A stretch of DNA of 41,707 nt from Methanobacteriota archaeon (GTDB lineage: Archaea; Thermoplasmatota; Thermoplasmata; Lutacidiplasmatales; UBA184). Within the stretch, counting starts at the first letter, position 1. Every line of letters begins with the position of its first letter. This document shows positions 1 through 41,707 of the stretch, in pieces. The position numbers were made by a program, and so were the translations under genes. Where the stretch lies: the NCBI GenBank assembly GCA_013290045.1, contig JABCYU010000005.1, positions 1-41,707 of the forward strand, given 5' to 3'. The notes under the pieces are model-generated. The model was not told the DNA's origin and did not search any database. It saw only the letters and a list, made by a program, of their open reading frames with translations.

Positions 1-2
1 AA

Positions 3-593
3 AGTCTCGTCGGGACACGCGTTTCCAATCGCAAGGGACAGCTGGAGCGTGAGCTTCCGTTCACGCTCAGCGAGCTGTCCGTGATGGCCAGCACCGGGAT
101 GTCGCCGATCGAGCTGGTCCGTCGGATGGCCCGCCGGACTCACGATCCGGCCATGACGGCGGAGTTCCAGAAGATCGTCTACAAGACGGATGTCCAAGGA
201 AAGGACCTCATCACGGCCCTGGCAGAGACGGCGAGGGAATCTCCCTCCGAATCGCTCCGGGAGTCGTTCTGGGACCTCGGCAACATGATCCATCAGGGCG
301 GCAATCTCGACGAGTATCTTCGGAACAAGTCCGACGACGTCCTCAAGCTCAAACGGGCGGTCCAGAAGGAGTTCATCGAGCGGCTGCAGACGTACGTGGA
401 CATGTACTCGAGCCTGGTCCTCATCGGCGTCCTCATGATCGCGGTCGGCGCGTTCTTGATCGACGCCTTCGGCAGCACGGTCGGTGGGTTGGATGCCAAC
501 GCCCTGCTGCTCCTGCTGACCTTCGGGCTGGTGCCCCTATCCGTCGGCATGACGACCGTTCTCATTTCCATGGCGTACGCCCGCGCGGAGTAG
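3..593 (+). CDS. Type II/IV secretion system F-domain membrane protein (TadC/FlaJ-like), 5'-truncated by window edge
   Basis: Frame is open from nt 3 (SLVGTRVSNRKGQLERELPFTLSELSVMASTGMSPIEL...), typical T2SSF motif, C-terminal TM helices. Confidence 0.8.
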   Translation, partial: SLVGTRVSNRKGQLERELPFTLSELSVMASTGMSPIELVRRMARRTHDPAMTAEFQKIVYKTDVQGKDLITALAETARESPSESLRESFWDLGNMIHQGGNLDEYLRNKSDDVLKLKRAVQKEFIERLQTYVDMYSSLVLIGVLMIAVGAFLIDAFGSTVGGLDANALLLLLTFGLVPLSVGMTTVLISMAYARAE

Positions 594-598
594 TGCCG

Positions 599-2029
599 AT
601 GCGGCGACCCTGGATCCTGCCGGCGCTCCTAGCACTCCTCACCGTGTTGATCCTGTTCGGGCAGCAGACCGGGGCCGCGGCCGTTCCCCACGCCGGTCCC
701 ATCGTCATCACGCCGCTGAACCCCCTTCCCGAGTCGGTAGCGCACACGCAGACGCCGAACATCACGGCCACCTACACCGATAGCGCCGGACAGATCCTGC
801 CCACCCAGGTGACGATGATCGTCGACGGTCTCGACGTCACCGGCATTGAAGGGACCATCGTCACTTCGAAGGAGGTGAGCTACACGCCCCCGACGATTCT
901 CAAACTGAAACCGGGTAACCACACGGTCACGGTCGACGTGACCGACTCGGCCGGGAACCACGCAGAGTACTCCTGGGGGTTCACGGTCAACATCACGGCA
1001 CCCGCGCCCAACCCCCTGGTTATCCTCAACAGTCAGGGGCCCCTGCTGGAGATCGCGGCCGGAGCCGCCATCGTGGCGGCCGGAACGGGAGGGTACATCC
1101 TCTACCTGAAGCGAACTCGGCGGTTCACTTTCAGGAAGTACTTCGCGACTCATCCGGTTCAGAAGGAGTACGTCGTTCTCTACGTGCCCGCCGTGGCCGC
1201 GTTCATCTTCATCCTGCTTGGGTTGATCTTCGTCTCGGGGACCCCCGGCGAACCCCTGCTCGCTCCCGAGTATGTGGTGATCATCGGCCTGTTCATCGGA
1301 TTGTTGGCCTTCGCGGCGGACGCACGTCGGGAGAAGCAACGACGACGAGCGTACGAGCGGGCGTTCGCCCAATTCCTGTTCGAGATGGCCGACGCGATGC
1401 GCGGGGGGATCGATCCCGCGAAATCGATCATCGAGCTCTCGAAGACGAGCGGGAACGTCATGCGGAAGGACCTCCGCATCGCCGCGGACGGAATCCGAAT
1501 GGGCCGACCCTTCGACGTCGTCCTCCAAACCATGGTCGCTCCCATGAGGAGTACCCTCATCCAACGCTACGCGGGGTTGATCTCGGACGCCGCCTCGATC
1601 GGCGGCGAGACTTCGGTGGTGGTCTACCGGGCCGCGAAGGACATGGACGACTTCATCAAGATCGAAATCGAGCGCAACCAGCAGCTCGTGCTGCCCGTCG
1701 CCGTCCTCTACATCGCGTTCGGTGTCCTGATGGCGGTCCTGTTCTCCCTCCTCTTCATCGCGCCGTCGCTCGGGAGCATCAATATCAGCTTCCTCAATGG
1801 GAATCCCCTCAACAGCGCCGGTGGGGCCGGCGGGGTCACGCCGACGACGGTTCCCCGCCTCAGCCCGGCGGCGTTGAAACAGCGGTTCTTCGACCTGATG
1901 CTCATCAATTCGATGGGGACTGGAGTCATCATCGGGGCGTTCACCGAGGGAAAGGCACGATACGGGCTCTTGCATTCGCTCGCGCTCATGGCGGCGACGG
2001 CCATCGCTTTCGCGATCGTTTTCCCCTGA
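599..2029 (+). CDS. T2SSF/TadC-like pilus assembly membrane protein with N-terminal extracytoplasmic Ig-like domain
   Basis: Signal-like N-terminus, Ig/PKD-like segment (VTVDVTDSAGNHAEYSWGFTV), TM, then FAQFLFEMADAMRGGIDPAKSIIELSK T2SSF signature; immediately follows previous gene. Confidence 0.75.
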   Translation: MRRPWILPALLALLTVLILFGQQTGAAAVPHAGPIVITPLNPLPESVAHTQTPNITATYTDSAGQILPTQVTMIVDGLDVTGIEGTIVTSKEVSYTPPTILKLKPGNHTVTVDVTDSAGNHAEYSWGFTVNITAPAPNPLVILNSQGPLLEIAAGAAIVAAGTGGYILYLKRTRRFTFRKYFATHPVQKEYVVLYVPAVAAFIFILLGLIFVSGTPGEPLLAPEYVVIIGLFIGLLAFAADARREKQRRRAYERAFAQFLFEMADAMRGGIDPAKSIIELSKTSGNVMRKDLRIAADGIRMGRPFDVVLQTMVAPMRSTLIQRYAGLISDAASIGGETSVVVYRAAKDMDDFIKIEIERNQQLVLPVAVLYIAFGVLMAVLFSLLFIAPSLGSINISFLNGNPLNSAGGAGGVTPTTVPRLSPAALKQRFFDLMLINSMGTGVIIGAFTEGKARYGLLHSLALMAATAIAFAIVFP

Positions 2030-2106
2030 TCCGGGTCCGGTCTCCTCCCCACACCACTTCAGGCGGATTCCGTCGCCTGCCCGTGCTCGACCGCTCCCGG
2101 CCGAGA

Positions 2107-2928
2107 TCAGACGTAGGTGATCGTGTCGACTCCTTGGAGTCCTTCGGTGTTCGTGATCGTGAGTCGGATCGTGTAGGTCGTGGCCGAGTTGAGTCTCGGC
2201 GCGGTCTGCTTTTCTCCCCAGTAGTTCAAGGAGCCGGGGTTGACGAGCCAGGTCCAGTTCAGGATGGTGAGATTGCCCGTCTGGAACGAATTGCTACCGT
2301 CGAGCAACGGGACCTGCACGTAGCTGCCGGAACTAGCATTCCACGTCTGGAGAGTCTGGACGAGGGCGATGGCCGTCGGGGGGATGAACAATCCGGTGAA
2401 TACATTCTGGAAGCTCGTCAGGAGTTGAAAGTTGAGGCTGGTAGATGTGGAAACCTCGTACGCGGGGTTGTAGAACGACGAAAGCGCCCCACCCTGCGAA
2501 TCGACCTGAAGGTAGACCTGATCGCGGGGGTTCAGCGTGAGCTGGCCCCCGGGTCCGACCGCCGTATTGGTCCAAGTTCCCGTCACCAAATCCAGCCGGA
2601 CCGCGGAGTAGTTCTTCACGGCATTTCCGTTCAGCGTGAGCTCCGTGAGGGTCGACGGATTGACGTAAAGACTCGCTACCGTGAAGTTCAACCAAGCCCA
2701 GGAAGTCGCGCCCGGAGGGCTGCTCGAGTTGAGCGTGGGGGCCACGCGAAGCACTTTGAGCGACTCGAGCGCCTTCTCCTGGGCCAACGCGCGTTCCGCC
2801 TGGACTGTTTTCTGATATCCTTGGACAAAGACTGCGAGAGCGGTGGCCGCGACCACGACAATGAGCACGAGCATCAGCGATCCGACGATCTCGGAGAGAC
2901 CTCGGTTGCTGGCGTGAAAGCGACCCAT
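2107..2928 (-). CDS. Archaeal type IV pilin-like protein
   Basis: N-terminus MGRFHASNRGLSEIVGSLMLVLIVVVAATALAVFVQGY is a class III signal peptide/pilin hydrophobic helix. Confidence 0.75.
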   Translation of the reverse strand: MGRFHASNRGLSEIVGSLMLVLIVVVAATALAVFVQGYQKTVQAERALAQEKALESLKVLRVAPTLNSSSPPGATSWAWLNFTVASLYVNPSTLTELTLNGNAVKNYSAVRLDLVTGTWTNTAVGPGGQLTLNPRDQVYLQVDSQGGALSSFYNPAYEVSTSTSLNFQLLTSFQNVFTGLFIPPTAIALVQTLQTWNASSGSYVQVPLLDGSNSFQTGNLTILNWTWLVNPGSLNYWGEKQTAPRLNSATTYTIRLTITNTEGLQGVDTITYV

Positions 2929-3044
2929 CGAGTGCCCACCGGCACGGCGGGTAAAAGGCCCGCCTCCATAGATTGCGTAGTTCCCCGGTGGGACTCATAC
3001 ACTACCGATGCCGGCCTTATGCCACGGGGACCCTTCCGCGGCGC

Positions 3045-3674
3045 ATGGGCATTCCGGTCGAGGTACCCGGCCTCGACACCATCATTCCCGAGCTGGGCAA
3101 CGCCCGTCTTGTCGTCGTGGAATCCGGGGCGGACGGGGCAAAGAGTTTCTTCGTCCGAAGGTTGGCCCTGACCGCGCTGCGGCGGGAGCAGCCGGTCACG
3201 TTCGTGATCTCCCGGGACCGTGGCGAGCTCCAGCAGCTGCTGACGACGGAAGGAAAGCTCGACACTTGGGCCGAGCCGAAAATAGAGATCTTCGAACGGG
3301 ACTCGCTCGACACCGTCGGGGAGTACGGGACGAACGGCGGCCTCCTAGCGTTCGATTCGTTCTCGTTCCTGACCCTCGACCTGCCGGGTCCGAGCTTTGC
3401 CGCCCTTATCCGCCGGTTTCGCGAACTCTGCCACGAGAAAGGAACCACTATCGTCCTCGCCACGGACCGGGGCATGTTCGAGGCTCAGTCGGAGGCGGTG
3501 GCGATGCACCTGGCCGACGGGGTTATCCAGTTCCACAGCAAGGAGGGTCCGGAGGGGATCGTGCGCTACCTGAGGATCCCCAAGTGGATGGACGGCAAGT
3601 TCGTCGACCGGAACATCTATTACGAATTCGATGGGAAGCGACTGGCGATCGATCTCCGGAGGCGGGTCCTCTGA
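3045..3674 (+). CDS. KaiC/FlaH-like RecA-superfamily protein
   Basis: MGIPVEVPGLDTIIPELGNARLVVVESGADGAKSFFVRRLA...; RecA/KaiC-like layout with degenerate P-loop. Confidence 0.55.
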   Translation: MGIPVEVPGLDTIIPELGNARLVVVESGADGAKSFFVRRLALTALRREQPVTFVISRDRGELQQLLTTEGKLDTWAEPKIEIFERDSLDTVGEYGTNGGLLAFDSFSFLTLDLPGPSFAALIRRFRELCHEKGTTIVLATDRGMFEAQSEAVAMHLADGVIQFHSKEGPEGIVRYLRIPKWMDGKFVDRNIYYEFDGKRLAIDLRRRVL

Positions 3675-3689
3675 CCCGATGAGGAATCC

Positions 3690-4778
3690 GTGCCGATCTC
3701 TACCTTCGAGCGATACGGACTGACCAGCAACCCGTTCCGCGAACTCGCCAGCGAGAGCCTCCAGGACATCGAGGTCTACCACGTCAACCTCGAGATCGAC
3801 CAGAGCCTTCAGTCGATCCGGGACGAGGTCTGGGAGAAGGAGAACCGCGTGGTCGTCGCGATCGTGGGGTCGCACGGGACCGGCAAGACGGAGCGGCTTC
3901 TCGTGACCGCCGCCGAGGCGCGCGAGCACAAGGCGTTCACGGTCTACATGGATGTGACCTCCCAGACCAACTGGATCCTCCGCGGTCTCGCCGGTGAGTT
4001 CCTGAAGGCGGCCAAGCTCGCTGGAGTCCCAAAGGGATTCAGCTATCCCGCCTGGTTCCGAGAGATCACCGCGCTTCAGAAAGTCTCGGACGAAAAGTAC
4101 GATCCGATACAGGCCGGCAAGACCATCGCGCAGGCCCTCAGCGAGAACGCTCCCGCGGTGCTCCTCCTGAACGACCTCCATAACCTGACGAAGACGCCCG
4201 AACTTGATGCGTTCGGAAAGACCCTCCAAGAGGTGTTCGATGCGATCCGGCCGGGGGTGTTGGTCATGTTCGGGTGTTATCAGGGCTACCTCGACTGGAT
4301 CGTCAAGAATCGTCCGGCCCTCGCCTCCCGGATCAATCGGACGTTCTACCTGCCCAAGATGACGAATGACGAGGCGGCCCTCCTGCTGGCGAAGAAGCTG
4401 CTGGGCCGGCGGGTCGTGGAGGAGATCGAGCCTTTGTACCCATTCGACAAAGAGGCCGTTGCCGCCATCAATGAGGCCGCTGGGGGGAACCCCCGCCGTA
4501 TCCTGGAGATCGCGGACCTCGCAATCGAGTACGGGGTGGAACACCGGGCGTACCGAGTCGATGGGGAGGCCGTCAAGGCAGCCCTCGCCGCCCATCAAGA
4601 GGAGAAACCAGCCGCGGAGAGCTCGATGGGCAGATCGGATGCTCCGTCGCCGATGGCGGCATCAACTCCCTCTGCTGCTCCGACCGTGCCGGTACGCCGT
4701 ACCTTCTTCCGCCGAGGCCCCAGGTCCCCCGAGAGCGCATCGACCGCCTCGGCTTCCCAGGCCGAGCCTGACGCCTGA
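3690..4778 (+). CDS. AAA ATPase (ExeA/Orc-like)
   Basis: Walker A GSHGTGKT, Walker B-like VLLLNDLHNL, sensor region GGNPRRILEIADLA. Confidence 0.75.
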   Translation: MPISTFERYGLTSNPFRELASESLQDIEVYHVNLEIDQSLQSIRDEVWEKENRVVVAIVGSHGTGKTERLLVTAAEAREHKAFTVYMDVTSQTNWILRGLAGEFLKAAKLAGVPKGFSYPAWFREITALQKVSDEKYDPIQAGKTIAQALSENAPAVLLLNDLHNLTKTPELDAFGKTLQEVFDAIRPGVLVMFGCYQGYLDWIVKNRPALASRINRTFYLPKMTNDEAALLLAKKLLGRRVVEEIEPLYPFDKEAVAAINEAAGGNPRRILEIADLAIEYGVEHRAYRVDGEAVKAALAAHQEEKPAAESSMGRSDAPSPMAASTPSAAPTVPVRRTFFRRGPRSPESASTASASQAEPDA

Positions 4779-4832
4779 CGGGTGGGAACGCCGAGCGACC
4801 GGGGCGATCTCAAAGAATCCGTTTTCCCCGGT

Positions 4833-5849
4833 TCACGTGTCTTCGGGCGTCATCAGGACGGCGAGGTCGATCGCCTGCTCCGCGATATCGGCGGCGTAGC
4901 TGGCCGTTCGACCCAAGCTGTCGACGACGGTCCCCAGGGCGAGAAGCTCCTCTCCCTTTCGGGTGGCGGCCCGATGGGAAAGCGCATCGATCAACCTCTG
5001 GTGCTGAGCTCGATCGTCGATCGCCTCGTTCGCCGCGTCGACGTCTCCCTGGATCAGGGCGGTGAACGCCTTGTCCAGTATCCCGACCGCCGACGCCGTT
5101 GCCTCGTCGAGGTCCTTGCTGAGCTTCGGGTCGATCGCCTTCCCGTTCGTCAGGGTCGAGAAGGTCCCGGCGATCCGCTCCGCGTGGTCGCCGATCCGTT
5201 CCAGCAACTTCGCCACGAGCCGGTAACTGTGACCCGCGAGTCGGGCCGTCCGGTCCGCCCCGGAATTGCTGGACGTCTGGGTGAGATGGTACTGCTTCGC
5301 CACCATCCAGTACAGGCGGTCGACGTCCTGGTCCCGCTGGGCCACATCGTGCGCCAGCGCCGACGCGGACGTCTTCAGCGATAGGATTGCGTCCTCCAGC
5401 ATCGCCCGGACCGTGAGGTGCATCCGCCGGAGACACTTCTCGGCGCTCAGCTCCGTGGCGTCGGAGAGGTCCTGGATGACCAGGCTGCCTCGGCTCTCCT
5501 CGATCACCTCGGGTCCGATTACCAAGCGGCAGAATTCGCGCGCGACGCGGCGAACGAAGGGACCCCGTTCCGACGGGAACCGGACCTCAATGAGCCCGAA
5601 ACCGGATACGTAGGCCCCGATCAACTTCCGGAGAAGGTGCTCCCGAGCCTCCTCACCCTTCTCGTGAAACACCTTCCGACGGACCGCTGGTTTCTCCACC
5701 GCGTGGTGGCGGACCACGACGGCGCCGTCGGCGGGGGTTTCTAGGAAGAGGGTGTCGCCTGCCTTCAGCCCCGCATTGGTTACCCAGCGCTTCGGGAGGG
5801 AGACAACGTACGTCGAACCGCCAGCGAGCTGGAGCTTGCGACCCTCCAT
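4833..5849 (-). CDS. Phosphate-uptake regulator: N-terminal AbrB/SpoVT domain plus PhoU domains
   Basis: MEGRKLQLAGGSTYVVSLPKRWVTNAGLKAGD (AbrB) followed by PhoU-like helical repeats (LLERIGDHAERIAG). Confidence 0.85.
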   Translation of the reverse strand: MEGRKLQLAGGSTYVVSLPKRWVTNAGLKAGDTLFLETPADGAVVVRHHAVEKPAVRRKVFHEKGEEAREHLLRKLIGAYVSGFGLIEVRFPSERGPFVRRVAREFCRLVIGPEVIEESRGSLVIQDLSDATELSAEKCLRRMHLTVRAMLEDAILSLKTSASALAHDVAQRDQDVDRLYWMVAKQYHLTQTSSNSGADRTARLAGHSYRLVAKLLERIGDHAERIAGTFSTLTNGKAIDPKLSKDLDEATASAVGILDKAFTALIQGDVDAANEAIDDRAQHQRLIDALSHRAATRKGEELLALGTVVDSLGRTASYAADIAEQAIDLAVLMTPEDT

Positions 5850-5907
5850 GGCGACCCCGGAGTCCGCTGAGAACCTACGATGACTTAACGGCGCACTCCG
5901 AATCTAT

Positions 5908-5931
5908 GTACTAGGCCTGACATGTCAGTAC
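5908..5931. promoter_or_regulatory. Palindromic operator-like site GTACT-AGGC-CTGACATGTCAG-TAC
   Basis: CTGACATGTCAG (5917-5928) is a perfect 12-bp palindrome, flanked by GTACT/AGTAC inverted arms, about 60 nt upstream of the AbrB-PhoU start. Confidence 0.5.
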
Positions 5932-6129
5932 TTCTCCGATTGTTGATTCATTGAGCTCGTGCCCTCCCCGCGAGGCGGGAAACGGCGATTGACCCGCGGA
6001 GTCCGCCAACTTCTGGCCCCTCGGCCTGGAACGCAATCGCCCGTTTTTCCCTGTGAGAAGCGCGGGACTCGCCCGTCTGACCCATGCAATCCGGTCAACC
6101 TTAATAGGCGAGGCGAAACCCGTCCTTGG

Positions 6130-8937
6130 ATGCGCCCAGCGTTAGTTCTGGTCGCAGTCATCGTCGTCGCCTTCGTCGTGGCGAGCGGGCAATCGATCGG
6201 AAGCAACCATCGCGAGAGCGGGATGTCGTCCCACCCGAACCGGGTCATCGCCCCGCTCAACCTACCCACGTCCTTCCAGAACCGGCCCGGCATCGCCCCC
6301 GAGCCCACGGTGCAGGTCCTCTCGTCCGTCACCGTGATCCTTCCCGACGGGAACGTCAGCAACTCATCGGCGCCGATCCAGCAAATCGGAGGGACGTACA
6401 CTCTCGTGGGGGGTTTTACCGGCTCCATTCTGGACGAACGCAACGGGAGCGTGTTGAACGGGAATGGCAAGACGCTGACCCAGTCGGCGGGGACGTCCGC
6501 CGCGATTGTCGCCCTCGACGTCCAGCAGATCGCCATCCGGAACTTCACGCTCGCGGCTCCGGGGACGGGAATACTGCTCGAGGGGGTGCTCGGCGCTTCC
6601 GTGATGGGGAACACGATCGCCAGCACGAACTGGTCCATCGACGCCGTTGACTCCTCTAACCTGAGCGTCGCGGCCAATCAAGCTCCCGGAACGGAAGGGA
6701 CGTTTTTCGCCGGCGATTCCAACCTCACGGTGTTGGACAACAACCTGACGGGATCGACTCAAACCGCCGTGAGCGTCGGTAGTTCATCGACCGTGACCAT
6801 CGTCGGCAACCAGGCGAACGGCTCGCAGGCCGGGGTGGCCGCGAGCCTCTCCGACGGGGTGGTCATCCGGTCCAATGACCTCTCCAGTATCGCGGAGGGG
6901 ATCTACGAGGATGGAGTCACCTCGTCGCGGCTCCAGTCGAACAACCTGGGATTCTCCAATGTTGGGATCAGCATATATCGCGGATATGGGGTTACGGCGT
7001 CGGCGGACTCCGGAAAGGGGGGCCAAGCCGGAATCTCAACGTATCAGACCACGAATTCGGTGTTCAACAGTGAGTCCTTCACCGGATTCGTGACGGGAGC
7101 CGATCTCGAATACGACGTAAACGTCAGCGTCACTTCTTGTGACTTCGCGAGCGCCGCTGACGCGCTCATCCTGGTGAGCTCGACGAATGCCGGGATTCTT
7201 TCGAACAATCTCTCCGCGTTCTCCCATATCGGCCTCCAGGCATCTTATTCTTCCAATCTCACCGTTGGCTCGAACACTCTGCTCGGCGCAGCCCCCAACT
7301 CCGCCGTCGCGATCTCGACATTCGCGGATCACGGCCTCTCGGTGCGCTTGAACCTGGCTCAAGGCGCGCCGATCGGCTTCGAGGACGCATACTCCTCGAC
7401 CCTGACGGTGAGCCTCAACGACTTCTCGAAATCGACCACCGGAGCGGCCGCCATTTCGGTCACGGCGGACACGGCCGTGACCGTATCGTTCAACAACGCG
7501 AGCTCGGCAGGACATGCGGGATTCCAGGCCATCGCGACCCAGGGCCTAGCGGTCGTCTTCAACCGTTTCTCCCACGCCGGATTTTCCGGGATCAATGTCT
7601 CCAATGTGGGATCCGCCGTTATCGAGAACAATACGGTCGATCACGCGGGCCGTTGGGGGATCGACCTCACGGCCTCGACGAGGCTGACCGTGATGTGGAA
7701 TCTCGGGGGTTACGCTTTGGGCCCCAACGGGACGGGAATCATGGCCAGCCTCGTGACCGCCAGCGAGATCGCCCAAAACAATGCGACCAGTTCCACCTTC
7801 GGCCTCTACTTGGAGAACTGCACCGACCTCCAGCTGATCGACAACAACGGTTCCTACGCGTCGGTGGGTTTGGAACTTCTCCACGACGTGAACACCACCG
7901 CCGCGGGAAACTGGTTCGTCGGAGATCACTTGGGCTTCCTGATCTCGGGCAGCAGCAACCTCTGGGTCTACCACAACAACTTCATCGGAGACGCCGGCTG
8001 GGCCAATCCCCCGTCCGTGCAGGTCGTGCATTGGGACGCCGGATACCCCGAGGGAGGGAACTTCTGGGGAAACCACACCGGCCCGGACCAGCTGTCGGGG
8101 CCCACTCAGTCCTGGACGGGACCCGACGGAGTCGTCGACCACCCCCTCCAGATCAACACCTCGAATGTGGACCGATTCCCCCTCACCACCCCGTGGTTCG
8201 GCTACACGCTCACCTTCACCGCCAGCGGGTTGCATTCCTACCCGTGGACCGTTGTCCTGAACGGGGTTCCTTTCCCCTCCTACACCGCGACGTTGGTCAT
8301 CCCCCAGACCAACGGCCCCGGGAGCACCTACACGTTCCGGATCCTACCCGTCCCCGGCTACACGGTGGCCGAACCGACCGCCGGACCGTATCCGGACGAG
8401 CGCAACAACATCTCGATCCTCGTGCAGTTCCAGGCGTTCCTGATTCCGGTGACCTTTACCGCGTACGGGCTGGCCCCCGGCACCCAGTGGTCGATTGTCA
8501 TCGGGTCGACGGTGTTCGGGTCGAACACGAGCGCCGTCGTTACCGCTCTCGCCAACGGTTCGTACAACTACCTGGCCGGAAAGGTCCCTGGCTATCTCCC
8601 CGTGGTCGCGGCGGGGGTCATCTACGTGCAGGGGAGCGCAGTTCAGATCGCCGTCGTGTACGCGGGGGGTGCGCCGGCGAAATCCTCGACCAGCCCGGGT
8701 TGGCTCACCACGATGACGATGGCGATGTTCGCCGCGGGACTTGCGATCGGGGTGGCGGCCACTTGGTTCGCGTTCGGTCCCTTGGAATTCAAACGGAAGG
8801 CGAAGAAACCACCGCCGGCGACGGCTTGGACCGCCCCCACGACCGGTCACCTCGGGGGAAACTCGGGAGGTTCGCCGGACGCTCCGGCCAACTTCGCCCC
8901 CCCTGGGTCGGGTCCCCCCGAACCCCCTTCCCGGTGA
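6130..8937 (+). CDS. NosD-like right-handed parallel beta-helix surface protein with C-terminal TM anchor
   Basis: Many repeats of the form N..S.VG(I/L).....N(L/V)T; C-terminal TM (WLTTMTMAMFAAGLAIGVAATWFAF) and Pro-rich tail; ORF can extend to 5959 but first ATG with signal-like N-terminus is 6130. Confidence 0.7.
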   Translation: MRPALVLVAVIVVAFVVASGQSIGSNHRESGMSSHPNRVIAPLNLPTSFQNRPGIAPEPTVQVLSSVTVILPDGNVSNSSAPIQQIGGTYTLVGGFTGSILDERNGSVLNGNGKTLTQSAGTSAAIVALDVQQIAIRNFTLAAPGTGILLEGVLGASVMGNTIASTNWSIDAVDSSNLSVAANQAPGTEGTFFAGDSNLTVLDNNLTGSTQTAVSVGSSSTVTIVGNQANGSQAGVAASLSDGVVIRSNDLSSIAEGIYEDGVTSSRLQSNNLGFSNVGISIYRGYGVTASADSGKGGQAGISTYQTTNSVFNSESFTGFVTGADLEYDVNVSVTSCDFASAADALILVSSTNAGILSNNLSAFSHIGLQASYSSNLTVGSNTLLGAAPNSAVAISTFADHGLSVRLNLAQGAPIGFEDAYSSTLTVSLNDFSKSTTGAAAISVTADTAVTVSFNNASSAGHAGFQAIATQGLAVVFNRFSHAGFSGINVSNVGSAVIENNTVDHAGRWGIDLTASTRLTVMWNLGGYALGPNGTGIMASLVTASEIAQNNATSSTFGLYLENCTDLQLIDNNGSYASVGLELLHDVNTTAAGNWFVGDHLGFLISGSSNLWVYHNNFIGDAGWANPPSVQVVHWDAGYPEGGNFWGNHTGPDQLSGPTQSWTGPDGVVDHPLQINTSNVDRFPLTTPWFGYTLTFTASGLHSYPWTVVLNGVPFPSYTATLVIPQTNGPGSTYTFRILPVPGYTVAEPTAGPYPDERNNISILVQFQAFLIPVTFTAYGLAPGTQWSIVIGSTVFGSNTSAVVTALANGSYNYLAGKVPGYLPVVAAGVIYVQGSAVQIAVVYAGGAPAKSSTSPGWLTTMTMAMFAAGLAIGVAATWFAFGPLEFKRKAKKPPPATAWTAPTTGHLGGNSGGSPDAPANFAPPGSGPPEPPSR

Positions 8938-8975
8938 GTTCCTCGAACCCCGAGGCGGACTCCCAAGAGGCTTCG

Positions 8976-9572
8976 TCAGGTGATCACGAGCGTCAGGACA
9001 CCCGTGAACGCGGCATCCGGAACGTTCACCGAGAACGAGAGCAGCTGCGTCGCGTTCGCCGGGACCGCCAGAGGGACGTTCGCGCCGGTGATGCTGAACC
9101 CGGGCGTCGACGTCGTGACCGAGTGAACCGTGCAGGGGGCGGTGGCGTTGGCCGTGGTGTTGTTGCCGGAGATCTGGTAGGTGAGCTCGACCGTGTCGCC
9201 GCTGCTCGCATTGAACCCGACGTCGGTACTCCCGTCCAGGCCGCAGGCATTGTCCGGCGAGCTGAAGTTGATTCCGGTGACGACCACATCGGGCGAGGTC
9301 GGTAGCAGCACGAAGGCGAGTCCCCCGACCAAGAGGAACGCGACCACCAGCGCGAGGACGATGAGACCCCAGCGCCGACGTTTTGGGGCGGGGGCGGCTG
9401 GAACCGGGGAGCCGGTCCACCCAGTGGGGGCCCCGCTGCTCGGTGGTGGGATCGCCGACGCGCTTGGCAAAGGAGGGCTCGGTCCCCCCACGAGCGGGCT
9501 CCCGCAGTACTGACAGAAGCTCGCCTGCGGGGGGTTTCCGCCTCCGCACTGGGTGCAGAACTTGTCCGTCAT
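8976..9572 (-). CDS. Zinc-ribbon membrane protein with extracellular domain
   Basis: MTDKFCTQCGGGNPPQASFCQYCGSPL zinc ribbon, Pro-rich linker, one TM helix, Ig-like ectodomain. Confidence 0.65.
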   Translation of the reverse strand: MTDKFCTQCGGGNPPQASFCQYCGSPLVGGPSPPLPSASAIPPPSSGAPTGWTGSPVPAAPAPKRRRWGLIVLALVVAFLLVGGLAFVLLPTSPDVVVTGINFSSPDNACGLDGSTDVGFNASSGDTVELTYQISGNNTTANATAPCTVHSVTTSTPGFSITGANVPLAVPANATQLLSFSVNVPDAAFTGVLTLVIT

Positions 9573-9673
9573 CCGCGGAGCAGAAAATTCGGCTCGCTAC
9601 TTAGCATTGGTCCGCCGCCGGGGGGACCCCCGGCTCTGTCCGATCGCCGCGGCGAGCCGCGACGGGCAGCGCC

Positions 9674-10174
9674 TCACTCACTCGCTGGCACTCGCCGGGG
9701 CACACCGGACGCCACGCGGCCGTCCTCGATCGTGCGCGCGAACGCGCTCAGCGTGCCGAGCATCAGTCCCGCATCCTTTGGATAGACCTCGACGACGCTC
9801 CGGGGCCGACCATCGGCAAAGACGCGGTCGGCGTGATGCCGGATCCCGAACTGGAAGAGCGAGGTGAGGATCGGCCACACCTCGAGACCCTTCTCGGTGA
9901 GCTCATAGTACGGGTGGCGCCGATCCTCCTCGGGAACCACCCGTCGGATCAAGTCCTCCGACACGAGCTGGCGAAGTCGGATGGAGAGGGTCCTCTGCCG
10001 GAGCCCGGGATTCCGGCTCCGGATGAGCCCGAAGCTCGCCTTCGGGAAGAATGCCACGTCCCGGAGGATATTGAGCGTCCACTTCCGACCGAGAGAGCCG
10101 AGGGTCGTTGCGATCGGGCACGCCTCGACCGGAACCGCGGGCGGCGACGGATACGGTCCCAGGCGGTGGCTCAT
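9674..10174 (-). CDS. HxlR-family winged-helix transcriptional regulator
   Basis: CPIATTLGSLGRKWTLNILRDVAFFPKASFGLIRSRNPGLRQRTLSIRLRQLVSEDLIRR. Confidence 0.85.
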   Translation of the reverse strand: MSHRLGPYPSPPAVPVEACPIATTLGSLGRKWTLNILRDVAFFPKASFGLIRSRNPGLRQRTLSIRLRQLVSEDLIRRVVPEEDRRHPYYELTEKGLEVWPILTSLFQFGIRHHADRVFADGRPRSVVEVYPKDAGLMLGTLSAFARTIEDGRVASGVPRRVPASE

Positions 10175-10264
10175 GGGGCGCTCGAGGGGGCCGACCGTCT
10201 ATAACGGCTCGGTCGAGCCCGGGCGTGGGCCCCCTCGAGAGCGGCGGCGATGGATTCCCCCCGC

Positions 10265-10705
10265 CTACTTCTTCGCGGCGAGCTTCTTGATCGACGCGTT
10301 GTCCTCGTTGTAGGCCTCTTCGAGGGAGGCCATGACCATCGATTCGAGCTGGGCCGGTGGGATCATCTTCGAGTGGAAGTCGCCGATTACGTTGACGCCG
10401 GTCTTCGCCCCGTTCGGCTTGTAGTAGAAGATGAACTTCGAACCGGCAAGCGGCCCCTCGACCGAATGCACCATCATCGCGACCGGCGGGAATGTCGTCA
10501 CGCGATTGACGACCTTGACCCAATTGCCTTGGACGTTCTGCTCCCAGCTGAGCCTCATCCACCCGTCCTTCTCCGGTGCCCCCTCGATGTTCCGGCGGTT
10601 CGCATGGGACTGACCGTGGTCGTCCGGGGAGTCAATGAACTTCCAAACGATGTCGATCGGCGCGTCGAACTGGCTTCCGAGGTCCTCGATATGGGCCATG
10701 GTCAT
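10265..10705 (-). CDS. SRPBCC/START-like domain protein
   Basis: DLGSQFDAPIDIVWKFIDSPDDH...; 146 aa. Confidence 0.6.
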   Translation of the reverse strand: MTMAHIEDLGSQFDAPIDIVWKFIDSPDDHGQSHANRRNIEGAPEKDGWMRLSWEQNVQGNWVKVVNRVTTFPPVAMMVHSVEGPLAGSKFIFYYKPNGAKTGVNVIGDFHSKMIPPAQLESMVMASLEEAYNEDNASIKKLAAKK

Positions 10706-10823
10706 GGATGGTCCAAGGGCTACTTGAGCCGGGACGGAACGAAAAGATACCAGCGAGGGGGCTCATCCTGGCGGAAGGGGCCGACGCGCCGCCGAGGAGT
10801 GGGCCCGCTTGTTGGGGTGCTCG

Positions 10824-11615
10824 ATGGCTTTATCGGGAGCCCGGCCCGCTCAGGGCTTCGTGAAGATTCTTGGTTCGCTGTTCGGACCCTGTCTCCTACT
10901 GCTCCTCGTCACCGTGGTCCCAACAGCGGCCGCCTCGGGTACGCTGGTCGGCACGGCGACCTCGTGCAGCCAGCTCACCGCGTGCTATTTCGTCCTGAAC
11001 GGCACGGCCGGGAACGGCTACGCCTCCACCAGCAGTTTCGGCTACATCGCGTTTCGCCTTCCGGGCGAGACCAACATCACGTTCGGGACCTACTCGGCGA
11101 CCGTCGTCAACCGATCCGGCGCGATCGACCACGTGCAAGGGACCTCGTTCGGGATCGACGCGAACACCGGGAGGGTGGTCCTCGGCTCGACCGACGTCTA
11201 CGTGAACGCCACCGCGCACTGCAGCCACAACGGCTGCGGGTACACGTACAAGCTGGTGAGCGGGTCGATTTCGCTCCGCGTTACGAACTACGACGGGACC
11301 CGGGTGGCGGTGTCGTGCAGCCCGCAGCACTTCGGGGCCGGCGGCTCGACCCATTGCACTGCCCAGGTCACGGATCTGGCCAACAACTCGACCGTGCCGT
11401 CCGGCACCGTGTCGTTCTCCACCTATTCCGGGGCGGGGTCGGTTGGCAAGTTCTCGAACCACGGAGTGTGCACCCTCGCCTCCGGTAGCTGCATAGTGAA
11501 GTTCACGGCCTACGACAACACCGTCGGGTCGTTCCAGATCATCGCCATCTATCACGGGCTCCACTCGTTCTACAAGAGCCAGGGCAGCGGCTCGATCGCG
11601 GTCTCGGGAAACTGA
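10824..11615 (+). CDS. Secreted Ig-like (Big-type) domain protein
   Basis: Signal peptide (LLLLLVTVVPTAAASG) and VSCSPQHFGAGGSTHCTAQVTDLANNSTVPSGTVSFSTYSG Ig-like motif. Confidence 0.6.
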   Translation: MALSGARPAQGFVKILGSLFGPCLLLLLVTVVPTAAASGTLVGTATSCSQLTACYFVLNGTAGNGYASTSSFGYIAFRLPGETNITFGTYSATVVNRSGAIDHVQGTSFGIDANTGRVVLGSTDVYVNATAHCSHNGCGYTYKLVSGSISLRVTNYDGTRVAVSCSPQHFGAGGSTHCTAQVTDLANNSTVPSGTVSFSTYSGAGSVGKFSNHGVCTLASGSCIVKFTAYDNTVGSFQIIAIYHGLHSFYKSQGSGSIAVSGN

Positions 11616-11849
11616 GCCAACGGGCCGCGCTCCTTTCGGGGGTCCGAGCCTGCCCTACGGCGGGATGATCCGAATCGGAAGGGCGCGATGATCGCCCGCC
11701 CGAATCCGGGACCACGCGTCGACCGATGGAGGACGCCGGGGCGGTCGCGAGGGCCGTGCGACGGTTAGCGGGCCAGTTGGGCCTGACCCGGCCGCCGCCT
11801 ACGACGTCGCCCCGGGAAGGCGAGCCCCCAGCGCGGAGAAGGCGCGGGA

Positions 11850-12563
11850 CTAGCTGGTCGAACCGCTCGCAGGCACTTCGGTCCGGAGAGAGCGGCGTGA
11901 GAGGACCGACTCGAGGGCCATCTCCGCCGTAGGCAGGGGGGCCGGCGGCTCCGTCGCCAGGACTCGGAAGAGCTCCGCGACCAGATCCTCGGCCGAGGCG
12001 CATTCGTCGGCGAGGTAGGCGACCCGCACCCCGTATGACCCGACGTCCTGCCGCAATTGCTGACAGAGGGCGTCGATCGCGGCGCTTCCGACGGCCTGAC
12101 CGGCGAGCTTGCCAAACGGATCGGTCCGACCCGGGCCCGCCGTCGCCAGTATGGTCCCCCGGCCCTGGTAGGCCATCTCACTGCTCGCGGCGGCCATGGT
12201 GACGAAATTCGAGAGAACCCGGGTGAACGTCGTCGCGGCGAACTGCTCGCCCGTGAGGTTGCACAGGCGTACCGGGCCTTCCATCCCCAAGAACGCCAGG
12301 TTGAGGGTGACATCGACGCTCCCGTGCTGGGTGCTGACCTGGTGTAGGTGCTCGGAGACCGATTTCGGATCCAGCGGGTCGACTTGGGCGACCAGCGCGG
12401 TGCCCCCCGCGGCGACGATCTCATCGGCGAGTGGCTGAAGCCTCTCAGCCGTGCGACCGGCCAGGTAGACCGTCGCACCCGCGTCCGCGAAGGCCCGCGC
12501 GACGAAGGCCCCAGTGGGGTTGTTGGCGCCGTATAGGACCGCACTCTTTCCGTGAAGCTGCAT
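11850..12563 (-). CDS. Short-chain dehydrogenase/reductase family protein
   Basis: Rossmann start SAVLYGANNPTGAFVARAFADAGATVYLAGRTAERL. Confidence 0.8.
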   Translation of the reverse strand: MQLHGKSAVLYGANNPTGAFVARAFADAGATVYLAGRTAERLQPLADEIVAAGGTALVAQVDPLDPKSVSEHLHQVSTQHGSVDVTLNLAFLGMEGPVRLCNLTGEQFAATTFTRVLSNFVTMAAASSEMAYQGRGTILATAGPGRTDPFGKLAGQAVGSAAIDALCQQLRQDVGSYGVRVAYLADECASAEDLVAELFRVLATEPPAPLPTAEMALESVLSRRSLRTEVPASGSTS

Positions 12564-12614
12564 GTGGCTCTCTCCGAGCCAACCAAGGGGGATCCCCTAC
12601 TTAACCAAGATGAC

Positions 12615-12630
12615 TTTTAGGTTCCTAAAA
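12615..12630. promoter_or_regulatory. Perfect inverted repeat TTTTAGG-TT-CCTAAAA upstream of SDR gene
   Basis: Direct reading; about 50 nt upstream of the SDR start; related site ATTAG-GTA-CTAAT at 12648-12660. Confidence 0.5.
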
Positions 12631-12767
12631 CAGTTTTGATATGCCGGATTAGGTACTAATATTGCGGAGATTGAGCCCGGCGGTCCGGCGAAGAAATGCG
12701 GTGGCAAGCCCGCGCCTTTCCCATGAACTCCCTCGGTGGCTCGGAATCGCCGTCCCGGGGGCGGCCC

Positions 12768-13043
12768 TCATTCGATGCTCTGAAGCCGAATCAGGGGATC
12801 CTGGTGAGGACCAAGGGACCGACGACGAACATTGCCCTCGAGAGTCGAGGAGCGGGCAGCTCGCCGGACGGGGGCGCTGGCTACCCCCGGTTCGATCGTC
12901 AGAGTCGAGCCCCGGACGTACGTCTTCAACGTCTGACCATCGACCCAGCCCAGCCGCTGGATCTCCTTCGGGGCGATGGAGAGAATCCACCGGTAGTAGG
13001 TGCGACCCCGATAGACCCGGTTGACCACCTTTCTTGCGCGCAT
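12768..13043 (-). CDS. AbrB/SpoVT-like DNA-binding protein
   Basis: MRARKVVNRVYRGRTYYRWILSIAPKEIQRLGWVDGQTLKTYVRGSTLTIEPG. Confidence 0.55.
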   Translation of the reverse strand: MRARKVVNRVYRGRTYYRWILSIAPKEIQRLGWVDGQTLKTYVRGSTLTIEPGVASAPVRRAARSSTLEGNVRRRSLGPHQDPLIRLQSIE

Positions 13044-13122
13044 CGCCGTCCCTGTAGCAACGCATGCGTTAGATTGCTAAATATCCTTCGGATTATATAG
13101 TCTGGCTAGCCTAGGGATTTCC

Positions 13123-14262
13123 ATGCTGCCCGAGTATCCGGAGTCGATCCGTCGGGCCTTCGCTCGGAACGTCCTCCGGAACTCCCTTTTGTTGCGCCGC
13201 GGCGAGAATCTGCTCGTCGAAACCTGGAGTGGGACGCAGACCTGGGCGGAGAGCCTCGTCCTCGAAGCCCGAATTCTCGGCGCCCGTCCGATGTTGGTGG
13301 TCGAAGACGAAAGCACCTACTGGAGGGGAGTGGAAGAGGCGCCGGCCTCCCATCTAGGCCAGGTCGGGTCCCATGAGTGGGCCGCGTTGAAGGCCTGTGA
13401 CGCCCACGTGTACCTTTGGGGGCCGTACGACACGACCCGGGAGGAGGCGCTCCCATCGTCGGTCCAGAGTCGGATCATGGCCAACGACCACGAGTGGTTC
13501 CGCCTGGTGCAACGTTCCGGGATCCGCTCGATCCGTTGGGACCTGGGACGGACGAGCGAGGTCTGGGCTCACCGATACGGCGTCGACCTGGCGAAGTGGA
13601 GGTCGGAGCTCATCGAGGGAGCGACGATCGACCCCCGACCCATGCGACGTGACGGCCGACACCTCGCGGAGAAGTTCCGGACCGCCAAGTCCGTTCATAT
13701 CACCCACAAGAACGGAACCGACCTGACGCTCCGACTCGCCGGGCGGCGCGCCCGTGTCGACGACGGGGTACTCGACGAGGACGACGTGCGAGCCGGGAAC
13801 GTCGTGCAGGTCATCCCGAGCGGCGTCACGGTCGTCACCGTCGACGAGCGGTTCGCCGATGGGACCTTCATCAGCGAAGGACCTGGCGGCGTCGCATTCT
13901 CGGAGAACCATAACCAGATCCCACTGAGCGGCGCCCGGTGGAGCTTCCGAAATGGCAAGCTGACCGACTACTCGTTCGAGCAAGGGGAGTCGGATTTCCG
14001 CAAGGCCTACCGGGCCGCTGGCCCTGGGAAGGAACGTCCCGGCCTGATCTCGGTCGGATTGAATCCCTCCACCACATCGATCCCGTTGCTCTTCGACCAG
14101 GAACGTGGGGTCATCTCCTTGACCGTCGGTCGGAATTCCGAGATGGGAGGGCACACCCGGGGCCCACGGTTCGTGGCGTATTCGCCGATTCGCAAAGCCG
14201 ACCTCGCCCTGGACGGAACCCCGGTTCTCCGCAACGGCGAGCTCGTCGGCGTTCGCGACTGA
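13123..14262 (+). CDS. M29-family aminopeptidase-like metallopeptidase
   Basis: NVLRNSLLLRRGENLLVETWSGTQTWAESLVLEARILGARPMLVVEDE; FADGTFISEGPGGVAFSENHNQIPL; M29-like organisation. Confidence 0.7.
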   Translation: MLPEYPESIRRAFARNVLRNSLLLRRGENLLVETWSGTQTWAESLVLEARILGARPMLVVEDESTYWRGVEEAPASHLGQVGSHEWAALKACDAHVYLWGPYDTTREEALPSSVQSRIMANDHEWFRLVQRSGIRSIRWDLGRTSEVWAHRYGVDLAKWRSELIEGATIDPRPMRRDGRHLAEKFRTAKSVHITHKNGTDLTLRLAGRRARVDDGVLDEDDVRAGNVVQVIPSGVTVVTVDERFADGTFISEGPGGVAFSENHNQIPLSGARWSFRNGKLTDYSFEQGESDFRKAYRAAGPGKERPGLISVGLNPSTTSIPLLFDQERGVISLTVGRNSEMGGHTRGPRFVAYSPIRKADLALDGTPVLRNGELVGVRD

Positions 14263-14400
14263 TCCGGCGGGTTGCGAGTGGTCGCGGAGGGAGGAAAACC
14301 CATTCTCGACACCCGCGAACCCGGAATGAGGCCTAGTCTTGCTACGGCTCGCCTCCGAGGGACAAGCCCGGACGACTCCGATGGTGTCCGTTCGAGCACG

Positions 14401-14628
14401 ATGGAGTTCGAGGCGACCGTCCAGAGGGTGGAAGGTTCTCTCGTCATCTCCATTCCGGACCGGATCGTGGAGCAGACGGGGACCCGCCCCGGGAAGCGGA
14501 TTCGCGTCGTCCTCCCAGGACCAGTCGATGAAGGGAAGCTCCAGGGGGGGTTCACTCGTGGGAGGCGACGACGAAGGGACATCGACGGGCCCCCTCCGAG
14601 GAAGAGTGAGGTTCTTCCTGCATGGTAA
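14401..14628 (+). CDS. AbrB/MazE-family antitoxin-like protein (relative of the 19248-19466 protein)
   Basis: MEFEATVQRVEGSLVISIPDRIVEQTGTRPGKRIRVVLPGPVDEGKL; aligns with EFEATVRKVGDSMGIIIPGRIVSEIKARPGQKIRIVIPGKVDWSKL at 19248. Confidence 0.6.
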   Translation: MEFEATVQRVEGSLVISIPDRIVEQTGTRPGKRIRVVLPGPVDEGKLQGGFTRGRRRRRDIDGPPPRKSEVLPAW

Positions 14629-14755
14629 CGCCTAGTACGGGTTGGCGAGGGTGGACCGGGCGAGCCGACGTGCTCGCTCCGGCGATTGCCGGCTCGAGCC
14701 ATCTGCTACGAACGGGATTCCGGCGCCGTCGGGATGCTCCATGCGGGTTCGGACC

Positions 14756-15610
14756 ATGAATGCCCACACTCCCACGGATCTGACGCTCGGGTCCGAACGC
14801 GCCGGGGTCCCCCGCTGGAGCGCGGTGGAGCAGGGCGTCGGGCGACCGGTCGTCTTCCTGCACGGATATCCGTTGAATCATCTCATGTGGGAGCCCCAGC
14901 TGCGCCCACTCTCCCTAGGGAACCACATCATCCTGTTGGACCTTCCGGGGTACGGGCTGGCCCGGGACCGACCGGTTCCCGAGGGTTTCTGGCCGTACGT
15001 CGACGACGTCGGGCGGACCCTGGTAGCTCACCTCACCGGCCCGGCGGTGGTGGTCGGTCACTCCTTCGGCGGCTACCTGGTCCAAGGCTTGTACCACAAA
15101 TTCCCAGAGCTCTTCGCGGCGATGGTACTGGCGGATACCCGGTCCGACCCCGACACCCCGAAGGCGCGGGAGGCTCGCCTCTCCACGGCCGCTCGACTGG
15201 AAGACCCCAGTGAGCATCTGAACGAGGATGAGGTAGTGCGGGGCCTTTTGGCGCCGGCGACCTGGGCGGAGGGAGGCGCGGTGGTCGAGCGAGTGCGTAC
15301 GATGGTCCGGGAAGCCCCCTCGCCGACCCTCGTCCGCACTCTCCGTGCGATCGCAGATCGACCCGATCTGGGTCCCATCCTACCGACGATCGACATTCCG
15401 ACGCTGGTGATCTGGGGAACGGAGGACCAGCTCATCCCGCCGGCCCAAAGCGAAGCGATGGCGCGGCGGATCCGTGGAAGCACGGAGCTCCCGGTTCCGG
15501 ATGCCGGACACCTCCCGTCCCTGGAAGCCCCCGAGCCGTGCAACGATGCGTTGCGACGTCTGTTGGACCGTCTGCCGCCGTGGGGGTCTCCCGAAGGATC
15601 GAATCGCTGA
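14756..15610 (+). CDS. Alpha/beta hydrolase
   Basis: Oxyanion region VVFLHGYPLNHLMW, nucleophile elbow VVGHSFGGYL, C-terminal DAGHLPSLEAPE. Confidence 0.85.
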   Translation: MNAHTPTDLTLGSERAGVPRWSAVEQGVGRPVVFLHGYPLNHLMWEPQLRPLSLGNHIILLDLPGYGLARDRPVPEGFWPYVDDVGRTLVAHLTGPAVVVGHSFGGYLVQGLYHKFPELFAAMVLADTRSDPDTPKAREARLSTAARLEDPSEHLNEDEVVRGLLAPATWAEGGAVVERVRTMVREAPSPTLVRTLRAIADRPDLGPILPTIDIPTLVIWGTEDQLIPPAQSEAMARRIRGSTELPVPDAGHLPSLEAPEPCNDALRRLLDRLPPWGSPEGSNR

Positions 15611-15989
15611 CAGGCCCCCACGCGCCGCTCGTGGTCTCGTGAAACGCGCCCGAAGCTCGAAGCCCGATACGAGGGGACCCGGTAGGCCCCGGTCCGCTGA
15701 CCCGTCGAGACGTTCCCCCTCCCGGCGGCCGTCAACCGCCCCCGCGACCCCAAGGGCGATCTCGAGGTGGCTCCGTTCGTCGTGCCGTACCGAAGCTCCA
15801 TCGGTTGGGAGGGGCGGGCCGGGCGGGTGATGCCGGAGTGCGTGGGCGACCTTCTTCCAGAGCTCCGGGAGGGGGCGACCTCGGGCACTCGGTGGGCGGG
15901 CCGATGGGCGTGCTCGGGTCCCGCCGGCCAGCCTACCCGCGCCCCCGTGCTCATCGCGGGATGGCCTCCGTCGATCCGAGTCCGCTGCG

Positions 15990-16308
15990 CCAACCCCTCA
16001 TCGAGCTGGAGCCTCCCACCCATCACAGCCCGTGCGGATCTGATGGAAATCCAGTTGGTGCTCGCTCCGCAGGGCGACGAGAATCTTGCGCGGGAGGCCC
16101 TTTCATCCCTCGGGCCGAAAGCCATCGAGCTCTCACGGGAACTCATCCCCAGGTCGCCCGACTTCGGCACCATCGGCTCGGCGCCACCGGTAGACGTTTC
16201 TCTTACGTTGATGCGCCCGGGTATCCGTACGGCGGCGAGAATCGGTACCCGCTCCTGACCGAAGCGCACGAGTTCGAGGGACTCACCGACGTGGCGTTCG
16301 TGGGCGAG
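15990..16308 (+). pseudogene. Degenerate VapC/PIN-domain toxin copy (frameshifted, stop lost)
   Basis: APQGDENLAREALSSLGPKAIELSRELIP then, after a -1 frameshift, GATGRRFSYVDAPGYPYGGENRYPLLTEAHEFEGLTDVAFV; matches intact VapC at 19466-19834 along most of its length. Confidence 0.75.
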
Positions 16309-16372
16309 GTCGGGAGTCCCGGCCGACGGTCCGCGAGACCGGAGATCCCGATCGACTTCTGCGGTCCGAGGG

Positions 16373-16392
16373 GGTGACTGCTCCGGGCGGGA
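16373..16392. repeat. tRNA-Glu 3'-end derived repeat, copy 1 (18/20): GGTGACTGCTCCGGGCGGGA
   Basis: Compared by eye with GGTGATTGCTCCCGGCGGGA at 19899-19918. Confidence 0.7.
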
Positions 16393-16456
16393 GTCAGCCC
16401 CAAAGTCTGCAGGTTTGAACCCAATCCGGCCGCCGCCTCTCCTCGCGAGCGACGGG

Positions 16457-17001
16457 TCACTGTTGCCGTGCGATCAGCGCTCGCAAGTCCGCGAGGATGT
16501 CAATGACGTCCTCCTGCTTCGCCCGGAGGTCGAGGTACTTGTCGTCCAGGTCGCCCGCGAGTTCCGAGGCGAGCAGGGCGGCTTGTTCGAACGCCTCCTG
16601 CCGTCGACCCTGCCAGTGCTTCGCCTCGGCCAGTCGTTTGATGATCAGGTCCTCGACCGCAGCAAGCCGGACCGGTCCGTAGGGTGTCTCCACCTCGCGG
16701 ATCCGGCTCGGACTGCCGGAGTAGTCACTTCCGACCAGGTCGACATCGAGCTTCCATTTCTGGTGGTACCATGTCCGCCCTTCCGTGTGAAAGCCCTAGG
16801 ATTCCAAAACCCGAGCCGCCTTCTGGCGGTGCGTTACCAGGTCGATGTCTCCGGAGGTGTACGCCCCGATCGTGTACACTTCGATGGCCGACCCTCCAAA
16901 GACCACGACCGGCCCCTCGGGACCTCCAAGTGCCTTGGAGAGTACGCCCGCGAAGTAGAGAATTCGCTCGGCGGAGGTTCTGGCCGCCCCTAGGGCGCGT
17001 T
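16457..17001 (-). pseudogene. DUF6036-like nucleotidyltransferase, interrupted by in-frame TAG (complement of 16796-16798)
   Basis: Reading through the stop gives ...VVVFGGSAIEVYTIGAYTSGDIDLVTHRQKAARVLES*GFHTEGRTWYHQKWKLDVDLVGSDYSGSPSRIREVETPYGPVRLAAVEDLIIKRLAEAKHWQ...; GG-S-x-E...DIDLV NTase motif upstream of the stop. Confidence 0.65.
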
Positions 17002-17508
17002 CGACCTCCTTCGTTCCAATCCTCGACGGCGCTTCTTCCGGGCCGCTGCCCTCGTCCGCAGTCCGAGGCGAGCCAGCTCTGCATCCTTGCCAGGACGACG
17101 CGCGAATTCCTGCCGACGGAATCCCGCCTCGGGGGTCGAGCGATACTTCGAGAAATCCATCGGGGGAATCCGGTCGAGGAGGGCCCGTCCCCTTTCCGCT
17201 CGATCATCGGCCCCCGCACGCACTTCGGACCACGGGAGTATCCGTACCCGACGACGAAAGAACGCTCGAAGGTCGGTATCCGTGAGGACCCAACGTGAAC
17301 CGCCCCGCTCGCCCGGTAACTCATTGACGAGACCGGCGTCCCGAAGCCGTCGTAGCTCAAGGGATCCTTTGGTCGGCTGGACGAGGGCGATCTTCGCGAT
17401 TCGATACGCGGAGAGCGGCGTAGAGGAGTTGGCGAGCACGCCGAGCATGCGTACGCGGCCCGCGCCGCCGAAGACCTGCTCCAGGTCTGACCCCGGCCCC
17501 GGCTTCAC
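16990..17508 (-). CDS. Winged-helix/HTH regulator, putative antitoxin of the adjacent nucleotidyltransferase
   Basis: VRMLGVLANSSTPLSAYRIAKIALVQPTKGSLELRRLRDAGLVNELPGERGGSRWVLTDTDLRAFFRRR; overlaps start of NTase frame. Confidence 0.6.
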   Translation of the reverse strand: MKPGPGSDLEQVFGGAGRVRMLGVLANSSTPLSAYRIAKIALVQPTKGSLELRRLRDAGLVNELPGERGGSRWVLTDTDLRAFFRRRVRILPWSEVRAGADDRAERGRALLDRIPPMDFSKYRSTPEAGFRRQEFARRPGKDAELARLGLRTRAAARKKRRRGLERRRSNAP

Positions 17509-17539
17509 GTGGTTGAATGGGGGAGTGGGCTCTTAACAG

Positions 17540-17554
17540 TATCCTAATGGGATA
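17540..17554. promoter_or_regulatory. Operator-like inverted repeat TATCC-TAATG-GGATA
   Basis: Direct reading, upstream of the HTH gene; resembles the tandem site at 19229-19250. Confidence 0.4.
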
Positions 17555-17666
17555 TTGTGGCACCCAGTAGCCAGCGCGCCGGATCCCGCCAAAACTGCTC
17601 CATGCCCAGGGAGCCGCCGGAGGACGACGCGGGGCTACTCAGCGGGCTCCATGACCACGTAGAGAG

Positions 17667-17686
17667 GGTGATTGCTCCCGGCGGGA
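17667..17686. repeat. tRNA-Glu 3'-end derived repeat, copy 2 (20/20); extended 26-mer AGGGTGATTGCTCCCGGCGGGAGGCA at 17665-17690
   Basis: Exact match to 19899-19918; the 26-mer also matches 19126-19151 exactly. Confidence 0.85.
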
Positions 17687-17970
17687 GGCAAACCGATAAC
17701 CTCGGGGATTGAACCCAAACGGGTTCCGGGCGGTTCCTGGGGCCGGGACCGTCGCGTGTAGAAATCCCGCCTTCCAACATAGACCCCGGGGAGCGGCGGT
17801 TCGAACCGTCGAGGTACGCGCGCATCTTCCCTGTGACGATGGGCCTTCCGTGAGCTCGGGCCGCCCCCATGCCGCCCGCACCGGAGATCGTCCCGAGCAG
17901 TCGAGATAATGTCGCGGCATGAAATTAGTATATATACATCTCGCGTAGTCTAGTGCGTTGGGATGGGCCC

Positions 17971-18540
17971 ATGAGAGCGGACCTGACGCTGGTGAGAGAG
18001 CCGTCCGACCGTGGGCTCCCAGGGTCGGTCTTCGTGCGCGCTGCGAAGCCGCCCTATCGCCCGATTCTCCGATTCCAGCGCGTGAACATCGGGTCGAAAG
18101 ACGACGTGCGGCTGGCGCGCCGAGCGGGGCTTCCCCTCTCCCTGCTCGAACCGGACCGGATCGAGCGCTTGGGGTATCCGCTCTCCTTCCGACCCCGACT
18201 TCTGATCGGTCGAGACATGTCCCCTCTCGTGCATTCGCGGTTCAGGGTCATCGCGTTCGTGGACCCCGCCGCGGCGAAGGAGCCCACCATCGAAGACCTC
18301 GTCGTGGCCATGCTCACCATCGATCCCTTGGGCGCCCGTCGAATCGCCCGTGACCACCGCGCCGAAATCGACCCGATCCGCTTGTTGAAACGGGTACTGG
18401 CGGAGAATCTCGAGCGGCGGGCCTACGAAGTCCGACTGGACGAGTTCGCCCCCGGCATCCCAAGGATCGCGGGGCTCAAGCCGCTTTCCCGGACCGCCCT
18501 CCAGGCCGAGGATGATCGCGAGTTCTCCCGAGGGCCCTGA
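17971..18540 (+). CDS. Hypothetical protein, putative antitoxin/partner of downstream nucleotidyltransferase
   Basis: 189 aa, MRADLTLVREPSDRGLPGSVFVRAAKPPYRPILRFQ..., TATA box (tagtatatatacat) about 35-40 nt upstream, stop 2 nt before next ATG. Confidence 0.6.
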   Translation: MRADLTLVREPSDRGLPGSVFVRAAKPPYRPILRFQRVNIGSKDDVRLARRAGLPLSLLEPDRIERLGYPLSFRPRLLIGRDMSPLVHSRFRVIAFVDPAAAKEPTIEDLVVAMLTIDPLGARRIARDHRAEIDPIRLLKRVLAENLERRAYEVRLDEFAPGIPRIAGLKPLSRTALQAEDDREFSRGP

Positions 18541-18542
18541 GC

Positions 18543-19127
18543 ATGGCGACGGTCACCTCCAGCGATGCCGTGGAGGTCATGCGACGTTTGGAAGCCGAAG
18601 GATATCGTCCCATCCTGATCGGAGGACTCGCCATCGAGGTCGCGGGATATGGAGGAACGAAGGATGTCGATATCCTCCTGCCCTCCGCCGAGTACGGCGG
18701 GGCCGAGTACCTCCGCTCCGAAGGGCTCACCGTCCTGTCGAACACCGGGAACTTCACCAACGGGCATCTGCAACTCCCGGGTGGTCGAACGGTCGTATGG
18801 GATGTGCTGAATCCGGACCTCTTCGGAGGTGAACCGTTCTACGAGTTCGTGCGTTCGAGGGCATCGAAGGCTTGGGTGGTTGGCCGCATCGCCGCGCCCC
18901 CCGTCGTGTACTACACCCGCCTCCTCGTGAAGGGAGACCACGGGCGCCGGTACATGCTCCGAATTCGAAGGGATCTCGACGAGGGGGCTCCCGATAGCTG
19001 GGTGCGCGGGACTATCGCGATTGCGAAGCGTTTCGGGACGGAGGCGACCGTGCTACCCAAGGTTGATGCGATCTTCAAGGAACGTCGACGGGAGCTAGGT
19101 TCGGGCCATCGACGGACCCAAGGTTAG
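18543..19127 (+). CDS. Nucleotidyltransferase-fold protein, putative toxin
   Basis: LIGGLAIEVAGYGGTKDVDILLPS matches the GG-x-A-x-E...D-x-D motif; stop codon falls inside the tRNA-derived repeat. Confidence 0.65.
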   Translation: MATVTSSDAVEVMRRLEAEGYRPILIGGLAIEVAGYGGTKDVDILLPSAEYGGAEYLRSEGLTVLSNTGNFTNGHLQLPGGRTVVWDVLNPDLFGGEPFYEFVRSRASKAWVVGRIAAPPVVYYTRLLVKGDHGRRYMLRIRRDLDEGAPDSWVRGTIAIAKRFGTEATVLPKVDAIFKERRRELGSGHRRTQG

Positions 19128-19147
19128 GGTGATTGCTCCCGGCGGGA
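19128..19147. repeat. tRNA-Glu 3'-end derived repeat, copy 3 (20/20)
   Basis: Exact match to 19899-19918 and 17667-17686. Confidence 0.85.
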
Positions 19148-19228
19148 GGCATCACCATTTCCATTGGAAGCAAACCCAATGGACCAATGGGCGAGGGTGC
19201 TGGCCCGCGGTTCACTGGGAGATTCTAA

Positions 19229-19250
19229 GTATTATAATGGTATTGTAATG
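19229..19250. promoter_or_regulatory. 11-bp tandem repeat GTATTATAATG/GTATTGTAATG overlapping AbrB start codon
   Basis: Direct reading; second unit contains the ATG of the antitoxin. Confidence 0.5.
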
Positions 19251-19466
19251 AATGTGACCGAGTTCGAGGCGACCGTCAGAAAGGTCGGAGATTCCATGGG
19301 CATCATCATTCCGGGCCGAATCGTCAGCGAGATCAAGGCGCGACCTGGTCAGAAGATTCGGATCGTGATTCCAGGAAAGGTCGATTGGTCGAAGCTCTGG
19401 GGCCGACTCCATTCCGAGCTATCCACTGAAGAGATGATCCGACGGGCTCGCACCGAACGCGACTGA
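19248..19466 (+). CDS. AbrB/MazE-family (VapB-like) antitoxin
   Basis: MNVTEFEATVRKVGDSMGIIIPGRIVSEIKARPGQKIRIVIPGKVDWSKLW; stop overlaps the VapC start (TGATG). Confidence 0.8.
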   Translation: MNVTEFEATVRKVGDSMGIIIPGRIVSEIKARPGQKIRIVIPGKVDWSKLWGRLHSELSTEEMIRRARTERD

Positions 19467-19834
19467 TGTTCTTCTTGGACAGCTACGCCATCACTGAAAT
19501 GGCAAGAGGGAACCCGAGGTACCTCCGCTATCGATCGGAGCCATCCATCACTTCCCGTGCCAACTTGCTCGAAGTTTACTACATCCTCGCACAGCAGGGC
19601 GACGAGGACCTCGCGAGGGACGCACTCCAAGCCCTAGGGCCGAAAGCCATCGAGCTCCCGCTAGAACTCATCCCCACGATTGCCCGATTTCGGCTCAAAA
19701 AGGTCGGCGCCACCGGTCGGCGGTTCTCCTACGTCGATGCGCTTGGGTATGTGTACGCCCGGGAGAATGGGTACACGCTGTTGACCGGAGCCCACGAGTT
19801 CGAGGGGCTCCCCGACGTAGAGTTCGTGCGGTAG
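19466..19834 (+). CDS. VapC-like PIN-domain toxin
   Basis: MFFLDSYAITEMARGNPRYLRY...TSRANLLEVYYIL...RFSYVDALGYVYARENGYTLLTGAHEFEGLPDVEFV: D-x(n)-E-x(n)-D layout of PIN RNases. Confidence 0.8.
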   Translation: MFFLDSYAITEMARGNPRYLRYRSEPSITSRANLLEVYYILAQQGDEDLARDALQALGPKAIELPLELIPTIARFRLKKVGATGRRFSYVDALGYVYARENGYTLLTGAHEFEGLPDVEFVR

Positions 19835-19904
19835 ATCGGGAGTCCGAGAATGCGGTCCGAAGGAGTTCGGATCCCATCCGACGACCCCGCTGCGCGAAGG
19901 TGAT

Positions 19905-19979
19905 TGCTCCCGGCGGGATTTGAACCCACGTTGTCGGGTCGAAGGCCCGATATCCTTGACCGGACTAGACTACGGGAGC
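19905..19979 (-). tRNA. tRNA-Glu (anticodon UUC), CCA not encoded, C at position 33
   Basis: GCTCCCGTAGTCTAGTCCGGTCAAGGATATCGGGCCTTCGACCCGACAACGTGGGTTCAAATCCCGCCGGGAGCA; 7-bp acceptor, 5-bp anticodon and T stems; anticodon loop CCTTCGA. Confidence 0.93.
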
Positions 19980-20112
19980 GCGGCTACCCGGTGGCGAGCG
20001 CGGACCAAAAGCGTTTCGCGCGGGCGGTTGGGTCGGAACGCCGTCTTAGCCGTCACCTCTCCGGAACCTACGCCGTTCCTCCCGAAGCCGGGGGAGTGCC
20101 GAACGGGGGAAG

Positions 20113-21417
20113 CTACCCGACCCGTTCCCAACGCTCCAGCTTCTGGACCGCGGAGAGCGTCGACCCTCGCTGGATCTCCTCGCGGACCCGGTTCTCGTGC
20201 TCGAGCACGTCGAGGGAACGGTTCGCGATCTCCTGGGCCCGTTCTCGCGGCACGACGACCAGGCCGCTCAGGTCGCCGACGACCCAGTCCCCCGGGCGCA
20301 CCCGCTGGCCGCCGACGACGACATCGACCCCGATCTCGCCGAGCCCCTTCGGCTCACCGGCGTTCGGGGAGAGGAACCGGCTGAACACCGGGAATCCGAG
20401 GGCCAGGATCGCGTCGATGTCCCGGGCCGCCCCGTCGATCACGACGCCGGAGACCTTGCGGCCGTGGGCGCTCCAGCTCGCGAGCTCGCCCCAGATCGCG
20501 GTGTGGCCCCCACCGGCGTCGATCACGATCACGTCCCCCGGCCCCGCCCGGTCGATCGCTTCGACCGGTTTCGCCCAGTCCCCGTCGATCGTCGCGACGG
20601 TCACCGCCGGTCCGACGACCCGCCGGTTCGGGTCGCTCAGGTGGGGAACGATCCCGTGCATCGCCCCCTGGCGTTGCATCGCATCGGAGATATTCGGGGT
20701 GGAGACCTTCAGGAACGCCTCCCGGACCTCGGTACCCGAGTACCGTCGGAACAGTTCCGTCGCGACCTCTTTCTCCGAGTCGATCGCCGAACGGATGCGC
20801 CGGGTGGCCCCCGTGATGTCCGCGCTCTTCGTGATCGCGCCCCCCACGATCAGGATCCGCGCGCCGGCCCGGGTCGCGGCGGCCACGCTCTCGCTGTTGA
20901 GCCCGCCGGCGACCGCCACCGGGACGGGCGAGCCGTGGGCCAGCTGCTTCAGCAATTCGAACGGGGTCTTTCCCGCCATCTGCATGTCGATGCCGACGTG
21001 CCAGCAGACCGCCGCCACTCCCAGCTCGGCGACCTTCCGGCTCCGGGCGACGGGGTCAGCGACGTTGAGGAGGTCGACGACGATCTCCGCCCCGTACTTC
21101 TCCCCCCCGCGGACGGCGTCGGCGATCGTGTCGTCGTCGGCCGTCCCGAGAACGGTGACGATCTCAGCGCCCGCCTTCGCGGCGATCTCGACCTCGAAGG
21201 CGCCGGTGTCCATCACCTTCATATCGGCGACGATCCGATGCCCGGGGAACTCCTTCTTCAGCTGGCGGACCGCGTCCAACCCCTCGCTCTTGATGAGCGG
21301 AGTCCCGGCCTCGACCCAGTCGGCCCCGCCTTCGACCGCCTCCCGGGCGGCCGGGATCGCCCTGGAGAGGTTCTCGAAGTCCAGCGCGACCTGCAAGACG
21401 GGGCGGTCGAGCCGCAT
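20113..21417 (-). CDS. 3-hexulose-6-phosphate synthase fused to RraA-like domain
   Basis: N-terminal LQVALDFENLSRAI...VEAGTPLIKSEG...VADMKVMDTG (HPS); C-terminal PNISDAMQRQGAMHGI...DAGGGHTAIWGELAS (RraA family). Confidence 0.9.
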   Translation of the reverse strand: MRLDRPVLQVALDFENLSRAIPAAREAVEGGADWVEAGTPLIKSEGLDAVRQLKKEFPGHRIVADMKVMDTGAFEVEIAAKAGAEIVTVLGTADDDTIADAVRGGEKYGAEIVVDLLNVADPVARSRKVAELGVAAVCWHVGIDMQMAGKTPFELLKQLAHGSPVPVAVAGGLNSESVAAATRAGARILIVGGAITKSADITGATRRIRSAIDSEKEVATELFRRYSGTEVREAFLKVSTPNISDAMQRQGAMHGIVPHLSDPNRRVVGPAVTVATIDGDWAKPVEAIDRAGPGDVIVIDAGGGHTAIWGELASWSAHGRKVSGVVIDGAARDIDAILALGFPVFSRFLSPNAGEPKGLGEIGVDVVVGGQRVRPGDWVVGDLSGLVVVPRERAQEIANRSLDVLEHENRVREEIQRGSTLSAVQKLERWERVG

Positions 21418-21562
21418 GGCCTCGCCGAGCGACCCAGACTATTAACCCCGTCCGCATCGGCGCGCCGGGGAATCCACGACGACACCCCGCCGCCCCGTCG
21501 AGGTCATCGAAGGGTCGGCGGAGCATCTCGATCCGGTCCCCTCGAACAGCATCGCCCTGGTC

Positions 21563-22330
21563 GTGACCTCGCCCCCGTACCCGATGATCCCGCAGTGGGA
21601 CGAACTGTTCCGTCGCCAGGGGGCCGTCCGATACGAGGAGATGCATGCGATCCTCGCCCGGAGCTGGGAGGAGTGCCACCGGGTGCTCGTCGACGGCGGG
21701 ATCCTGGCCGTGAACGTCGGCGATGCTATGCGGACCACCGAGGGCGAGTTCCGGCTCTGGCCGAACCACGCCGACGTCACCTTCGCGTGCCGCCGGATCG
21801 GATTTCGTCCGTTGCCCTACATCCTGTGGAAGAAGCCGACGAACCGGCCGAACGCGTTCCTCGGCTCGGGGTTCCTGCCGCCGAACGCCTACGTCACGCT
21901 CGATTGCGAGTTCATCCTGCTGTTCCGGAAGGGGTCGATCCGCCAGTTCCCCCGCAGCGACCCCGGCCGTTACCAGAGCCGCTTCACGAAGGCCGAGCGG
22001 GATCACTGGTTCTCTCAGGTGTGGGAGGACGTCCGAGGGGTCCGGCAGCGGTCCGCCGACGGGCGATCCGGAGCGTTCCCCCCCGAGATCCCCGAGCGGC
22101 TGATCCGGATGTTCTCGGTGACCGGCGACACGGTCCTCGACCCGTTCGCGGGCACCGGCACGACGCTCTGGGCGGCGGCCCGGTTGGGTCGCCGGGCGAT
22201 CGGGGTGGAGATCGATGGGGAACGGGCGGCCGAGCTCACGCGCCGGCTGGCGGCGATGGATCCGGGGGCGCGGCGGCCGCCCGCACCGGCGTCTCCCGGT
22301 GGGCGACCTCCTCGTCGACGGCGTGCTTGA
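21563..22330 (+). CDS. Beta-class DNA methyltransferase (probably N4-cytosine), 5' end uncertain
   Basis: TSPPYP catalytic motif, DPFAGTGTT SAM-binding motif; homology-like sequence continues upstream in frame (EVIEGSAEHLDPVPSNSIALV) with no ATG/GTG/TTG before TAA at about 21442. Confidence 0.8.
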   Translation: MTSPPYPMIPQWDELFRRQGAVRYEEMHAILARSWEECHRVLVDGGILAVNVGDAMRTTEGEFRLWPNHADVTFACRRIGFRPLPYILWKKPTNRPNAFLGSGFLPPNAYVTLDCEFILLFRKGSIRQFPRSDPGRYQSRFTKAERDHWFSQVWEDVRGVRQRSADGRSGAFPPEIPERLIRMFSVTGDTVLDPFAGTGTTLWAAARLGRRAIGVEIDGERAAELTRRLAAMDPGARRPPAPASPGGRPPRRRRA

Positions 22331-22805
22331 GATATCGGAGCGCCGGCCCGCTCAGCCGGTCGAGGTGAAGCAGCAGGTAGTGGAGGTAGATCCGTTCCGG
22401 GCTCCGGGAGGGGCCGGGAGCGTGGGGGGCGACCCCAGGTCCGGCCCGGGGGATCTCCGCGATCACCGAGCGTAGGGTCGCCGGGTGGTGCTCCTGATCC
22501 GGGCCGTGGAGGGCGCGTCCCGTGGCCCCGGTGAGCGGCGGAAAGACGCGCCGGACCGGGTCCCCGTCCTCTTCCTCGGGGGTGGGGGCGGCCGCGTTGG
22601 CGGCGACGGGGTTCGACCGGGCCATCCGGGGACTGCGCGGGTCGCCGTTCGGCAGGAACTTCGCCTGGATGTACGGGTGCACGGGGCGGCCCGGCTCCTG
22701 GAACTCGGTGATCGGCCGCCCCGCGACCTCCTCGACGAGGGTCGTGAGGCTCCAGGAGTCGCGGCGTCGGGCGGGCCGGTCGGCCGACGCGTCGTCTGGC
22801 GGCAC
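22236..22805 (-). CDS. Hypothetical protein, terminal gene of the DNA-transfer-like cluster
   Basis: 189 aa; GTG start about 25 nt downstream of a TATATA box (22829-22837, read on minus strand). Confidence 0.5.
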   Translation of the reverse strand: MPPDDASADRPARRRDSWSLTTLVEEVAGRPITEFQEPGRPVHPYIQAKFLPNGDPRSPRMARSNPVAANAAAPTPEEEDGDPVRRVFPPLTGATGRALHGPDQEHHPATLRSVIAEIPRAGPGVAPHAPGPSRSPERIYLHYLLLHLDRLSGPALRYLKHAVDEEVAHRETPVRAAAAPPDPSPPAGA

Positions 22806-22857
22806 GCGGGCGATTCCGCCTTGGGCCTGTATATAGGGAGACGGTGGACGCGAAGAG

Positions 22858-24555
22858 CTACCGACCCTCCGGGGGGAGGTCGGCCCCCCGGACGGCCCCG
22901 GCGGGGGAGAGGGCCCGGGTGAGAAACTCGTACTCCGGCGTCGAGGCGACGAGCGCGATCGGGAGGTGGGCTTCGCCGAACCGTAGCAACCCCTCGGAAT
23001 ACCCTGCCTCCTTCGGAAGTCGGGCGCGGGGAAGCCATTCGGACTCCGCCTCGGTGAGGCCGAAGAACTCGCGGCACTCGACGGAGACGTTCGGCAGCCG
23101 CAGCAGCACCGTCGCCCGGAGGTTCCGGAGCAGGGAACGTCCGGATTCGTTCGACAGGAAATCGTCCGGGTTTTGGCTCACGACGAGGACGCCGGCACCG
23201 TAGTGCCGCACGTGGCGGACGAGGCGGTCGAAGAACGCCGCCGTCGCCGGATGGCCGGCCAGCAGGTGGGCCTCGTCGACCACCAGCAGCTTCGGTCCGG
23301 CGTTCGCCCGGATCCGGCCGTAGACGGCATCGAACAGGTAGGCGAGATGGAACGGACGATGGTCGTCGGAGACACCGGAAAGGTCGATGCTCACGGGCGA
23401 CGACCCCCAGCTCGCCGTCGTCGGACCGTTCAGGTGCCGGAGCGAACCTGTCTCGAACACCTCGAAGAGGGCGTTCAACCTCCCCGGGGTGGAGCTGCGC
23501 GACCTCAGCTCCCGGGCGAGATCGGAGAGCCTCGGGACCTCTGGACCGGCCCGATAGAGCCGGCTCACGGCCGCATCGAGCGCGGCGACCTCTTCGTCGG
23601 CGAGACTCGGGAAGAGCGCCCGGAGCAGCGAGCCGACGCGGGCGGCCTTCTCGGCCCGGTCCCCTCCGGTGCTCGCCGGGTCGAGCGGGTTCCAACGGAC
23701 GTCGCTCCCCTCGGCAACGGTCAGGACGCTCCCGCCGAGCGCCCGGGCGAGCCCGCCGAACTCCCCCAGAGGGTCGAGGATGAACACCTCGACCTCCGGT
23801 CGCATCCACCGGGTGCGAAGGATCGTGAGGGCGGTGGCGAACGATTTGCCGGATCCGGTCGTGCCGAAAACGCCCCACGATTGGCTGGCGTGCCGCCACC
23901 GGTCGAGGAACACCGGCGACGCATCCTCGAGGAGGAGTCCCAGAAGGATCCCGCCGGGTTCGGCGACCGTCTCGTCGACGAACGGGAAGAACGCGCCGAC
24001 GCCGTCCGTGTGGAGCGTGTGCCAATAGCCGGGAGGACGCGCCGCGGTGCCGGCGAGGTCGGGAGCCGCCGTGACGGCCGCGACCTCGTAACCCGGGACC
24101 CGGGTCCGGAATCCGAGCACCGAGAGACGGCGGACCAGCTCGGTGCGGAACCGCTCGACGCGCGAGCGGTTCGTCCCGAGGCAGTGGAAGCTCATCCCGA
24201 CCCGCCACAGTTCCTGCTCGCGGGCGGCGACCTGACGTCCGAGGTCCTGGGCGCTCTCGGACTCCCGGACCAGCTGCGCCGGTCGGCGGCCGGTCGACCC
24301 TTCGCCGGTGGCGAGCTCGGCTTCGGCGACGGCGTGCGCCGCGTGGAGCATTTCGACGGCGGCCGTCGGCTCGATGCGATGGAACCGCAGGCGAAGCTCG
24401 ATCGGGGCGGACGTGGGCAGTACGCGGCCGAGGAACCCGAACGGGACCTCGGAAGGGAGCTCCGGGACGAGCAGCGGGGCATCGAACCGACACCCCCGTC
24501 GGATCCAGCCGGCCCCTTCGAACGTGGCGGGCCCCTGCTCCCGGGGGCCGGTCAT
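22858..24555 (-). CDS. VirB4/HerA-type conjugation-like ATPase
   Basis: Walker A GVFGTTGSGKSFA, Walker B KLLVVDEAHLL, VLVVSQNPDDFL; ATGA overlap with preceding gene. Confidence 0.85.
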   Translation of the reverse strand: MTGPREQGPATFEGAGWIRRGCRFDAPLLVPELPSEVPFGFLGRVLPTSAPIELRLRFHRIEPTAAVEMLHAAHAVAEAELATGEGSTGRRPAQLVRESESAQDLGRQVAAREQELWRVGMSFHCLGTNRSRVERFRTELVRRLSVLGFRTRVPGYEVAAVTAAPDLAGTAARPPGYWHTLHTDGVGAFFPFVDETVAEPGGILLGLLLEDASPVFLDRWRHASQSWGVFGTTGSGKSFATALTILRTRWMRPEVEVFILDPLGEFGGLARALGGSVLTVAEGSDVRWNPLDPASTGGDRAEKAARVGSLLRALFPSLADEEVAALDAAVSRLYRAGPEVPRLSDLARELRSRSSTPGRLNALFEVFETGSLRHLNGPTTASWGSSPVSIDLSGVSDDHRPFHLAYLFDAVYGRIRANAGPKLLVVDEAHLLAGHPATAAFFDRLVRHVRHYGAGVLVVSQNPDDFLSNESGRSLLRNLRATVLLRLPNVSVECREFFGLTEAESEWLPRARLPKEAGYSEGLLRFGEAHLPIALVASTPEYEFLTRALSPAGAVRGADLPPEGR

Positions 24556-24905
24556 GGCGCCCCCCGACCCGAGCGTCGCGCGGTCCACCAGAGGACGCCG
24601 CTCGCCGCTCCCAGGCAGACTCCGCCCCACTCCCCGAGGAGCCGAGGGTCACCGAACACGATCGCCCAGAGCGCCAGCAATAGACCCGACCCGGCGACGG
24701 CTCGGATCGCCTTCGGCCCGGTCCGCGTTCCGCGGTGGCGTCTCGACCCTTCGGCGATCCACAGGCTGAGGGTGAACGCCGCGAGGACGACGGTCAGCCC
24801 GACGAAATATGGGTCGGCGACCGACAGGAACCCGGAGAGGACCGCGAACCCGGCGCAGGTGGGGAGCGGCTCCAAGTTCGGCGTCCAGGCGTCGGCCACC
24901 GTCAC
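24552..24905 (-). CDS. Small multi-TM membrane protein of the transfer-like operon
   Basis: VTVADAWTPNLEPLPTCAGFAVLSGFLSVADPYFVGLTVVLAAFTLSLWIAEG...; coupled by GTGA and ATGA overlaps. Confidence 0.65.
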   Translation of the reverse strand: MTVADAWTPNLEPLPTCAGFAVLSGFLSVADPYFVGLTVVLAAFTLSLWIAEGSRRHRGTRTGPKAIRAVAGSGLLLALWAIVFGDPRLLGEWGGVCLGAASGVLWWTARRSGRGAP

Positions 24906-25678
24906 GTGGCGGCTCCCGACGGCGATTCGAATCCCAGGCGACGTATCGCCGTTTCGAGCTCCGCGCCCCGGAGGCGACGGACGGCGACGCCCAGCTCCCC
25001 GAGGGCGATGCGGACCGCGCTGACCTGCGCTTCCAGCCGCGCGATCGGCTCCCCGTCGCCGACCCGCGCGGCGAGGTAGACATCGACCCGACGGACGGAG
25101 CGCCGGCGGCACAACAGCCGGACCAGCGCCTGGTACCCCGCCCGGGCCTCTCGTTCCGCCGCGTCCGCCCCCGAGGCCGTCGGACCCACGAACGGTCCGG
25201 CGGGGATCGGCTCGACCCCGACCCGAAGGAACGCCCCATGGTCGAGGGCGCGCAACATCTCGCGGTATCGCTGGAACCGGCGGCGGGCATCGTCCGGCGG
25301 CAGGAACGCGACCGGGGTTCCTCCTGCCGCAAGGACGGCGAAGCACGGACCGCCCTCGATCCGCATCACGCCCCCCCGGACCCGCGCGGACGGTCCGGGG
25401 GCTCCACCCCACCGACTGCGCCAGCGCCAGCGGCAGTAGTCCGCGAACAATCGGTCCAGCCCGCGACCGTCCGGCTGGTAGGTGGCGAAGACGAATCCGC
25501 CGCCGACGAACGGGATCCACGCCGCCGGGGTAACGAGCCCCGCCACGACCCCCCCGATGGCGGCGTAGGTGACGAACTTGAGTGCCTCGCGCGCCGAGGG
25601 AAACGGTCCGAGCCTCAATCGGCGTCCGGTCGGCTCGGGGAGAGAGACGACGAGCGGGTCCGACCGGCTCCCGCTCAC
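24902..25678 (-). CDS. PrgI-like membrane protein of type IV secretion/conjugation-like system
   Basis: VVSLPEPTGRRLRLGPFPSAREALKFVTYAAIGGVVAGLVTPAAWIPFVGGGFVFATYQPDGRGLDRLFADYCRWR: two TM helices followed by cytoplasmic domain; GTGA overlap. Confidence 0.6.
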   Translation of the reverse strand: MSGSRSDPLVVSLPEPTGRRLRLGPFPSAREALKFVTYAAIGGVVAGLVTPAAWIPFVGGGFVFATYQPDGRGLDRLFADYCRWRWRSRWGGAPGPSARVRGGVMRIEGGPCFAVLAAGGTPVAFLPPDDARRRFQRYREMLRALDHGAFLRVGVEPIPAGPFVGPTASGADAAEREARAGYQALVRLLCRRRSVRRVDVYLAARVGDGEPIARLEAQVSAVRIALGELGVAVRRLRGAELETAIRRLGFESPSGAAT

Positions 25679-26808
25679 GGCTCCTCTCCGCGGATCCCCA
25701 GGGAATACGGCCGGTATCCGGAGACCCGACGTCGGAGGCCCTGGACCGCCTGGGGAACGTGGCGGAGCAGGTGGCCGGTGCTCCGCCCCAGGACGTCGGC
25801 GGCCAGCACGGGGATCGTGGCGGGAAGGGCGCCCGCCGCCCCCGCCGCGCCGACCCCCTGCAACAGCTGCGCCGGCCCCTTGACCGACCCGGGGCGGGCC
25901 AGCGGCCGAAGGAAGCTGTTCACGCTCGCCGATCCGGCCGCCAGGCCCCGCTGGATCCCGCCGGTCACCGCGCTCCCGCCCGAGGGGAACCCGACGGAGG
26001 TGAGCTGGGCCCCGGCGATCGACAATAGGGAGGGAGCCGAAACCGCGACGGTGAGGTAACCGAGCAGCAGGAGGATGTTCGGCGAGCCGACGGCGAGCTC
26101 GAGGGGAATCACGACCAGGCATGGGAGGAACGCGAGTTCGCCGAACAGGATCCACGCGCGCCGGGCCAGCGGGGCCAAGGTCGGGATCGGCCAGAGCAAT
26201 GTGAAGATCGGCAGGACGACGAGGAGGACGCCGAGCAGGGCGTCCCGCAGCGCGACCGCCGCGGCGAGGATCAGCACCATCGAGAACAGGGCGAACGTGA
26301 TCACGAGGGCCAGCACCCCGTTGTCCCAGGAGAAGCCGAGCGCCCCGAACCCGTCGAGGTTCTGCCAATGCTGCCAGGCGCCTCCGTCGAACCCGGCGAC
26401 GACCGGATAGGTGGCGCCGGCCACCCCGAGCAGGGCACCGGCGATCGGAACGGCGAAGTTCGCGACGAGGACCGCCAGGACGAGCCGGGGGACGAGCGAT
26501 TCCAAGGGGGCCCCGATCCGGGGAACGAGGACCCGGGTGAGGTAGACCAACCCCACCCCGAAGGCCACCACGGCGACGGCGGGGTCGACCACGTGACCGA
26601 CCAGGTACGCGCTGAACGACGCCGCCTCGGTCAGGAAGGTCGGCGGTGCCCCCGGCGTCGGCGGCAGGGGAGGGTACAACGCGGCCGGAGCCATTTCGGG
26701 GACCAACAGGCCGTCGTACGTCGGCCCAGTGACGGCCGCGATCGCCGCCGTAAGCCCGGCGAACAGCGCGAACAGCACGCCCCGGACGACATCATCCCAC
26801 CCGACCAT
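25675..26808 (-). CDS. Polytopic membrane protein, VirB6/TrbL/CedA-like
   Basis: 377 aa with at least 6 hydrophobic helices; position between VirB2-like and PrgI-like genes. Confidence 0.6.
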   Translation of the reverse strand: MVGWDDVVRGVLFALFAGLTAAIAAVTGPTYDGLLVPEMAPAALYPPLPPTPGAPPTFLTEAASFSAYLVGHVVDPAVAVVAFGVGLVYLTRVLVPRIGAPLESLVPRLVLAVLVANFAVPIAGALLGVAGATYPVVAGFDGGAWQHWQNLDGFGALGFSWDNGVLALVITFALFSMVLILAAAVALRDALLGVLLVVLPIFTLLWPIPTLAPLARRAWILFGELAFLPCLVVIPLELAVGSPNILLLLGYLTVAVSAPSLLSIAGAQLTSVGFPSGGSAVTGGIQRGLAAGSASVNSFLRPLARPGSVKGPAQLLQGVGAAGAAGALPATIPVLAADVLGRSTGHLLRHVPQAVQGLRRRVSGYRPYSLGIRGEEP

Positions 26809-26820
26809 CGCTCCGTCCGG

Positions 26821-27198
26821 TCAGCTCCCCGTCAGCACCCAGCGGGCCAGCCCCCAGGCGAGCCCCGTGAACGCGGCGGTGAACAACAGCGTCCCGACGA
26901 GGGCGTCCCGCGCCCGATCCTTCGCCTGGATCTTCTTGGTCACGTCGTTCGAGAACCAGCTCAGGGCGACGCGGGCCCAGACGATCGCGAGCAGCGCGCT
27001 TCCCGAGAGGCCGAGAAGGGTGACGAGTCGCTGGAGCGCGGCGGAGAAGTTGCTGACCGCGCTCGGGTCCGCGGCGATCACGACGTGCCCGGGAGCGGAC
27101 GGCGCGGGGAACGCGGCCGGGATCCCGGTCGACCCCAGCAGGAGCAGGAGCGGCACCAGGGCGGCCCCCGGCCCGATGAAGCGGCGAAGGAGGATCAT
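26821..27198 (-). CDS. Small membrane protein, VirB2/TrbC pilin-like
   Basis: MILLRRFIGPGAALVPLLLLLGSTGIPAAFPAP...LVTLLGLSGSALLAIVWARVALSWFSNDVTKKIQAKDRARDALVGTLLFTAAFTGLAWGLARWVL: signal peptide, two TM helices separated by a short basic loop. Confidence 0.55.
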   Translation of the reverse strand: MILLRRFIGPGAALVPLLLLLGSTGIPAAFPAPSAPGHVVIAADPSAVSNFSAALQRLVTLLGLSGSALLAIVWARVALSWFSNDVTKKIQAKDRARDALVGTLLFTAAFTGLAWGLARWVLTGS

Positions 27199-29438
27199 GG
27201 CTCCACCCCTGGCGGGGATCGGGGATCGTGGGCCGATCCTCCGCTCCACCGCAGCAGCATCTCCCCGTCGCCGCCGTTCTCGGTCCGGATCTTTCCCGCC
27301 CGACTCCACCGCTCGACCGCGGCGATCGCCGCGTCCGCGTCGACGCCCTCCTCCTCGGCCAGGAACGTGAGCGTGTCCCGCTCGAGCTCCCCGGAATCCT
27401 CGAGGATCCGCCGGACCACGGCCATCCCGGCGGATCCCGGAGGCGGGGTGGGCCGCGGGGGCGTGGCCGGGCGACGGAACCGAACTCCCGCCCAGACCCC
27501 GACGACCGCTAGCGCCGCGATGATCGCCCAACTCCAGGAGGCTCCCGAGGCGACCCCCGAGCTCGGGGGATTCGACGGGCCAACCGGGGCGGGGCCCGAT
27601 TCGACGAGGACGTCGCCCGTGGCATTCGCCTGGGCCGTGAGGGCATCGGTCACCCATAGCCGGAAGGTGAGGTACCCGGCATCGTGCGGTGTCGCCGTGA
27701 AGTCGAACGTTCCGGCCCCCGAGAGATTGCCCAACCCCGACTCGCCGTCCGACATCGTCCAACCGTAGTCGTACGGCGGAACGCCGCCGGCCAGCAGTCC
27801 GCTCAGCTGGAGCGGCGCGCCGGACACTGCCGGCGAGCCGACGACGGCGACGAGCGGCCGAAGCGGCGGCAGGATCCTCACCGAGGCGTTGCCGGTCGTG
27901 CTGATCCCGTTCGCGTCGGTGAACGTGGCGATGACCGTGAGGTTCCCCGCGGCTTCGACCGCCCCGGAGAGGCTGACGAGCCCGTCCTCGAGGAGCAACC
28001 CCGACTCGGTCGAGGGCGAAGCCACCAGCTCGGTCGGGACGAGCGACCAACGGAACGGCGGGGTCCCGCCGACCACGGTGGCCGTCACCCGGACCGGCTG
28101 ACCGGCCTCCGCTTCAGGCGGGGTGGCCGATACGACGCTCGCCGGAAGCGCGTGAACCGGGGCGAGCGGCGCGGCGGTCGTCTGGTTCGCGCCGAGCGCG
28201 TCGACGATCGTCGCCGAGAGCCACCCGGCGCCGGCCGAAGCGGCCGTCGCCGGCTCGAGGTAGCTCCCGTCGCTGGCGAGCGTCGTCGAACTGTTGGAGC
28301 CGGCGGGGGCGATCCCCCAGCCGACCCGGAACGGACCGACGCCACCGGTGACGTTGAACCGGACCGGAAAGGCGACGCCGGAATCGCACCCCGCCGGCGG
28401 GACCAGAACTGAGAGGGTGGGGGGACGGACGACCTGCAGCTCGATCGACGCCGTGACGAGCTCGCCGAGGACGTCGTCGACCTCGATCGAGGCGTTGAAG
28501 ATCCCGGTGCTCCCGACGACCAGACCCCACGAGTCGCCGATGAACGGGGCGCCCGGTCCCTTCCAGTGGACGTCGTACGGGGCCTCGCCTCCGGAGACGT
28601 TCGCCGTCAGGACGAACGGACGCCCGGCATCGACGGACGGCCCCGGCCCCTCGATGACCGCGACGAGTCCCGAGGCGACCGTCATCGGCCGGCCCGAGCT
28701 CTCGTTGAGGCCGTGGCCCTGGCTGTCCTCGATCCCCAAAGCCGGAGCGAACGAACCGGCGGCGTAGCGGTGGACGGTCTCGCCCGGACCGGAGGCATCC
28801 TGGGTGAATTGGGAGCTGGTCCCGTCGCCGAACGTCACCGTCACCCGGTACGGAGGGAGGCCGCCCGAGAGCTGCCAGCCGACCAACACGGGCGCCCCGG
28901 GGACGGCGGGGTCGGGCGTCAGGTACGGCCCGGCCAGGTTCGTCGTGGGGAGGATGGTGACGCCGGCCGAGCCCTGCGCCCAGTCGCTCTCCTCGGTGCC
29001 GGAGCAGGCGAGGATCACCGTGCCATCGACGGAGAGCTGGCCTAGCGAACCCGACTCCGAAGCGAACGTGGTGTAGGCGACGCTGGGGCCCGCGCTGCGG
29101 TTCAGGAACCCAGCGACCGCCGCCCAACCCGGGAGCCACCAGTTCGCCGTCAGGTCCGCGACGGAACACCCGGACGGCACGCCCACCACCGCGACGGTGA
29201 ACACCGCGGTCGAGGAGGCCATCATGGTCCATGATCCCGGGACGATGGCGAGGGAGAGGTTCTCGGAACTTCCGGCGGTCCCGGCCCCGGCTTCCCGGGG
29301 CGCCGTGGCGGGAGCCGGGGTCATCGGCAGCACGCTCAGCCCCCCGGCGACGAGTGCGGCGAGCACGATCGCCACGAGTTCCCCGAGCCGTCGATCGACC
29401 GTTCCCCGGACCGTTCGCCCCCCGCGCACGTCCCCCAC
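27195..29438 (-). CDS. PKD-repeat surface protein with C-terminal TM and cytoplasmic winged-helix-like tail
   Basis: Repeated GG.PPY.....FGDG and GGxPPF motifs; TM WSWAIIAALAVVGVWAGV; tail MAVVRRILEDSGELERDTLTFLAEEEGVDADAAIAAVERWSRAGKIRTEN. Confidence 0.7.
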   Translation of the reverse strand: MGDVRGGRTVRGTVDRRLGELVAIVLAALVAGGLSVLPMTPAPATAPREAGAGTAGSSENLSLAIVPGSWTMMASSTAVFTVAVVGVPSGCSVADLTANWWLPGWAAVAGFLNRSAGPSVAYTTFASESGSLGQLSVDGTVILACSGTEESDWAQGSAGVTILPTTNLAGPYLTPDPAVPGAPVLVGWQLSGGLPPYRVTVTFGDGTSSQFTQDASGPGETVHRYAAGSFAPALGIEDSQGHGLNESSGRPMTVASGLVAVIEGPGPSVDAGRPFVLTANVSGGEAPYDVHWKGPGAPFIGDSWGLVVGSTGIFNASIEVDDVLGELVTASIELQVVRPPTLSVLVPPAGCDSGVAFPVRFNVTGGVGPFRVGWGIAPAGSNSSTTLASDGSYLEPATAASAGAGWLSATIVDALGANQTTAAPLAPVHALPASVVSATPPEAEAGQPVRVTATVVGGTPPFRWSLVPTELVASPSTESGLLLEDGLVSLSGAVEAAGNLTVIATFTDANGISTTGNASVRILPPLRPLVAVVGSPAVSGAPLQLSGLLAGGVPPYDYGWTMSDGESGLGNLSGAGTFDFTATPHDAGYLTFRLWVTDALTAQANATGDVLVESGPAPVGPSNPPSSGVASGASWSWAIIAALAVVGVWAGVRFRRPATPPRPTPPPGSAGMAVVRRILEDSGELERDTLTFLAEEEGVDADAAIAAVERWSRAGKIRTENGGDGEMLLRWSGGSAHDPRSPPGVEP

Positions 29439-29501
29439 CGCGGGTCGGACGGGCCCGGGATACTTGCTCGCGAACGCCCGAGCGAACGCTGAACGATGCG
29501 A

Positions 29502-30158
29502 TCAGCCGGCGACGATCATCGCCACGTGGTCGCGGGCGAACGGGGAGAGGTCCACCGTCGCTCGGACCTTCCAGCCCCGCTTCTCGAGGGTACGGCGCGC
29601 CTCGGCGACGATCGATGGTGCCGGCCGTCGCTGCGTGACCGACCGCACCTTGAGCATGAGGATCCCGCGCCCCCCCGCGGCGAGGCACGCCTCCGCGTTC
29701 TCGGCGAAGATCTGGGCTTGCGTTCGCTGGGCGACGTCCTGGTAGAGCAGGTCGACCTCGCCTACATCGGCCCGGTATCGCTCCGGCAGCTGCGCGTCGG
29801 CGAGCAGCGGATAGAGGTTTGCCCGCCGTCGGCAGAGGGCGAGGAGCGGGGCGAACGACACTGGGCTTTTCTCGACGACGTACAGAGACGCCTCCGGGAG
29901 CGCATCGGAGAGATGGCTCACCGTCGTCCCGTGCGCCCCCCCGAGATAGAGGAGGGACCGGATCGTCGTGAACCACGGTTCGGGAGGGGCCTTCAGCAGC
30001 AGGGCGGCGAGCTTCGACCTCCACGGGTCCCAGTGCCGGTACTCCTCGTCCCCCTCTCGGACCAACTCCTCGCCGTAGACCCGCTCGCCGGGCCGGGCGT
30101 TCCGGGTGTAGAGCTCCTTGCCCCGCCGGAACACCTCCCCCCACGCCGTCCGGTCCAC
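29502..30158 (-). CDS. flpA: Fibrillarin-like rRNA/tRNA 2'-O-methyltransferase
   Basis: LLYLGGAHGTTVSHLSDALPEASLYVVEKSP...EVDLLYQDVAQRTQAQIFAENA. Confidence 0.9.
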   Translation of the reverse strand: MDRTAWGEVFRRGKELYTRNARPGERVYGEELVREGDEEYRHWDPWRSKLAALLLKAPPEPWFTTIRSLLYLGGAHGTTVSHLSDALPEASLYVVEKSPVSFAPLLALCRRRANLYPLLADAQLPERYRADVGEVDLLYQDVAQRTQAQIFAENAEACLAAGGRGILMLKVRSVTQRRPAPSIVAEARRTLEKRGWKVRATVDLSPFARDHVAMIVAG

Positions 30159-30168
30159 GGGTCCTCCG

Positions 30169-30633
30169 TCAGTCGAAGGCGACGAGAAGCTCGACCTCGA
30201 CCGGTGCGTTGAGGGGAAGCGACTGGACGCCGACAGAAGCCCGGGCGCCGCGTCCGGCCTCCTCGAACAGCTCGATCAGCAATTCCGTCGCCCCGTTACC
30301 GACCTCGTGCTGTTGGGTGAACGTCGACGTGGACGCTACGTAGACCCCGACCCGGAGGACGTGCCGGATCCGGTCGATCGATCCGAGGGTGTCCGAGAGC
30401 GCGCTCAGCGCCTGGAGCGTGGCCAGCCGCGCGACCTCTCGAGCTTGGGCGGCGGAGACCTCGGAATCGACCTTCCCCGGGAACAGGACGCTGCCGTCCC
30501 GCGCGACGATCTGTCCGGAGACCCACGCCTGCCGGCCTTCGACGACGACCGGAGCGTAGGATCCGGCGGGTCGGGGCGGCGGTGGGAGGGTAAGTCCGAG
30601 CTCGGCCAGTCGTTCGGACGCCGTACGAGCCAT
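30169..30633 (-). CDS. RidA/YjgF-family protein
   Basis: PPPPRPAGSYAPVVVEGRQAWVSGQIVARDGSVLFPGKVDSEVSAAQAREVARLATLQALSAL. Confidence 0.8.
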   Translation of the reverse strand: MARTASERLAELGLTLPPPPRPAGSYAPVVVEGRQAWVSGQIVARDGSVLFPGKVDSEVSAAQAREVARLATLQALSALSDTLGSIDRIRHVLRVGVYVASTSTFTQQHEVGNGATELLIELFEEAGRGARASVGVQSLPLNAPVEVELLVAFD

Positions 30634-30742
30634 GAGGCGCCCTACACCCCCCTTGGGAAAACCCTGCCGTCGGGCGAAACGGACCCGAAGGCTCCGCTCC
30701 GGGGAGCGAGGCCAAATAAGCCCCTCGGGCCATTCACTATCG

Positions 30743-31318
30743 ATGGTGAGCCTGTTCCGTCGGTTCCGACGCGATAAGACCAGTGACGAGGCCGCCCCGG
30801 AGGAACCCCCGGTCGAGCCGGTTCCCGAGGCGCCCGATGAGCCGGCACCGACGCCGGAGCCCCCGGCCGCTCCCGTCCGTTCCAAGCCCCCGCCGCCTCC
30901 CCGACCGGCGAGGCCGGGGGTCGGGCATCCGGCGTCGCGGTCCGGTGCCGGCCCCCGCCCGGGCGCGCCACGGGCCACGGATCGCCCGCCATCGGCCGCC
31001 TCCCGACCCCCGGGAGCTCGCCCGGCCACGACCTCCACGGATCCGACCCGCTCCGTCGAGGGGGTCTCGAACGGGAGGCCCCGGGTCGCCCCGTCGACCC
31101 CCACCGACCGCCCGAGCGTCGCTCCGGCCGCCGTCTCGCCCCCGCCAATCTCGGCCCCCGCCCCCGAGCACGGTCCACCGCCCCCGCTGCCCGAGCCGGA
31201 CGCGGAGGGGGCGCTTCCCCCGATGCGACCCCGGGCCCCCTCGTCGCGGTGCTTCATGTGCGGCTCCGATATGGACGGCCCCTGGTGCCCGAAGTGCCGG
31301 ATGGCCTGGAACGACTGA
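30743..31318 (+). CDS. Pro-rich low-complexity protein with C-terminal zinc ribbon
   Basis: MVSLFRRFRRDK..., long Pro/Ala tract, CFMCGSDMDGPWCPKCRMAWND. Confidence 0.6.
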   Translation: MVSLFRRFRRDKTSDEAAPEEPPVEPVPEAPDEPAPTPEPPAAPVRSKPPPPPRPARPGVGHPASRSGAGPRPGAPRATDRPPSAASRPPGARPATTSTDPTRSVEGVSNGRPRVAPSTPTDRPSVAPAAVSPPPISAPAPEHGPPPPLPEPDAEGALPPMRPRAPSSRCFMCGSDMDGPWCPKCRMAWND

Positions 31319-31401
31319 CCGGGCCCGGCGACGGCCCCGTCCGCCCGGCTCGTTAAAAGGCGGGACCGGGTGGGCCGCCGCCCCCCGCCCGCGGGCGATC
31401 G

Positions 31402-33054
31402 ATGACGACTCCCCCGATGCCCGAGCAGTCCGACCCGAGCGAGTTCGGCCTCCTCGAAGCCGAGGTGATCGACCACATCTTCCACCTGTCCCCCGGCTAT
31501 GCCGTCTTCCTCGGGCTGCATCGGTACGACGGTCGGGTCCCCGACCTCAGCACCGCCGCCACGGAGTCGTGGGTCTCGGTCAGCCACCGGCTCCTGGAGC
31601 GGCTGCGGGCGTTCCCGAACCCGGAGCTTTCCGAGTCCCGGCGCCTCGACCGGATGCTTCTCGAGCTCCTCCTCGAAAGCTCGCTGTTCGACCTCACCGA
31701 GTCGTTCGACCTCGACCGGAACCCGATGTCGTTCGTGGGCGCCGTCTCCCTGACCCCCTACATCGTCCGAGAGTACGCCCCCCTCGCCGACCGCACCGAA
31801 GCGATGACGCGCACCCTCGAGTCCGTGCCCAGGCTGATGTCCCAGGGCCGGGCCCGCCTTCGCCCGGAACTGCCCCGGCCGTTCGTGCAGCTCGCCATCT
31901 CGATCGGCAGCGGGCTCGCCAGCCACTTCGCGGAGGCCGAGGAGGTCGCCCGGCGCGGCTCGTCCGATCTCGGGGGCCGCGTCGCCGCCGCCCGGGCCCC
32001 GGCCGAACAGGCGGTGACGGAGTTCCTGGATCGGTTGCGGGACGATTGGCTCCCGAGGGCGACCGACGACTTTGCGCTCGGGGCCGAGCGATATCAGCGC
32101 CTCTTGTGGGTCCGCGAGGGGATACGGACGCCGACCGCCGAGGTCCTGGCCTCCGGGCGCGCCGATCTGAAGCGGAACCAGGCACGCCTCGAAGAGCTCT
32201 CGCGCCAGCAATCCCCTGCCGTGTCGACCGACGAGCTCCTCGAGCGGATGTACCTAAAGCACACGACCGCGGAGAACCTCGTGCCGCAGGCGCAACATTT
32301 CGTCGACGAGACGCGGAGGTTCGTTGAATCGGAACGGCTCGTGTCCATCCCGACGCCGTCGTCATGCCGGGTCGAGGAGACCCCCTCCTACGGGCGCGCC
32401 CTGTCGACGGCAAGCATGAATCCCCCCGGCCCGTTCGACGTCGGCGGAGACGAGGGGATCTACTTCGTGACCCCGGTCGACCCGACGTGGACCCCGGAAC
32501 GCCAGGAACAATGGCTCCGCTCGATGAACGACCCCATGCTGCGGAATATCACCGTCCACGAGGTCTACCCGGGCCACTACCTGCAGTTCCTGCATTTCCG
32601 TCAGGGCGCGAGCTCGCTCGCCCGGAAGGTCTACCTCTCCTCGTCGTTCACCGAGGGGTGGGCCCACTACTGCGAACAGCTGGCCGTCGAGGCCGGTCTC
32701 GGACGGGGAACGCCGGACGCCGAGGTGGCCCAGATCCACGACGCGCTGTTGCGGAACTGCCGGTTGATCGCCTCGATCGGCCTCCATACTCAGGGGATGT
32801 CGCTCGCCGAAGCGACGGAGCTGTTCCGCCGGGAGGCGCACTTCGAGGCGTTGCCCGCCGAGCGCGAAGCGATCCGCGGGACGTTCAATCCCGAGTACTT
32901 CTGCTACACCTTAGGAAAGCTCGCGATCCTCGAGGCGAGGCGAAAGTTCCTCGCGGGTTCGTTCGGCGGATCGTTGCGGTCGTTCCACGATCGGCTGCTC
33001 AGCTTCGGCTGCCCGCCGGTCGGTCTCCTCGACACCCTCCTATCGGGAGGATAG
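31402..33054 (+). CDS. DUF885-family (putative metallopeptidase) protein
   Basis: ITVHEVYPGHYLQFLHF...SSSFTEGWAHYCEQLAVEAGLG signature. Confidence 0.85.
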   Translation: MTTPPMPEQSDPSEFGLLEAEVIDHIFHLSPGYAVFLGLHRYDGRVPDLSTAATESWVSVSHRLLERLRAFPNPELSESRRLDRMLLELLLESSLFDLTESFDLDRNPMSFVGAVSLTPYIVREYAPLADRTEAMTRTLESVPRLMSQGRARLRPELPRPFVQLAISIGSGLASHFAEAEEVARRGSSDLGGRVAAARAPAEQAVTEFLDRLRDDWLPRATDDFALGAERYQRLLWVREGIRTPTAEVLASGRADLKRNQARLEELSRQQSPAVSTDELLERMYLKHTTAENLVPQAQHFVDETRRFVESERLVSIPTPSSCRVEETPSYGRALSTASMNPPGPFDVGGDEGIYFVTPVDPTWTPERQEQWLRSMNDPMLRNITVHEVYPGHYLQFLHFRQGASSLARKVYLSSSFTEGWAHYCEQLAVEAGLGRGTPDAEVAQIHDALLRNCRLIASIGLHTQGMSLAEATELFRREAHFEALPAEREAIRGTFNPEYFCYTLGKLAILEARRKFLAGSFGGSLRSFHDRLLSFGCPPVGLLDTLLSGG

Positions 33055-33094
33055 GCCGGCCCCGGTTCCCGCCGGGGCGGAGGCCGGGTCGACG

Positions 33095-33610
33095 TTGACG
33101 GGGTTCCTCCTCTCGCCCGGGATCACCCCGCAGCTCACCGACCTGTTCGTCCTGGAATTCCCCCTCGCCCTCGGGTTCGCGTACTTTCTGCGGGGGCGAC
33201 AGGGCGTCGAACTGATCGTGGGGCTCAATGCCCTCGTCCTGGCCGTCATCAAGCTCGTCACCGATCCCTCGGACCTCTGGGACGTGATCGTCGCCGTCGG
33301 CGTGGCCGCGGGGGGGGTCGCCGTGCTGTATCCCCTCCTCGTCCCGGCGGCCTCCCCGCTCTCCTTCCGGGCGTCGGTGGTCCTCGGCGGGACCGTGGGA
33401 GCGCTCGGATGCCTCAAGGCCCTGAGCGATTTCTACGACCCGTTCGATCTGCTCATGGCGGATCTCGGGATCGTGGCGGGCCTGTGGGTCGGACGCCCCC
33501 TGTTCGAACGGTGGTTCCCCGCCCTCTCGACATTCGACCCCGACCGCCGGCGGTCGGGAGGCGAGCTTCGGGACCGGAGCGGCCGCCCCGACGGCGTGAA
33601 GAAGTCGTGA
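33095..33610 (+). CDS. Hypothetical membrane protein
   Basis: Multiple hydrophobic helices, 171 aa, compatible with downstream spacing. Confidence 0.45.
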   Translation: MTGFLLSPGITPQLTDLFVLEFPLALGFAYFLRGRQGVELIVGLNALVLAVIKLVTDPSDLWDVIVAVGVAAGGVAVLYPLLVPAASPLSFRASVVLGGTVGALGCLKALSDFYDPFDLLMADLGIVAGLWVGRPLFERWFPALSTFDPDRRRSGGELRDRSGRPDGVKKS

Positions 33611-33655
33611 CGACTGCGGGAACCCTCGCCGGTTCCCGAGGCTCCGATCGTGGCG

Positions 33656-34933
33656 ATGGGCGACATCACCGCACCCCCGCCTTCCGGGCCGCCGTCCGCT
33701 TCTCGCTCCGTCGAAGCTTCTGTACTACCGATATCCGCGGGGCGGACTTCGCCGAGGAGGCTCACGCCGCTCGCCCTCGTCGTGCTCGTCGCCGTCCTGC
33801 TGGTCCTCGCGACGGTCGGCCTCGACCTCGTGGGGGCGATCCCTTGGCTGAAACCCTCCTCGAGCGCTGGGCGCTCGGTGACGTTCTCGGAAGCCCGTAG
33901 CCAGGCGGATCGCGTCGTTCCGGGGTACCTCACCGGGCCGACCACCCTGGGAGCCGCGGTGGGGATCGGAGCGACGTCCTCGTTCACCGACCCGCAGTTC
34001 GGCGGGAATGGGTCGGCTCCGTGCTCCGCCCAGATCTTCCCGGGATTTTCGAGAGACCTTAGCGTCCCAGCGCGCTCGGACTCCCCGGGCCGGGGGTCGG
34101 TCCCGCTCTGGCTGCTCGAGTATTCCAACGCCTCGGAGCTGCTGGTGGTTCGGGTCCTGTTCGGCTCGGCGGAGGCGTACGCCCGCAGCGCGTCCGGCGC
34201 GGGCTGTCCGGCGTTGGCGAGCCTTCCAGCCACCCCCGCGACCCTGGTCGATTCCAGCACGGCGGCCAACGTGACCAATGCCCACGGGGGCACCGCTTTC
34301 CTGAACGCCTACCGGGGCGCGAGCGAACTGTACTGGCTGGTACCGAACCTGGAGGCAGCGATCGCCGGGGGATGGAACGCCACCTGGATCGTTCAGTATA
34401 CCAGCTGCCTTCCCTTCGCCGCATCCGCCGCGAACGGCTCGACCCTCACCGTCGGGGTCAATGCCCTGAACTCCTCGAACGTGACGCCGTCCGGCGCGGG
34501 CCCGAGCACAGGACCCTGCACGATCGGGATCAGCCCCGGCGGGCCCGGAGGCAACGGAAACACTCCCATCGGGGAAGTTCTGGCGCTCGGAGCCCCCTTG
34601 GTCCAATTTTCCGGCAGCACGTACTGGACCAACGTCACCGTCGGGTCGGCCGGCGGTGGGATCCAATGGGACGAGGTTGAGCTGCAGGTCAAGAGCGCGG
34701 GTGGCGCGATCGTCGCGCCCACTTCCGCCTGGCTCGGGGTCGTGACGACGGCGGGCGGAGCCCCGGTCGCCTCGTACCAGTTCGCGAACGGGATCCGGAG
34801 GGCGTCCGCCCCGCCCACGGTCGTCTCCGGCGACCGGCTGTCGATCCAGACCCCCACCTCGCTCAGCGGGGACATGCTGGTCATCACCGGGTTGCCGCCG
34901 TTTCAAGGGAGCATCCTCGTCTCGATTCCCTGA
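33656..34933 (+). CDS. Membrane-anchored secreted protein, paralog A
   Basis: Single N-terminal TM, shared AIPWLKPSSSAG...TFSEARSQA and C-terminal TSLSGDMLVITGLPPFQGSILVSIP. Confidence 0.6.
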   Translation: MGDITAPPPSGPPSASRSVEASVLPISAGRTSPRRLTPLALVVLVAVLLVLATVGLDLVGAIPWLKPSSSAGRSVTFSEARSQADRVVPGYLTGPTTLGAAVGIGATSSFTDPQFGGNGSAPCSAQIFPGFSRDLSVPARSDSPGRGSVPLWLLEYSNASELLVVRVLFGSAEAYARSASGAGCPALASLPATPATLVDSSTAANVTNAHGGTAFLNAYRGASELYWLVPNLEAAIAGGWNATWIVQYTSCLPFAASAANGSTLTVGVNALNSSNVTPSGAGPSTGPCTIGISPGGPGGNGNTPIGEVLALGAPLVQFSGSTYWTNVTVGSAGGGIQWDEVELQVKSAGGAIVAPTSAWLGVVTTAGGAPVASYQFANGIRRASAPPTVVSGDRLSIQTPTSLSGDMLVITGLPPFQGSILVSIP

Positions 34934-35043
34934 CGACCGGTACCCCCCCGGCGCGGGGCGGGATCCTACGGCGAGGCCGGACGCCGGCCGGCCCACCGAT
35001 GGGAAGATGAAGGAGAAGACCATCGTCGGGGTGGGACCTAGCG

Positions 35044-36348
35044 ATGATGCCAACAACTCCGGACCCCACGAATGCGGACCCGGGCGCGCCGGCGATGTCG
35101 CCCGCCGCTCCCCCGAGCGGGGCACCTCCACCTGGATGGGCGCCCCCCCCGGCGGCCGCTCCGAGAAAGATGGGCATGATCATCGCCGTGGTCGTCGTCG
35201 TGGTCGTGATCGTCGCGTTCCTCGGGCTCTATTTCGCCGGGGCGATCCCCGGGCTGAAGCCTTCGTCCAGTGCGTCGTCGACCGGCGTCACCTTCTCGGC
35301 GGCCCGCACGGCGGCCCAGTCCGCCTCTGGAAGCTACAGCTCGACCTACCCCAACCTGGTCGCGGTCCTGGGCATCGGCCTCAACCAGCCGCTCAGCGGC
35401 CAGGCATCTCAGCTGGGTCCTCCGGGCGGGAGCGGTTGCACGGTCACCCTGTTGAGCGGCGCGCAAAACACCATCACGGTCCCGGCCGGGGCGAGCGGGG
35501 GTCCCAGCGGCTCCCTCCCGTTCTGGGAGTTTATCTACTCGGGGGCAACGGGCATGTTGTTGGTCATCGTGATCAACGGTCAGGGCTCCGCGCTCGCGAC
35601 GATTGCTACGGGGGGGTCCTGCACCCCGACGTTCAGCTCGTACAGCGCCATCCCGTCGGGCGTGATCGACTCGAGCGCGGCGGCCTCCGCCGCGGGAGCG
35701 ACGACCGCCGGCGCCGCCTTCCTCAAGAACAACTCGAACGCGAACGCGGTCTTCTTCCTGTTCGGGGGCGCTTCCCTGGGCGGGTTCGGAACGGGCGCGT
35801 CGTGGCTCATCACCTACTCGGAGTGCTCGTTCGCCGTGGGCGGCGGCACCGGGAACCAGCCGCAGTTCGAGGCGATCCTCAACGCCAGTTCGGGGGCGGT
35901 CACGACGTCGAGCGCTTCGACCTCCGCCTGCAACGGGATCCTCCCGACTCCTGGGGGCGGAGGTGGAGGTGGCGGGGGTCTCGCCTCGAACATCGCGATG
36001 GGCACCCCCTCGGAGAGCCATTCCGCCGGGAGCCCCTACTGGTACAACTTCACGGTGCAGTCCGCCGGAGGCGGTCTCACCTGGAACAACCTGGACCTGG
36101 AACTCGTCAATTCCACCGGCATGCCGCTGAACCCCCAGTCGACGTGGACCGCCACCGTCCTCTCGATCCCCGGAACTTCGGTGGCGACCTATTCGTTCCA
36201 GACGTTCGGCTGGACGAGCGGCGGGTCGACCACCATCACCGCGGCTCAGGTCCTATCGGTGAGCACCCCCACCTCGCTTAGCGGCGACGACCTCAATCTC
36301 CTGGGTACCGGGAGCTTCTCCGGGTTGGTCCAGGTGGCCATCCCCTAG
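35044..36348 (+). CDS. Membrane-anchored secreted protein, paralog B
   Basis: Pro-rich N-terminus, TM, AIPGLKPSSSASSTGVTFSAARTAA, C-terminal TSLSGDDLNLLGTGSFSGLVQVAIP. Confidence 0.6.
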   Translation: MMPTTPDPTNADPGAPAMSPAAPPSGAPPPGWAPPPAAAPRKMGMIIAVVVVVVVIVAFLGLYFAGAIPGLKPSSSASSTGVTFSAARTAAQSASGSYSSTYPNLVAVLGIGLNQPLSGQASQLGPPGGSGCTVTLLSGAQNTITVPAGASGGPSGSLPFWEFIYSGATGMLLVIVINGQGSALATIATGGSCTPTFSSYSAIPSGVIDSSAAASAAGATTAGAAFLKNNSNANAVFFLFGGASLGGFGTGASWLITYSECSFAVGGGTGNQPQFEAILNASSGAVTTSSASTSACNGILPTPGGGGGGGGGLASNIAMGTPSESHSAGSPYWYNFTVQSAGGGLTWNNLDLELVNSTGMPLNPQSTWTATVLSIPGTSVATYSFQTFGWTSGGSTTITAAQVLSVSTPTSLSGDDLNLLGTGSFSGLVQVAIP

Positions 36349-36465
36349 GGGTCTCGCCGAGCTCGGGGGCGACCCGGGCCAAGCCCGTTCCGCCGAGAGG
36401 CGGCCTCCCTCGTCCCGCAACGGGCCTTCGCTCACCTATTTATCCCGCCGGGGGTCAGACCGCCG

Positions 36466-37197
36466 ATGGGCATCTCTCCCGAGGCGATCCGCGACCTCCT
36501 GAAGGAGAACGAGGGGCACGAGTGCCCGGACGCGCCGGAGACGTGCGTCCGGATCGTGGCGATCGCCGAGCTCCCGACGCGGTTCGGCGACTACCAGGTC
36601 GTGGCGTTCTGGAGCAACTCGGACAAGAAGGAGCACGCGGCGTTCATCCACGGGAACATCCTCGACAAGGAGGATGTGCCGGTGCGGCTCCACTCGGAGT
36701 GCCTGACGGGCGACGCGATCGGGTCGCTGCGCTGCGACTGCCGTGACCAGCTGATCGAGTCGCTCGAGAAGATCGGCAAGATGGAATCCGGGATCGTGCT
36801 GTACCTCCGTCAAGAGGGGCGGGGGATCGGGTTCGCGAACAAGATCCGGGCCTACCAGTTGCAGGACTCCGGCTACGACACGGTCCAGGCCAACGAGCTC
36901 CTGGGGTTCCGCCCGGACGAGCGGGACTACGGGATCGCGGCCCACATGCTGGGCTCGCTGCACGTCAACTCGATCCGGATCCTGACGAACAATCCGGCGA
37001 AGATCCGCGACCTCCAGGAGCACGGCGTGACGATCAACGGCCGCATTCCCGTCATCGTCCCACCGAACCCGTACGACCGCCCGTATCTCGAGACGAAGCG
37101 AAAGCGCATGGGCCACCTATTGGACCTGGAGCAGGGCGATGATCTCGTCGGCTACCCCGATCGCGTCAACGGCGAAACGCGCCCGACGCCGGAGTAG
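36466..37197 (+). CDS. ribA: GTP cyclohydrolase II
   Basis: VRLHSECLTGDAIGSLRCDCRDQL, LYLRQEGRGIGFANKIRAYQLQD, ILTNNPAKI; TATA-like tatttatc about 25 nt upstream. Confidence 0.93.
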   Translation: MGISPEAIRDLLKENEGHECPDAPETCVRIVAIAELPTRFGDYQVVAFWSNSDKKEHAAFIHGNILDKEDVPVRLHSECLTGDAIGSLRCDCRDQLIESLEKIGKMESGIVLYLRQEGRGIGFANKIRAYQLQDSGYDTVQANELLGFRPDERDYGIAAHMLGSLHVNSIRILTNNPAKIRDLQEHGVTINGRIPVIVPPNPYDRPYLETKRKRMGHLLDLEQGDDLVGYPDRVNGETRPTPE

Positions 37198-37252
37198 GTG
37201 CCTCCGGGCCCGGTGTACCTCGCGCCGAACTCGCGCCAGGGCCTGGCCCGCC

Positions 37253-39778
37253 CTATCCTGACGCCCCCGGGGGCGGGTTCGCCGGAGGAGGCGCGACGGT
37301 CGCCGGAGGGCTGGGACCGCCGGAGGGCGGGCGGCGCCGCCGGTACCGTAGCCCGATGGCGACCGCGACGACGGCCGCGATCGCGAGCCCGGCGAGCAGA
37401 CCCCAGACCCAGGGGCTGGACGACGTTCCCGAGCTTCCGGAGGCAGGAGCCGTCGCGGAGGTGACCGTGACGGTCAGATTGCGTTCGATGCCGCCGCCGC
37501 CCGAGTCGTTGATCCACGCCGTCACGCGGTAGCTACCGGCAGACGTGAAGGCGTGCGACGCCGGGCTGCCGAAGCCGCTGACGTGGTCCCCGAACGTCCA
37601 CGCGATCGCGTACGGCGGGGTGCCGCTCGTGGCGTTCCCCGAGAACGACACCGCGACCCCCGCGGACGGAGCGAGGGTCGACGCCGCCGCCGTTCCCAAC
37701 AGGGCGGCGTTGACGCGGATGGTCAGGTTGGAAAGCGCCGAGTAGCCCCGAGAATCGGTGAAGTTGAGCCGCGCCGTGTAGCTGCCCGGGTTCGCGAACG
37801 CGTGGGACGGCGCCGAGGCGTTCCCCGTGGCCCCGTCGCCGAACTGCCAGGCGAACGTGTACGGCATGATCCCCGTCACCGAGGCGGAGAAACGTACGGG
37901 CACGGCGACATCGGAGGCCGGCGGGGAGGCATGGAGTTGGGCCGTGACGCCGACCTGGACGTGGATGGGCACCGCGAGGAGGATCGATCCGCCGCCCACG
38001 TCCGTGACGTTCACCGTGGCATTGACCCAGCCCGCCGTCGCGTAGGTGTGCGATGGGGACGCTCCGAGGGCCATGCCCCCGTCGCCGAAGCTCCAGGTGT
38101 AGGTGTACGGCGCGGTCCCTCCCGACGCCGTTGCGTGGAACCCGACCGCGCCGCGTCCCGCCACGACCACGTTCGGAGCGCCGGTCGCCGACGCGTTGAG
38201 GGCCGGGTTCACGGTGAGGATCGTCGCCGGCGCGAACGCGACGACATCGGCGTCGTCGTGGATCCACGTGGTGAGCGATTGGACGCCCGAACACGCGCAC
38301 GACGCCGTCGCGAATCCGACCCCACAGGCCGTGAGGTTCGCATTGGCCCAGCAGGTGAAGGCGGGAGCGGCCCCCCCGTAGACCGTCGCCGAGAACGAGA
38401 TCGTCGCGTTCACGTCGACGGGGTTCGGGGTCGCGGAGACCGAGGTGAACTGGGGCGGAACCTCGTAGACGAACGACTGGTTGTTGGTGACGCCGCAGAG
38501 CAGGCACTCGTCTCCACCGAACAGTCGGATGAAACCGTTCACCGAGGTGTCCGGAACCGCGGCCGCGACGACCGGGAGGGGAGCCGGGAACAGCGGTTGG
38601 AGCTGCCAGCCGGTACTGGCCGAGGTGAGGATGTAGGTCGAATTGGTCCCGAGCAGCCCCGCGCCTCCGCCGCCGAACAGGACGGTCTCGTTGCGTACCG
38701 TATCGAAGGTCATCGACGGGAGGAACAGCGGCACCATCGGGGCGCACCCCCCGCAGGCGGCGGTCTCGTTCTGCCACCCCGAGGAGCCGCCGATGTACTC
38801 CCAGGTCTGGTTCGAAGCGCATTGCAACGTCGAGCATCCCCCGAAGTAGACCGGAACCCCGTGGAGCCGGTCGAACACCATCGCCCCTCCCCAGGTCGGA
38901 GGCGGAGCTCGCGATGGGGAAAGGAGGGTCCAACCCACGCCGTACGTGTACCGATATGTGGAGTTGTAGAGCACCGCGGCCGTCGAATTGTCCCCGCCGA
39001 ACAGGAGAGCGCCGGCGGGGGAGAGGGCCGGGTCGAAGACGAGGCTCGCCCCGAAGCGGGCCGGTGGCGCGACGCAGCCGGTCGTGCACCGACCTGCGAG
39101 GTTCACCCAGCCGTCGGTGAAGTTGAACGCCCACGTATCGTTCAGCTCGCAGAACCCGAAGTAGACCCCTTGACCCCAACTGCATCCGCCGAACAGAAGG
39201 GCGAACCCACCGGAGGCGTCGCCGTACCACGTGAGGGAGGCGAGGTAGCGGGGGGTGGGTGCCCGCGGGTAGTCCGCGGTCAGGTTGATCCAGGCGGCGT
39301 TGGTCCGCTCATACGCCCACGTCTCGTTGGTGGGGCAGACCCCGTAGTAGTTGCATCCCCCGAACGCCAGTACGACGCCGTCGACCGGATCCCACGCCAC
39401 CGATAGGCCCTCGGAACCGGACGGATACGGATAGCTCGCTTCCTTGATCCACGTCCGTTGCGTCACGAGGGCCGGGTGCGCGGGACGGCAATCGGCCGAG
39501 GTGAGTCCGGAGATGGTACAGCCCATGGCGACCCCGGCCGACGGACCGGCGCCGTGGGCGAGGGAGGTGACGGCGGATGCGAGCGGGGAGGACGACGGCG
39601 CGAGCCGGATCGGGTCGGGCGCGATGCTCGGGGTCCGCCCGACGTTGAGAGCCCCGGTGGCCCCCGCCCCCGGCGGAACCATGAGGGAGGCCACGACCAC
39701 GACCGCGAGGAACCCGACCCATCGGACCTTGGCGAAGCGCGTCCCCCGCGGTGGCCTACCCCTCGAAAGATTCGTCAT
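37253..39778 (-). CDS. Surface protein with Kelch-like N-terminal repeats and C-terminal PKD domains, TM-anchored
   Basis: Repeated LLFGGC/ETWAY motifs, then GGTAPYTYTWSFGDGG PKD repeats and TM GLLAGLAIAAVVAVAIGL. Confidence 0.75.
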   Translation of the reverse strand: MTNLSRGRPPRGTRFAKVRWVGFLAVVVVASLMVPPGAGATGALNVGRTPSIAPDPIRLAPSSSPLASAVTSLAHGAGPSAGVAMGCTISGLTSADCRPAHPALVTQRTWIKEASYPYPSGSEGLSVAWDPVDGVVLAFGGCNYYGVCPTNETWAYERTNAAWINLTADYPRAPTPRYLASLTWYGDASGGFALLFGGCSWGQGVYFGFCELNDTWAFNFTDGWVNLAGRCTTGCVAPPARFGASLVFDPALSPAGALLFGGDNSTAAVLYNSTYRYTYGVGWTLLSPSRAPPPTWGGAMVFDRLHGVPVYFGGCSTLQCASNQTWEYIGGSSGWQNETAACGGCAPMVPLFLPSMTFDTVRNETVLFGGGGAGLLGTNSTYILTSASTGWQLQPLFPAPLPVVAAAVPDTSVNGFIRLFGGDECLLCGVTNNQSFVYEVPPQFTSVSATPNPVDVNATISFSATVYGGAAPAFTCWANANLTACGVGFATASCACSGVQSLTTWIHDDADVVAFAPATILTVNPALNASATGAPNVVVAGRGAVGFHATASGGTAPYTYTWSFGDGGMALGASPSHTYATAGWVNATVNVTDVGGGSILLAVPIHVQVGVTAQLHASPPASDVAVPVRFSASVTGIMPYTFAWQFGDGATGNASAPSHAFANPGSYTARLNFTDSRGYSALSNLTIRVNAALLGTAAASTLAPSAGVAVSFSGNATSGTPPYAIAWTFGDHVSGFGSPASHAFTSAGSYRVTAWINDSGGGGIERNLTVTVTSATAPASGSSGTSSSPWVWGLLAGLAIAAVVAVAIGLRYRRRRPPSGGPSPPATVAPPPANPPPGASG

Positions 39779-39932
39779 GGCCCCGTCGGAGCGCCGAACG
39801 CCTCGGGGGATTTGAACCCTCAGCCCATGGGAACCCGACGGGGCTTCAGGGCGCATCGGACTTCACGGACGGTGCCGTCCCCTTTCGCGGCTGCCGTTGG
39901 ACGCGGCCCGGCCGCAGAACGCGGGGCGCGAC

Positions 39933-40532
39933 ATGAGGAAGACCTCGAAGACCGCTGGACACCCCCGTCGCGTCGGCGTCGAGGGGATCACCCCGTTCCT
40001 CTGGTTCGACGACCAAGCCGAGGCGGCCGCGCGTCTCTATGTTTCGCTTTTTGAACGGTCGAGGATCCTCGAGGTGAATCGGGCGGACGGAAGCGGAGAG
40101 GACGGGGAGGGGCCCGTCCAGTCGGTGTCGTTCGAGCTCGGCGGACGGGAGTTCATCGCGTTCAACGGCGGCCCAATCTTCGGTCTCACTCCCGCCTTCT
40201 CCATGTTCGTGCGCTGCCGGACCCAACGCCAGGTGGATGCCCTCTGGGAGCGTCTGACCGAGGGGGGAGAGGAGAGCCGGTGCGGATGGCTCGTGGACCC
40301 GTTCGGTCTCTCGTGGCATATCATCCCGGACCGGCTGGTCGAGCTCCTCCGGGACCCGGACCCACGTCGGGCCGGGCGTGCCCTCGCCGCCATGATGAAG
40401 ATGCGCAAGATCGACATCCGCGCGCTCGAACTCGCGGTGCGCGGCCGTGGAGCGACCCGCGCCCCAGCGGCCGGCGACCCTCGGCCTCCGGCCTTCCGGG
40501 TCGGATCGCGCCCACGCCATCGGCGGCGCTGA
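39933..40532 (+). CDS. VOC-family PhnB-like/3-demethylubiquinone-9 3-methyltransferase-like protein
   Basis: GITPFLWFDDQAEAAARLYVSLFERSRILEVNRADGSGEDGEGPVQSVSFELGGREFIAFNGG...CGWLVDPFGLSWHIIP. Confidence 0.85.
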   Translation: MRKTSKTAGHPRRVGVEGITPFLWFDDQAEAAARLYVSLFERSRILEVNRADGSGEDGEGPVQSVSFELGGREFIAFNGGPIFGLTPAFSMFVRCRTQRQVDALWERLTEGGEESRCGWLVDPFGLSWHIIPDRLVELLRDPDPRRAGRALAAMMKMRKIDIRALELAVRGRGATRAPAAGDPRPPAFRVGSRPRHRRR

Positions 40533-40606
40533 TCGTCAGGGCCTCGGCCGCGTCCGGTCGGAGCCCTCGTGCTGATGGGCTCCGACGCCAGAGGACGCGC
40601 GAGCGG

Positions 40607-41707
40607 TCAGACGTACTCGTGGCTCGCGTCCGGCCCCATCAGGCCGAACGCCTCGAAGCGGAACGACTGCTTGATCACGCTGGCGATCGGGAAGAACGGG
40701 ATCCAGACGATCACGTCCCATCGCCCCATTTTTCCGAGGAAGTACGCCAGCGGGACCGCCCGGACGAGGAGGGCGAGCATCAGCAGGTAGGCGACGTCCA
40801 CGAGCGCGTGGACGCCGAGGATCGCCAGCAATAGCACGAGGAAGACGTAGACGAGGCTGCGGACCCCCGAGCGGGCGAACGTGAGGAACCAGAGCAGCAC
40901 GCCCAAGCCGGCGAACTCGGGGGTGCGGCTGACGAGCGATGGGTAGTGCTGCCCGTTCGCCATCAGGATCCCCCGGGCCCAGCGGACCCGCTGACGCCGC
41001 AGGGCGTTGTAGTCCTCCGGGACGTCCTCGTAGGCGCGAGCCCCGAACTCCATGCGAACGCGATAGCCGAGCCGCTGGATCCGCATCGACAGCTCGGTGT
41101 CCTCGCCGTTCCACGGGACCCACCCGCCGAGGGCCACCAGGTCCTTGCGGCGGAACGCCGAGAACAGCCCGTCGATGACCTCCCCCGATCGGACCCCCAT
41201 CACCGCCGGCCGCTGGAAGTAGTGCCCCCAGGCGATCTCGAGCGCCCGCAGCTTGCGCGTCCAGCCGTCGCGCTGCCGGGGGTGGATGGAGCCCTGCACG
41301 CCCCCGACCTCGGGGTCGGCGAAGTGGGGGATGATCGCCCCGAAGCCCATCTCGTCGGAGAGGAACGTGTCGGCGTCGAGCCGGATGACGATCTCCCCGG
41401 TGGCGAGGGCGAGCGCGCCGTTGAGCCCGTTCGACTTGCCCGCGTGGGGGAGGTCGACGACCGTTCCGCGCGCGTTCCGGAGGCTCCCGATCGCCTCGCG
41501 CGCGAGCTCCGAGGTCCGGTCCGTCGAACCGTCGTTCCCGACGATGATCTCCACTACGCCCGGATATCGCCCCGCCGCGGCGTCGGCGTGACGGATCGCC
41601 TCGGCGATCCACCGCTCCTCGTTGTACGCCGGCATGACGATCGTCACCGGAGGGTGGTAGGAGGAGAGGGGGGGCAACGGTCGGCGGCGCAGCTGGCGGA
41701 AGTACAG
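40607..41707 (-). CDS. Family 2 glycosyltransferase with TM helices; frame open to window edge
   Basis: VTIVMPAYNEERWIAEAI, DADTFLSDE, GEDTELSMRI, QRVRWARG; LYFRQLRRRPLPP continues upstream in frame. Confidence 0.85.
   Translation of the reverse strand: MYFRQLRRRPLPPLSSYHPPVTIVMPAYNEERWIAEAIRHADAAAGRYPGVVEIIVGNDGSTDRTSELAREAIGSLRNARGTVVDLPHAGKSNGLNGALALATGEIVIRLDADTFLSDEMGFGAIIPHFADPEVGGVQGSIHPRQRDGWTRKLRALEIAWGHYFQRPAVMGVRSGEVIDGLFSAFRRKDLVALGGWVPWNGEDTELSMRIQRLGYRVRMEFGARAYEDVPEDYNALRRQRVRWARGILMANGQHYPSLVSRTPEFAGLGVLLWFLTFARSGVRSLVYVFLVLLLAILGVHALVDVAYLLMLALLVRAVPLAYFLGKMGRWDVIVWIPFFPIASVIKQSFRFEAFGLMGPDASHEYV

What the first reader, a model, noticed from the sequence alone, without database searches (positions are those of the whole stretch)
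22236..29438. Chromosomal minimal DNA-transfer-like operon without relaxase
Seen: six or seven minus-strand genes with stop/start overlaps (27195/27198 ATGA, 25675/25678 GTGA, 24902/24905 GTGA, 24552/24555 ATGA). They encode a PKD surface protein, a small VirB2-like protein, a polytopic VirB6-like protein, a PrgI-like protein, a small membrane protein and a VirB4/HerA ATPase. No relaxase, coupling protein or integrase is in the window, and the cluster sits next to core genes (flpA, Hps-RraA). Known: crenarchaeal Ced/Ted DNA-import systems use CedA-, VirB2-like and CedB/HerA-VirB4 components homologous to conjugation machinery. Inference: a domesticated DNA-exchange or secretion apparatus in a Thermoplasmata-like archaeon with its own PKD adhesin/receptor.
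Basis: partly seen in the sequence, partly recalled or inferred. Interest (0 to 1): 0.78.

Follow-up and report, generated by a model that had tools for sequence, protein, structure and literature searches.

The report
Domesticated minimal type IV secretion machine
A soil archaeon carries, fixed in its chromosome, a stripped-down version of the machine that bacteria use for conjugation (pilin, membrane channel, motor and a fast-changing surface receptor) without the genes that would make it a mobile element, so it may be a DNA-exchange device like those known from heat-loving Crenarchaea, though its cargo is untested.

Summary
Seven co-directional genes (22239-29438, minus strand) encode an Ig/PKD surface protein, a VirB2-type pilin, a VirB6-like channel, a PrgI/VirB3-like protein, a small membrane protein, a VirB4 ATPase and a conserved unknown. 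Profiles built from relatives tie the pilin to Pfam T4SS_pilin/TrbC, the channel to TrbL/VirB6, and the PrgI-like protein to PrgI plus a cytosolic domain that is a separate gene in a Gram-positive T4SS. The cassette sits between flpA and a DNA methyltransferase/Hps-RraA in about 85% of good-quality genomes of the genus, is under purifying selection, and tracks the housekeeping neighbours: vertical inheritance, not an ICE. The same gene order occurs in at least six Thermoplasmata families, including an Aciduliprofundum-type genome with a probable ICE (relaxase-like gene, coupling protein). No relaxase or canonical coupling protein was found in this genome, but a divergent TrwB-like ATPase is conserved 27-45 kb away in relatives. 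Best reading: a domesticated minimal T4SS, functionally parallel to Ced/Ted, probably exchanging DNA between cells. Cargo and direction are not shown. It is a new variant of a known kind; T4SS parts in Cuniculiplasma and an A. boonei ICE were already published.

The parts
27198..29438 (-). Surface protein: N-terminal signal/TM, Ig/PKD-type ectodomain repeats, one C-terminal TM, then a cytosolic winged-helix-like domain
   Evidence: PF00801 3.6e-6 at 533-604; hydrophobic segments at 16-43 and 628-655; TM plus wHTH-like tail conserved in the genus and in Aciduliprofundum-type genomes; one of the fastest-evolving genes, dN/dS 0.37. The wHTH assignment is by eye and by a weak PF22798 match (0.021).
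26824..27198 (-). VirB2-type pilin (signal-like N-terminus, two hydrophobic helices around a basic loop)
   Evidence: 21 of 26 family members match PF18895 T4SS_pilin (best 9.3e-9), 5 match PF04956 TrbC/VirB2 (best 9.9e-10); 14 of 26 match NF045849 pilin-like; family profile hits the annotated pilin of a Pontibacillus T4SS at 1.2e-6
25678..26808 (-). Polytopic VirB6/TrbL-like membrane channel protein
   Evidence: 3 of 25 family members match PF04610 TrbL/VirB6 (best 6.6e-4); family profile hits the large membrane proteins in the same position of Pontibacillus (1.8e-8) and Haloprofundus (4.2e-8) T4SS loci; strongest constraint in the cassette, dN/dS 0.12
24905..25678 (-). PrgI/VirB3-like protein with a hydrophobic N-terminus fused to a cytosolic domain resembling the VirB4 N-terminal domain
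   Evidence: Family profile: N-half hits PrgI (0.025), C-half hits the separate 274-aa gene between PrgI and VirB4 in Pontibacillus (1.9e-10); whole profile hits a haloarchaeal 349-aa protein (3.9e-14); PF12666 PrgI in 4 of 23 members, best 0.0026; AlphaFold model (pLDDT 78) gives repeated R388 VirB4 matches, prob 0.87-0.98 but E 0.02-0.16
24555..24905 (-). Small membrane protein, poorly conserved in sequence but fixed in position
   Evidence: Two hydrophobic stretches; same position in genus loci and in the A. boonei-like locus (profile 4.1e-13) and f27 loci; dN/dS 0.49
22861..24555 (-). VirB4-family ATPase (Walker A GTTGSGKS, Walker B LLVVDEAH)
   Evidence: NF045971 2.6e-43; solved VirB4-like domain 4ag5/4ag6 7.6e-35 over residues 196-544; P-loop G, T, G, K and Walker B DE invariant in alignment A5
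22239..22805 (-). Conserved downstream protein of unknown function (motif PERxYLHYLLLHxDRL)
   Evidence: Present after VirB4 in same-genus loci, aligned; no family match
21563..22327 (+). Convergent DNA N4/N6 methyltransferase, constant right-hand neighbour in the genus; relation to the cassette unproven
   Evidence: PF01555 5e-35; conserved at 64-79% identity next to the cassette
20116..21417 (-). Hps-RraA housekeeping gene flanking the cassette
   Evidence: NF005442 2.5e-184; conserved flank
29505..30158 (-). flpA (fibrillarin) housekeeping gene flanking the cassette
   Evidence: PF01269 1.1e-58; conserved flank

Best explanation
The cassette is a chromosomally domesticated, minimal MPF_FATA-like type IV secretion system. 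VirB2-type pilins are presumably pulled from the membrane into a short pilus or conduit over a VirB6-like channel. A PrgI/VirB3 anchor, which also carries part of what is elsewhere the VirB4 N-terminal region, holds the VirB4 motor under the channel. The rapidly diverging PKD protein, with its cytosolic winged-helix-like tail, is presumably the contact receptor or adhesin. With no relaxase and no integrase, the machine most likely moves chromosomal DNA between related cells (working like Ced/Ted) rather than transferring itself. Shown: component identities, gene order, vertical fixation, purifying selection. Inferred: pilus formation, cargo, direction, receptor role.
For: VirB4. Pilin. VirB6. 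PrgI/VirB3 plus VirB4-NTD-like domain; apparently fused into one 639-aa VirB4 ORF in G118, length of T. acidophilum. Same order in six Thermoplasmata families and none beyond the class in a 390-genome phylum sample. Fixed locus flpA-cassette-MTase-Hps in the genus. Each family's VirB4 is monophyletic at 99-100%. Distances track Hps/flpA, r 0.52-0.76, p 0.001, and dN/dS 0.12-0.31 for the core machine genes. No relaxase PF03432 and no PF02534 coupling protein in the own genome. Precedent: Ced and Ted also use VirB2, VirB4 and VirB6 homologues without relaxase (PMC9905601).
Against: No direct evidence on cargo. NurA, proposed to make the ssDNA for Ced/Ted, was not found in this or three other family-f1 genomes. 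The VirB6 model is poor (pLDDT 56) and PDB profile searches did not reach CedA1/TedC or VirB6. Four good-quality genus genomes lack the cassette, so it is not essential. The DNA methyltransferase is not adjacent in the other examined f1 genera g24, g26-g28.
Confidence: 0.55

Rival explanations
1. A relaxase-less T4SS co-opted to export proteins or toxins, or for contact with other cells, as proposed for Patescibacteria and many MOBless T4SS.
For: Absence of relaxase and of a canonical coupling protein; MOBless T4SS are often protein exporters (PMC3158045); Patescibacteria T4SS have VirB2/VirB3/VirB4/VirB6 and mostly no relaxase (PMC12102498).
Against: No conserved effector-like gene was recognised in the cassette; T4SS protein export normally also needs a VirD4-type protein; the archaeal precedents with this same minimal set move DNA.
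Confidence: 0.2
2. An attachment pilus or adhesion device in which the T4SS parts only build and retract a pilin filament and the PKD protein binds surfaces or partners.
For: Rapid divergence of the PKD protein; pilins fused to ectodomains in Aciduliprofundum-type loci.
Against: The VirB6 channel protein is the most conserved component (dN/dS 0.12), which suggests a translocation pore matters.
Confidence: 0.15
3. The core of a still-mobile integrative conjugative element whose relaxase or integrase lies outside the window.
For: In an Aciduliprofundum-type genome (G371) the orthologous cassette lies on the same contig as an integrase, a relaxase-like gene and a T4CP; an A. boonei ICE is published.
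Against: Constant housekeeping neighbours in over 20 species-level genomes, family monophyly, distance correlation, no relaxase in genus genomes.
Confidence: 0.05

Closest known systems
Ced (Sulfolobales) and Ted (Thermoproteales) DNA-exchange systems
   Same: Chromosomal, relaxase-less set of VirB2-like pilin, VirB6-like channel and VirB4-like ATPase (PMC9905601)
   Different: No sequence membership shown; here a PrgI/VirB3 protein, a small membrane protein and a linked PKD surface protein are present, ParA/Rad50/HerA genes were not seen among the cassette genes, and NurA was not detected in the genome
MPF_FATA / CD1110-type T4SS of Gram-positive elements (for example the Pontibacillus plasmid locus, L109)
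   Same: Order pilin - VirB6 - PrgI - cytosolic domain protein - VirB4, with profile matches gene by gene
   Different: PrgI and the cytosolic domain are fused here; no peptidoglycan hydrolase; not on a mobile element
Haloarchaeal plasmid transfer loci (Haloprofundus, Haladaptatus)
   Same: VirB4 plus a PrgI-VirB4-NTD-like protein, and a VirB6-like protein in Haloprofundus
   Different: Plasmid-borne, different surface and accessory genes, pilin not matched by profile
T4SS gene cluster of Cuniculiplasma divulgatum (CSP5_1185-1189)
   Same: A Thermoplasmata chromosomal cluster with VirB4, multipass and membrane proteins, already annotated as T4SS components (PMC5155288)
   Different: Described only as an annotation; no PKD protein or class-wide comparison there
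Aciduliprofundum boonei ICE
   Same: Same ordered cassette as in G051, inferred to be A. boonei from its 1,486,778-bp length; an ICE in A. boonei was reported in PMC3158045
   Different: There linked to integrase, T4CP and a relaxase-like gene, with five pilin-like genes, four fused to ectodomains

Membership tests
Type IV secretion system (MPF_FATA-like) | VirB4 ATPase | tested here: met
Type IV secretion system (MPF_FATA-like) | VirB6-like polytopic channel | tested here: met
   Through relatives; the window protein alone has no match
Type IV secretion system (MPF_FATA-like) | VirB3/PrgI | tested here: met
   (weak); position next to virB4
Type IV secretion system (MPF_FATA-like) | VirB2-type pilin | tested here: met
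Type IV secretion system (MPF_FATA-like) | VirD4/T4CP coupling ATPase | tested here: inconclusive
   Not in the cassette, PF02534 absent; divergent TrwB-like ATPase elsewhere in the genome
Conjugative element / ICE | Relaxase | tested here: not met
   PF03432 absent in the own genome (90% complete) and in eight close relatives; other relaxase families were not searched
Conjugative element / ICE | Integrase or variable insertion site | tested here: not met
   No integrase among the window ORFs scanned; constant flanks
Ced | CedA, CedA1, CedB and CedA2 sequence homologues | tested here: inconclusive
   VirB4 matches CedD at only 35.9 bits against a cut-off of 600; no CedA-type match among NCBIfam families; no Ced sequences could be fetched for a profile comparison
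Ced | DNA-damage induction and import of DNA | not testable with these tools
   Needs an experiment
Ted | TedC pilin, TedA, TedB with ParA/HerA/Rad50 neighbours | tested here: inconclusive
   Functional parts match in kind; such neighbours were not seen among the cassette genes and direct flanks; pilin profile did not reach solved TedC

The most novel reading that the evidence does not exclude
A third archaeal chromosomal DNA-exchange machine beside Ced and Ted, widespread but patchy across the class Thermoplasmata and derived independently from an ICE-type T4SS, in which a membrane receptor with extracellular PKD domains and a cytosolic DNA-binding domain gates transfer, and a linked TrwB-like ATPase fused to a PD-(D/E)XK-like nuclease prepares the DNA in place of a relaxase.
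Probability: 0.3. Interest if true: 0.8.

Novelty: new variant of a known kind. Interest (0 to 1): 0.55.

Why it matters
If it exchanges DNA, it would extend Ced/Ted-type genome exchange to Thermoplasmata, some of which can be cultivated (a genome with the length of T. acidophilum carries the cassette; Cuniculiplasma has a published T4SS cluster), and make the origin of such systems from ICE-type T4SS directly testable. The same class holds both an apparent mobile form with relaxase-like gene and coupling protein (Aciduliprofundum type) and the fixed form without them.

Tried and rejected
Single-sequence Pfam/NCBIfam/PHROGs searches of the small proteins: no useful match. PDB profile searches for pilin, VirB6 and PrgI: nothing credible. 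AlphaFold of the VirB6-like protein: pLDDT 56, so no fold search was run on it. Foldseek of the PrgI-like model: top hits are amidohydrolases with poor TM-scores; the R388 VirB4 hits are consistent but E > 0.02, so supportive only. An empty site could not be shown: five of the genus genomes without the VirB6 gene also lack a strong Hps match, while two apparent absences, G222 and G070, do carry VirB4 next to Hps and are contig breaks. Chance ORFs considered and rejected: conservation and dN/dS. Still-mobile ICE considered and disfavoured.
Full report
OBSERVATION. Third-position GC is 0.86-0.95 in the annotated frames. Neighbours are flpA on one side and a convergent DNA methyltransferase and Hps-RraA on the other.

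ORGANISM. The closest named relative of the VirB4 protein (80% identity) is on a contig of Thermoplasmata archaeon isolate AcS5-116, a genome listed in the paper that named Ca. Lutacidiplasmatales (PMC9287336). The window is a complete 41.7-kb contig of a 2.2-Mb, 90% complete assembly. That paper's text held no mention of VirB, conjugation, pili or secretion. Assigning the window to Lutacidiplasmatales is an inference from this kinship.

WHAT THE PARTS ARE. VirB4 is clear: CD1110-family VirB4 at 2.6e-43, and the solved VirB4-like domain 4ag5/4ag6 at 7.6e-35 with the family alignment. The other proteins are too diverged to be recognised alone. I collected orthologues from the genus and from distant families and searched with those. 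Of 26 pilin-like members, 21 match Pfam T4SS_pilin (best 9.3e-9) and 5 match TrbC/VirB2 (9.9e-10); 14 match NCBIfam's pilin-like conjugal transfer protein (best 1.9e-5). Of 25 polytopic proteins, 3 match TrbL/VirB6 (6.6e-4). Of 23 PrgI-like proteins, 4 match PrgI (0.0026).

In the other direction, profiles from these alignments were run on the ORFs of a Pontibacillus plasmid T4SS and two haloarchaeal plasmids (E-values refer to the few hundred ORFs searched). The pilin profile finds the annotated pilin (1.2e-6) and its neighbour (3.5e-6). The channel profile finds the large membrane proteins (1.8e-8 and 4.2e-8). The C-terminal half of the PrgI-like profile finds the 274-aa gene between PrgI and VirB4 (1.9e-10), its N-terminal half finds PrgI weakly (0.025), and the whole finds a haloarchaeal 349-aa protein (3.9e-14).

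So the 'PrgI-like' protein is PrgI/VirB3 plus a domain encoded separately in Gram-positives. A medium-confidence model of it (pLDDT 78) repeatedly matches R388 TrwK/VirB4, though never at a significant E-value. In G118 (length 1,564,906 bp, which I recall as that of T. acidophilum) no separate PrgI-like gene is seen and the VirB4 ORF is 639 aa with an extra hydrophobic N-terminal region. This suggests the PrgI-like protein supplies part of what is elsewhere the VirB4 N-terminal region. CedB and CedD are likewise reported to match different parts of the VirB4 N-terminal domain (PMC11868833).

THE SURFACE PROTEIN. It has Ig/PKD-type repeats, a C-terminal transmembrane helix and a cytosolic winged-helix-like tail. 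The tail is conserved in the genus and in two Aciduliprofundum-type genomes. It diverges much faster than the motor: 24-36% identity across most of the genus against 54-65% for VirB4, and dN/dS 0.37 against 0.19. This would suit a recognition role, but that is inference.

WHERE IT OCCURS. The VirB6-like profile hits 117 of 400 Thermoplasmata genomes. In the own genus, 22 of 26 genomes with at least 90% completeness have it (my count). Examined loci show the order pilin - VirB6 - PrgI - (small TM) - VirB4 in families f1, f15, f27, f31 (PrgI-like gene shorter) and, with variations, f19 and f11. A 390-genome phylum sample gave no hit outside the class. In the genus the cassette always lies between flpA and the methyltransferase/Hps pair where contigs allow. 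Protein distances correlate with the housekeeping flanks (r 0.52-0.76 for Hps and flpA, p 0.001), and dN/dS is 0.12-0.31 for VirB6, VirB4, VirB2 and the PrgI-like protein. VirB4 of every family is monophyletic with 99-100% support. This is vertical inheritance.

MOBILE RELATIVES. In G371, an Aciduliprofundum-type genome, the orthologous cassette shares a 35-kb contig with a tyrosine recombinase (PF00589, 1.9e-6), a T4CP-like gene and a relaxase-like gene. In G051 the T4CP matches TrwB_AAD_bind at 2.5e-38 and sits beside the relaxase-like gene (HPHSH motif; PF18555/PF03432 weak, 0.003-0.009), about 40 kb from the cassette. G051 has the length I recall for A. boonei (1,486,778 bp), and an ICE in A. 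boonei was already reported in 2011 (PMC3158045). The fixed version in the window's family and the apparently mobile version thus share the same core.

MISSING PIECES. Relaxase PF03432 and coupling protein PF02534 were not found in the own genome or in most relatives tested; other relaxase families were not searched. PF10412 found an 884-905-aa ATPase at G000:C4:19656-22307 (1.3e-7 in the genome search, 1e-8 on the protein). It is conserved in 10 of the 11 genus genomes sampled and in most other f1 genomes. On shared contigs it lies roughly 27-45 kb from the cassette (G018, G002, G210, G029, G135; positions). It shows similarity to a VirD4-like ATPase encoded directly after VirB4 in f31. Its C-terminus has an RFDTRLPDG ... 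EAEV ... K pattern that looks like a PD-(D/E)XK nuclease (judged by eye). G001 has this ATPase but no cassette, so the two are not strictly coupled. NurA was not detected in four f1 genomes.

MECHANISM. Shown: a minimal T4SS core, fixed and constrained. Inferred: pilin assembly over a VirB6 channel, driven by VirB4 anchored through the PrgI-like protein, with the PKD protein making contact. The likeliest cargo is chromosomal DNA moving between related cells, because the archaeal systems with the same minimal parts list do that (PMC9905601, PMC11868833). Protein export is the main rival.

NOVELTY. Parts of this were known: Ced/Ted; relaxase-less chromosomal archaeal VirB4 and the A. boonei ICE (PMC3158045); and a Cuniculiplasma T4SS cluster (PMC5155288). 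New here, as far as the held library shows: the conserved cassette spread through the class with a defined parts list, the linked PKD/winged-helix surface protein, the PrgI plus VirB4-NTD-like fusion, and the contrast of fixed and mobile forms in one class. Hence a new variant of a known kind.

Noticed in passing
L121:8657-11308 (G000:C4:19656-22307) and orthologues in L123, L124, L125, L126: About 890-aa TrwB/VirD4-like ATPase with winged-helix-like and PD-(D/E)XK-like C-terminal regions, conserved in family f1 and often 27-45 kb from the cassette; candidate coupling ATPase or unrelated (defence or repair) enzyme. G001 has it without the cassette.
   Followed up: partly
L103:8646-11477 (G051) and L107:8106-11232 (G371): Archaeal mobilisation module: ribbon-helix-helix protein, relaxase-like protein with HPHSH motif, and a TrwB-type coupling protein, in Aciduliprofundum-type genomes. 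[quoted passage not shown]
   Followed up: partly
L039:13826-18071 and L085:5460-8678: Pilin-like VirB2 modules at the C-terminus of 320-405-aa ectodomain proteins, in tandem: apparently decorated pilins.
   Followed up: partly
L076:6946-8865 (G118): VirB4 ORF of 639 aa with an extra N-terminal hydrophobic region where other genomes have a separate PrgI-like gene: apparent VirB3-VirB4 fusion in a genome with the length of T. acidophilum.
   Followed up: partly
L081:11954-14038, L083:4410-6446, L092:11332-13365: Family f31 has a VirD4/HerA-like ATPase gene directly after VirB4 in the cassette.
   Followed up: partly
window 593-2026 (+): T2SSF (TadC-like) domain joined to an Ig-like domain, suggesting an archaeal type IV pilus locus about 20 kb from the cassette.
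   Followed up: no
window 37256-39856 (-) and 5959-8934 (+): Other large surface proteins: PKD/Kelch repeats, and a NosD/beta-helix protein.
   Followed up: no
window 22239-22805 (-): Conserved genus protein after VirB4 with motif PERxYLHYLLLHxDRL and no known family.
   Followed up: partly
G001, G013, G183, G206, G282: Genus members lacking the VirB6 gene also lack a strong Hps-RraA match, suggesting loss of the whole region or a distinct subclade.
   Followed up: partly
G000 and three other f1 genomes: NurA (PF09376) not detected.
   Followed up: no
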